This document shows positions 1 to 64,000 of a stretch of 64,000 nt of DNA, piece after piece. The DNA lies in assembly GCA_950106755.1 (NCBI GenBank), contig OX467090.1, positions 20,003,092 through 20,067,091 on the forward strand, written 5' to 3'. A program made the translations under genes and the position numbers. Numbering within the stretch: the first letter of the stretch is position 1; each line of letters starts with the position of its first letter. Under the pieces are notes generated by a model that was not told the origin of the DNA, ran no database searches, and worked only from the letters and a program-made list of their open reading frames with translations. The DNA comes from Climacium dendroides (Eukaryota; Streptophyta; Bryopsida; Hypnales; Climaciaceae).

Positions 1-1885
1 GTCCATGAAAGGTTTAACTTTTGAAAGGCCCTTGGGGTCCTTATATGTATTTAGCCTTATAATTCTTCAATTGTGGTTTACTATATGAATTGTGATACAT
101 TGTTATTTACATTTTACCATGATCATTAATTAATTTATTTTGTATTGAACAATGTTAAGTCAATGTTTTTTTGGTCAAATATCATTATATTCATAATATA
201 CACTAAAAGAGCTTTGTAAAAATATAAATCCATTTTTTATGAATATCTATTATAAATATAATGGGCTTATATTTTTGCAAAGGGCTTTTGAGCTCTTTTA
301 ATGTAAAGAGTTAAAAACAAATTTGTGGAGGACTTCTTAGAAATATTTTTCAGTGAATTTTCCTTAAAAGATGAATGGAATTGGCATCTAATTGAGTTTA
401 TTTCATGTTTTTTGGAGCTTTGTGGAATTAGTTATGTATTTTTGAAGTTAAAAAGTGTCCATCTCTTGAATTGTACACTATTTGTACATTGTAGGTGCAA
501 AGAGAAAGTAAAATGTACCTTTGTGTTAAAAGACACTTTTAGAGCCCAAGTGCTTTATGAACCTTCCTATGTTAGTGTAACATGTTAATATGAATAAGGT
601 CAACACATTAGCTTCAAATATTTATTATTTAGTTTTAAAGGTATTATACTTTTACATCACATTCAAAGTTTTTTCACTACAATTGAGTTTGAGTTTTGAA
701 TTACTTCTTCCCTCCCAAAATGATCTTGTGTGACAAAATGTTTAGGATTAAGTTTGAAAATAATAATTTTTCAGTTTTTTTTTGGAATTGTGAGTAGATT
801 TTGATGCACTTGTATTGTCTTGAAAATTTCAATTTTGGATGAGTTTTGAAAATGTAGCAATAGTGCATTGAAGAGAGGTGATTTTTAACCATTTTTTTGG
901 AGCACTACTAGCTAATCATTTCATAAAATTCCGCATTGTGGGTTGTGTCTTTTTCCCTTCCTGCGTTGTGTGTTGGCATTCCTATGGCCTTGTGGACAAC
1001 TCAACTTATGAAATTGACTAATTTACTATAGCTTCCAAAAGTCATCTTAAGTGTGTAAGAGCCAAAAGATTGCGATTAATGGATCCTACATGGAGGGTAC
1101 TAATTCAGCTATATGTCCCAAAACATATCAACTATAAACAACTTCATACATAATTTTGGAAATCAAAGAAAATCCTCTATTGAATTCATTTCAAGAAATA
1201 ATATTATATTGGACCCAAATAGTTTGGCCACATGATTGTTTGGGTCCACCACCCAAAAGTTCGGCCACATGATTGTTCGGTTCCACCACCCAAAAGTTTG
1301 GAACTTGTATCTGGCAATAACAATGAGTAGCCAAATGCTCCTTTCAATGACCAAGTACACTTCATGAGTAATATTTGTGAACGTGTCAATTCCAAACAAA
1401 TAGAGACAAATAGGCAAATACAAACAAACGAGTAATATATTGTAAACATGTCAATTCCAAACAAACAGGCAAGTAGTGATTAGAATTCACGCGGCATTGA
1501 TCGGAGTGGCGACTGCACTAGTTAGAGTTCATTGGCATTTCATCAAATTAAATTCAATAACACGGGGACTGACATCTATGTACTTAATTACATAGCATAA
1601 TGAAAATTTTGATGGACCTCATTTTCCGTTTCCACTTAGGTGCAATGATCAGGGGTAGGACGCGTTGGAAGCTCTTTTCACTTACTAACAAGCAAGTAGA
1701 TGAAAGTTACCAACTATATAACTTGTCTTAGAATTGTCGCATGATGAAATTGACACCTAATGAAAATCGATACCATTGAAAATGGCATCATTGAAATTGT
1801 CACATTATCAAGATACTACTTAAATCACCCAACAATCGAACAACAAGTATTAAAAAGAATGAGCAACTAACCATCTATACTACTA
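1..1885. other. AT-rich gene-free stretch
   Basis: No convincing gene is visible. Open frames here are short, AT-rich and of low complexity. The only structure is a 37-bp direct repeat (listed separately) and the approach to the left end of the Tigger-like element. Confidence 0.6.
1221..1294. repeat. 37-bp direct repeat, two units
   Basis: Two adjacent units, each starting AGTT(T/C)GGCCACATGATTG and ending CCACCACCCAAA, differ at about three positions. This is a simple tandem duplication with no coding sense. Confidence 0.8.
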
Positions 1886-3024
1886 CACTAAAGATGATAT
1901 TTAGTGTTTAGTGGCATTTAGTGTTTTTACCCCCCTACTAGGTACAACACTAAATCTAAACTTGTTCACAATTAGTGTTAGACTTGAATGCACTGCCTTT
2001 TTTCCTAGCTTTCCTTGCTTTCTCGCCTTTGTTGCGCCATCTTCTCTTCCGACTTCTTTTGGCTCCTGCAGTTCAGCTCTGCTCCACTCCAGTTCGGGTT
2101 TTTTTCGGGGGGGGGGGTATAGTTCGTCATTCCCGCCCACCCGGCACATTTCAAATTTGCCGCCTCCGCTTGTTGCAAGCCCGCTCGCTCCGTTTTCAGG
2201 TCCTCGCATCTTCTCACCAACAGGTTCATTTCAAGTATTAGCGACACCATTGCAATCGTCTTGTTGTCCTCTACATTATATAAAAAATTGTTTTTTTTTT
2301 GTCAACATTTTTTGATTTTTTTTCACGTTGTGGCTCAGACTCATGGCGGAAATCCCCCGACGTCTCCAGCAAGTTTCTACCATTGCCACACAAAAGTGGA
2401 TCATCACATGGATGGTGCAAAACGAATCAATCCATAGTCTCCCCGGTCTCTACAACCGCACCATCCATGCTTTCCCCGAGCATTTTCGAGGTCAACGAAG
2501 CTCCAATTTGATGCGTGTATCGCGTTGGTGGGCATTCCATGATCGATATTGCAACGAAGGAGAAGAGCCCCAAGAGCTTCCACCAATTTCATGCACCCGC
2601 AGCCGATCTGAAGGACAAAAACAGCTCCGTACAAAGGCAGCACTCGGTCGTGGTCACAAACGCTCCGAATGGGTACAGTGGCTCTACCCGCTCTTACTTG
2701 ATGCATTCGAGCATTTCAAAAAAACTGGTGTGAAATTCTCTCCCCGTTTGCTAATTGAATTAGCAAAAACGATCCTAGTGTACCCTACATCCCCTTATAC
2801 AGCCCTATCCAGAGATCCTAAGGACAATGTTTTATTGCTTGAAAAACTGACCCACTGTTGGATTCAACAATTCATGCATATCCAAAACATTGTCCTCTTA
2901 TCTCAAAGAGGTCGTCTCACTTGTAGTCCTAAAAAAGAACAGGAAATTGAGATGCAAGTTGTATACCATCTAGGAGTCTTAAATTGAGGATTTCAGAATG
3001 GCACCTTTGATGAAAATCTAATGG

Positions 3025-5014
3025 TACTACAACAAAAGCAGTGTTTTATGACTGCAAAATATGACTGCAGTGAGTCGTAAAATCAAAAAATACGACTCAC
3101 GTAAAAATCACTGTAGATGACTCGGAATATGACTGACTCCAATCGTTTAGAAGCAGTCGCTTCAGACATCAGTCATATTGGCAGTCATATTTTTCGAGGG
3201 GTATAGATACCCATTTTTAGCTATAGTATGCCAACATGGCGTATACTTTGACTTTCCTAGAGGAGTCTTGATTTTTTCTTGAGTTGCCCGGGCAAACAAA
3301 AAAATCCTACGTGGAATATGACTATGGTCAGTCATATTTTTGGATGACGTGGAATATGACTGCAGTCAGTCATATTTTTGGATGACGTGGAATATGACTG
3401 CGGTCAGTCATATTTTTGGATGACGTGGAATATGACTGCGGTCAGTCATATTTTTGGATGACGTGAAATATGACTGAAGTGAGTCATATTTTGCAGTGAT
3501 GTAGAATACGACTCTCGTCAGTCATATTTTATGAAATATGACTGAGGTGAGTCATATTTTGTAGTAATGTAGAATACGACTCTCGTTAGTCATATTTTAT
3601 GGAATATGACTGAGGTGAGTCATATTTTGTAGTGATGTAGAATACGACTCTCGTTAGTCATATTTTATGGAATATGACTGAGGTGAGTCATATTTTGTAG
3701 TGATGTAGAATACGACTCTTGGCAGTCATATTTTATGAAATATGACTGAGATGAGTCATATTTTGCAGTGATGTAGAATACGACTTTTGTCAGTCATATT
3801 TTATGGAATATGACTTTTGTGAGTCATATTTTTGGCTTCATGAAATTGCAAGTAGCTTCCAATGTCTTTGTTTCAACTTTTAATGCCTGTATATACAATT
3901 AAAGAAATGAGAGGTTAGTTTTTAGTGATTGAACAACAAAGCCTAACCTTCAAAGACTTACAAAAACACAAAATATTTAGCTCAAGTTTAGGATAGAAAG
4001 AATAAGATTAATGATGGAAGAAACAAGAAAAAGAAGATAAGTATTAAGAGTTAACAAGAATCAAAAATCAAGATGCAACAAAGAATAAAAAATAACAACT
4101 AAGCAACAACTAAGACACAACAAGAAACAAGAAGCAACATAAAACAAGAAACAACAATTAAGACACAATATGAGGCAACAATTAAGACATAAGAACAAAG
4201 AAAAAGCAACAACTAAGACACAAGAAAAAACAAGAAGCACCAACTAAGACATAACAAGAAACAACAAGAAATGAGAGTATAGATACAACAAGAATAAAAA
4301 AGAAGCAAGAACTATAAAACAAGAGGAAACAAAAAAAAGAACTAGGAAGAAGAAAGAGTTCAAATGTAAGAGAAAGAAAGAATTTAGATGCAACAATAAG
4401 AAACAAGAAGCATGAACTAGAGAGCAACAAGAAACAAGAGTTAAGATGCAACAAAAAGTAACAACAAGTGAGAGCTAAGAGACAATAAAAAGTAAGAAAG
4501 AAGAGCCACAAGAAGTGACGGCTAGGATTCCAGAACCCTAAAAAGTGGCGGCTAGGGTTTCAAAACCCTAAAAAAATGATGGCTAGGGTCTCAAAACCCT
4601 AAAAAAGTGGTGATTAGGATTCAAAATCCAAAAAAGTAGGTGACTAGGATTTCAAAATTTTAAACAATGACTTTTCTATATTTTTTTGGAATTGCCCAAA
4701 TTTTTCTTGAATTGCCCAAAACGAAAAAAAATCACTATTATATGAAAATATTAGTGATAATATGACTCAATGTTCCCAAACATATTCCCAACGTTCCCAA
4801 ACATGTTCCCTACATTCCCTATGAAGTACTTTGGTATTCCTAATGGCCGTATAGTATATGCTTGTGACGTACAAGGCGTAAAAATGACTGACAGTCATAT
4901 TTTGCAGTCATATTTTTCCCCAAAGTGTTGGCCTTCAAGAATATGACTGCAAACAATCGCCAGTCATCCTCAGTCATAATTCTGCAGTCATAAAACACTG
5001 CCATTGTTGTAGTG
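3025..5014. mobile_element. non-autonomous CACTA (En/Spm-like) element inside the Tigger transposase
   Basis: The right end, read inward on the minus strand, is CACTACAACAATGGCAGTGT; the left end is TACTACAACAAAAGCAGTGT. Both are followed by TTATGACTGCA. Terminal CACTACAA with a 3-bp duplication is the hallmark of CACTA elements. TGG flanks both sides (3022-3024 and 5015-5017). The 1990-bp body has no transposase. It holds dense TATGACTG/CAGTCATA inverted motifs near the ends and tandem arrays (3300-3830), as expected of CACTA subterminal repeats. A purine-rich stretch (about 3930-4520) is built of CAAGAAACAA-like words, and short TAGGGTTTCAAAACCCTA words follow at 4510-4650. Confidence 0.92.
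3300..3830. repeat. tandem arrays of TATGACTG palindromic units
   Basis: Two nested arrays are seen. From about 3300 to 3480 a ~39-bp unit (GAATATGACTGCGGTCAGTC, then ATATTTTTGGATGACGTG) recurs about four times. From 3480 to 3830 a ~61-bp unit alternates ATATGACTGAGGTGAGTCAT with GAATACGACTCTCGTTAGTC about five times. Each unit contains one or two short inverted repeats (ATGACTG..CAGTCAT). They are probably multiplied transposase-binding motifs of the CACTA element; that role is inferred. Confidence 0.85.
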
Positions 5015-6177
5015 TGGAGAATATAGACGAAACCCATTTTGTTCTAAACATGGACAACGGTAGAACATTAGGCTTCCATAGTGACACAACAGTCAAATAT
5101 GCCGAGGTAGTATCGGGTGGAGATTCAACGACAATAGTCATTAAAATCTCAGGGGGGCGACGATCCATGCTCGAAGCTCCTATGTTGATATTTACAAATC
5201 CGAACAATAGTTATTCAATTCAAGGATTGAATGACAACATCCCAGGGGTATGTTATCGTACGGGTCTTGAAGGGTGGATGGATCAAATTCTACTTTCAGA
5301 TTATTTTGTAGAACCACGAGCCTTCCAATCTGATGTTCATGGCCGCTCAAAATTTATTTGGGTAGATAATTGTACCGGTCATAACATGACCCCAAGACTT
5401 AGCACTGTTTTAGAAGCCAAAAATGCCATCTTGAAATACTTTCCACCTTGTTCGACCCACCTTTGCCAACCAACAGACACGTTCATTATTTCTAAGGTGA
5501 AAGATGCATGGACCAAAAGATGGGAGGCAAACAAAACAGACTTAATAGCATCGAATGCTTGGCAGAATACACCTCGAGCGGATGGTGGCTAGTCAGGGAA
5601 ACTCTCAAATCTGGGTAAGAGGTTTTTCTTATAGTTAGCTGTTGATTCTATTGAAGATGTCAACCGGGAACTTGATTGTGACAATATCAGCTATGCTAGA
5701 AAAGCCATGATCAGATCTGGTATGTCTTTAGCTCTAGATGGCAGTTGGAGTGTGGAGCAACTTTTCCCACATTTGCAGGAGATAGTAGGAAAGTATGGAC
5801 AGATTTTTTTAGGGCAACATGTGCCTCCGAGAATCTAAAATTTGTACTTCCATGATTTTAAGAAATTACAATGTACATTCCATCTTCTTTATGTTATAAA
5901 CCACTCTTTCATTAATAATGCTTATTGTATACTTTTAATTAATCACTTTTTAACTTCCTACGCTTTGAATGTCATTGTTTTGCATGTATTTCTTGAATTT
6001 TCTAAATTCACAAACACTAAATTCAAACATGTAACTTTTTGGCAAGTCTCTCAAATCACCGTAGTTCACATTTAGTGTTTGAATTGACATTTAATGTTAC
6101 TTACTTTCATAGGATAATTGACTTTTAGTGTATGCCTTCGTATTTAGTGTACAAGACACTAAATATCATCATTAGTG

Positions 6178-7099
6178 TACCGGTTTGGATCGGAGTGTAT
6201 CAATAGATTTTGTTACGAAGTTCTTTTCTCTTCTAGCTTTTTGGTTTCATTACTATCATTTAGTGCTTGTTTAGGTTTCATGCCTACTTTAATTCGAAAT
6301 AATTTTCTTCATGGAATGTATGTTAATTATGCATTTTCACATTTTGGAAATAAAATTGTATGTGCAAATTGGAGACATCATCATCTAACCAATTGAACTA
6401 CTACGAGTATTCCTCAAAGATCAAAACAACCCCAACAACCTTGCAAAAATAATTTTATTGTCTTTCTAAAACCTACACCTTCATATTGAAAGCTTTGCGT
6501 CTCAACAATCTATCAAAGAATTTAATCTATGCACTTGGCATGTGCATGTACTCAGTCTACATTGTTTATTTTGTCAAACTTGCTTCAATCATAGAAGACC
6601 TTGCATTACTCCATATTAGTCACTCTATATGTACACATGAGTTCTTCAATCTTGTCATAGAGGAGAAATATCAATAGCTAGTAAGATTTATAAATAGGAG
6701 GAAAATCATTGTAGCATCAAAAGGTGCCTAATATAATAGATGAACTTGTTAGTGTAGTAGTTGCTTCATTCAATGAGATGGAGAAAGAAAAACTAAATGA
6801 CTTCTTTCTTTCTCTTTAGAATTGCCTCATCATTGTAATAAAAGTTAATGGTGGCAACAATTACAAGCTCCCTCACATAGTTAAAGCAAGATTAGTAAGA
6901 TTAGGCCATCTTTCTATGAATCTACAATGACCTCCCAATATATTACAATGTGCTTTAGATGCTATTCTTGACATGTAAATCAAGGCATCGAAACACAATA
7001 AACATGACAGTTTTAGTTTGGTGGGCAAAAGAAAAATACCAAAACCTTGAAATAGATTTTGTGTCTTATAGGTTGTATCTACACAGGAAGTTTTTAACT
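6178..7099. other. gene-free AT-rich stretch
   Basis: Only short random open frames lie between the Tigger element and the segmental duplication. No gene, RNA or repeat boundary is recognised. Confidence 0.5.
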
Positions 7100-7895
7100 A
7101 AGTGCACCAACTTTGATGATAAAAATAGACAATCAAGTGCTAACCTTTCCAACGATACATCGCAAGCAATGACACATCTCAAGTAATAAGTTGAGGCACT
7201 TACAAGTGATGATGGTTTGATCCGTTAAAACGAGTGATTAATTACCAATTTCATTGATCATGTAGTATTGTAAAATGCATCATAATTAAGCACAATCTAT
7301 GAAGAACATTGTATATATGTATTCACTGCAACCTACATAAATAAAAACCGGGACCAAGAAAGGCTCCCTACAACCTACTGAAAACTACTTAAAAAAAATG
7401 CAAACTAGGAGTTTCCAATGCGGACACTTATTTCAAACGTAGTGTTAGTAATTCGAGAAGGCTGTTGCCTTGACATTCGTGCATTGAACTGCCCTGCTTG
7501 GCTTTGGTCTGCCGAACGAGCGACCTGAACTCAAGGAGACAACCGTCCTGGAACTCCAGCATAACAACAGAAGTGAATGTCGTTCCGATCCCGGTGAGGA
7601 GGGTTTCGATCTACGCAGAGAAAGCCACCTTCAATTCAACCGAGAGCCACATTCAAACACTGGCCAGTGATCGAACTCCCTGAAGCTAGCACATGGGATC
7701 GATTCATCGAAAATGAAGCTGGAATGCTGAAAGATGGGTGTGATGAAGCTTTTGTTGAGTTCGTCGCATGCTCCACTCTACCCAGTTCTCACTACCGTAG
7801 GAATCGCTCCCACGCTGCGAATTCGTGATGGGTGAGTCGCAGGGGAAACTCTCTGAGTTGTCGAAAAGTAAAAGGAGGAGTGCGGGTGTTGCATT

Positions 7896-7907
7896 AGTCC
7901 CATACTT
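7896..7907 (+). promoter_or_regulatory. upstream sequence element (USE) of U2 copy A
   Basis: AGTCCCATACTT resembles the plant snRNA USE consensus RTCCCACATCG. It lies about 70 bp upstream of the RNA start and about 30 bp upstream of TATAA at 7936-7940 (near -30). This spacing is that of plant Pol II snRNA promoters. The duplicate at 30708-30719 is identical. Confidence 0.75.
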
Positions 7908-7966
7908 TGTGGCGATGCTGGAGTCATATTGCGGGTATAAGAAGATGTGGTTGCGGTATAGTGAGC

Positions 7967-8163
7967 ATACCTTTCTCGGCCTTTTGGCTAAGATCAAGTG
8001 TAGTATCTGTTCTTATCAGTTTAATATCTGATACGAGGCTCAAGTTAGTCTCATGATATTAATCTAATTTTTGTTTGGGTGCGGGTCCATATGTCAGCTT
8101 GCTGTCTGGCCCCGCGCGCGTCGCCTTGGTCTTGCACTACTTCCTTTGCCGGCGCAGCCCTTC
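7967..8163 (+). ncRNA. U2 spliceosomal snRNA, copy A
   Basis: The 5' part is the near-invariant U2 sequence starting ATACCTTTCTCGGCCTTTTG. It includes the branch-point recognition region (GTGTAGTATCTGTTC), the stem IIa region and an Sm site (TAATTTTTG, about 8068). The 3' stem-loops follow, ending at GGCGCAGCCC. The length of about 197 nt matches plant U2. A USE and TATA box lie correctly upstream. The RNA base-pairs with the intron branch site in the spliceosome. The 3' end is placed by analogy and may be off by a few bases. All conserved 5' elements are intact, so the gene is probably functional. Confidence 0.93.
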
Positions 8164-8165
8164 TC

Positions 8166-8179
8166 CCCTCTTCGTAGGG
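8166..8179 (+). promoter_or_regulatory. conserved hairpin just 3' of U2 copy A
   Basis: CCCTC-TTCG-TAGGG folds into a 4-5 bp stem with a TTCG loop a few bases after the RNA 3' end. The same position in the other complete U2 copies carries the same hairpin with variant closing bases (30978-30991, 48860-48873, 49861-49874). A conserved CCAATTTGAATTCCAAAC-like tail follows. It may be a 3'-end formation signal; that role is inferred. Confidence 0.5.
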
Positions 8180-8594
8180 ATCCAAATTGAATTCCAAACT
8201 GCAAATTAATGACAGCGCCTGTGTTAATTCATACATGAATTTTTGAGCACTCTGGGCTTTTGGGAGTTCAGGATTCATGTCTGGTGACATATTAGAACGT
8301 CTGTTAGGAGTTGCCTGTTGAGGTACAGGCATCAATTGTAATAAAAAAAGCCTGCCGGTTGTATGTCGTCGATCTGTCGATGTCTTAATTGAAGAGTACC
8401 TTAAGAAGAGTGATGAAATGTTTTGCTGGCATGAAGCGTGTATATATTGTGATCTGGAATCAGACTGCTTTATGAATTTGAAGAGATGTACGTTTCATGG
8501 TAATTGAATTCAGGAGATTGAAACCCTGTGTGTGCAGTTCTTGTATAAGTCTGCCTAGGGTTTAACTATGAGAGTACGTTTTGTTTTTTTCAGG

Positions 8595-8710
8595 GTTTTA
8601 GGACATGGGTAATCGACCGGACTGTGATGCTTCTCTCATCTGGTAAGTCGCTGATCGCCTTGGTGCCCAAGTTCGTCACCACGAGTCTTGCCGAGGAGAA
8701 GGGCTTGTAA
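8595..8710 (+). other. possible short exon conserved in both duplication copies
   Basis: A pyrimidine tract and AG precede an open frame encoding GFRTWVIDRTVMLLSS... and ending ...LAEEKGL at TAA. A GTAAGT donor lies inside it (CATCTG|GTAAGT), and a second acceptor (CCTGTGCAG) follows near 8783. Both copies of the duplication keep the frame open (31432-31539), with four transitions and no indels. It may be a remnant of a real exon, but recent duplication alone would also keep it open. No family is recognised. Confidence 0.25.
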
Positions 8711-9562
8711 CGCTTGTTTTGAAACTAACTTGAAATTAGGATATATATGGTCCTATCTTACTTTATGCATTGTTCCTGTGCAGATGAGTTGAGGCCGACT
8801 CGGAACTCGGAGGCTTGGAACTCAAGTAGCAGGATCTTTCTCTTCGTCATTGGAAATTATTATCTATAGATTACCCTAATTGAGGCTCTTTGTTGGATTT
8901 GTTTGATACAGTGAGATCTATGAAATTCGAGTCCCAAGATGGCGTTCTTGGTACCGTTGGAAAGCTCTTCACCAAGAGGGGTGCATAGGATTTGTTTTTG
9001 TGGAGTTGGGACCTCGAGTGTGAAAGTTATGAATTGTTGGATTTTTTTTAAATTAAAAAATTGAACTAAATTATCTTTTGGTTTGGAAAAAACATCACTT
9101 TCACATTGCATGTTCAAACGCCCTAAAATAAAGTCCTTGCACTCCTTTGTACCTAAAGCTTTATTTTATATCAAGAGTGCAAACTCTCACATTGTAACAA
9201 TCTAGGGGTGCATGGAATTTGTTTCATGGTGTTCTAACTCACCACAGAAAAGATTTTGAATTTTGAATTTTTTTAAAATTAAAAATTAAAAAATTAACTT
9301 TTCTTTTACTTTGATATTATACTATGGCAATGACATAGGGCACATTAGTGGATTGTTATAGTGTTGCATGACTCTTAGCTATGGAATCCTAAGATTTATA
9401 GTGCAGTATAAGCATTTGATGTTGCAAAAAATTCACACATCTTGGATTGTGATTTTGTGTTATATGTGTACATGTTAAAGTTATGCAATGAATGAATATA
9501 CAAGCTACTAAGTAGATGTTAGTGCCCTACTACTTAGATATGAAACATTTGTTAGTGATTGA

Positions 9563-12500
9563 TGCTTCCAGAAAAATCATTTCTGCTTGATTTGAAAGTG
9601 TAAGTCAAAAGTTATAAGCAAGTGAGTGGAAGAAGGTCTACTACCACCTAAATGAAGAGGAGTAGAGATTCAAGTGACCACCATGACTTGTAGATTTCAT
9701 TTATTTTTTCGAGATCTGAAAGCATTAAAGTAGTCTTCTATTGCTTTCTAAAGACTCAATTTTCAAAGTATTTGAAGGATTTTAGTGAAAGTTATGAGAG
9801 TTTTAGTAAAAAAAAGGTCTAGTGCCTTTTTATTTAGAGAGTTTGGCTGAGGTTTGTAAGTGGATGCATTTGGTGCATTTTATTTTCTTTCTATTATTTG
9901 TTTAAGCGTTGTTTGGGAAAGAGGATCTGATGTAGATTCTTGATTTTTGTCTTAGTACATTTCCTTGTAAAGGACTTTGTTCTATTTTGTGTTCGTGATT
10001 AGACGCTTTCAATTTTTAGCTATATTGTGGTGGTGAGGTCGGATTAATGGCCGACGAAAATATTGAGTGTGCACCAAACAAGCAATACTAGTTTCTCCTT
10101 GTGGTAAGGTTGAAGTATTAACCAGCAAACCATAAAGTTTGACAGTGATGTAGATGCAAGTGCAAGTTGCCCTTACCCAATAGATAAATGTAGATACCCA
10201 AGTAATCATCAAAACTATTTGGAAGTATTTGTATTTGAAGTTTTGGATTGACAATAGATATCAATAAGACTTGTAAGTCTAATCGGCATTGGATGATAAC
10301 TTTCAAAATAATGTGCACTCGAACCTTCCAATTTGGTATAGAAAATTACAACTAACTCAATCTCAATATACTAGATGCTTTGGGTCTTAGGTGCAAACAG
10401 AGTTGTTAGTCAAAAACAATCTGTATTTTAAAAACAAAATTGGTCTTACGAAAACTTATTTCTTTTCCTCATCTTCCAACTTCATCATTTTCAATTGCAA
10501 CTAGATACCTTGTGTATTTCCAAAGCATACTCTTTTCACCCAACACTATATTGAATGATCACTTTGAAAATTATGTAAAGGGGATTGGTACACAAGTTTG
10601 TAATTTATACTTTCCATATAGGAATTTCTACTCTTGAGATCTCGTCTTATTAAATGCTAATGTGCGTTGAGTGGCATAGTCTACCATATTTGTCATTGAG
10701 GTCATGAGAAGTGTTCATGGCATTGACCACTACATGAATTGTTATTGTATTAGACTTGTGCAAAATGGATCAGCCTACCTCGCAAACTGCAACGGTGGCA
10801 AGCAACATCAACGCAATTGTAATGACCATGAAAGAAGCTATGACATTCTATTTCTTTGGAGGTGCGAATCCTTGAGCAATTAGGTGAACTATCAAAGGGA
10901 TCAAGACTTGGCTCTTGGAATGATGTATCCGATGACTAGGTTAGACAATATCTAACTAACTAGCAAGATTGAACTTTAGACACCTTATAAAAATATAATT
11001 TTTGTAAATAAATATCACACATATTAGTAGGATAAGTTACTAGTGTCATTTGAGACTAGACAAAGAACAAATAAAGTGTATTTTAGACTTAGAAGTGGCA
11101 CAACCACATACTAGTCTATGCAACCAATCCTATTATTGAGATTGCAGTCAATGAACTACCACTACACGACTACTTCTACCACCGAGGTTGTGATTAAAAA
11201 AAGAAAAAAATAACAATTTTATATGCAATTGTCAATCCATTACAATCAATCACAAAAACAATGGCACACAAGTAAACACCAACAAAAAAATTGAGTTAGA
11301 ATTATACTAAGAATAGGCATTCAATCAAGTTAACATTGATTATGGCCACAAAAGTAAATGTCCACTCACACAATTTCATCAAAGTTGTTATTAGTTCTTT
11401 TCAATTACAATTTGTGTGTATGCACTAGGATTTTGTTTCATGCACTTTATTGTCTATTCAAGTCTTTTATTGAGGGCAATGAATATTTTAGAAATTTATG
11501 GTTGAATTCATCCATCCTCAAGACTGTAATACATGTAGAAAATAAGCATTTTTCAACTATAAAGGCTTTCTAAAAGTGAATTTTTCATTTTGCATAGATA
11601 GAAGAGATTGGATTGTTTCTATTGAAAAAGTGCATGAAAATTTTGTAAATTAGATACAACAATTGTTAAACATTTGTTTTTCTTTCAAATGAAGACAAAG
11701 GAAAACTTTTAAAGTTTAGCCATGTTCTCAAAATATGTACTTTAATCAAAAGTTCTTGAAACAAAAATAGGCACTTAGTTTTTTGAAAGTATTATAATAT
11801 AACCCAATTATGTAAGTTGCATTCTTCACATAGAAACTATGAATTAAATCTCTTTTTGTTTGTGCAAAATGTATGGATTGCACTTATTTTTGGTGGCCTC
11901 CGTATTAAAAGATGATGCAACTATAATTTATTTCAATGCATGATCCTTCTAGACAATTTTGTAATTGAACAATTATTTTCATTTTTTGTTATTTAATTGC
12001 ACTACAAACAATATTATTAAAGAATGCAATAAAAATTTTGAATATAACCTTATTTAGTTGAATTGAATGGAAATATATGACATTCACATCAATTAGTTTA
12101 CATAGTACTTTTGACACCACATGCAATGAATTGGACCTTGAGGCAAAATGGTGACCAAAAAGAATTGAGACACATTTGTTTATCTAATTGAATATTTCAA
12201 CTTAACTATGGCTAGTTGAAAATTCAACTTTCTAATGCATATATACACCAAATGTGGGCTTTAAGAACTCTACCCAAATTCTTAAATGAATTGATATGCA
12301 AGAAGGGCTATTATACCTCTAGTTGCTTGCTATAGGTGTGTAAAATCTTTTGAATTGTTTTTCAATGTTTTGCAAGAGTACATAAAATATTTTAGATTAT
12401 TAGAGTTAATTTCCAAATGAGAGCCAATGCAAGGTTCTTTACCTATAAAATGGAATGAAATTGAAAATTAAAGATCCATCTTATTGGCAAGTAGGATGAG

Positions 12501-13145
12501 GGATTGTAAACCAAGACCATGATCTTCAATTTTGACCTTAATTCACAACCAGTTGTTGGGCTAAAATGTATTTATTACCAAGAACATTGCTTAAGCTTGC
12601 ATTTCTTTCCCAATTTCTAACCCATTTTCAAATTGCCTCTATTTACTTCAAATCTTTATTTATTTTTAATAATTTATTTTACCATTTTTAAGACTCTTTG
12701 AAATTTCAAAAACATTCATACAAGAAATGGTTTTAAAAGCTAAATTTTCAAATATTCTAACTTTTCAAACATTGGATAAGCAAAGTCAAAATATCTAACC
12801 AAGAATTGCAAAATGTTTACAAAATGGACAATGAGCAAGCACATTCAATGGAGGGCAACATGTTTACAATGGTTGAAGAGCATTAATCTTGTCGATACCA
12901 AACAATTTTTTACAAAGCATGATTCCTAGTATCTACTTATAAAACATGGAAGTTTATGCATAGAGTTATAGCATAGGAAGTAGAAGTGTACTTTGAGGTG
13001 TTATGGAATATCAAATGTGGTGTATATCCAACATAGCATTTTGCCAAATATATTGTATATTGCATGGCTTAGGATTGGATCATTTGTGCATTTCTCGAGG
13101 ACCTCATCACATTCTAAACCAAATAGAGATCAAAGCAAAAATATA
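9563..13145. other. gene-free AT-rich spacer
   Basis: I see no gene, RNA or clear element in this 3.6-kb stretch. Open frames are short and of low complexity. Confidence 0.5.
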
Positions 13146-13396
13146 ACTAGGTGCAACAACTTTGACATGAAATTAGGCAATCTAACCTTCTTAGTGATGC
13201 ATTGCAAGCAATGACAACACATCTCAAATAATAAGCTAAGGCACCTAGAACTGATGATGGTTTGATATGTCAAAACAAGTGATGGTTACCAATTTCACTA
13301 ATCATGTAGTATTGTAAAATGCATAATTAAGAAGGGTTCACATTTTACATCCCCATAATCTATGAAGAACATTATATATATTCACTACAACCTAAA
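13146..13396. repeat. segmental duplication, copy B, left fragment
   Basis: This matches 7100-7340 with about 15 percent divergence (shared words include GATGATGGTTTGAT and ATCATGTAGTATTGTAAAATG). It ends at TTCACTACAACCTAAA, where the 16.7-kb element begins. The rest of copy B continues at 30075. Confidence 0.88.
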
Positions 13397-13398
13397 AT

Positions 13399-13423
13399 GG
13401 CCTTATTCGTTAAATTGAGACAA
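13399..13423 (+). repeat. left terminal inverted repeat of the 16.7-kb element
   Basis: It begins GGCCTTATTCGTTAAATTGA followed by GACAA, an exact inverted match to 30048-30072. Just inside, TTGAGACA is repeated (TTGAGACAAAATGG then TTTTGAGACATT). Confidence 0.9.
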
Positions 13424-13840
13424 AATGGTCATTTTGAGACATTGAAAATCTGAGTGCAAAGCTCAATTGATTGAATAGTTGTAAATGAACCCTAAACTCA
13501 CAACAACAATAAAGATCTCTAAGGCTACATTCTAGAAAATAATTAGCAAGGAATAAATAGATGCATAGAAAAATGAGTGCAATTGCATTCAGTAAGCTCA
13601 AATTACTTGAGAGTTTAATTACACAAAGAACTTTTAAGCCTCTATCACGATGTCACTGGACGTAAATGGCTATTGAGCATTAGGTACTCTGAATTTGTGT
13701 AGAAACGGAGAGGCTAATTGTACACGTATACCTCAACTTTTTTAAGTAATTTTTTTCTGTATTCTATTTATCATGCTATTTATAGGATTTAGGCAATTTG
13801 ACACCTATGACGTCTAAAATTGAATTGGCTTGACCAAACG

Positions 13841-14620
13841 TCATTTATGGCCTGTATAATCATTCTTGGCCGCCTCCAACGCCTTCAGCCATGCCATGCC
13901 TCTATAAATATCCTCACGTCGTGAGGAATAGTACGACGCACTTGGATATTGCGCGGCACTGCTGAGGTCCATACTTGGAGAGGTACCGTCCTTCCGCTTT
14001 GCTTGACGCTTGCGTGGAGGTAATTCGGAGGAAGACATGGACCTCGATCCTCGAGGTGTCGGCCGTGCCATATCAACATTGTTTATGTACGAATGTGTAT
14101 TTCCAATTGATTTAGAGCTTGTCGACCACTGCTGTTCTCTCGCAATCGTCCGCTGAAACATAATGTGTGAGGGAAGTAATGTTCGCCGTCCAACACTACG
14201 CGGGGACAAGGGCCCACTATCCTCGAGTCGAGGCAAATGAGGTGCACTGTGAGCCCCCACTTGTGCCCCCCTTGCTTGATTCGGCAAGCCAACTACCTCC
14301 TTAACGACCTCTGTCTTCGTAGGTGGAACTACAGAATCTGTCGGCACATCATCCTTGGGGCGAGGATGATTTGTACCGTCACTAATAGGGAAAACAAGCT
14401 TCCGATTCGTGACGACATCGGCCCGTGGCGGGGGCGAGAAGGGGCACCCTCGACTTGAGGACGCTCGCTTGAGCGGAGATGGGGAACAGACGGGGGTTTT
14501 GACGGGTCCTCGACTCGAGGGACTGTCCACCACACCGTCTTCAACATCGGCCTTTGAGAAGTCAATGGCCGCAGACGCTGCGTCCTCCGCCGTGCGCATC
14601 ATGTAGGGCCCTGAAAACAT
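13841..14620 (-). CDS. Ser/Pro-rich hypothetical protein of the 16.7-kb element
   Basis: An uninterrupted 259-residue frame. Upstream TGTTTTCAG|GGCCCTACATG looks like a splice acceptor, so this may be a 3' exon rather than a whole gene. The product is rich in Ser, Pro, Arg and Lys and probably disordered. A basic patch (PPRKRQAKRKDG) near residue 205 could be a nuclear localisation signal. The C-terminal part (REDIYRGMAWLKALEAAKND) could form a helix. Copies of the element's palindrome lie in its coding sequence and are read as PRLED or SSRG. It lies downstream of the FCP1-like relic on the same strand. No family is recognised. It is the only large frame of the element without a stop. Confidence 0.45.
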   Translation of the reverse strand: MFSGPYMMRTAEDAASAAIDFSKADVEDGVVDSPSSRGPVKTPVCSPSPLKRASSSRGCPFSPPPRADVVTNRKLVFPISDGTNHPRPKDDVPTDSVVPPTKTEVVKEVVGLPNQARGAQVGAHSAPHLPRLEDSGPLSPRSVGRRTLLPSHIMFQRTIAREQQWSTSSKSIGNTHSYINNVDMARPTPRGSRSMSSSELPPRKRQAKRKDGTSPSMDLSSAAQYPSASYYSSRREDIYRGMAWLKALEAAKNDYTGHK

Positions 14621-15009
14621 GGACAGTTTGGTACTATCTCCGACAGAGCCTGACGCCTAGGAGAGCGACTTCTCCGACCTGGAAAGGAGACTCCTGGCCA
14701 CCCGATGATGTTTGCTTGTTTCAGTTCCATTTGGAGAACCAACCTGCAAGAAGCCCAGATTACACAAGTTCTGCCCACATTATATGGCTGATGAAATGGT
14801 CACAAGCAAAGAAAATGCATATTCACTCAGATGGACAGACAATTGGAACGCTCCATACAACCGAACATGTGTGCCAAAATCTTTGCTCTCAAAATTATAT
14901 ACAATTGAATGAATGTACAAAATTATAAAAATATAGAACGTGAGTTCCTATCCAATCCAAATCTACGAGGCCGCCCGAAGGAACCCTAAACAAACGACTC
15001 TAGGGAAGA

Positions 15010-15852
15010 CTAGGGATCACGTCTCTCCGGGCCTATTGCTAGCTGGAGGCCCGGAAGCTTGAAACGATATCCTAGATTTCTGGCAGACATCCTCAACCCC
15101 TCCATGAGGAACTACACTTGGTAGTCGTTCTGCGTGAGGGGTTCTAAGCCAATCTTGTTTGCCCCTACAAACTCACACAGACGCCCCGGATCGCGCACCG
15201 ACTCTAAGCGCGCAAGCCAAGGTAGGAGTTCTGACATGAGGAAGTTGTTTGTCAACTACGCACAAGTCTAGGTATTGAAGAACACAACATTCCACAACTC
15301 ATTGCAAACGCTCTTTTCGGGAGAGTCATCAATGAGCATGGTGTTGTTCATGTTGAAAGTCGTGCGCACGCCCTTGTGGTTGAACATGCGCTCACACAGG
15401 ACTTTCAAGAATACTAGCTTTGAATTGCACGTCAAGAACTTTCCTTTGGAGGTCTCTATCCTCCTGCATTTCTCCTAACCTAGGACGTCATACGGGGCTT
15501 TTATTCCCCTAAACAAATGCTCCATGACCAACTCCGCAGTGGGCTGCACCATGGAGGACCATATGACAATCCTGTCCGCGATCTGCGACACCTTGTGCAG
15601 GAACTATCAGACGTTTTGTCGCGCAAACACGGCCTTTGGCCTGACGATAGTTGGGATTATGTGGCACAAGACATTGTCTTCCATCCGATACGGCTTGAAA
15701 CTATTAGCGTATGACCTCGGCAAGCACTGACAGAGAATGCCGTTCAGATCGAAGACAATGTTGAGCCACTTGACCGGGGGTGAGGGCTCTACGATATCCG
15801 TCACGTTCTCTCCGCCCCTGTGCAATTCTACCTGATGAAAGCAGAACAACAA
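15010..15852 (-). pseudogene. FCP1/NIF-like HAD phosphatase relic carried by the element
   Basis: Read on the minus strand in one frame, the region encodes VKWLNIVFDLNGILCQCLP, then RPKAVFARQNV-stops-FLHKVSQIADRIVIWSSM, then NNTMLIDDSPEKSVCNELWN. These match the layout of FCP1/SCP (NLI-interacting factor) HAD phosphatases: motif I with the nucleophile Asp (DLNG, about 15740-15756), RP..FL...., a (V/I)W(T/S)S motif, and a late (L/I)DDSP motif (about 15318-15334). The usual second Asp of DxDxT is Asn here, which would impair classic catalysis. The frame is broken by TAG at 15604, 15475, 15268, 15256 and 15112 and TGA at 15607; it ends at TAG 15010. A splice acceptor (TTTCATCAG) lies near 15832, so an upstream exon is likely. 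It may be a captured host gene. Confidence 0.68.
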
Positions 15853-16286
15853 AGAAATGGAGTTACCTGTTTGAATGCAGAATTAGGTGAGCTAGACAAC
15901 GGGACAGAGCACAGAATTCCACTAATGGATTGCATGTTCCAGTCAAGAAGCGATTTCAGTGCCCTCGGATGGTGCAAGCTTTTAAGAATTATAGGTTGAG
16001 CAAACAAAACATTGACAAAGATTGAAATTAGAAGCCTATGAGAACAGGAATTTTATTTACATTTTCTTTACAACGATTACATGTTACACTTTGCGTGAAA
16101 CTAAATGAAGTACAGATTCACACGAACACTCTATGCTACACTATTCTACACGTAGGCAAGCCTAGAGGTCTGCATCAATGCCTGGCAATCATAAATGTGA
16201 TTTCCTGCCAACAAAAACTTGCTTCAATATAGAGAATCCACATCAAAAGAGTAGCTTCTTTCGCAAGCCAAGCAAGCCATGAATCA

Positions 16287-19200
16287 CTACTCATCGCAGA
16301 CACTCAGATAAACGAGGATGTCTTCTTCGGCCTCCCCGTAATCAAGAAGCTCCTCCTTCAGATCATCGACACGAAGATCTTCTCCATCCGCTTCCTTGGA
16401 AGTTGTACATGTAGCTGCCTCTCCCGCTGCAATCACACTTTCGGGGGCCTTGAAGGTCCTGTGGATGAAGATGTAGGAACTCCAGCAATATCCTCGACTC
16501 GAGGATGTGTTGGAGGATTCACCCCCACAGATTCGGGGTTGGGCACGGACTGCCCATCGCGACGTGTGAGACTAGGTGCGGGCAGCTAAGACGCCGGAGT
16601 CGCTACGACGCAGTCGTCTCCGGAGGGACGAACTTCGTCAGTCTTATCTTCGACTCGAGGATGAGAAGGATTGGTAGCATCGCGGGACACGGATGCTACT
16701 AGCAAGGAAGAGTGGATTGGAGGTGGCATTGGAATTTGGCTTAGGAGAGTCTGCGATAGAGATCTAGCAAAAAGTTCCGCCACCATTTCCTCCAACTTTG
16801 CGCACCTCAGGCTGATCTCTTGACTCGAAGCCACGGCTTCTCTGATCTACTTGTCCTTGAGATCAAGCTCGTCCTACCGTGCCTTCTTCCTTGCCTCTCT
16901 CTTGGCCTTTCGCTCGTTTACCATATCCCAATAACCGGAATCATCCTTCACTTTCGCGGAAGGCTTAGTCGTCGACAGTCTCTAAGTAGACGCCGATACA
17001 ACAGCTCTTTTTTGTACTCACTCTCTTCATCGTCGTCGTCAGAGGAGTGAGGGAAGTCCTTTGAATCAAAATCACTCAGATCCACAACCTTGTGAGTGAT
17101 TACGGACTTCATCTTTTGGCGTTCCGTAGGAAGGACGTCTTCACTGGCTCTACCTTCAACCTCATGGGCTTGGAAACCACCCATCGCGACATCCGGAACC
17201 TCATCCTCAGTGCAGTTCTGTATAGCTTCCAATTGCTAAGGAGGAGGCAGCTCAGGTGACCGCTGCACAGGTGATTGTTGAAGAGGTGGTTGTCCCCGAT
17301 CTCCCTGCTGCTCGGCTCTCCACTTGGTCCTCAATTCAGCTTGCCGTTTGTCCCACTCCGTATCTGTCTCAACCTCTTCCTCTGCTGAAGACCCTGCCTT
17401 GGTAGTCCGCACTGGCCTTAAAGTGGGCACCATACTCCCATATTCGTTAATGCCAAGCAGGTCCTCATTAGGAACTGTTTCTGAGGGACGCGGTGTCACC
17501 TCACGTCTGTTTCCAAAACCAAAGTCCTCATCTGATGACTCTCGTTCAGATGTTGACCGAGGTGATTCCAGATCGTCGCCATGCGGCGGAGATACGGAGA
17601 ACAGAAGTGGAGACCCAACGTGCAGCGGCCACACGTACTTTGCAGAATACGGGGAATTGGAATAAAGAAAATCATATCCAATGAGTCAGACAATGTTGCC
17701 ACTACTCGATGTCTCGCCGTTAGATCTTTGTCTACGATGCCGTAGAAGTATGCTCTGAACATCTAGACAAGCCAACAATGAAGTCGAAACTTAGTAACTA
17801 TGATCATAGAGTCTGTATCCTCGAGTCGAGGATAATTTCCTAAACACCATAGTCACTAATATATTGAAACCGAAACGTAGTAACTATGATCATAGAGTCT
17901 GTATCCTTGAGTTGAGGATAATTTCCTAAACACCATAGTCACTAATATATTACGCCATTAAGAATAGAATCGACTATATCTTCGAGTCGAGGATAATTCA
18001 AGGATCATAAAACATTTAAAAACAAAGCCTATGCTAGAAAATTGAACAAAAGCAATAGACTATCCTCGAGTTGAGGATAAGCATACCTTTGCAGCCAACA
18101 CACACTTCGATCCTACATAGATGCCCAAGACATTTTCGTCGGAAACCGCAAAGCTTTGGAGGATCTCAAAATAGAACTCCATTTGAAGTTCCGTCACGTA
18201 CAACCTCCACTTTGCTTCATTGTTCCTAAAAGCATCCAGGTAGTATAGAATATCGGGGGTGCCGTATTCCGCTTTCATTCTCTGCCGCACTAGAGAAGCG
18301 TGCTCGTCACCTTTCTTGAACAGAAAGAGCAGCGGCACTAGAGGAGCCGATGATCGGTTAGTCACATTGTTCAGCCGCTCCACTCAGCTGGAAATGTACC
18401 TCGACTGAATGCAGTCAAACTCCGTGAGTTGAGTTTTGGCAAATTGTGCAGTAGTTTGCCGTTCAGCTAGCTCTCCCAGGATCCACAACTATACACTCGC
18501 CTCCGTAGTTGTTGGTTGCAACTTTGTGGCGAGGAACTCCAAGAACGGCTGCAGAGATGGTGTTTTGTCCGTCTCCTTGGACTTCCAGAGTTGACGGACA
18601 TCAAGAATGGCAAGGTTGAGAGGACAGGGCTCGTAATTGTAACTCCCGCTGACCAGGAAAACCCTTTCATGAACGTCCAGTCCCCTCAACGCCACTCCTC
18701 CAGAAATTGAAGGCAATCTATACTTCAACTTCATGAACCTTTGGAAAAGAGTTTGTTCGTCCTCAAACTTCTCTCCAAGATCCTTTGCCCTCTGATGCTT
18801 GGCTTCATTCGTCAACCTCTTCTTAAAAAACTCTCCTCGAGGGTGTGACAGAAGGAAATCCCATGTCGACAAAGAAAATTGGTGCCTCACTTTCCATGCC
18901 CTCTAGATGTTGTCCAAGACGTCTCCATTGTCGTCTCGTAAGTTCAACGAGGGTTTGATATCTATTAGCTCTTCGAGGACAATCTTCTTTCGCTTCCTGC
19001 GTTCAATCCAATCTACGCCAGCATAGTTGTTAGGCACCAAAATCTTCGTCCTCTGCACGGACACTTTCGGGTACGACCCATTCCGGCAAGGTGTCTTGTT
19101 CAGCAAATGCAACGCATATGCAGCCAAGTCCTTGTCTGTGAAGTGGCCGAGGTGCTTGAAAAACTCTCTTTTCAAGGAGAAAACTTTTCGATTGAAGCCC

Positions 19201-20780
19201 TTGAGCTCTTTAAACTTCAACCCAGTGATTGGCTCGACTAACTCACCTTCCGAATGCATCGTCAAAAATTCATTCCAATACTTAAAAAGACTGTCCAGAA
19301 GCGTGATAATCGTCATCTTGCACTTCAAGTCAGCTGCTGTCTTAATAGTCGCTCTGTCCTTTTCTAGATTGATATTTTTGAAGCGACTGACCATAAGCGT
19401 ACAAAATTTCTGCAAGACAAGAGTAGGTTGGGTCAATGCACAGCTACATATCTCGCACTTATCTTCGAATCGATGATAATTAATTACTACTGAGATGTAT
19501 TGCAAACAATGTCTACTATTGGAAATCTATCCTCAACTAGTCGACTCGAAGATAATGAGGTACATTGAAGACTTACCAGGTACTGGGAACTACTTAAGAT
19601 AGCTCCGTTTCTTCTGAAATTTGCCTCCTCTGAATCATTTGCTGGGCGGAGATAGTGGATCCAGATGTTTCGACAACTAACAATCTAGTTCCCCCAAGTT
19701 GCCTTTGCTTGATGTTGCCCAATTGGATGAGCTCCTTCTTCACGTCCTCAACAATGCCTCTCTCAAGCTTCCGAATAATATACTCGTCTTTTGCAAGAAA
19801 GCATTGTTTGATCGACACTTCGACAAGGTCTTGGCCCAACACAAAGCAAGCGGCGTGAGTATTCCAGAAGTTTTTCTAAATTTCAGCAAACTTCTCGAAA
19901 TCCTTTTTTTCCTTGTCGACTGTTTCCACAGTCGTAAGGGCTGACCCAGAACTGCCAGCCACTGTGGATTTGGATGCAGTGGCTCCCCGCGGTCGTTTTG
20001 GCTTTGAACTGGATGGACCTTCAGATTGAGTCTCCGAACGCTTTGTGGCTCCGAACGCACTCATCCTTGACCTATTGCAACGCTACCCGAAGCAGTCGCT
20101 GTCTAGCCTGAGTCAATCGATTTCCTTCTCTTTCGATTCGGAGGCGCATCAATTGGAGGGACTTACTGCACATGCCTGATTGCATATCGATCTAATGCTC
20201 CCCAGATATTATTGAGCCTTCTACAAATGACAGACGTTGTACCATCAATCCAGGGCAGATATTTCGATGCTTCAAACATCCTCACCAACTCCGTAATCTG
20301 AGACTCCTCTAAAGTAGTGACGAGATACACCATATCGAACCGTGCGTGATCACTTCTTATGTCTAGCACAAGAAAATGGTAGTAATCACCAGCACGACCA
20401 TCTTCCCCGACGTCCCGGAGCACAATGACGACATAGTTTTTGTGATGCTCTTCAATTACTGAAACTTTTTCATTTTGCTTCAATGGTAAAAAGTTCGTCT
20501 GATCTTTGGCGCGGTAGAGAAGGTAGATGTAGTCCTTGTACTTATTCATACCGAATGACCACGCGACAATGTTGTCTTTGAATTGCCAAAGCTTCCCGTA
20601 AGTCTCTGGCAATTCAGCTATGAACGGCTCGTTCACAAACGGGTTCTTGAATGGCTCCATTAGTAGCAGAACAGTCGAGTAGTCGTAACTGCCTTCCGCC
20701 TCCATATCTGCACTTGTCCACGTATTGATTAGGTTACAACTTCCACAGAGGATATCTTCGAGTCGAAGATGTGTTTCCAT
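16287..20780 (-). pseudogene. multi-exon gene of unknown function in the element, decayed
   Basis: I reconstruct four exons. Exon 1 is 20780-20167 (start METHLRLEDIL), with donor GTAAGT. Exon 2 starts at 20071 after a 95-bp intron; the joint keeps frame (RHVQ|SRMSAFG) and leads into a basic, Ser-rich segment (SSSKPKRPRG). Exon 3 is 19409-18087 and starts KFCTLMVSRF. Exon 4 starts at 17762 (MFRAYFYGIVDKD) and continues through an acidic, Pro-rich and coiled-coil region (KLEEMVAELF) to the acidic C-terminus ...DILVYLSVCDE, with TAG at 16287-16289. Introns 19410-19576 and 17763-18086 contain the element's palindromes. Breaks: TAG at 19876, 18903, 18489, 17236, 16874, 16847 and 16586, TGA at 18384, TAA at 19594, and frameshifts near 17680, 16960 and 16450. 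The exon 2-3 joint is uncertain. I recognise no domain. It is probably an accessory protein of the transposon. Confidence 0.6.
17819..17960. repeat. ~86-bp tandem duplication inside an intron, each unit with a palindrome
   Basis: AAACTTAGTAACTATGATCA... recurs as AAACGTAGTAACTATGATCA... about 86-90 bp later, each followed by TAGAGTCTGTATCCT, the element palindrome, and TTTCCTAAACACCATAGTC. It lies in the intron between exons 3 and 4 of the unknown gene. Confidence 0.8.
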
Positions 20781-23700
20781 TATTTCTAGGCTTGACTTCT
20801 GGAATGCTATCACTTCTACTCATGGCGTGAGGTCAATGTAGATAGGTAGATACAATGGCGATCGTGAATATGGTCTCTCCTCTCATACGAGAGGAAGCAA
20901 TGTATCTTCGAATCGAAGATAAATCAGCGTCATCATTGTGGACCTAGATGGAAAAATAGTTCGTTCACTTTAGTCTTCTGATGCAATAGAATTATATATG
21001 TTTCATTGATATGGGATTCCATCATCCTCAGTGTAATTATGTGGTTCTCTCGAGTCTCTGACATGCATGAATAGGCCTCTGGCAGGCTTTAATTTTTCTT
21101 ATTTTAGCATTTTCTATTTGTATTGGACTATTGGTGAACACAATTATCTTTGCATCAAAGATAATAGTAGCACGGACATTCTAGGACTGCATGTATACAT
21201 CAAAACACTCAAATTTATTGTGAATTGAAACTCATCTGATGGAATGTACAATGTTGGTTTTACGATAATTGACTTGGTTTTTCAACGCTTCAGCTATCAT
21301 TTCTGCAAGGACATCATATTTGTAATCCTTTGGTTGTGCGCAATTTATCCTCGACTCGAGGATAATAAGCACCACGGGTACATGAAGTTATCCTCGCCCC
21401 GAGGATAATTATCCTCGAAGCGAGAATAGATTTGGGACCCTCGAACTTGTTATTGTCGGGTCGAGAATAATTATCCTCTCTTGAATGACTAGACTCTAAA
21501 AATGAAATTGTACTGAACTATTGGAAAACACAATTATCTTCAGGTCGAAGATAACTACAGTATGTTCGTTTGAGGAATGGACGTGTAGGCGTAAATCCTA
21601 AAACTTAACAGTTCTCTCTTGTTCGAATATATTCAAATGGAGTTCCTAGAATCCAAAGAATCGTATTACTAAACCCTAAAACATTTTATATAGGCACTCT
21701 AGATAGGAACTATGAACCTAACAACTGAAAACTAATGAACTCGAAACTTGATACAGGGAACTATGAACTAATCAAAAGGAAAAGCAACAAAGCAAACTCC
21801 AAGTGCAATGCAAGAAGGTAGAGGTTGAAATTCAAGCACAACAACTGAATACATACTTGACAAGAATAGCAGTAGACAATTCCAATGAAGCGCTAAAACA
21901 AAACAAAATCGTCCACACTTCGCTCCAACTCCACTACATGCACCGTGGGAAACAATAAATTCTAAACGATTTGGAAATGTAAATGAAGGTGTGCACATAC
22001 ACAACTAGCATTCACAAACACAAACACAAAAAACTTGTGCAAATAACCCTCACACAAAGATCACGCACGCAGAACTCAACAACTCACACAGTCCTCACAT
22101 AAAGCTTGAGAGAGAAACAAAACTACGCGCACTCACAACAAACAACTCACTGAACTACACACAGAAACTGCCGCAAAGAACTCTACTTGCAAACAACTAA
22201 ACACGCACAATCACAACGAACTCACTCACAACGAACTTACTCACAACTCACAAAACAAATGTGCGTTTACAAAATGAACGCGCGCTGGCGGGAGGGAGAT
22301 GACCTTCCAAGGCAATGCCGAACCTAAACAGCGGCAGGCTTGACATAATGGGTTGGCGGCGCCAGACCACGCGGGGTAGACTCGGTAGGGTAGACTCGGC
22401 GGTGGCAGGATTGGTTAGTAGGCTCGACAAGAATGAGAGGCAGGTTCGGGAGGATTCAGGCTCGGATAGTAGGCAGTTCCTCTTTGTCCTATACAAAATG
22501 TTTTAGGGTTTAGTAATTTGATTTCTTGTTCAATGTTCAATTTTAGGGGTTTTGCATACACATCCAGTCCACGAACTAACATGTTGCAGTTATCATCGAC
22601 CCAAAGATAATTGTGATTACCAATAGTCCAACATGACTTAATTTTTAGGGTCTAGACATTCATGCAAGGATAATTATTCTCGACTCGACGATAGTAAATT
22701 CCAAGGGTCCCAAATTTATTCTTCCTTCAAGGATATTTATCCTCGAGGTGAGGATAACTTAGTGGACCCGTGGTCCTTTTTATTCTTGAGTCGAGGATAA
22801 TAAGTCCATTGAATGATTTAATATTCATGTCTAAGAGTTTTCTAACATCTTAAACAAGTTGAAATCAAAGTATTGTGTAGGGTTCATGCAATCATAAGGG
22901 ATTTTTTGAATTTAGGGTTAACTTTTGTAGAAAAATTTCAATTTATTCAATTCAAATTCTTTCGCTATTCATTTCATGGGTGCCTACAAATTTTTATGAA
23001 ATCTATAAATAATATGTAAGTGGGTCTATTACACTCATTTGAATCTTATAGGGTCTTGTCGAGGAGTTTGAAAGCAACCCTACACTCAACAAGACTAATA
23101 GGAAAAAGATCTTTTATATTGAAAATAGATGAAGTTCTTACAATTTTTTTGGACCTAAATAAATGCAATACCTATATATAAGAAGATTTTTGTAGAAAAA
23201 ATGTCATGGTAAATTTATTTTGCTAGAATTCAAAATATTTCCTCAAAATATGCAAATTTTAAAAAAAAAATTATAATATTACTATCTACTATATATGCTT
23301 TGTATATTAATTATTATAGGCCACAAGCAATAATTGTGAGTGATTTAGCAAAAGAGGTTTTATAATTATACAAGAACAAAGAATACTCTAAAATTATTCA
23401 TATCCAAATTAAATTCAAATTTTTTCATTACAAAAAAAAACATTTCTATCCAAACATATGGTGAATTTTATTTTACAAATTTTGACTACATAGATTGCAA
23501 GATATAATTGACGTTCAGTGTAGTAATAAATATTTTCTAGGCACCTTCCGTTATCATACTAGCTTAATGAACCTTGAATTCTCTTAATTTGAAATTCCTA
23601 CATTATTTGTAGAAGAAGGTTTTATTGCTCTCCATGATACTAGTGATACAAGATTGAAGCTTTGGGGGCCTTGTTTCCAAGTTGGGAGACCTCGTCAATT

Positions 23701-24249
23701 GTGAAATTGTTCTAGTAAGTCGTCTAGAAATTTTTAATACAAATGTTGTAATTACTATCTAAATTGCATAAACTTCAATTGAAGGATTGTATGTTCAAAT
23801 TAATTTCTAGTATGTTCTATACATTGAAATGATATTAGTAGACATTCTAAGCTCTTAACAAATTGGTTCCATTATCTAATTAAAAATAATAATGAAGAAG
23901 TTCTAATAGCTCTAATTTTCTAACATTTTTTTTCTTTAAACATACTTTGTTTTTTTCCATTTCAAAAATTTCGAAAAATGAAATTCTTCCAAAGGGCTCC
24001 CAACCCATTGTATTTTGGGGAGGGGGTATAAGTAAAATACTTGAAATAAACTTTTCCAAAATACAAATGAAATGTTTAAAAAATATTGTTGCATGTGAAT
24101 TTTTAAAGTCCCTATAACTTAGTATTAAAGTTTTTATAGTTTTGTTGTCAAACAAAATTTCACTATGTTTTAATGCACCTAATTTATTAAATTAATGTTG
24201 GAGACTCCCCTTAAGATCATCTTCAATATTTTAAGAAAATTTTGCACCC

Positions 24250-24400
24250 CATCCTATTTTGAAATTTGCAACATTAAACTAATATTGCACTCTATTTTGA
24301 GATTTATAGCATTAAACTAATATAGCACTCTATTTTGAGACTTATAGCATTAAACTAATATAGCATTCTATTTTGAGACTTATAGCATTAAACTAAAAGG
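24250..24400. repeat. ~38-bp tandem repeat, about four units
   Basis: The unit ATAGCATTAAACTAATATAG followed by CACTCTATTTTGAGACTT recurs about four times with few differences. It is AT-rich and non-coding. Confidence 0.8.
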
Positions 24401-25599
24401 GCCTATTGTTGTACTTACTAAATGACGCCAGATAAAGCTATACATGATTGTGGAAGATATTGATTAGAAACTACTTTTAAAATTTCATGCAATCACTTCA
24501 AGTAATTTGATGTCACTAGAATTTTCTTAAATTTCCATATAAATTTCAAATGGGCTCAATAAAAATCTATAACAATTAAGAAATAGAGTAATGAAAAATC
24601 TTAATACAATTAAGAAATAGAGTTAAATATACTTCATCTACCTATGGCTATACTATTTAATAAGAACACCCCACTTGCATGGATAGATAACTTACCTTAT
24701 GTATGAGTAGATCCATCACTAAACCCTAAACCCTAACCTTGAATCGATCGTCCAATCCTGGAAGTGAAGGTGAAAGTGATAAATCCCCTGGCCATAAATG
24801 CTACCCGGATACTCCTTGAGAAGCAACTTAAATTCCGCTTCTGCATTTCATACCAAGCAACATTTATAAAAGTCAATTGTATGCAGTAACCCACTTGCTG
24901 CAATGATCTAAACTTGGAGCAAGCTTACTACCAAAAATTCATGAGCGGTGCCATTAATTTGTGGACCGAATGTTAATTAAGGATTCCTCTTAAAATATCA
25001 CCTTCTGATAGAGCTGTCAGGAAAAGAAAGCCGCAAATCCGTGCCCCTATTCTTAAAGTCAGGTTTTTGAATTGGAAGTTGCTGGCGCTACGCCGCTATC
25101 ATTCCCGCGTCGCTATCCTTGCAAAACTGTTCAACCTTCTCTCCTATGAACCTTATTGTATTTTGTTTTGGCCTTGCTGCACAGTTTTCATGCATGCAAG
25201 ATTTTCTTTTGCGTTGTTGTTCTTCTGTCGCCGTCCGTTTTTTTGGTTGCACATTGTTGCTTACGTGTGTGTTGTATTACTGTTTTGAGCGTGAATGGAT
25301 TTGAAATCAGGAGCTTTTTAGTCAGGTGAGGTCTCTTCAGGTTCTCCCAATTTTTAAGTATTTTATGCTATCATCGTCTTGCATGTTGTTGTTGTTGTTG
25401 TTATTGATACTGATGTGCTTTGTGATTGAGATGTAAGGTATATTTGTACACCGTATTTTGTTTGTTATGAATCATTTTGTAAATTGGATATAATTCAATT
25501 GGTTGCAAGTGGTTCTGTGCATTACTGTTCAATTGAATCTTCGTAATGTTGTAGTATGTTTGGAGTCCGGAAATTGCGGCGCAAATGTAGAAATTACTT

Positions 25600-26040
25600 A
25601 AACCTCGGAATGAATTTATCCTCGAGTCGATGATAATGCATTTGTTTGTCTGTTGTTGGGTACACTTATCTTCGAGTCGACGATGATTCATTTCTTGAAG
25701 GCATTTGTGTGTATGATTATCTTTGAGTCAATGATAAGTCATATTTTCATTTGTGACATTTCTGGATATAATTATCTTCGAGTCGATGATAAGTGATAGT
25801 CACCTTTGTGGATATTCTGGTACACATATCTTTGATTGAACGCTAACTGATTCATACCTTTGTGGTAATTATGGGTACACTTATCTTCGACTCGACGATA
25901 ATTAATTGATTGTTACCTTTATGTCAATGTCGGGTACACTTATCTTCGAGTCGACGATCATTGATTACTGGCTGAAAGGAATATTGTGTATATAATATAA
26001 ATTTACTTTGAATGAATTATCTCTAAGTCTAGGATAAAAT
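25600..26040. repeat. regularly spaced palindrome array, ~50-59 bp period
   Basis: Seven palindromes have centres near 25626, 25676, 25727, 25782, 25836, 25891 and 25950, and a degenerate eighth lies near 26027. The gaps are 50, 51, 55, 54, 55 and 59 bp. Intervening sequence is related (GGGTACACTTATCTTCGAGT recurs), so it arose by tandem duplication of a ~54-bp unit. It ends about 0.7 kb upstream of the transposase start. Confidence 0.8.
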
Positions 26041-26712
26041 CGATAGATCACTATAGCTTATATTCATTTCGTATTGAATATTTCTTTTGGATTGATCTTT
26101 AGATGGATGGGTCTTTACAAGATAAAAAGACTTGAAGTCTTTAGATTTCTTTATCAATGAGAGAGTTTGGTGTATTGATTTATTTTCGAGTCGAAGATAA
26201 TTTAAGTGAAATGTTTGAAGTGAACCTTTGGTAGATGAGATGATTCTGATTTTTTGATACACCTGTAGGTGTCATTTGGGGTTACTGCATAAAACTCAAT
26301 AATTTGAGGAACTTATAAGTGGCGTACAAAGTAAATCTCATTCTGAAGCTATTCTTCGCTGTTTGTGGTTGGATTAAAATTGTTTTGATTTTTTATCGTC
26401 GATTTGAAGATTATTAATGTAAATTCTTGTTTGAATCAGAAATAGTTGTGTCATTTCATCCACGTAGGATTTGTTTTTATTAGTGGTGGCTTTTGAATCT
26501 TTGTACATATGGATAGCGTTTAGTTTTGTTTGTAATTGATATCAGTTGCTTTTGTCTGATGGTTTGATATATGTTCAATTATCCTCGAGTCGAGGATAAT
26601 TGTGGATAATAGTTTTCTGTCATTTGATTCTATAGTCTTGATGTGTGAACTTGTATTTGTACTGTGTCGTTGAACACCTTATTTTTCTAACCGTGGACTA
26701 CTGTTTTGTAGT

Positions 26713-29585
26713 ATGGATATTCATGGGCTTGATGATTTCGTCAATCCGGTCCCCATTTTACCTGTTGATATTGCAATGTGTGATGGGATTCCACAGGCTT
26801 CTTGGATCACAAAGGGTGTCACTTTGAGGAACAATGCAGGAGATGATGTTGCAATAGGAGTTTGTCATAGCATGGATGCGGAGGATGTCATCAATGCAGA
26901 TGGTAAACCTTTTGGTGATGATCGGGTGGCCGTTCAAATTGCAGAGTCCTTATGTGAGGAGGAGGTGCCGTCTGTTTGGATGTGGTCTATGCGTTCTTGG
27001 CACATAAAACTCATGTTTTTGAATGGCGTGAGTTTATATGACCATGACTAGACACACATATATAAGGCAACAATGAATACCATTGGTCGTCATGTTTGTG
27101 TTTGTGTTCGTTCCTATGAAAGCTACTAGGAGAGAAGAGAAACAAACCTTCTACCCAAGAAGGACTCCCTTCTTACTATAGAAGCAATTACAGAAGTGTC
27201 TACGAAGACATATTGCCCAAGCAATTGCCTGCAACCGTTTCCTCGCGGAGATATTCAAGCCCTACGATCTGGATTTCATGTGCATGGTGGGGTGTATGTT
27301 CACAAACAGTGTCTCATTGAGGTGCACAATCAAATCCACAAAGATTCTGTTGGGAAGGAGTGGATAACCTTGAGAGGTCGGGAAGTGTGTCCTATGGCTT
27401 GGTGGACAATTCATGGTATTTCAAAAGCTACATTCTATAGGTACAAACAGATGGCTAAGAATGGGCAAGAGGCTGAGGGGCATAGGAACCTGAGGACTAA
27501 AAAACCGCATGCGCAAACTCTACAAGCTACTACCACACTTCGCATGTTGATTGAGAATGATGTTGACAAAATGCCACACAAAATAAGGACTTTGGAAACT
27601 AGGGAGAAAGTGTCGACAATGGTGTTGCCATCATCTTTTCGTTGGAGTGACCAACTACCAGCAATGAATGAAGCAAATGCGGCATTTAATTTGCCACCGA
27701 TTTCTTCTAGTGGCTTGAGCAATATCCGACGTGCTTCTTTCCTAGAGTTCGTAGCAAAAGCCCGTGGAGATAATTTTTCAAGGTGTAGCCTCTGCGATAG
27801 GTACAAGCAATTGAGGAGTGCTTGCACTCCGCTTTCTACTTTAGCGAACAAATGGGCGTACCTTTTGGGTACTCATCGATCGAGGCAACATGCACATAGA
27901 CTACTTTATTATGGGAATCGGCATATGTCAGAGACGTACCCCGAGAAGATGTTGTGCGTTATTCATGACAAAATGGATCACTCAAAGATAGTTTCTCCAC
28001 ACTACTCTCATAAAACCAAAGTGACGGATTCTTTCATGAAGATGTCCTTTGTTGTTACAGGAATGATTGCTCATGGTCATGGTGACTTCTGATATGCGTA
28101 CTATAGGCTCAATATTTTTCCAACGGATTCAAATCATACCATTGGCTCCATTGCAAAATTGTTGCGTGATTTGGAAGGATCGCCTACAAATTCATCGCAC
28201 CAACTATTTTCTGTAGATGAGGGTCAATCTACCTTGACAAAGGCAGTATTAGAAGGATCAAACATTTGCCTTGATTCCCTCTTACCTCCCCCACAAGAGC
28301 CTATTCCACCTAAACCTTTGCCACCAATACTTACTTTGCAGTTGGACAATGCATCAGGGGACAACAAAAACAGACAGGTGTTTGCCTTTTTCTCTCTTCT
28401 TGTTTTTAAAGGCATTTTTCGAGAGATTTACATCAACTTCCTCATTGTTGGGCATACTCATGAAGACATTGATGCTCTTTTTGGGAGATGGAGTACAATG
28501 TTGAAGACAAATAGCTACTTGATTATTCCAAGGTTGATGAAATCCTTTATGGATTGTGAGAAGTATCCAGTGATTCCCCATTTAATAGAGGAAGTTCCTA
28601 ATTTCAAGAAGTTTGTCCACGGGTACTTAGGCACAGCTGGGACTTCTTAGAAGGTCATTCGGCTTGACAACAATTCAAGTTCTTTATGGATTCCAATGGT
28701 TGGCCCCTGATAGAGTACAAATATTTGTGTATGGATCCAAATTGGTTGCCAGAACATGGTCGAGGGATTCGTTTGTGGTTTGAGACTGAAGATGGGCATC
28801 CAAAAGTGCCAAATGGTAGTCCACCGCCTTTGGCTCTGGAGGAAATGAAAGTGTCAGAGGAGATCAAAAAGGGTTTGGATGGTTTTATTTCATATTGGAC
28901 AGAAATGGCCAATGAAGACCATTCTAGAGAGTTTCGGAGGAAGAATGATCCGATAAGAAATTATCTAAAAGGTGTGAGAGCCGCTCTAGATGCACCCCTT
29001 TTGATGTGTAATACATTGCAGTATGGATTTTGGCTTGCTTCTAGAATCAACGATGAAGTGGAAGATCGAATGGAAGACGATGGCACACTACGTGAAGAAT
29101 ATGCAAAAGATGCGCCTTTTGTTGGACGTAGACGTGATCGTCTACGTCCATCGTTCCGTGTTGGTCGTGATGTATATACAGGTTATTTTGTTGTTGTGCA
29201 TCCCACTAATAGTGACCCAAAGCCATTTTGGCTAGTTAAGGCGATTACAAATCCAAATCCGGATCTAGAGCATGTTCACTTGATCCAAATTCAATATTGG
29301 ATGTCTGTTTCAAGTCGTCACATTAACATGGACACATATGCTGGATGGGATACAAAGACAGGAAATGTGTGGTGTGAAGATCGAACTATCCCTCCAAGTT
29401 GGTCAAATATTGACTGTATTATGACAGCTTGGAAGCCACGCGGAAAGAAAGGAGCTATTGATGTACTTCAAGTTCTTACAAAAGTTACTATCCCCAAACC
29501 ACAAATCAACATCAATAAATCATCCGTAGAAGCCTTCATATCTAATTCTAGCAACGGATCATCCTTAGCGGTTTACATCCTTTGA
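26713..29585 (+). pseudogene. DUF7869-type putative transposase, decayed
   Basis: ATG at 26713 opens MDIHGLDDFVNPVPILP. The same frame continues past TAG at 27049 and 27127 into TYCPSNCLQPFPRGDI and a helix-turn-helix-like stretch (HGISKATFYRYKQMAKNGQE, about 27415). A Cys pair (RCSLCDRYK, about 27782) follows. Then come motifs of the DUF7869 family: CVIHDKMDHSK (Asp at 27967 and 27976), LTLQLDNASGDNKNR (Asp at 28345) and VGHTHEDIDALFGRW (28453-28490). A set of spaced acidic residues like this suggests an RNase H-like DDE/DDD nuclease; catalysis is inferred. TGA at 28090, TAG at 28648 with a frameshift, and TGA at 28665 break the gene. The C-terminal part (FKFFMDSNGWPLIEYK onward) is open to TGA at 29583. 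It is the probable mobility gene of the 16.7-kb element. Confidence 0.72.
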
Positions 29586-30047
29586 TCATCCTTTGATTTT
29601 ATTGTCTATATATTAGTATTTTATTATTAGAAGGATAGAAGCTGAATGCACATTTTCATTTTAAATATTTGCAAGTATCAATTGTGTTGTTTTGAATATG
29701 ATATTGTAGTTATATGCCAATATCAATTTCTATTAATAGTATGAAATTGTTATGTTTCTTATAGATGTGATTTGAACCTTCAATGCGCGCATTTGCAATG
29801 CTTTTCAAATATTTGAGATGTAGAAGCAATTCTTGCAAATTTTTTGTAATTCAAGTTTGCAAATTAGTTTTCTAATACCCCTAAACCCTAAACCCAAAAA
29901 AAATTCATTTTATAGTGCCTTGTCTCATTCAATCAACATATTTATGTTCACAAGATTCACCACAAATTATATAAAATATAATTTGACATGAGAAATGAAC
30001 AATTATTTTAGTATAATTATAGATTGGATTTAAAATGAGACTCCTAA

Positions 30048-30072
30048 TTGTCTCAATTTAACGAATAAGGCC
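30048..30072 (-). repeat. right terminal inverted repeat of the 16.7-kb element
   Basis: Exact reverse complement of 13399-13423. Inside it, GAGTCTCATTTT (read inward) echoes the GAGAC words seen inside the left end. Confidence 0.9.
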
Positions 30073-30074
30073 TT

Positions 30075-32402
30075 TAAATAAAATCCGGGACCAAAATCCG
30101 GGATCAAGAAAGCCTCCCTCCAACTAATCACTAAAAAAACTAGGAGTTTACAATGCGGACACTTATTTCAGGAAGGGAGGGGGGGAGTATCATTAAATAG
30201 TGTGTGACAACTCAAAACTTGGTGTTGTTAGTAATTCGAGAAGGCTGTTGCCTTGACATTCGTGGATTGAACTGCCCTGCTTGGGTTTAATTTGGTCTGC
30301 CGAACGAGCGAAACGACCTCAAGGAGACAGCCGTCCATGGAACTCCAGCATAACAACAGAAGGGAGAGTCGTCCCGATCCCGGTGAGGAGGGTTTCGATC
30401 TACGCAGAGAAAGCCACCTTCAATTCAACCGAGAGCCACATTCAAATGATTCAATCAGATTGAAACAATGGCCAGTGATCGAACTCCCTGAAGCTAGCAC
30501 ATGGGATCGATTCATCGAAAATGAAGCTGGAATGCTGAAAGCTAGATGGGTGTGATGAAGCTTTTGTTGAGTTCGTCGCATGCTCCACTCTACCCAGTTC
30601 TCACTACCGTAGGAATCGCTCCCACGCTGCGAATTCGTGATGGGTGAGTCGCAGGGGAAACTCTCTGAGTTGTCGAAAAGTAAAAGGAGGAGTGCGGGTG
30701 TTGCATTAGTCCCATACTTTGTGGCGATGCTGGAGTCATATTGCGGGTATAAGAAGATGTGGTTGCGGTATAGTGAGCATACCTTTCTCGGCCTTTTGGC
30801 TAAGATCAAGTGTAGTATCTGTTCTTATCAGTTTAATATCTGATACGAGGCTCAAGTTAGCCTCATGATATTAATCTAATTTTTGTTTGGGTGCGGGTCC
30901 ATATGTCAGCTTGCTGTCTGGCCCCGCGCGCGTCGCCTTGGTCTTGCACTACTTCCTTTGCCGGCGCAGCCCTTCTCCCCTCTTCGTAGGGATCCAAATT
31001 GAATTCCAAACTGCAAATTAATGACAGCGCCTGTGTTAATTCATACAGGAATTCTTTAGCACTCACTGGGCTATTTGCAGTTCAGGATCCATGTGTTGTG
31101 ATATATTAGAACGTCGTTTACGAGTTGCCTGTTGAGATATAGGCCTCAGTTGTAATGAAATGAAAAAGCCTGCCGGTTGTATGTCGTCGATCTGTCGATG
31201 TCGTAATTTAAGAGTTCCTTAAGAAGAGTGATGAAATGTTTTGCTGGCATCAAGCGTCTATGTATTGTGATGTGGAATCAGACTGCTTTATGAATTTGAA
31301 GAGATGTACGTTTCATGGTAATTGAATTCAGGAGATTGAAACCCTGTGTGTGCAGTTCTTGTATAAGTCTGCCTAGGGTTTAACTATGAGAGTACGTTTT
31401 GTTTTTTTCAGGATTTTATGTTTGTTTCAGGACATGGGTAATCGACCGGACTGTGATGCTTCTCTCATCTGGTAAGTCGCTGATCGCCTTGATGCCCAAG
31501 TTCGCCACCGCGAGTCTCGCCGAGGAGAAGGGCTTGTAACGCTTGTTTTGAAACTAACTTGAAATTAGGATATATATGGTCCTATCTTACGTTATGCATT
31601 GTTCCTGTGCAGATGAGTTGAGGCCGACTCGGAACTCGGAGGCTTGGAACTCAAGTAGCAGGATCTTTCTCTTCGTCATTGGAAATTATTATCTATAGAT
31701 TACCCTAATTGAGGCTCTTTGTTGGATTTGTTTGATACAGTGAGATCTAAGAAACTTGAGTCCCAAGGTGACATTCTTGGTACCGTTGGAAAGCTCTTCA
31801 CGAAGAGGGGTGCATAGGATTTGTTTTGTGGAGTTGGGACCTCGAGTGTGAAAGTTATGAATTGTTGGATTTTTTTTAAATCAAAAAATTGAACTAAATT
31901 ATCTTTTGGTTTGGAAAAAACATCACTTTCACATTGCATGTTCAAACGCCCTAAAATAAAGTCCTTGCACTCCTTTGTACATAAAGCTTTCTTTTCTATC
32001 AAGAGCGCAACCTCTCACATTTGTAACAAACTAGGGGTGCACGGAATTTGTTTCATGGTGTTGTAACTCACCACAGAAAAGATTTTGAATTTTGAATTTT
32101 TTTTAAATTAAAAATTAAAAAATTAACTTTTCTTTTACTTTGATATTATACTATGGCAATGACATAGGGCACATTAGTGGATTGTTATAGTGTTGCATGA
32201 CTCTTAGCTATGGGATCCTAAGATTCATAAAGCAGTATAAGCATTTGATGTTGCAAAAAATTCACACATCCTGGATTGTGATAAACTATGTTAGTTTGTG
32301 TTATATGTGTACAGGTTAAAGTTATGCAATGAATGAATATACAAGCTACTAAGTAGATGTTAGTGCCCTTCAACCTAGATATGAAACGTTTGTTAGTGAT
32401 TA
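30075..32402. repeat. segmental duplication, copy B, right part, with U2 gene
   Basis: This continues copy B after the inserted element and matches 7341-9562 closely, including the U2 gene, its promoter and about 1.4 kb downstream. Differences are mostly substitutions and short indels. An extra CCGGGACCAAAATCCGGGA doubling lies near 30082, and a GGGAGGGGGGGA stretch near 30172 is absent from copy A. Confidence 0.9.
30779..30975 (+). ncRNA. U2 spliceosomal snRNA, copy B
   Basis: Almost identical to copy A (one T/C change in the loop after CAAGTTAG). The 5' region ATACCTTTCTCGGCCTTTTG, branch-point recognition sequence, Sm site and 3' stem-loops are intact. USE at 30708-30719 and TATAA at 30748-30752 are preserved. 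It is probably functional and arose with the segmental duplication. Confidence 0.93.
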
Positions 32403-32705
32403 TGTTAGTGATCACCTCAGCGATGCTTCATTTATTTGTAGTGAATGATATAAATGTGAGCAACGACTTGGTTCTTTTCAATCGTGGCTGTAGAAGTCCA
32501 TCCTGGTTCATGGCGTAATCTCTCAGTAACTGTTGCGTTCCCCAACATCATTCATACAAGTTCATATAAACACAAAGTTAGGTGGATCACGATTTGTTGT
32601 TGATGAGTCATGATGTCATGGACCAACGCAGAGATAAATATTGCTCTCCAGCTTGTGGCTTGGGTTAAGTTCAGAATGATCAGCTATTCCGCTCTTCAAC
32701 TCTGC

Positions 32706-32823
32706 GAGCCTCATGATATTATTCTAATTTTTCTTCGGTGCAGGTCCATTTGTCAGCTTGCTGTCCGGACCCGCACGCGTCGCCTTGGTTTCGCACTACT
32801 TCCATGGCTGGCGCAGCCCTCCA
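32706..32823 (+). pseudogene. U2 snRNA 3' fragment
   Basis: The sequence from GCCTCATGATATTATTCTAA through the Sm-like site and 3' stem-loops to GGCGCAGCCCT matches U2, but the 5' half with the branch-point region and promoter is missing. Downstream DNA (about 33028-33110) resembles the downstream flank of the minus-strand U2 copy at 48.6 kb, so it came from an ancient locus duplication. Confidence 0.8.
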
Positions 32824-34739
32824 CCCCTCCTCGGAGAGACCCAATTTAAATTCCAAACCGAAAATCACCTATCATGGTTCATAGTTGTGATGACTCATAC
32901 AGTCATCTGGATTTCGATGGCGTTTAACTTGTAAATCGGGTCGTTTCAAAGGTTACACGAGCTTTCGGTGGAATGGGGAGGTAATGTTGAAAATACTCGG
33001 GTTATCTCCTCAGTCTGCAATTTGTTGCTAACGTTGATTGCTTGGGAATGGAGAAATGGTCTGAAGGTTGAGGGATCAGAAGCAAGCCAGTCGATTAGCT
33101 GGACAAGATGGGAGGGTTGAAGGGAAAGGGAGTTTTTCTTCTGTCATTCAGCAATTCGTTAGAAGTGTTTTGAGAGACAGTATGACAAATTAATGTATTT
33201 TTATTCGGCTGGTTAGAACCGATTCCTTACTCTCCACCACTGGAGAACTGAAAGTTTCTAGGACACTGCCTGGAACTTATGGATTTGACCTTCGTCTCGA
33301 ACTGAATCGGTTTTAGGTCAATCCACCTTCGAAAAACTGTGCTAGTTAGTTTCATTTCCTGCAATGTGTTAATGTCAGATTAGCATAAATGGAGATGAAT
33401 GATGGAGTAACATAGAATCATACCAGTACTGTCGATTGAGGAGAGAATTAACTGCAACTTTTTCTAGGTTCCGTGATTGGCCCGAAGGACAGGATGAGTG
33501 ACTAGAATTACATACCTCAATGAGGAGGGAGACTATGTTTTGCATTTAGTAGGTATGTAAAGATGTGTGTTATGGCTACAGTGGACCACGCATTTCTGGG
33601 AGACTGAACAAAGAACAGGATGATGCTCAGTCGCTCCAAATTTTCCACAAGTGCGAAACGTGACATCACTTTAGCACTGAAGAATGTGTTCCAAAAGTAA
33701 ACATCCATGATCTTGACCAGTGAGCCGTAAAGTACTGTACTCCAAAAGTTGAATATATGGGGTGAGCTGTACACAAGATGTTGAAAACATGGCCATCCAG
33801 GACTAAACAAGTTGAAATTACAGACAATCAAACAGTATACCAAAAAGTTCTATACCTACGCCATGGTGTGGAATTCAGATTTACCATATTCCGTGCAACA
33901 AAATTTCAGTTCATTGTGCCTCAAAAATCAGAAGGAAAAAAAAAATGCATCATAAAAATAACCACTACTATGAAAGAGCACTTTCAGTCATTTCAGTTCT
34001 AGACAACAGTACAAGATGCAACATCAAACATCCAAAAGGGTGGTATCTACCAAAGACCTTTCAATTTCAAGTTTTCACACTCAGCTTCATGCCATCGGTC
34101 AATATGAACACCGACTGGAATAATTCTCCACCATGTTGAGAATCCCAAGATTTTGAGCCTCAATACTTAAAATTAAAAATCTATCATAAAGTCACCGCAA
34201 CAATGGAAAATTACACTTTCCAATTCAGTTCTACAAGAAGGCACATAAAGCAACCAGAACAAACTCTCAACCATCCAGAAGGGAAACTAAGCAAAAAAGG
34301 CCTTTAATATCAAGTTTCCACATACAGAGCTTCATGCCAATATAAACACCAACTGGTATAATTCTCCATCCCGTTGCAGCAAACTCGATCGTAGCGCAAC
34401 TCAAGAGCGAAAACTGAATAGATAGAAAAAAGTGAAAAAAGAGAGAATTCTAAAAGAAGGTACACAATGCAACCACGAGAAACTCTCAACCATCCAAAGC
34501 GAAACGAAGCAAAAAAGGGCCTTTAATTTCAAGTTTCCATACACAGCTCCACACCAGCAGTCAATATAAACACACAACTGGTACAATTCTCCATTCCGGT
34601 GCAGCAAACTCGATCTCAACTCAATGCAGTGCAACTCTAGAGCAAAAATTGAATAGAGGACAAAAAAAGCGCCCAAAAAAGGGGGCGCAACAAAAAAGAT
34701 GGCGGGCTATCTTACACTAGAATTCAGTTCTGTACACAT
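32824..34739. other. region 3' of the phosphate transporter; no gene seen
   Basis: No protein gene is visible. The part nearest the transporter is made of three related ~200-bp units (separate entry) and may include its 3' UTR on the minus strand. Confidence 0.5.
33980..34660 (-). repeat. three diverged ~200-bp units downstream of PHT1
   Basis: Units near 34000-34170, 34205-34430 and 34440-34660 share an order of words: CAACCATCCA, GCCTTTAATTTCAAGTTT, CAGCTTCATGCC, AATATAAACACC, ACTGG, and AATTCTCCAT. The last two are the most alike. This is tandem duplication in or just beyond the 3' UTR of the transporter. Confidence 0.75.
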
Positions 34740-36762
34740 CTACACAGCGTATGGCGGCCGAAGCGCCGGTTCCCACGGGGGATGCTTGATCCCATTTCCC
34801 AAGTGATGATCCAGCACATACTCTCGTTGATCTTCGTCATTCTCCCCAGACAGATCCTCCAGCGACCGGCCCTTGGTCTCCGGCAACATGAACGTGCAGA
34901 AGAATCCCGTCAAGTTGATGATGGACAGCAACAAGAAGGCATTTTTGATGCCAATGCCACTCGGGTAGCCCTTGTCTCGCGAGCTTGATGATTTCCCTTG
35001 CGCAGCATACAGAAACCCAAACGCACCCACAATGGCGCCCGCTTTCCCTGCCGCAGCTGAGATTCCATGGCAAGTAGACCGCAGACGCGCGGGGAAAAGT
35101 TCAGCAGGGATAATGAAAGTGGTGGCATTTGGTCCGAAATTGGCGAAGAAGAATGTGAACGCGTAGAGAACGAGAAACGCAACGTGGTTGCCGCCGCAGT
35201 ACTTGCCGTCGCCGCAGGGTTGGCCCCGGAGGTCGTAGTAAACGTACGTGATGATGAACATGAAGAGCGTCATGAAGAAGAAGCCGGAGAGTTGGATAAC
35301 CCAACGGCCGACTATGTCGATCAAGGCGACAGTGAACCAGTAGCCTGGAACAGTGGAGCAAAGCGCGATCAGGGATTGAGCTCGGGACACCTTGAAAACC
35401 TCCTCCAAGGCGCTCATGGTCTTCTGGGGGGGCAACCACCCCACGGATGTGAAGATGTCCTTCTGGAAAAGATTTTGACTGTAGAATGCTACATCAAGAA
35501 GGAACCATGTGCTCGTGCAGCCCAGAAGCTCGATACCGTGTCGCTTCAGGAATTTCATTGAAAGTAGACCGTACTCTGGCACTGCAGCGACAATGCCATG
35601 GTTAGATCGTGAACAGATCGTGCTGCAAGCGATTCAAAGAGTTCATTGGAGAAAGTAGACTTTGAGCTTCCAACAGAGACTGCTACGGGGACTTTCCATG
35701 GTGATCTGGTCAGGCATGGTCAAGTAGGCAATGAACGCAGATAAGAAAAATGGTTGAAAATTTCAGGTTGGAGTTAATTGAGCTGTGTTTTTGTGAATTA
35801 ATTTTGCGTTTTGGTCTGGTCGTTTCAACATCCTGTCTTCTTGAGCTGCAATCTCGCAAGCGTAAGTGAGAGGTTTGGAGTGGGTTCACTTGTTGTTAAG
35901 CTACAAAGCGGGATTGCAACTGACCTCGCGTGTGTTCCACCGGATTGTCATCAAACGACGGGAACGAGACCTGCAGCACGCGGCCCATGTCTTGCGCCGC
36001 GCGCCTATTGTTCTTGATCACCAGCGCCGTGTACCTCGCCGTCTCCGGCATCTGCATCCTATAATAGAACGTCACCAGCGCCGGCACCGCCCCAAACATA
36101 AAAATGATTCTCCACACGTAATCAGCTTCCCTCGGCTGGGACAGCACCTCATTCACGTTGAACGGCGGCGACGGGAAGCTCCGTCTGAAAATCGACGCTA
36201 CAATGATGGAGACCGTGGCACCCGCGACGATCCCTACCCCTTGCATGGCGAACACGGCGGCGATGAACGCCCCTCTTGTCTTCTGATTCGCATACTCGCT
36301 CATAATCGTTGCTGATAAAGGATAATCTCCTCCGATGCCGAACCCTAACCAGAACCGGAAGAAGCAGAGCGTGCTCATGACGCCTTTAGCTGAGCTTCCG
36401 AACGAGAGTCCCGAGGCGATGGAGGTCAGGATCATGAGCACGAGCGTGTAGCCATAGACGCGCTTGCGGCCCAGGCGGTCGCCCAGCCAGCCGAAGTAGA
36501 GCTGCCCGCAGAAGGTCCCGCAGAGGGCGACGCCGTTCACGGCCGCGGCCACGTTCGGGGGAAGCACGCCAGGGGTGTGAGAATTCGGGTCGTAGTAGTA
36601 TAATCGCCCAAGGAGACGAGCCACTGTGGAGATGCAGAAGAGGTCGTAGGCGTCCGTGAAGAAACCCATGCCTGCGATGATGATGGTCGTGAAGTGGTAC
36701 CATTGGGTGCGGGCCTTGTCGAGAGCGCCCAGAACCTCGGAGGAGCCGGCGCCGATCGCCAT
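34740..36762 (-). CDS. PHT1: PHT1-family high-affinity phosphate:H+ symporter
   Basis: Two coding exons: 36762-35925 and 35581-34740. The intron 35582-35924 starts GTCAGT and ends TGCAG; the joint CGA G|TG CCA keeps frame. The product is about 559 residues, normal for PHT1. Hallmarks are [10 protein letters not shown] (31-40), [14 protein letters not shown] (91-104), the signature [13 protein letters not shown] (144-156), QNLFQKDIF, and [24 protein letters not shown]. Twelve membrane segments are expected, with plasma-membrane uptake of phosphate driven by protons. The start was chosen as [20 protein letters not shown]; a splice acceptor (TTTTTGTTGCAG) nine bases upstream shows a 5' UTR intron, common in PHT1 genes, so the open frame further upstream is intronic. 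A Cys-bearing loop ([12 protein letters not shown]) replaces the usual short loop in the second half. The gene appears intact. Confidence 0.95.
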
Positions 36763-38205
36763 AGCCAATTCCTGCAACAAAAAGAGCACCATTCTTGTGA
36801 GAATGGCGAGCACATTCTCTACAACCCGCAGCGAATTGTCCATGAGACCGACATTCGCCGAACTAAAATGGCACTTCGTACGAAGTGGATTGCACGGAGT
36901 CAAAGAGGGAAGCTGCGATCTGAGAGAGTTGGCCATGCGATCAAAGATGGTGACGAAATCGGCCTTGCATAGGGTTTAAGGTCATGTCCAAGCTCCAGCA
37001 GGTGAAATAGGAGAATTGAGCTCACACGATCCAAAAACAACACTCAAATTCCCACTGCACACAAATGATGACCGGGACCTCGGAGTTGTCCATCTAACAG
37101 CAAGTATCCACGATTTCTTGAACCTCGTCAGCAATCTTGAAATCACTTGCTTGTGAATTCACTCAAGGAACAGCAGCAAGTTCACGAACAGGCATTGCCT
37201 TCGGAATTCGAAGCGTTGTAACCAGGACAACGACTCCAAATTCTAATAAACCCAATTCACAAGTTCAATTTCCCTAGTACATACCCAGTACAAAAACGAG
37301 ATTCCAAGAACGAAGAGCTCGCATACCTACGAATTCCTCGATGCGTCTGCCGAGCCGAGGCGTTGCCGGACTGCAACAGGCCTGCTACCACCCTCTTGCC
37401 TTCACATCTCTCTGCCTCCCCAAAACCCAAATACAACCCAATTTCCTCAGCAATGCAAACCCAAACCGGGACGCAAACACCGGACGCAAACCCGCATACT
37501 CAACTCCGAGGTTGCAAACCCACAAACATCATCGCTACAAAACCAGTCAATCTCCGAATCCACGATCGGCCCACCGCCCAATTCACACACCTGACTCAAG
37601 ATTTCCTCATCAATTTGCGCAAACTGATGACTGCAGTCGGGAAGCCCAGACGTTGACTCCAGCCTTCATTCATCCCACCCTGCCACCAACCCCCAGAAAA
37701 TTCCTTCCGCAAAAGTCCAGAGAAAGAGACGTTGCCGATAGAAAGAAGACTGTCCGGCGAATGAAGGTACACAAGTGCAGCCCCCCCCCTGCAGCGATCT
37801 TGCCAAAGGCTCGGCGCTCGTGCAATGCGGCTGGACAGTGGGGCCACAGGCAGAGAGATGCCAGGTGCTGTTCGGAATCAAAGGATATCCTGCGCAGAAC
37901 TTCACTGTTGGAGCTCTAGCTAGCTCATGATCATCGTTTCTGCCGTGGCGACTGCGCCCCACTGAACGCGACTGACGCTCACGTATTTCGGGGCTACCAC
38001 CGCCGCAAGGAGTGAGCCCCACTTTGCTTATTAGTACGCTTCGTTTTGAGGTTTACGCTCCTCGTCTGGGCAACCACACGAGGTCGCTGGGGCTTGCGGG
38101 CGAGTGGCGACGAATCGGAAAGAATGCGAGGACTCGAGGACGCGCCGGCTTGTGCGACGCGCGACTCACGGGAGTTCTGAGCTGCGCGGTGCGACTGGAG
38201 ATGAA
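36763..38205. other. upstream region of PHT1 (promoter and leader)
   Basis: On the minus strand this holds the 5' UTR intron end (acceptor at 36772-36773), leader and promoter. Open frames on both strands are of low complexity and match nothing I know. The start of transcription and the 5' end of the leader intron cannot be fixed. Confidence 0.5.
37883..37890. promoter_or_regulatory. candidate P1BS (PHR1-type) site
   Basis: GGATATCC fits the P1BS consensus GNATATNC, bound by PHR/PSR1 factors at phosphate-starvation genes. It lies about 1.1 kb upstream of the PHT1 start codon and is fully palindromic. A single short site can occur by chance. Confidence 0.4.
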
Positions 38206-38373
38206 CGAAAGGTGTAGATTTTAGGGGTGGTAGGTGATGCTTCGTGGTGGGACTGGGAGATGAACGAAAGGTGTAGATTTTAGGGGTGGTAGGTGATGCT
38301 TCGTGGTGGGACTGGGAGATGAACGAACGATGTAGATTTGAGGGGCGGGAGGTGATTCTACTGGGAGATGAGA
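38206..38373. repeat. 59-bp tandem repeat, about three units
   Basis: The unit GAACGAAAGGTGTAGATTTT followed by AGGGGTGGTAGGTGATGCTT and CGTGGTGGGACTGGGAGAT occurs twice almost identically. A third, shortened copy (GAACGAACGATGTAG...) follows. Confidence 0.9.
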
Positions 38374-38634
38374 AAGGGTGTACAAGGATAATTCCAATCC
38401 TTTTATGAATTGGCGTAAAAGAAACCCATGGGACTTCAAATGTAGATTTTGAATGGTTTTGGCAAAGATTATGATATGAGTAGAATGTAGACATCAAATC
38501 TTCATTTTTGCAAGTTTTTCTTTTTTTTCCATCCCTCATAGCTTACTCTAAACTTTGCACAATTATTATGAAGCACCAAGTGACCACACTAGTCACACTA
38601 TGGAGAAATAAACAAAAATTGTTTTTCAACATAC

Positions 38635-38857
38635 ATGGGGAATTTCATTAAAATGGCGATATTCCATGTGCCATTTTCACAGTGTGCCATTTTCACAGTG
38701 TGCCATTTTCACAGTGTGCCATTTTCACAGTGTGCCATTCCCACAGTTTAAACCGGGCGGTATGAAATCTATTAGTGTACTAGATTTCAAACCGCCCAGT
38801 CTAAACTGTGAGATGTCAAAGTCACATAATATTCGCCATTTTAATGAAATTCCCCAT
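38635..38857. mobile_element. foldback/MITE-like element with 16-bp internal repeat
   Basis: The ends ATGGGGAATTTCATTAAAAT and the reverse complement match for about 25 bp. Pairing resumes inside (ACAGTTTAAACCGGGCGGTA against its inverted copy), so most of the element folds back. One arm holds five tandem copies of TGTGCCATTTTCACAG, absent from the other arm. ATAC flanks both ends (38631-38634 and 38858-38861), a candidate 4-bp target duplication. No coding capacity. Confidence 0.8.
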
Positions 38858-41800
38858 ATACATAGATATATTTCATCCATTTTTTGTAGCTCTAGCAATA
38901 AACTCTTGAAAACATTTATGGTACATGTAGTGAATGTTGGCTCTTTTAGGGGTCAATACATGTCTCTTTACTTTTTGTTCCCCATGGAGCCCAATGGGAG
39001 CACATCAAAAATGCAAAAACCTTGTTCAATGTCCATTAAAAAGGCAGAATAATGTTTTAAAGTAATGAAGTTTGTCGTGGTAAATGGAAGAGATTTTTTT
39101 ATTTATGACACTTTATAGTAGTAAATATATTTTGGTTCTAAAAAGAGGTATACATTAAGTTATAGAGGTGGAATGTGGTTTAGGAAGAGATTGTTTCTAA
39201 GGGAATTAAATCATCTTCACCATGACCCTCAAAATGTCTAATACTTGCCAAACTTTGATGATCAAAATATTCTTATGGCATTCAATACTAACATGTGAAA
39301 CAATAATCTTTGGAATCACTAAGTTAAGTGAGCTTTTTCTATAATATTCCTCTTACACTAATATGTTTGTAGCCTTAGATTCCTCAAGTTGTATAATTAT
39401 CCCCCAAAGTGCAAGAAAACTTCATCAACATAAAAAAAAACTAGTCATTGGAAAGTATTACATCATGCATGTCTGTATTGATATTATATAATTATTTTTA
39501 AATATAGTTTTATTTTGGGTGCCTTAAGGCATGATCACAATTAATTCTATATTAAAATTTTCTTTTCATGAACTAAAAAATTGTAGAAAATTGACAAATT
39601 AGAATTGAGATTCTTTGAATGGAAATAAATTAATCTAATTAAAAAATAAAATTGCAAGATCTTGCTTTGCCCTTTTATAAAATAAAAAAAATTCAACTCA
39701 AAATTTTCTCCATATTCATGATTCAAATATTCAAATTTTATTTTTTATTTTTATTAAACTTCTATGAGTTTCTATAAGTAGCTCTATACTTCAAACTTCA
39801 TTGAAAATTAGAGGATATGAATTTATGTTTTTATCTATTGGTATGACAAATATACTTGCTAATATATCCAAAAAATAAATTTGAATCTATTTTGAAAAGA
39901 AGAAAAAATGACCTTGATCAAGACACATCATGTTCATAATGAAGGAATCTTCAATGGTTATATCCTATCCATATAATTGCACATCCTTACCTATTACATA
40001 TATATATATATTTTTAAATGAAAAAAAATTGAAAAGAAAATTGGTGGACATGCTTTTATAATTGAACATGAGAAAGTTGCCCCATCCAATTTTTATACAA
40101 TATGACATGTTCTAAAGATGTAAAGAGATTGTACAATTACTGAATGTGGGTTTAGAAAAAATTGAATGTATATTGCTTTGGGGCAATTGTAAAATAGGAT
40201 GTGAGATGAATAAGAGCACTTGCACCCTACCAATGTGGTCCCAACAAATTTTAGCAAACCCTCAACAAAATCCATGCCCTACTATTACTCTAGTAACAAA
40301 AATAAGCACTATGGACTCTTCAAAATTAATGAAGCATAAACACTCAACAATAGAGGACCTTTTCAATTGTTGCACAAGCATATTATAGAATCATTGGATG
40401 TTTGGGGGAGGCATTAGAGGGCCGTTTTAGGCCCGTCCCACATGTTGTAAACTAGCTACTACTAGCCAAAAAAAAAAAAAAAAATTTAAATTTAAATCTA
40501 ATATAATTTTTAAATTTTTAAATTTTAAATTTTAATATTATTATTTGATGCGGCATTAGTTTTGCCATGTTGAAGTGTGATGTGGTTGAGTTTATATAGT
40601 CTGGAAACTCACAAGAACTTGCACCTTTATTGAGGAGCTAAATCTCATCTATTGTCAAAGGATCCAGTTGTTAGACCTGTTCCATGTCATACAATTGTCA
40701 ATATAGCAATGTACAATCGTACTAGCACAAGGATTATAGCTTTTCTTGTGGTAGATAGGAATTTAATTGTATACTTAAATGTATGTAGGAATTCATTGAA
40801 AAAATTGACTTAATATAAGTATGAAGACAAAGAAGATGGGGATAATACTCAAAAGGGTACAAAGGTGAGTAGAAGCATTAGATTTAGACTTTGCATTGTT
40901 GTGGTGTAGGCCGTCTACTAATTGAATTGGCATCATCATTTATTACAAGGAAATGTTTAGTTTTGGAAGTTGTTTAGTGTTGTATACTTTGTTGTGGTTG
41001 TTATTGTTAGATGCCGGTTGATAATCAATTGATTAGTAGTTGATATTAAATTATTAGGATTAGAAGGGTTAGGATTAGGATTAGCCATGAGGATTAGCCA
41101 ATAGCTAGTCACTTCAGGTTGTGGTGGCTACTTAGAGGTAAGGGTATTTGTTGGTGATTTATATTTTGAAAGAAGCATATATTGATATTGAAGATTTTGT
41201 GTTGTGTTTTTCAAAGGTGTTGGATTAAAGCAAATTTTTGGATTTGGTTTCTTAGCAAAGTGATTTATTTATATATCCAAATTTCAAATCTAGGTCTCTT
41301 ATGGTTATGGAGATAAGAGGCATCAAAGTAGAGGTGCTTAAAATCCAAGGCAACCAAGAGGAGAATATTGGAGAGCTTCAATATTTTTGAATTTTTGTCA
41401 TCTATTTACGAAACTTGAACAATGTCTTTTTCACCTTCTCTTTTTAATTTTGCATTCAATTTTCAAACTTTCAAATGTCCTATTGAAAAGAACCATGTGT
41501 TCAAATGCATAGGTCTAGAATTACTTTAATTCAAGATTTTTATGCATTAAAGATTTCTTCAAGTTTTTAAGTTTTGTGGTGGGTCTTCTTATTGAAGATT
41601 ATACTATCATAAGAGTTTGTTTTCTAGCAATTTTGATTTCTAGGGGTTGAGTTTTATTTTTGGATGTGTACAAGTGGTACTTTGATGTCGTGTTTCAATT
41701 TTCCACAAAAATTCTAAATTTCAACAATCTATGAACATGAAATACCTAGTTGTAATAATGTAACACCACACTTTTTATTTGTTCTTATAACTTTGATTTC

Positions 41801-42944
41801 TTAATATACTAAATCTTGCAATTTCTGCCACAATAGGTGTACAAATGCTTATGGAAGTGCTCCATTTGACTATAACAATAGGGGTCTCTTCCAAGTGCAA
41901 AGGTAGTTAACAAATTGCAAAACATGGATGCAATATGCCTCATCAACTTTTGATGCACAATACCAAGATTTAGGTGAATTTGGTAGTCAAGTTCATTGTA
42001 GTAGTAGCGATTAGAAATTCATAGAATACATAGATTCTACTATCCTTTAGAACTTACAAAATCCTTTCTTTTCTATTTTTTAATATCACTCACTCTCAAG
42101 GTAGCCAAAATTAATGCTTGGCTCTCTCCCATCTACTTCCTTTCTTGACTAGGATGTCTAGCACAAAGCCTACTTTTAGAGAGAAGCAATGTTTATTTGG
42201 TCTCTCTAGCACATATTTTTATTACTGTTCATTCATGGAGAGCACAAATTAACCCATGCATTGATATTACATGCAATTGTTATTGCTTGAAAAATACCTC
42301 TTCATCGCTTCTTCTCTTTACCACATGCTCAAGAGATATGGGAGTATGCCCAATCCATTATTCACTACATCCAAAGAATTCATTGATTGCAGGTCCTCAT
42401 ATTAGGTCCAATTTCGTTCAATGTGTTTTTGGATTTGCCTTCCCTTGCCGTCTTCAAAGATTGAAGACTATATGCACTCTCCTCCGTTACTCAACTTTGT
42501 GGATCATCCGGGTCTCTCTAGGAACAATAAGGTCTTCAATAAGCACACCTAGCCTTTGGATTTTTCTCAAACAACTCTTTAGGAAGCCCTATTAGACTCC
42601 GGCCATGTGGTGCAAATGAAGGCACACTTGGCAACTAGTCATCATCCCCAACAAGGAGATGCTATCTAGCAAAATTTTGATATTGTTGGACTTGAATCTC
42701 CTATTTTCGCTCGTAATCACATTATTTGGACCAAAGTGTCCCCCTCCCTCTAATTTGTTTTTATAGTATTCTTTGTCGCTCCCTTTATCTATGCTCATTT
42801 CTCTTCATTGTCCAGCCTTTGGCTCAATTGTCTTTCTATGTAGTGATTCTTCCATTAGTTCAAAAAATATAACAATTTCAAATAAATTAAAATCAAAATT
42901 AAAATTGATGCCTATATGCCGGTCTTGAAGGTAGCATATTGCAC
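38858..42944. other. gene-free AT-rich stretch
   Basis: No gene is seen. A poly-A run and alternating AAATTTAAA words lie near 40470-40535. Open frames are short. Confidence 0.5.
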
Positions 42945-42948
42945 TTAA

Positions 42949-43237
42949 GGTGGTGGCTCTTAAACCGCCCTGGTTCTAAAATCGATCTGGTACATTTTAC
43001 TTCTGAAATGTACTAACTGCGTACATTTCAGAAGGGGGTCAGTTTTAGAAACCACTGCGTTTCAACTTCAAAAATTTGTAACTAATTCCACGGAGGTCCA
43101 AAAAATATGAAACGGCTTGGATTAGATGCCTATTCCTTTTTTCTTCCTACCGAAACTCACTGAAAATTGTTTTGAGATGTTTAGCTGTCCCCAAAATGCA
43201 ATCAGCTCTTAAAGGGTCGGTTTAAGAGCCACCTACC
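42949..43237. mobile_element. MITE with TTAA target duplication
   Basis: TTAA flanks both sides (42945-42948 and 43238-43241). The left end GGTGGTGGCTCTTAAACCG and the inverted right end GGTAGGTGGCTCTTAAACCG match over almost 20 bp. No coding capacity. TTAA duplications occur in piggyBac- and Kolobok-type elements; the family cannot be assigned. Confidence 0.75.
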
Positions 43238-44038
43238 TTAATTCCATAAACTAGTTCTGGGATCACTGGTGTTGAGTTTATAAAATAATTATTGTGTATT
43301 TGTAGCCTTGGACACTGGAGTTGTAAAATTGGGTCCCCATGCTTGTGTCTCCAAAAAAAATTTAAAAAATTAAAAATAAAATGGAGTCCCCCTATCTGTG
43401 GTAAGAATGTATACATTTTTAAAAATTAGTTCTGCTTTTAATTAGACTGTCTGTTTTGTAACCAATGGAGAAGTAATTTTAAAGCAGGCTCCTTTTACTG
43501 AAGTTGCGGAGTGTGGTATATGCCCGCACTTTCTTAATTAATTATTATTACTTGGACCATGACCCACACTATTTTATATTCCTTTCCATTCCACAAAATC
43601 CTACATGTCATTGTGAGGTTTTGTCATTTTGTACCTCTGATATTTTCATGTTATTATTATTGTCTTTCTTTACATGACAGTGATGAGATTAGGACCAAGG
43701 GCCTGGATAGGCCTGAATAGGCCTTCATCTATTTGGGTAATAATTGTGGGGGTAATAAAAAATATTTTTAAAAGGGTAGGGGAAACGGACATTCTCCTGG
43801 TATATCTCATATGTTCATTAAAATAATTTAAAACAATTGGACATTCTATTATGACGGAAATGCAATTAGTGTGGGTGGAATCTCCTGCTGCTTTTTCTCC
43901 ATTTGTGACTTTTCCAGCTGGGGAGCATAAGGGGTAGGAGGTTCTCAAAGCTAAAATCTAAGAGCACACCTTCTCAAATGTACAACGTTTGTACATGCTG
44001 CTTTTTTCATAGCCTTCAGCGATGTATAAAAGTGCACA

Positions 44039-44256
44039 TCTTAGGAGGAGGGCGATTTTAGAGCCCTATGTCACTTCAGCTTTAAAATTTCGTAACTAAT
44101 TCCACGAAGTTCAGAAAAATATGAAGCGACCTGGGTAAGATGCCAATTTTACTTGTCTTTCAAGGAGAATTTATTGAAAAATATTTCAAGAAGCTTCACC
44201 TCCCTGAAATTTTGTTTCAGCTCTGAAATGGGCGATTTATGGACCTCCTACCTTGA
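44039..44256. mobile_element. diverged second copy of the TTAA MITE
   Basis: The interior (GTAACTAATTCCACGAAG, AAAATATGAAGCG, CTGGGTAAGATGCC) parallels 43078-43130, and the ends keep traces of the inverted repeat (GGAGGAGGGCGATTTTAGAG against GGTAGGAGGTCCATAAATCG). It is older or more degraded than the first copy. Confidence 0.6.
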
Positions 44257-44722
44257 ACATTGTTAACCAAAAACCCTTGGCAATTGGGATAATAAAAATC
44301 CCTCTGGGATGGATTTAATTTAATTTGCAAAATGTCATTGGCTAGATGGGTTGTAACAAATACACATAGTCAACAATACCTAGTAATCATTGAATCATGT
44401 TTCACATTATTACATGTAAAAAAATGTACCAATACAAAAAGAAAAGAATGATGATTATTGCGGATATTTTTCTTTTTGAATATGACATTGGGAAGCTGCA
44501 AGGATAGGGGGCTCCTACTTTTGGAAAAAGCAAAAGGGTCTCCTTTCCATGGTTGGTTAATAATGTTATGAGATTTTGAGCTCCATTAGCAATTATCCTT
44601 AATTTCTTGTTTTTAACTTGTTTTAAAATAATGAATTAATTAATTAAAATTTTGATTATATTTTAATCTTAAGCTTCCAAATGCAACAAATTTTTTTTCA
44701 TTTTCATTGGTTCAAAATACAT

Positions 44723-44968
44723 ATGCCACATTTAATTACTTTTGGACTTTTGAAAGTCCAAAATTAATATTGGTCATTTGGAGAAAAAAATTGATCATCC
44801 GAAGATAATGCAAAACATTGAGAGATCAATGCAAAACAACGGGAGATTAGTAAAAGCATTGGGAGATTTACAAAAACATCGGGAAATCTCTCGATGTTAT
44901 TATACAGAGATCTCTGGACGTTTTGTTCATAATTCAATAAATAGTCCAAAAGTAGTTAAATGTGGCAT
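44723..44968. mobile_element. small inverted-repeat element (MITE)
   Basis: The ends ATGCCACATTTAATTACTTT and the inverted right end ATGCCACATTTAACTACTTT match, continuing as TGGACT. ACAT flanks both sides (44719-44722 and 44969-44972). The interior has repeated GGGAGAT/GAGAGATC words. No coding capacity. Confidence 0.75.
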
Positions 44969-45355
44969 ACATTAATTGGCGGTGCACTATGACTGTTGCC
45001 TAAGAAATTTTCTATGTATAATATTATTTAGCAACTTTGATTGTGGTGAATTGTTTAGAAGGTTCATTCAACTTTTAAGTTCACACATTGCATACGAGAA
45101 ACTCAAACCCCCCTATCTTTATTAAAAAAAAAAATTAGGAAGATAACAATAGATACTTTAATTAAATTTTTTCTCTATAAATATTGAGGGAATATACCAC
45201 CTTGAAGTGAAGTATTATAGAGAATCTAATGGAGAATTTTTGGATTTAGAAGATTATTTAGTTTAAAAGATTCATGAAGAACTACTTCAACATTTTTAGC
45301 AAAGAAATCTAGCAAGATTCTAGTAGTGTACAATACCACTCTCATCTAAATTTTC

Positions 45356-45397
45356 ATACTTCATCTAAATTCATACAAGTGAATTTAGATGAAGTAT
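45356..45397. repeat. perfect 18-bp-arm hairpin
   Basis: ATACTTCATCTAAATTCA, six bases, then its exact reverse complement. It is isolated in AT-rich DNA with no gene nearby. Confidence 0.85.
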
Positions 45398-46439
45398 TAA
45401 AATTTAGGAGAGACCACATTAAATTGATTCTATCTAAAATACTGGAAGATTTTATATTAGAAGACTTGAATGAATGCTTGACAAAATTTGCATAATTTTC
45501 AAATTAATATGAATTAATTTCCTAAAGGATGTTTAAAACATGTGACCCCTTGGTGATGCACATTTTAAGAATACAAGGATGTATTTGAAGGTATAAGAAA
45601 ACTCTAGTTGACTTGAATTTTTTGTGAATTCATAAAGCATCAATGTGAGAGCTATGATTTTTTAATTTTTGATTCATTTATAATTCTTTTGGACTTTACT
45701 ATGAAATTTTTATAAAATGTTGTACTCACAAAACATGCAAAAAGGGTGCAATTCCACATATACTATGACTTTGTGAGGGCTTGGATTTTAGAAGGAAGAT
45801 CCAAATCATGTGTTGAATTTTACATTGTATAGACATGTCAATTGTGAGGATGGCAATGCATATTTTATTGTAATAAATATCACTAAAAATGTAGCAAATT
45901 GTGTATATGAGCTTGGGTTTGAAAACACCTTATACTTGGTTTATATATAAGGAGGATGGTATGCGCATACAAGTGTGGGTTGATTGTGTGTAGGAATAGT
46001 GACCTCATAGTACTTCAAGGTGAGCTTTGATCTTTACTTTATTCTATGGAAATGAATATTTATTCTTTGTAGGACATGAGGACAAGGAGTAAATTTATGA
46101 ATAGAATTGTCACTTGTCACTTAATGGACCATAAAATACATCCCGGAGTCCCATTTTCTTAAATAATATTTTTTTCAATTTGCATCTTCACATGTCACAA
46201 CTATTTATAGATTGACACAATATCCACTTTGGTTGTTTGCCTTGTCAAATTTGAATCACTGTATATTTTGAAAATACATTTGGTTCCTAATTTTCTTTTG
46301 AAGGTAATGTTAATAGAGTAGGATACAAATAGTTAAATAAACTTGTCGAATATGTTCAACGTCATCCTCCTAACTCCTAAAGTCCCATTGGCCCCATGGG
46401 GGCCAAAATGCAACCTTGGGTAGGCTCATACAATTTCAA

Positions 46440-46870
46440 TATTCATCATAATTTTTTGAAACTTTTTTTGAAGCTAGAAAAATACATATGCTTTATGGGA
46501 ATATAAATTTTATTTCAATCAGTGCTTGGGAACAAAAGGTAAAGCACAATTAGCTAAAAATGGAGGTGGGTAGGTAGTATAAAAAAATCAGAAAAAGTCA
46601 AAATTAAATAAATTTTTTTTACCTAAAATATTGTATTTTTCTCTACATGTAAAGCTTTGATTCATTCTATTTGAACTAGCAATGAGAAAGTTGTGGACAA
46701 TCTTGTTTTTGGAGCAATGTAAGCATCTTTTTCAAAAAATAACTTATAGAATTCATTTTTTAATGTAATTTTCACATTTTTTTGAAAAAATATTGTTTAC
46801 CAAAATTAAGTATACTTGCTAGAACAATCTCACTATTGAGTTTATTGTATTTCAATTCCATTGTAGAGGT
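46440..46870. repeat. old dispersed repeat, copy 1
   Basis: Shared word order with 54360-54740: CATT(C)ATCTCTATTTG-like, GA(A)CTAG..ATGAGAAAGTTATGGA, CAATCT, GCAA..TGAACATCTT, GCTA.AACAATCTCACT, ATT(G/T)TATTTCAATTCCAT. Direct orientation, roughly 75-80 percent alike by eye. No coding sense. Confidence 0.6.
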
Positions 46871-48578
46871 ATTCATAACTTAGTCTTTCTGTCAATCTTA
46901 GACTTATTTCTACTTATTAATTTTTTAAAGAATGAAAATCAAACTCATGTTTTTTGAATTTTTTTCTTACACTTTGAACTCAATTATTCAACATAATAAA
47001 TTTTAAATTAAAAGTGTATAGTGCAAAAAAATTCCATGAATGGTTGTCAAAGTCATTTGAAATTGTAGGCTAGAATTCAAAAAAACTTAGTTTTCCAACT
47101 TTGAATGCCAATATCTTCCAATATATACAATTAAACTTCATGAATTTTTTACGACATGATTTTAGAGAATTCAAGTACAAGATTCTAAAAAATTATTTTT
47201 TGTTTTTTTGGGCGAATGTAACAAAAATGACAATTTTAAGTGTTTTTTGACAAAAAAATGGCCTTGGGACTTTAGGGTTAATCCCTTAGTGTCCAAGCCT
47301 TTCCAAGTGTAGTTTTCCTATGGAAAAAGAGCATAATCTTATAGTTATTTCCAATGAAGCAAATTATTATTTTTTCAAAATCTAATTTTATAGATGTTTA
47401 AAGAGCTTGCTTATTAGTATGTATACCTATTTTGAGTATGAAACTGCATAATAGTTGTCAAATTATAACAAAAGAAATGTATGTATTTATTTTTAATATG
47501 TTGTCCTTTCCCACAAGAATTTTTTGGAATTGGAGGTGAAATAAACAACTAGAAATTGTGTTAGCACACAAAATGCACTTTCTAAAACCTTAAGTTTAAA
47601 TGAAGAGCTATCAAACTCATTATACAATCCACTTTGCAATTGTTGAAATGAATTTTTTCTTGTTTTTACACTTGCTAAGTAGAAATTGCAAATAACTTCA
47701 AATCACCACTTGCATGTTTAAATTTCCAATAGTGAAAATCATAAAAACACTTTATTCTTTCCATATGGACCATTTTATCCATTTTCAGCAAAAAAAAAAG
47801 TACAATTTTTTGGATCTCAAAATCAAGTAAAATTGGCAAGCTTTACTCTTTTTCTCAAGCTTTCCTTTGAGAACCTTTTCAAAATAAAATATTTTTATTA
47901 CCTTTTCCAGTGAAAAATAAAAGTTTCCAATAGTTAACTTTTAGTATTGCTCTTAATCTTTTTTTAAAGAGTCAAAGGAATTTAATTTCCCACACACAAA
48001 CAAGCCAAAGTTTTGGATCGACCATATATGGTTAATCTCGAGCATAACAATGAGAAAGGTGCCTCCTCTTGCAGTCTCAAAGCTCAAAATGTGTAAGTCC
48101 CTGGTAATACAGAAGCGGGAGAGTTTGCAAGTATTGGTGTTTTGGAGACTGGGTAACGAGACTGTGAAGGATTTTTCTGTTCTACAACGCCGAATGCTAG
48201 GAGCTCAAGAATCTAATTGAAACTGCCAAAAAGGAAAAAAAATTGCCCGGGCTTTCACAGTGGGATGCTTTGTTTTACCATCCCAATTATTTCTTTAAAA
48301 GCTAACTTAAAAAGAGAAGTAGATCTCACCTTAGAGCAGCCCCACAGCAACACACTGAAGCAAATCAGTGGAGGACATTCCCCATAAACTCAACTCAACT
48401 CCTTGCACATCACACCTAACTTACGCATTCTTGTTCTGCGGGATTCCATCACTTCACTGCCAAAAGCACACTGCTAACAAACTTTGCATACGTATCCAGA
48501 AACATTTCAAAATATACAACAATCGATCTAGTGTTCTCTGACGATTTCTTTGCAAGTCCATGCTTGGTTAGAAAGCAT

Positions 48579-48622
48579 GCATGCATAGACTACTTCCCTT
48601 TCCCTTGGTAGTCTATGCATGC
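48579..48622. repeat. 15-bp-arm hairpin downstream of U2 copy C
   Basis: GCATGCATAGACTAC, a 14-base loop, then GTAGTCTATGCATGC. It lies about 250 bp past the 3' end of the minus-strand U2 gene. Confidence 0.8.
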
Positions 48623-48874
48623 ATCCTGACCGGCTAATCGATTGGCTTGCTCCTGATCACTCAACCTTCAATTAAACCGATTCCCCGTCCCAAGCGATCA
48701 ACATGAGCGACAAATCCTGGAAGAAATCAAACCCAAGTTCAGCATCACCTGTTCACTACTATGCAGCACCAACAATGAAACCAACAACCGTGAAAATATG
48801 ACAGTGCAACGAACTCAAGATACATTGCAATGATGTCCTGTTTGGAATTAAAATTGGGTCCCTGCGAAGAGGGA

Positions 48875-49068
48875 GGAGGGCTGCGCCAGTCAAGGAACTA
48901 GTGCAAAACCAAGACGACGCGCGCGGGGCCAGACAGCAAGCTGCCCAAAGGAACCGCACCCCAAAAAAATTAGATTAATATCATGAAGCTCGATGAGCTC
49001 GTATCAGATATTAAACTGATAAGAACAGATACTACACTTGATCTTAGCCAAAAGGCCGAGAAAGGTAT
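48875..49068 (-). ncRNA. U2 spliceosomal snRNA, copy C
   Basis: On the minus strand it starts ATACCTTTCTCGGCCTTTTG and keeps the branch-point recognition region, stem II, the Sm site (TAATTTTTT) and 3' stem-loops, about 194 nt. Upstream, GTCCCATACG (49128-49137) is a good USE match. The TATA box is weaker (TTACAAGG near 49098). A TTCG hairpin follows the 3' end. It is probably functional. Confidence 0.92.
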
Positions 49069-49127
49069 GCTTCATCAGTGTCAAACAGCTCTCCTTGTAA
49101 CCAAAATCTCTCCCACCTTCGCCAAAA

Positions 49128-49137
49128 CGTATGGGAC
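49128..49137 (-). promoter_or_regulatory. USE of U2 copy C
   Basis: GTCCCATACG on the minus strand, about 60-70 bp upstream of the RNA start, resembles the plant snRNA USE (RTCCCACATCG). Confidence 0.7.
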
Positions 49138-49876
49138 CCATTAACACCCCACTTTTACTTATATCCCTAACGATTCATCCGTTATGAATTCCCTGATTTT
49201 TGTCATTCACGCAGTGTGAGAGAGTCAGTACTGCAATCATCAGTGCCAGGATCGGGTAATCACTTACAAACGACTTCATGCCCAGATACTAACACACAGT
49301 AGGATAGTTTATCATGAACCCATGATGTGTATATTTCACAACATCAAAAGCCCATAGCCGAGTAGTACATCACTACAATAAATCGTTTCCAATAACGAAG
49401 ATAAGGATCCCTCTACTCGAGTTCAGAGACAGCCTACTTCATCTGCACAGGACGTCACGAACAATGCAGAAGGTATGGCAAGACCATCTTACAAGTTTCA
49501 AAACACTCGTTGCAAGGCGATCGGTGACTTACCAGGTGAAATAAGCTCCTGTCCAAGGTTACCCTTAAGCCTAAAACAAAAGACAAAAACAAAACGCACT
49601 CTCCCATTAAAACCCTCAGCAATACTCGAGCATTGCACACACAGGGTTACAATCTCTCGAATTCAATTACCATGAAACATATTTCTTGCACTAAAGCAAT
49701 CTGACTCCAGAAATGCTTCACCCCTAAACTCGGAACGCAAATTCCAATACAAATAATCAAAGAATTATTTGCCAGGGAGCAAATCTGGTTTCCACTGGGA
49801 CTTGGAATGCCAAAACACTCATGAAATCTGAAGATTTCCTGTTTGGAATTTGAATTGGGTCCCTCCGAAGAGGGGA

Positions 49877-50071
49877 GGAGGGCTGCGCCAGCCAAGGAAG
49901 TAGTGCAGGACCAAAGCGACGCGCGCGGGGCCGGACAGCAAGCTGCCCAATGGACCCGCACCCAAGAAAAATTAGATTAATATCATGAGGCTCGATGAGC
50001 CTCGTATCAGATATTAAACTGATAAGAACAGATACTACACTTGATCTTAGCCAAAAGGCCGAGAAAGGTAT
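49877..50071 (-). ncRNA. U2 spliceosomal snRNA, copy D
   Basis: On the minus strand it starts ATACCTTTCTCGGCCTTTTG, with intact branch-point region, a stem-loop closed by GAGGCTCATCGAGCCTC, Sm site (TAATTTTTC) and 3' stem-loops, about 195 nt. USE GTCCCATACG is at 50132-50141 and GATACAAG (near 50100) stands at the TATA position. The downstream hairpin CCCTC-TTCG-GAGGG is perfect here. It is arranged head-to-tail with copy C, about 1 kb apart, in a local tandem duplication. Confidence 0.92.
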
Positions 50072-50131
50072 ACTACAATCCTCTCTGTCAGCCCTTCTTG
50101 TATCCACTCTCTTTCTCCACCTTCGCCACAA

Positions 50132-50141
50132 CGTATGGGAC
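50132..50141 (-). promoter_or_regulatory. USE of U2 copy D
   Basis: GTCCCATACG on the minus strand at the correct distance upstream of the RNA start and of the TATA-like GATACAAG. Confidence 0.7.
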
Positions 50142-52055
50142 AAACACCCCGCCCATTTTCTTTCAAAAGAGAATTCCCCCATGGACTGATTTCCCTGGAT
50201 TTTCTGCCCAACACTGTGAGCGAGTCATACAGTGATGAGAACTGCGTAGAGAGGAGAGGAGTGGCGCATGCAACAGATTCAAAGATTCAGCTCATCAAAA
50301 AATAAAATGCCGAAGTATCAAGTTAGATGCTTACCAGAATCTACTTGAATGTGCCTCAGACCACTACCGTTGGCCGTCATTGGATCGCTCTACTTCACTG
50401 CCAAACGCACGTGGCAAAGTTTATTACATACCAAGACTCCAAATTTTAGACATATGGTGTCCCTACGCTTCGGTCAAAAGGTTAGCATCGGGAAAATGTC
50501 TCTCCAATTGCCGTGCAGTTTCTCCAGAATCGGGAGTCCGAGAAATCTCCCAACTGCGGGGCAAATTCTGCGCCCTCGTCAAAAGGGCTTGATGCCCAGG
50601 TCACATGATGCAACATTTGCAAAGCTTCAATGAATGCACAAAAATGAGGAACAGGCAGAAAAGATTATCTGAAATTCATCCAAGCCATACCCCTCAGTGC
50701 AATCTCTGCATTGATCTACAACATCATGACTATCAACAGCAAATCGTGGAACCCTAGTGTCCACATAAACCTGAGTTAGAAACGTGACAGTTAATAAATT
50801 ATGTAATGAGCCAGAATAGGACTTCAACAGCGACCATCGAAGGTTGAAGCAAGAAAGAAATCACTGCTCACAATAGAGCATCCATAGCAGCATCGGGAAC
50901 CTACTTACAAACAATTTAACGTCCACGCCAGGTACAGATGTGGTCCAGTACACCAGTATCTAGCTTGTATACCGGTATTAGTCCGTTGCACAACCTCTAC
51001 CAGTGCCCGCACTGTAGCATTGTTGAGTACAATCCATGATGTGTGGATATTTCACAACTTCAGAGGCTTATATTGCTCGAAATCTTAGGAGCCCATATCG
51101 AGTCGTAAATCACGACAACGTTACATAAAGACTCCCAATTCCGAAGAGAAAAATCCCTCAACTTGAGTTCAGAGACAGCCTAATTCATCTGTACAAGGTA
51201 AGACAGGACATCGTACAGGTTAAAAACACTCGTTACTACTCCCCAACCTTCTACTCGGCTAGACTCGCGGTGACGAACTTGAAGAGCAAAGCGATCGGCC
51301 ACTTAGCAGGGGTAAAAAGCACCACAGACCTAAATGAAACAAACCCCTCTTTCGTGATGGCACCCACCATAGGTTACTCGTAAAGTCAGTTACCATGAAA
51401 CATGTACCTCTCCCATGAAAGCAACATGATTCCAGATCACAGAAGACAATTCATGCCAAGAAGAAATTCATCACTATCACAGTACCTCGCAAACTCCCAA
51501 TCGCTCTGATATCAACAACCCGAAACCCGAAACGCACTTCCCCATACAAACCCCAAGGAGTTTTCAAGACCTTGCACACATGGGGTTCCAATGTCCCGAA
51601 ATTCAATTACTTTGAAAGAAATCTCTTCCACGCAAACAATCTGACTCCAGATCACAACAGACGCTCAATGCCAACAAGAAATTCATCACTATTCACAGAA
51701 CACACATGGAGACATCGAATGATGTCGGCACAGCTGCGAGGCTTTTCATTACAATTCATGCCTGTACCATACAGGCAACTCCTAATCGCTCTGGTACCAC
51801 CAACCCTAAACCCTAAAACGCCCATTCCCATCCAAACCCTACCGAGTATCCAAGAACAATACATCACGGTGCACACAGGGTTTCCACTTCACAAGGAGCT
51901 CAGGGTCGCCAAATCACTCTCCAATTTCATCGCAATTGCTTTGCGACTTGGTGCCCATTCCCATCCAAACCCTAACAAGTATCCAAGAAGAATGTATCAC
52001 GGAACGCCTAGGGTTTCAGGGTCGCCAAATCGCACTCCCATTTCATCGCAATTGC
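50142..52055. other. U2 upstream flank and SPC12 downstream repeats; no gene
   Basis: Short stretches recur here and upstream of U2 copy C (TTCAGAGACAGCCTA..TTCATCTG at 49427 and 51169; GCGATCGG...ACTTA.CAG), showing that the C/D flanks are duplicated. From about 51430 to 52055, ~150-bp units including a copy of the SPC12 3' end recur. No separate gene is seen. Confidence 0.55.
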
Positions 52056-52349
52056 TTATCGCTTGCTTTGCGACTTGGTGCCCTTCTTCCCCGCAGCTTG
52101 CTGGCGCGCGATCACCCGTTGGCTCGGCTTCTCGGCGTACATGGGCTCCAACCACGTGAACTTGTGGCGATTGAAGAATGGCCAGTCAGGAACAGCGACC
52201 AGGAACGTCACCACCACGCCCGCGAGGTAGATGTAGAGCATAGTGCTGTAGGAGCCCGTGATGTAGCCCGAGAGGAAAGCGATCAACGCCGCTCCCAACA
52301 GGAAGTATTGCATCAGCTGCTCGGCTAATTTCTGACCCTCCCAATCCAT
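52056..52349 (-). CDS. SPC12: signal peptidase complex subunit 1 (SPC12/SPCS1)
   Basis: A single-exon 97-residue protein starting MDWEGQKLAEQLMQ, the conserved N-terminus of SPC12, and ending in TAA. Two hydrophobic segments (about residues 15-33 and 36-55) form the membrane hairpin with both ends cytosolic, followed by the conserved VPDWPFFNRHKFTWLEP and a basic tail (KKGTKSQSKR). SPC12 is a non-catalytic ER-membrane subunit of the signal peptidase complex. The open frame extends 40 codons upstream, but homology supports the internal ATG at 52349. The CDS 3' end was partly duplicated downstream (about 51935-51960). The gene looks intact. Confidence 0.92.
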   Translation of the reverse strand: MDWEGQKLAEQLMQYFLLGAALIAFLSGYITGSYSTMLYIYLAGVVVTFLVAVPDWPFFNRHKFTWLEPMYAEKPSQRVIARQQAAGKKGTKSQSKR

Positions 52350-52592
52350 GGCTGGAGTTTCAGTCCTTGCACGCCCACACTGCTGGAGAAAACTCGGGCG
52401 ATGCTTTGGTGATCGGGGGGAAGCAATGCTCGTGAGCTTGAAGAAGGGCTGCGAACACAGCGCACTCAATTCCTCGTTACCAACTCGGCACGATCCGAGT
52501 TAGGGTTAGATTATCATACAAGTGATGTGTTGTAAATCACGGTATTCATCGATTCCTGGGGTCCTTTCCTGAAGGGGCTGCTGCGGATATAA

Positions 52593-52665
52593 GGGGATGT
52601 AGCTCAGATGGTAGAGCGCTCGCTTAGCATGCGAGAGGTACGGGGATCGATACCCCGCATCTCCA
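52593..52665 (+). tRNA. tRNA-Ala (AGC)
   Basis: A 73-nt cloverleaf starting GGGGATGTAGCTCAGATGGT and ending CATCTCC plus discriminator A. The acceptor stem has the G3:U70 wobble that identifies alanine tRNA. The anticodon stem CTCGC/GCGAG encloses TTAGCAT with anticodon AGC. The D-arm TAGCTCAGATGGTAGAGC and T-arm GGGATCGATACCCC are normal and provide A and B boxes. There is no intron. A TTTT run at 52674 can terminate Pol III. Confidence 0.97.
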
Positions 52666-52677
52666 CGTGTTGCTTTT

Positions 52678-52920
52678 GGATCGGTCGTCTTTTTTTGGAT
52701 CGGTCGTCTTTTTTTGGATCGGTCGTCTTTTTTTGGATCGGTCGTCTTTTTTTGGATCGGTCGTCCTTTTTTGGATCGGTCGTCTTTTTTTGGATCGGTC
52801 GTCTTTTTTTGGATCGGTCGTCTTTTTTTGGATCGGTCGTCCTTTTTTGGATCGGTCGTCCTTTTTTGGATCGGTCGTCTTTTTTGGATCGGTCGTCTTT
52901 TTTTGGATCGGTCGTCTTTT
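52678..52920. repeat. 13-unit ~19-bp minisatellite directly after tRNA-Ala
   Basis: The unit GGATCGGTCGTCTTTTTTT (18-19 bp, T/C variants) recurs 13 times without interruption. Each unit has a run of six or seven T, a potential Pol III terminator. All frames are open through it, giving spurious repetitive proteins. Confidence 0.95.
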
Positions 52921-53651
52921 GGATTACCATATGTTGGGTCAATTCATTAGACATAATACAAAATCATTTCTTTTTAGGTTGAATATATTTTCATTAATTT
53001 AATTTAAAAATTTTGAGATTTCATTTCACAAGATTTGGAATATTTCATGACCTTTACAAAGGTCGTTAGCTTTAACGTGGTACTCAGGGCTTTGCTGAAT
53101 CTTTCATGATCTTTAGCAATAGGATCCTCTCAATTTAGTAAATTAGTAGAAAGAACAAGTCAATAGAAGGAACTTTTCAAAGGAGGAAAAGACTAAGCTT
53201 AGTAGCTTATGTATTCCATGGATTTTTTACATTTATAAAGCAATCACCTTGGTATGTATATTATTTTTCATCTTTCATTTTTCATCAAGTTTTTTTGATG
53301 ATTCAAATTATTTTTATAAATATTTTCTTGACTATTCAATTATGTCACATTATAATTTTTGAGGGTTTCATTACATGCCATATTTATTTTGAATTATTTT
53401 TTAACAAATCTGTCCTAAGTGTAGGATAGTTGTCTTTTAAATTATAATAGAGATATCTATTTGTACTAACTTAAACATTTTATTGTGTAGGATATGGGAA
53501 ATTTGTTGAGAAATTGAGCACAATGTGTGCAAACATAAGGATGAGGAAGAATACAATAAAAAGTAATAATAATCTCAAAAACAAATATTGTATTCGATAT
53601 AAATGTGGATGTTTCATTGGATTCATTCCAATCTAGTCTTATAGATTCACC

Positions 53652-53842
53652 CACTACAAGAGAAAGGGGTGTTTTAAGTGTAGTCCTAGTAATATAGTCT
53701 TTTAAATGATGACCTTTAAGTATGTTTTTTAGTAAAATTTTACTAAAAAGACTGTCATTTCAGTAAAACCTTACTTAAAAGTCATTACTTAAAAGACAAT
53801 ACTACTAAGACTATACTTAAAACACCCCTTTTCCTTGTAGTG
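53652..53842. mobile_element. CACTA-type foldback MITE
   Basis: The left end CACTACAAGAGAAAGGGGTG and the inverted right end CACTACAAGGAAAAGGGGTG both continue TTTTAAGT(G/A)TAGTC. ACC flanks both sides (53649-53651 and 53843-53845), a 3-bp duplication as in CACTA elements. The 191-bp element is almost wholly self-complementary and has no coding capacity. It shares CACTACAA and GTGTTTTA with the larger CACTA element at 3025-5014. Confidence 0.88.
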
Positions 53843-54359
53843 ACCTATTACTATTAGTTTTGGCACTTCTCCCTAATCAAGGAAAGAAATGAGATGGAGT
53901 GGAAGAGAAGGTAAAAATAGAGAATCTTTTTCAATGAATAGTACATACAAGTGTTGCCAACAATAGGTCACCTTATAAAGCCATCATGGGGGGGCTATTC
54001 TAAATAAATACATCTACCTTAGTCATCTTTTGGATTAGTCACCTTTTAGAACTTTTCACTATCTCATGTCTATGGTCTTTTTCATTTTCAAAAAACAAAC
54101 TTTTAACCCTAAAATGTCCAAGGCCATTTTCTCTTCATTTGAAGTGTCATTTTAGCTTTTTTGCAAATGGTACTTTTTACATAAGTGTGTGAATTATATT
54201 AGAATGAAATACTAATATGCTTGAAGTATATACTTCCACAAGTAATTGAGTCTGTATTTTTTCATAATCAAACAAAAGAACAAAAAGATTATTAATAATG
54301 TTTGTTCAATTGGGAGTACCTTTTTTTGTAGAAATTTTCATTGTGCTCAAATACTTCAT

Positions 54360-54740
54360 AACTAATCTTCATGTTCACATTGAGAGTCCCTAAAAAATTT
54401 GAGACTAAAGTAGAAGTACATATTTCGGATAGGTCCTTATCATGATTTTTTAGGCTAACCTATTGTAGACAATAGTTGGATGCACTATTCATTGAGAAAA
54501 ATTATTTGTTTGTATCTTCTCATCCATTCATCTCTATTTGGACTAGTGATGAGAAAGTTATGGACAATCTTTTTTTTTTTCAAGCAATTTGAACATCTTC
54601 TTAAAAAAAATAATCTAAAGACAATATTTTTATAATCCAATTTTAAGAATTTTTCAAAAAATTGTTAAGATGGTTAAGTTTGCAAGCTAAAACAATCTCA
54701 CTGTTGGGATTATTGTGTTTCAATTCCATCTTAAAGCACC
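54360..54740. repeat. old dispersed repeat, copy 2
   Basis: Partner of 46440-46870. The related line ACTTTAGGG near 47270 also has a counterpart (inverted, CCTAAAATGTCCAAGGCC) near 54110, so the repeat may be larger and rearranged. Confidence 0.55.
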
Positions 54741-57700
54741 CATCTTCGGAAGAACAAACTTCTAGCTCATTTGAAGATGTGAGCGCCTACCAAAGAAATT
54801 GGTTTGAAGCCAAATACTATCAAACTGCATGAAGAAGACATCTTAACATTTCTTTGTTGATTTGTTTGGCTAGTCTAAGATTTAGCAAAAAAAATGGTAT
54901 ACACCATAAATCTATTGCCACAATCCTAACACTTGGTACTAAAACTTACTTTGATTCCCCGTGCGGATGTTTTTCATGGATGAGACCTCTAGAGAGGGAA
55001 AGGCAATGTCTTTGTAGTCTATTGAATAGTATATTGTACACAAAAATTGTAAGAAATTGACATTTATCAAATTTAAAATATCAATAGTTTAACAAACATG
55101 CAAGATGACGATGTTGGTTCTCACAATATTTGAATTTTTCTTGGAATTGAGAATATGGGATAGCATTAGCCATTGTAGAGAGAGTATAGGTTGTAATATG
55201 GACCATTGTTACATCTTAATCTTTTGCATTTGAAATATTTGTTGAATTGGGCTATGTGTTCAATTTATATTTTATAGTCATATAATGCGTTTTTATATTC
55301 AATTTCTTTGTTGAATGACTAGAGTTTAGGATGCACATAATTGATTCAACAAATCAAAGAAATAGTTATTAGTTAAATATCATCAAAAAGTTGAAAAGTG
55401 ACAAAAATAAATACATTGACCTTCATAAAGTTGGCATTTTTTGATAATATTGACACTCATAGCTTACTTTTTTTGAGATGGTATTGCTCTTTTTAAGACA
55501 AATATTTACTCTATTATATAAACATGTGAATTTTCACTCATATTTTGTATACTTCATCCATACCAATAAATAGCTTCATCACTTTAGTAAAGGTCAATGC
55601 TCGATCATCTGACATTGGATTGTACTAATGGATCCACGGGGGCAATAACTCCAATTACATCACCTTGATAGACAAATTAAAAAATTTCTTTCTATATTGC
55701 AATTGTTTAATATTTTATTTTTGTTATAAAAAATAACTATTTTAAGAATGAATCAAATAAACATTTGAACTTTTTTTCTCAAAGTTATTAAATTGGCTAA
55801 ATCATTATTAAATCTTGTCAATACGAGATTTCAATTCTCTTTCACTCAATTCCCCCAAAGAGGGACCCCCAAAGTTGAATCTCATCTAATGATATAAATG
55901 AGTATACATACTTATACTTGTATTGATATCTGCATGGTTATTGATGTACATATGAGTATATACATACATACGTTCACTTGCAAAGATGGATAAATATTCC
56001 ATATCTTTTGTTGAACTTCTTCAATTGAAATCAATATATAATTTTTGAATTTTTTAGATGGGGTGTATAAAACTTGAAACCATAAATCATAGAAGATTTT
56101 GAGTGTGCAATAAATATTGAGTAACTATCCACTCTCTACTACAAAACATTAGCCAAACTAACAAAGTCAATCAATGTTAAAGACATTTGTATTCAAAAGA
56201 AAAAGTACAAGTCAAAATGAGGGAAGAAATTATAAAAAAAAACATGGCCAACCATTGAGAACTTATAAAGTACTTGCCTATTTTAACCCTCAAAACATGC
56301 TTAGGCCAAAATGTGGTCGATTAGAATGACTTCATTATTCACTTCAGAAAGTTAACAAAGAATGTACCTATTGGTTCAATAATCGGAGGCAATTTTGGTG
56401 ACTACCTTAATTATGGGTGGTTATATTTTTCAAGGGTTAATTAAGAAAAATGGAACAACTTTATACAATTAGGGGGAGTGCAATTACCTCTTGACCATCA
56501 AATTTGAATTCCATTGATTCCTAAAACAAACTAAAATTTTCCAAATTTAATCATCTATTGTAAATAATATGTTCCAACATATTCCTCAAATAATAGAGGT
56601 AAAGTGAATCCCAATTTGTATAAGGGGTATAAAAAATACCTTATTTCCAACCAAAGACTAGTTGCAAAATCCACCAAGGGTTGGTTGCAATATTGAAAGT
56701 CTTGCAACCAATTGTAATGTGCTACAACTGCACTAAAAACTATGCCATACTGAATGCTATTCACCTCTTCCTACACAGAAAGAAAATAGCAACTAATTGT
56801 CACAATAGTGTGTGTGTGATCAGGAATCGGTTGCTTCCCTTGATACAAAAGAAACATGATACCAAACTCCATCACACCCTAGTTTAGGTGCTTCAAGGAG
56901 TTTCATCATGTATTTTTCTCAAACTCTAGTTTTTGATCTTTCATTGCATACCCTTTACGAACTACCCATTGTGGTTAGATGACCCATAGTAGACACCTAG
57001 GAAATGATTCCATCATGGTTTATTTTAGTATGTGAAATTTTGACGACAATGCATGTCTTACGTGACAGTAATGGAGTGATTAGTGACTTCATTAGGAACT
57101 TCTAACTTTTTAGTGTGAATTCATTGTAAGAATAAACTTTTCAGACTTTCTATGTTAGAAAATACAATGACTGCTTTAGGTCAACAAAATGAGCATGATG
57201 GATTCAGATTTTGTTGCTACTAAGGTAGTCTACAAACTCTTTTAGGCCATGATGCATTGAACACTTCAAAAATTCACAAGCAAATTCATACTTTGTCCAA
57301 AAAAACATAATTTCAATTGTTCTCACTATTTCTCGTACTTGTAATAATGTGGGAAAAAAATTGAAAAATTTCAACAACATGGGGGCAAACTCCTAATTCT
57401 GACAACAATATGATGTTTTACCTTAATTTTAATATGTTCCAACACTCATTTTTCCCAACTAAGGTAGAAGCATTAGTTGTCAACCATGCCCAATACCCAA
57501 CATGTAGGGAGTGCTATTTCTAGCCTCAAGCCAAAACTCAAGCTTGGAATGGGTTCTTTTGTCTTTTTAAAGGTTGAGACTAATAAGGTCATGACACATG
57601 TCGCAAAGTAGTGAGTAAAAAAGTAAGAAGAGATGAGCAAGAAAGTTGCTCTTCAATGATCATAATTAGAATACTCTCAACATTGACTATGGGTCAACAA

Positions 57701-57854
57701 TACTTTTTGTCTCCTAAAATTCATAGTAACTTCAAGTTCACAAATAAAATTCTGAAAAATTAAGCATCCCCATATTTCCTATCTTCCTACATGGGAAAAG
57801 TTTCCACCATCCCATACTAATCATCGGCTCCCAAATCACTTAAGTGATCCACTA

Positions 57855-58358
57855 CAATAAAATTGGTAAATAGTGTTGGCTACACTACTTGTCAACAATA
57901 ACACTAATTGTGATTTGCAAGGTTAGTATTAGAACATTATTTACCCATTCTAACACTATTTTAATTCTACAATAAAATTTGGTCATTTCAACATTTCTAC
58001 AAGAGTGCATTTAGTGTTAGATGGGAACAAAATGTAGAAGTTGGAATGGTGGGGAAATTTTAACTCTACAATAAAATTTGGTCATTTCAGCATTTCTATG
58101 AGAGTGCATTTAGTGTTAGATGGGAACAAAATTTAGAAGTTGGATTTAGTATTAGATGGGAACAAAATTTAGAAGTTGGAATGGTGGGGAAATTTTAATT
58201 CTACAATAAATTTTGGTCATTTCAACATTTCTAACAGAGTGCATTTAATGTTGGATGGGAACAAAATTTAGAAGTTGGAATGGTTTGGAAATAGTATTTG
58301 GGATAAAATACAGGGAACAACACTAATTACCACCCCACACTATTTACCAATTTTAGTG
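57855..58358. mobile_element. Tigger/mariner-like MITE with internal tandem repeat
   Basis: TA flanks both ends (57853-57854 and 58359-58360). The left end CAATAAAATTGGTAAATAGT and the inverted right end CACTAAAATTGGTAAATAGT match. Inside, a ~100-bp unit (ACAATAAAATTTGGTCATTT, then ...GCATTTAGTGTTAGATGGGA) recurs about three times. The ends resemble those of the Tigger-like element at 1886-6177. Confidence 0.85.
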
Positions 58359-59794
58359 TACTGCTACTTCTACCTTACATTAATAAGTTTTACCATTTTT
58401 TCCGAAACACGTAAGGTAAACCAGCCCATTGTGGTCAGAATGAGGAGTTTGGCATCATCTTGTTGTTGAAATTTTTCAATTTTCTTCTTACATTAGTACA
58501 AGTGTGAGAAATAGCAAGTGCAATTGAAATTAATTTTTTTTGACAAAGTATGAATTTGCTAGAAATTTCTGAAGCATTGAGCCCAAAGGAGTCTGTAGAC
58601 TACCTTAATAAGACCACTAAAATCTGAATCTGTAATGCTCATCTCACTGCCTAATGCAGTCAAAATATTTTCTATTACAGAAGGCCAAAAGAGTCAATTT
58701 TTACAATGGACTTCCCACTGAAAACTCAGAAGTTCCTAATGAGGTCAGTGTTCACTCCATTGCTGTCATGTAAGACATGCATTGTTGCCCACATCCCACA
58801 TCTTGGAAAAAACCCCACAATGGGTCATTTCTTAGGCGACCACAATGGGTCATTTGACCGCAATGGGCTGTCTTACCTTAGTAATAATTTGCAGCCAGAG
58901 CCTTCCCCTCAAGGCAAGTGCCGTGCACTGACCCAATAAATGCTGTATAAAAAAGAGCCTGACTGTGCCCCTTTTATAACCTTAGCCACAACTTCGGAAC
59001 GCCAAGATCCAGCTGTGCCAATTCATGATGGCAGAAGCCAGGTGTACACTCCACGGCCCCTCGTATCAGGCTGCCAGGCGAACGCAACCGCCGGGACGGG
59101 CCTCAATGGCCCAGACCCACCAAACAATCCAGCTGGGTGCCCTCTCAGCACGGACCGGTCCAGCTTGCAGCCAATAACCGCGTCGCCTTCACGACGCCTG
59201 AGCTTCCGGCCATTCCAATCTAGTGTGTTTTCGTCACACTCTGTCACGCACTCACGCGCCCCGCCGCGAGCTTGCTTGCTTGCTCACTCACTCGCAGCCC
59301 TTCATCACTACTACCGTAATAAGTAGGAGCCCCCTCCACTTCCATTTCAAACGTGGTCTCTCGCGTGACCCATCAAGTCGCAGAACCGCGAGTGCTTAGA
59401 ATTTTTGTTGAGGTTGGGAAGAAATTTGGGCCATTTGGTGATGAGCAAGTGAGAGTCATTTCCAGGAGTCTTTTTGGGGGAGGATGTAGAGTTATATTCC
59501 GTAGTCAGATGCTGTTTTACGAGGTTGAAATGCAATTCTTCACGTTCCTATCCATCTCTCTGTTGGGCTTCCAATTCATTGCTGTTTAGGCCATTGGGTT
59601 ACATTTGATTGCATTACAAAACGCTGTGATGAAAGTGGGTGGTGATTGTGTGAGGAGTATGCATTGCAATGAAGCAGGAGAGATTGGAGTGTTGCTTGAG
59701 GGATGTGAGCGTTGCGAGGAGAATGCAGGAATAGCGAGGATTTGAAGGGGACGTTGTTCTTTTGAGTGGTTGGATTGTGAACAGGTTGAAATTG

Positions 59795-59895
59795 AAGTGA
59801 GGATTGAGAGGGGGAGTGTGAGAGTGAGAGTGAGAGCTTTGTTTTTTAGAGAGAGATTGAGGGGGAAAGAGAGAGAGAGAGTTATAGCTTGTTTT
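59795..59895 (+). promoter_or_regulatory. GA-rich leader of the oxidoreductase gene
   Basis: GAGAGTGAGAGTGAGAGC and GAAAGAGAGAGAGAGAG lie 35-125 bp upstream of the start codon. Such GA tracts are typical of plant 5' UTRs and core promoters and are bound by BPC/GAGA factors. A functional role is inferred. Confidence 0.45.
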
Positions 59896-59929
59896 CTGCG
59901 TGTTTGGATTGTGTGAAGGTTGCTGTGCT

Positions 59930-61030
59930 ATGGAGGTCGATGGCGAGATTCGAAGGCAACCGGCGATAGCCCTCCTCGGCTGCGGCGTGTTCGCTCGCGA
60001 CGCCTACATTCCCGTTCTCTCTTCCTTATCCTCCATCGCCACTCTGCGCTACGTCTGGTCCCGCTCCGAGTCTCAATCCAGACTAATGCTTTCCAAGGTC
60101 CTCGAATTTGCGCCCGACGCCGAAGCCGAATGGGGTGACCACGGCCTTGATCTCATCCTCAGCTCACCTCTCGTGCACTGCTGCGCCATCGCCCTCCCCA
60201 TCCTCACCCAACCCGCCATCGTCCGTCGCGCCCTCCGCGCAGGCAAACACGTTCTCCAGGAGAAGCCAGTTGCCGGTTCCGTGGAGGTCGGCTTGCATTC
60301 CATGAGCTTCTACCACTCCCTTCCTTCCCCCTCCCCAATCTGGATCGTCGCGGAGAATTACCGCTTCGAGCCGGCGTTTCACTCCGCCGCGACTCAGGTG
60401 AAATCGCTGGGCACCATGGTGTCCGTCACAGTGACCATCGACGTCCCCATGACGAAGTCCAACAAGTACTTCGGCTGCGAGTGGCGCCGCGACCCGGCTT
60501 TGAAAGGCGCCTTCATCCTCGACTGCGGGGTGCACTTCATAGCAGGGTTACGCGTCATGACGGGTTGCGACATCAAGCTCGTGACAGCGATTGCCACGCA
60601 CAGAGACGCGTCTGTCCCGGCGCCCGATACCCTAACCACTCTCATCAAATTCGACAACGGTTGCTCGGGGGCGATGGTGATCTCGTACGCGGCGTCTGTT
60701 AGTAAAGCTTGCTGGCGCGTGGTTTGCTCCAAGGGGACGGTGACAGTGGAGCGCGGCGCAGGCGCAGACGGCAAATTTGGGTACCATTTGCGATTGCAGC
60801 CGCGTGTGGGCGAGCCCACAGTGGAATTCTTCCCGTTGACAGGATTGGAAGCGGAGTGGCAATCGTTCATTGCGGAAGTGCAGGGCGCCATCAACCATAC
60901 CAGTGAGGGACCGTTGGATAATCGAGGCTCCCCGAGGGAGGCATTGAAGGATCTGGCCATTGTGGAAGCGGCGCTCGCGTCGGGATTGCACTCGGATGCG
61001 CCATTGAGCATGAAGCCGCAAGTGGTTTGA
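59930..61030 (+). CDS. Gfo/Idh/MocA-family NAD(P)-dependent oxidoreductase
   Basis: A single-exon 366-residue protein; ATG at 59930 (MEVDGEIRRQ) was chosen because the Rossmann strand follows directly. The dinucleotide-binding turn is LLGCGVFARDAYIP (15-28). The family's EKP motif with the putative catalytic Lys is LQEKPV (110-114). AENYRFEP (141-148) and LDCGVHFIAGLR (197-208, with the conserved Asp and His) belong to the C-terminal substrate domain. It resembles the plant cytosolic Gfo/Idh/MocA proteins whose substrate is unknown. The coding DNA is far richer in GC than its surroundings, as for the other real genes here. It ends at TGA. Confidence 0.93.
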   Translation: MEVDGEIRRQPAIALLGCGVFARDAYIPVLSSLSSIATLRYVWSRSESQSRLMLSKVLEFAPDAEAEWGDHGLDLILSSPLVHCCAIALPILTQPAIVRRALRAGKHVLQEKPVAGSVEVGLHSMSFYHSLPSPSPIWIVAENYRFEPAFHSAATQVKSLGTMVSVTVTIDVPMTKSNKYFGCEWRRDPALKGAFILDCGVHFIAGLRVMTGCDIKLVTAIATHRDASVPAPDTLTTLIKFDNGCSGAMVISYAASVSKACWRVVCSKGTVTVERGAGADGKFGYHLRLQPRVGEPTVEFFPLTGLEAEWQSFIAEVQGAINHTSEGPLDNRGSPREALKDLAIVEAALASGLHSDAPLSMKPQVV

Positions 61031-61640
61031 AACTCCGTCGTCCACGCTTCATCATTTGTGATGCTTCCTCGATTCTTTCATGATATGATACGGTACATAC
61101 AAGCAGTTGTTGTAGATACATTCTTTCTGTATATAAGCTGAAGGTACTCGACGTTCGAGGAGGGAGACGAGGAATTGATGAAAGCCGTTGTTTGGCATTA
61201 TTGATGTGGGTGGCATTATTGTCACTTTTGTTCTCTTGGAAAGTGGATGGAATTCAGCTCAAAAGCTGGAATTTTGGTACAAGTGAGCGAACTGATAGAT
61301 GTGCAGGTGAGGCTGTGTATGTTTTCCAGCTGGAGTAGAAATGGGATATGCACTTATGACTCTTTTTGTGTGTTGGTTTCTATTGTACCGGTATTCTATT
61401 TCTTATAGTAGAAATGTAGTAAGTAGTATTGAGTACTGGTAATGTCTCTTCACCTCCCTGCTGCAATGCACGTAGTGTTTGAATCTTAATTGCTAGCGCA
61501 GAGGCAAGCTCATCTCCACCGCACTCAGAAAAAGTGTTGGATCAAATTAAACTTCATTATGATATTAGAACTAGAATACATAGTTTGAAATGCATTAAAA
61601 AGGCAGAACTCGTTGAAAAGTGAATATGGTATTGAGAACT

Positions 61641-61758
61641 CGTTGTTGACTTTTTAATGTGAATATGGTATTGACAACTTGCCACCATTGCCATTACAAG
61701 TTGTTGACTTTTTAATGTGAATATGGTATTGACAACTTGCCACCATTGCCATTACAAG
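61641..61758. repeat. 58-bp tandem duplication
   Basis: TTGTTGACTTTTTAATGTGA, then ATATGGTATTGACAACTTGC, then CACCATTGCCATTACAAG occurs twice in a row, with a partial copy just upstream. Confidence 0.9.
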
Positions 61759-62759
61759 TTGCAACTTGTAACCTTCTTACACCCTTGCATCATGAAGATC
61801 AAAGGTTGTGATTGAAAAATGTACCATTGATTGTGTATGATAAAACAATTTGTTGCTAGTATGGCTCCTCAGGCATCTAATACATATCTTGTAATGAATA
61901 TTAAAAAAAATCTCAATCTCAATTTGGACATGATCAATATATTGACATTTCTTTGAAATTTTTTAAGAGCATATTGGCTTACAATTTCTTCTATGTAGAT
62001 CGAAGCATTTTCTAACAAATTTTTGTGGAAAGAAGAGAGATAGATACATTCATCACAATTTGATTTGTAATTTTTAGACTTAATTATGTTGAACTAGATA
62101 TGATTTTCTAAAGTTCACAATAGTAGGGTGACATTCAAAGTCACAAGGAGTGTCATTAATGTCCATCTATGGTGCAAATGGGGAGTGTCATTAAATGTCC
62201 ATCAATGGTGCAAATGGAGTCTCAAAATGAAGGCATACAAACCTTAACCCTTAAATGATACCGGTCATTGTGGAAATCATCTATTTGGATACCATGTGAA
62301 TTGTTGGCTTAAAAAAATGAAAAAAACACTCATTGGGAGACAAACTATTGTAGAAGATGTTCCCTTTTTCTACAAAATTTGGAAGATGAATAGTTGCACT
62401 TCTATCCTGCATGGAGAGATTCTTTGTCATTCATTGGCTGGAAATCGTCCTCGACGTCCTTTAAGGGTTAAACTTGAACAAAATGGTGCATGTAATTGTC
62501 TAAGATGGCACATACAAAGTATTTCACCACTCATAACTCCACATTACTAGACTCTTTTCAACACTAATAATTCCACATTACTAGACTTTTTTTCATTCAT
62601 ACATTAACAATTCATGGTTCAATAGTAGGGATGATTTTTAGAAAAGGGACAAAATATGGAAAAACTACTTTAGTTTGTAAGGTGAAAACTGTAAGGTAGA
62701 AAATGCTCTAAAAAAGAGTATATATATCAGCATGCAAATACAACATTGCTAACTAGTCA

Positions 62760-63220
62760 AACCTCCACTTTTTAGGTGGATGTATAATTTTCCCTACATA
62801 TCTAGAGGGAATTCAACTATAATATGAACTTAGGAAGGATTTAGTTATAATGTGAAGCCTTTGCTTGACTAGGAGAATTCAAAAGGTGGAGGTATAATTC
62901 CCTTTAGATACCTTGGGGAATTTAGTTATAATATGAAGCCTTTGATTGGATGAAGCCTCTAATTAGTTGGGGGAATTTAGGAAGTGGAGGTATAATTTTC
63001 CTAAAAGTAAAGGGGGGAGATTTTAGTTATAATATGAAGCATTTGGTTAGTTGGGAAAAAACACTTGCTTGTTAGGTTGGAGGGTTCTAGGGGAATTCAA
63101 TTATAATATAAAGCATTTGATTGGTTGGAAAAAATGCTTACTAGTTAGGTTTGGGGGGATTCAGTTATTATATGAAACATTTAATTGGATGGACAAAAGT
63201 GCTTGCTTATTAGGTTGTTA
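62760..63220. repeat. degenerate ~75-85-bp tandem repeat
   Basis: Blocks of AGGTGGAGGTATAATT(T/C)CCCT, GGGGAATTTAGTTATAATAT and GAAGCCTTTGATTGG recur about six times with variable length. Non-coding. Confidence 0.7.
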
Positions 63221-63234
63221 GTACTAGCCCATCT

Positions 63235-63605
63235 TCAAGCCCATCCCTGGGCCCATCTATTCCTACTTATTTTCACTTCTAAGGGCTCTTCCTTTTGTGG
63301 AAGTAAAAGGACAAAAGTGCTTACTTATTAAGTTGTCAATGTTGGTCCATCTATTCCTCCCATGTCAAGTTCCCACGTTGATTTATATAGCAATGGGTTG
63401 TCCAAGTCCATCTATTTTTTCCACGTCAATTGGGTTTCCCCAGGCCCATGTATTCCTCCCACATTGATTTATACAACAATAGATTGTTCAAGCCCATTTG
63501 ATTGGGTTTCCTCGAGTCTATCTATTCCTCCCACATTGATTATACAACAATGGATTGTCCAAGCCCATCTATTCCTACCATGTCAATTTACACAACAATA
63601 GGTTG
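63235..63605. repeat. degenerate ~60-bp tandem repeat
   Basis: CCCATCTATTCCTCCCACAT, TGATTTATACAACAATAG and ATTGTCCAAG recur four to five times with small changes. Non-coding. Confidence 0.7.
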
Positions 63606-63845
63606 TCATGGGTTATCAATTTCAAAAACTTTCAATGTTGGGGGGCTCTTCCTTTTTGTGGAAGCAAAAGGGCCCCTAAGCTTAGTGAATAAGTGCAAGT
63701 TCACTATGAGCACTCTAATAGTATTCTATGAATTTAAAAATTAAAATCATAAGAGAACCAATCAACATTTTTTTGGAAGTACCTTTCAAATTGCTCAATA
63801 CCTATGGGATTGAGCCATAAATCCCTCATCCCTTTCATCATTCTT

Positions 63846-63966
63846 AATTGAAGACCCTTGTATGGTGACTACATCCAAAGTTGCACAAATAATAATTAAG
63901 ACCCTTAATTGAAGACCCTTGTATGGTGACTACATCCAAAGTTGCACAAATAATAATTAAGACCCT
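63846..63966. repeat. 61-bp tandem duplication
   Basis: TTAATTGAAGACCCTTGTAT, GGTGACTACATCCAAAGTTG and CACAAATAATAATTAAGACCC occur twice almost perfectly. Confidence 0.92.
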
Positions 63967-64000
63967 TGTAAGGTAAGTAATTCATCAAGGTTCGGATTGT

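Follow-up and report, generated by a model that had tools for sequence, protein, structure and literature searches.

A large TIR transposon of the moss Climacium dendroides, most likely a Sola element, with a putative DUF7869 transposase and dispersed palindromes

The available parts of the published descriptions give Sola elements a 4-bp target-site duplication (TSD), a DDD-type transposase and terminal inverted repeats (TIRs) of 11-1124 bp; some of these elements exceed 15 kb, and the superfamily is present in a moss (PMC10741241, PMC9033089). VANDAL elements of Arabidopsis are described as carrying a transposase and two accessory genes, with anti-silencing by VANC, and their motifs as short, dense in introns and upstream regions, often tandem and family-specific (PMC5735166). 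Methyltransferases are known from mobile elements as well, since retrotransposons of dinoflagellates and charophytes carry C5 DNA methyltransferases according to the accessible text (PMC5890265). Finally, Dada, as excerpted, is a DNA transposon tied to snRNA genes, with a TSD of 6-7 bp (PMC3706591).

The window analysed here is a stretch of 64,000 nucleotides of the Climacium dendroides genome (contig OX467090.1), to which all coordinates refer. Positions 13397-30074 (16,678 bp) constitute a TIR DNA transposon within one copy of a block bearing a U2 snRNA gene. Self-comparison of the window showed inverted ends matching at 27 of 28 positions, including the 25 exact bp claimed in the original prediction, and a search with the 22-base TIR stretch from GGCC onwards, allowing up to 3 mismatches, retrieved only these two ends in the window (0 expected). 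Copy A, the target block without the insertion (7172..9560, + strand; alignment and Rfam), with its U2 snRNA gene at 7967-8162 (160.5 bits), is uninterrupted at the breakpoint of copy B. Both flanks of the latter, namely the left part (13217-13396) and the right part (30075..32401, + strand), with a U2 snRNA gene at 30779-30974 (162.7 bits), align to copy A in order, which bears out the predicted empty site in the same window. The alignment of copy A with these flanks, which the original prediction had called for, fixed the join to about 4 bp. The insertion lies outside the U2 gene, at a distance of about 700 bp on its upstream side.

A genome-wide search (412.6 Mb) located 120 occurrences of the 25-bp TIR core, and 16 adjacent inward-facing pairs within 40 kb were present among the 100 of these 120 places that were listed. 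Of the 16 pairs, 14 were flanked, always at the same offset, by a perfect 4-bp target duplication, and TAAT was duplicated in one further subfamily. Because of this fixed offset, the TIR is 27 bp long (left, 13397..13423, + strand, with one base changed at position 2; right, 30048..30074, - strand); AA precedes GGCC at all 32 ends of the 16 other pairs. The flanking TAAA of the window copy (13393..13396 and 30075..30078), found at the same offset, is ambiguous as a duplication by itself and clear only once the other copies are compared. Gene content, read through in 11 of the 16 pairs, followed one layout, with a DUF7869 transposase (11/11) on one strand and ORF2 (10/11) and a NIF/FCP1-type HAD protein (11/11) on the other; ORF2 and NIF were apparently linked in other contigs too. 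The predicted large TIR transposon, its DUF7869 transposase and its additional genes are hence backed by copies sharing the TIR, the gene set and the TSD length, as looked for. The description of the element as cargo-carrying is only half apt, as ORF2 and NIF, given their recurrence, are no chance load.

The DUF7869 gene of the window (26698..29585, + strand; tblastn and stop count) encodes the predicted type of protein (Pfam PF25273, E = 3.5e-33), although it is broken by four in-frame stops and one frame change before its natural end. Among 29 aligned relatives, aspartates are conserved at D330 (27/29), D333 (29/29) and D455 (28/29), and D495 and D497 are each found in all 28 relatives ungapped there. 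The structure model has the strand order of an RNase-H-like fold, with weak integrase matches, and the conserved aspartates may include the catalytic residues of a DDD-like triad. A Pfam search of the 29 relatives at E 0.01 retrieved DUF7869 in all 29 and two unrelated families in one relative each. Pfam includes a model for the KDZ (Kyakuja-Dileera-Zisupton) transposase domain, which was matched by none of these 29 relatives at E 0.01. Nor did any MULE family match, which speaks against VANDAL identity, VANDALs being MULEs. A D/CxxH motif, which in Dada follows the second catalytic D, was absent from all 29 relatives in the stretch between residues 455 and 497. The findings suggest that the anonymous Pfam family DUF7869 serves as transposase for large TIR elements that duplicate 4 bp of target DNA. 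The original prediction recognised no named superfamily, which is doubtful, as the 4-bp duplication, the predicted DDD-like triad, the size and the moss relatives agree with Sola as far as the accessible description goes (PMC10741241). On these grounds the element most likely belongs to the Sola superfamily, a placement made by comparison with its published description.

At least three coding regions had been predicted on the opposite strand, which stands for open frames, whereas homology identified only two, ORF2 and NIF. The ORF2 main exon (18072..19415, - strand; homology, structure model and tblastn) contains three stops; some ORF2 exons elsewhere in the genome are free of them. The second half of the ORF2 model (residues ~242-451) has the fold of beta-class N6-adenine/N4-cytosine DNA methyltransferases. 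The catalytic motif [DNS]PP[YFWH] was found in none of 66 ORF2 rows, some of them partial, a D occupies the place taken for motif IV, and, by eye, the glycine-rich motif I is altered. Judged from these residues, ORF2 is probably not an enzyme. An open frame upstream of it (20166..20819, - strand; frame list, no Pfam match) is perhaps its first exon. The decayed NIF/FCP1-type gene (15001..15912, - strand; 32 relatives, tblastn) gave an above-cut-off Pfam NIF match (E = 2.3e-7) on a stop-read-through translation. The canonical motif I of FCP1/NIF HAD phosphatases is DxD; here, the NIF domain is present but the motif is altered, N replacing the second D in all 24 readable relatives of the 32 and also the first D in two of those 24. 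Downstream of NIF we infer a low-complexity open frame (13844..14656, - strand; frame list, no Pfam match).

Each copy contains 24-34 dispersed odd palindromes of the type TTATCNTCGA-S-TCGANGATAA, which are 21 bp long, with a constant centre and with arms that vary between subfamilies (C-G versus G-C types). The window element has 34 of them (14218..26598; type TTATCCTCGA-S-TCGAGGATAA, at most 5 mismatches, about 1 expected), and the rest of the window yielded none under the same limit. Furthermore, C-to-T changes, which accumulate fastest at CG and CHG sites as is typical of plant DNA methylation, have eroded the copies, and the window copy and its kin may have been silenced by host methylation. 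The preferred explanation, with a probability of roughly 0.6, is that the window copy is an old, dead member of a cut-and-paste family present in multiple copies, with Sola as the most likely superfamily. Built around a putative RNase-H-like DDD core, its DUF7869 protein would cut at the TIRs and insert with a 4-bp stagger. ORF2, with its methyltransferase fold without catalytic motif, would bind the strewn palindromes, which would mark the element's own DNA as belonging to the family and counter host DNA methylation family by family, in a role perhaps comparable to that of VANC in VANDAL elements. A bolder reading, itself less likely than not, is that this plant transposon superfamily has made a DNA methyltransferase into a reader, without catalysis, of its 21-bp palindromes. 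This would be a second sequence-specific anti-silencing system, arisen independently of VANC, in which reader and palindromes co-evolve and, in some subfamilies at least, the arms switch together at about two dozen sites.

A rather doubtful alternative is that the transposase, or a helper, binds the palindromes to join the ends, as with the subterminal repeats of CACTA/Spm, in which case ORF2 would be a transposition helper and have no part in anti-silencing. The sites are indeed dense and element-specific, the genes for two proteins are divergent and the arms vary by subfamily. Spm-type sites are subterminal, however, whereas those of the window are internal, the outermost 820 bp at one end and 3.4 kb at the other being free of them, and many lie beside genes and between the divergent genes, as in an internal inverted duplication (21345..22800; self-comparison, wider limits read by eye). 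Equally doubtful is a function of the palindromes in RNA or gene regulation, as intron hairpins, promoter or terminator elements, or operators through which ORF2 would act on its own gene and that of the transposase. More than two dozen sites over 12 kb exceed the need for operators, and an odd palindrome with a constant centre resembles DNA recognition, although one site starts 7 bases downstream of the probable splice donor of ORF2, and an array with a period of ~55 bp (25617..25961, + strand; self-comparison) precedes the transposase gene. In addition, such palindromes were obtained by back-translation in 7 of 65 ORF2 relatives (9 sites, versus a shuffled mean of 1.9 and maximum of 5), which would favour regulation too. 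It is unlikely that the palindromes are passive, as a functionless small repeat spread by slippage and gene conversion, with ORF2 and NIF as captured host genes. Tandem arrays (25.6-26.0 kb in the window; 207-bp spacing of units in copy C35A), the mixture of arm types within C35A and C2B, and the kinship of NIF with a general phosphatase family speak for it. Against it, homology-supported coding sequence contains none of the palindromes (0/34 in the window, 0/362 across copies), L001 shares the core despite a transposase with 49% identity to P0002 in the best segment, and ORF2 and NIF are kept together with the element. Lastly, an origin of flanks and ends by rearrangement between the U2 blocks, which are repeated here and could recombine, is extremely improbable and refuted, since TIR and TSD recur at 14 of the 16 other loci, and the gene set at the 11 whose genes were read.

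If ORF2 reads the palindromes, the element would provide a second natural system in which plant transposons mark themselves by dispersed sites and evade silencing, with a reader of methyltransferase fold. As subfamilies differ in their arms and some ORF2 exons are without stops, the co-evolution of protein and sites is directly testable.

Compared with known systems, the predicted fold of ORF2 (residues ~242-451) resembles that of the beta-class methyltransferases CcrM, M.RsrI and M.BceJIV, from which ORF2 differs by its altered motif I and missing catalytic motif. The recognition site of CcrM is GANTC, with which the GASTC in the palindrome core is compatible. The element shares with the retrotransposons carrying C5 methyltransferases that a mobile element codes for a methyltransferase (PMC5890265, in its accessible part); it differs from them in being a DNA transposon and in encoding an N-type fold that is catalytically degenerate. 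Its association with an snRNA gene recalls Dada, which is ruled against by the 4-bp TSD instead of 6-7 bp, and the insertion lies upstream of the U2 gene and not inside it. The 4-bp TSD, a TIR length within range, the large size and the moss host are as in Sola (Sola1 of Physcomitrella), although the available portions of the Sola descriptions mention neither the ORF2/NIF pair nor the palindrome array (PMC10741241, PMC9033089). As in VANDAL elements, a transposase is accompanied by two accessory genes, and the motif array diverges between subfamilies and is non-coding by homology, at least 8 of the 34 window palindromes sitting in open frames without homology assignment. Unlike VANDAL elements, this one lacks a MULE match among its 29 transposase relatives (at E 0.01), carries a 21-bp palindrome as its motif and encodes an accessory protein that folds like a DNA methyltransferase; anti-silencing is a property of the VANC-VANDAL system that is proposed here by analogy.

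The window element (13397-30074) is almost certainly a transposon (probability about 0.98). The exact inverted ends of the original prediction were recovered as a 25-bp pair, 16.6 kb apart and identical at 27 positions over 28 bp; a 22-base stretch of the terminal inverted repeat (TIR) had no further match in the window, even with up to 3 mismatches. The predicted break in copy B was borne out as well: the block is duplicated, its copy A is continuous, and upon alignment of copy A with the flanks in copy B, the two sides met within about 4 bp. TAAA flanks the element on both sides, the left TIR carrying one altered base, and the insertion point lies approximately 700 bp upstream of the U2 snRNA gene in copy B, a gene present in both copies of the block. 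Five U2 snRNA genes or remnants (7967-8162, 30779-30974, 32640-32821, and 48876-50071) occur in the 64 kb, two of them within the duplicated block, and form a U2 cluster. Ordinary host-type genes, namely a two-part sugar/organic-ion transporter and a GFO/IDH/MocA oxidoreductase, were found at 34740-36975 and 59888-61030.

A search of the genome (412,615,100 bp, 123 contigs) for the exact TIR core retrieved 120 matches (66 forward and 54 reverse), and a reversed-TIR control gave zero exact matches in the same genome. Pairing was based on 100 listed cores, with the window's own pair outside those 100; listed neighbours within 40 kb comprised 16 inward, five outward, and zero same-sense pairs. 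Ends were examined for each of the 16 inward pairs and for a further pair spaced by 54 kb. Since AA preceded GGCC at all 32 inward-pair ends, the TIR measures 27 bp. The 4-bp flanks were identical at a fixed offset in 14 of the 16 inward pairs (shuffled flanks: average 0.9, maximum 6), the exceptions being L034/L035 and L036/L037; the 54-kb-apart pair had no 4-bp target duplication. The target duplications shared no common sequence and appeared AT-rich. Copies C1a and C1b shared 80/80 and 79/80 flanking bases in opposite orientation, indicating one duplicated insertion; counting it once, independent support for the target duplication amounts to 13 of 15. Both copies (L050/L051 and L048/L049) lie on one contig, 16 Mb apart and in opposite sense, which makes this a segmental duplication.

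Eleven of the 16 inward pairs (16.6-24.6 kb, all but the five largest) were read end to end, C37b minus its last ~77 bases. Together with the window copy, DUF7869 (transposase) and NIF (a NIF/FCP1-type HAD protein) were present in 12/12 copies and ORF2, an accessory protein, in 11/12, not being found in C1b. The layout was constant: DUF7869 lay close to one end, and ORF2 and NIF were encoded on the opposite strand, NIF being closest to the other end. Each of the 12 copies contained at least one stop inside the matched stretches of some gene. A genome search with an ORF2 relative, of which 88 of 1156 candidates were scored, revealed many matches of 60-64% identity, some of them stop-free. Two of these loci were examined: C2B (TIRs starting AAGGCCTTATTCATTAAA, target duplication TAAT) and C35A both contained all three genes.

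In an alignment of eight of the 12 copies, 1283 of 1881 private changes were C>T or G>A and 195 the reverse, with rates of 0.078 at CG, 0.078 at CHG, and 0.022 at CHH. The window copy had changed most, with 691 private changes, 349 of them C>T/G>A against 115 in the reverse direction. Such an excess at CG/CHG is the kind of trace left by long-term plant methylation at these sites; judged from this alignment, the copies decayed in a plant-like manner.

The window contained 34 palindromic sites that match TATCCTCGA-S-TCGAGGATA with no more than 5 mismatches (about 1 expected), all within the element. None lay in homology-supported coding sequence, and at least eight lay inside unassigned open frames (13844-14656, 16287-16846, and 20166-20819). 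In the 12 copies together, such coding sequence makes up 25% of the length, yet it contained none of the 362 sites (counted at up to 3 mismatches from the general palindrome form). At positions 5/15, the commonest pair was C-G in ten copies, with 9-16 sites apiece, and G-C in the other two, C1a (15 sites) and C1b (13 sites); neither group had a perfect site of the opposite arm type. This switch is not absolute, because C2B and C35A have both types. In both the window element and C35A, tandem palindrome arrays precede the transposase on its upstream side. In the latter, of another subfamily, five palindromes have an exact 207-bp spacing (L069/L070 3680-4508, joined coordinates). At 21345-22800, the window displays a palindrome-carrying inverted duplication on either side of an A-rich spacer of ~0.8 kb, between the divergent genes. 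Another tandem array of palindromes (AATATGACTGAGGTCAGTCATATT; 3315-3762 and 4888-5592), unrelated to the first, lies near a DDE_1 transposase fragment.

Public protein data contained 65 ORF2, 32 NIF, and 306 DUF7869 relatives; among the 120 DUF7869 matches listed, the species-named ones came from two mosses, Ceratodon purpureus and Physcomitrium patens. Together with the plant-like decay, this makes a moss the probable host. If equal length is taken to mean one and the same contig, a DUF7869 protein also occurred on 7/31 contigs that carry ORF2 and reach 10 kb or more (0.005 on average with jittered lengths), and DUF7869 or ORF2 on 4/15 NIF contigs (0.0025); one co-occurrence contig is just 10.5 kb long. 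The public 4.3-kb contig L001, with an open DUF7869 gene, carries the palindrome TTTAGCTCGA-S-TCGAGCTAAA, identical to the window type in its centre and different in its arms, with 10 sites at up to 6 mismatches versus 0.12 expected, all outside this gene. Stretches back-translating to palindromes of this kind were present in 7/65 ORF2 relatives (9 sites versus a shuffled mean of 1.9). The moss-type transposon contig L001 (1-4327) was deposited under the cyanobacterial genome AVDCRST_MAG81, probably reflecting contamination of a public bin. The C-terminal end of the transposase model (P0002, residues ~719-851) bears a weak resemblance to barrels of the chromo, Tudor, PWWP or BAH type and could, from this model, be a chromatin reader.

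Half of ORF2 has a beta-class DNA-methyltransferase fold without catalytic motif, and its best Foldseek match is CcrM. The site of CcrM is GANTC, with which the palindrome centre GASTC is compatible; this agreement is suggestive for ORF2 and may be due to chance. In the plain reading, a DDD transposase would act by cut-and-paste with a 4-bp stagger. Moss TIR elements that combine a DDD transposase with 4-bp duplications are already known as Sola (PMC10741241, PMC9033089), to which the element probably belongs. No description of the three-gene layout with pseudo-methyltransferase and palindromes, nor any mention of the term DUF7869, was found in the literature searched. Beyond cut-and-paste, VANDAL/VANC may serve as a model, whose protein removes methylation and binds short motifs that are densely placed in non-coding regions, both motifs and protein varying from family to family (PMC5735166, PMC10398659). 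A function of some kind through putative ORF2-palindrome binding is somewhat favoured; by analogy, anti-silencing by ORF2 is a more tentative possibility. The element closely resembles VANDAL/VANC in layout, whereas the proteins are unlike.
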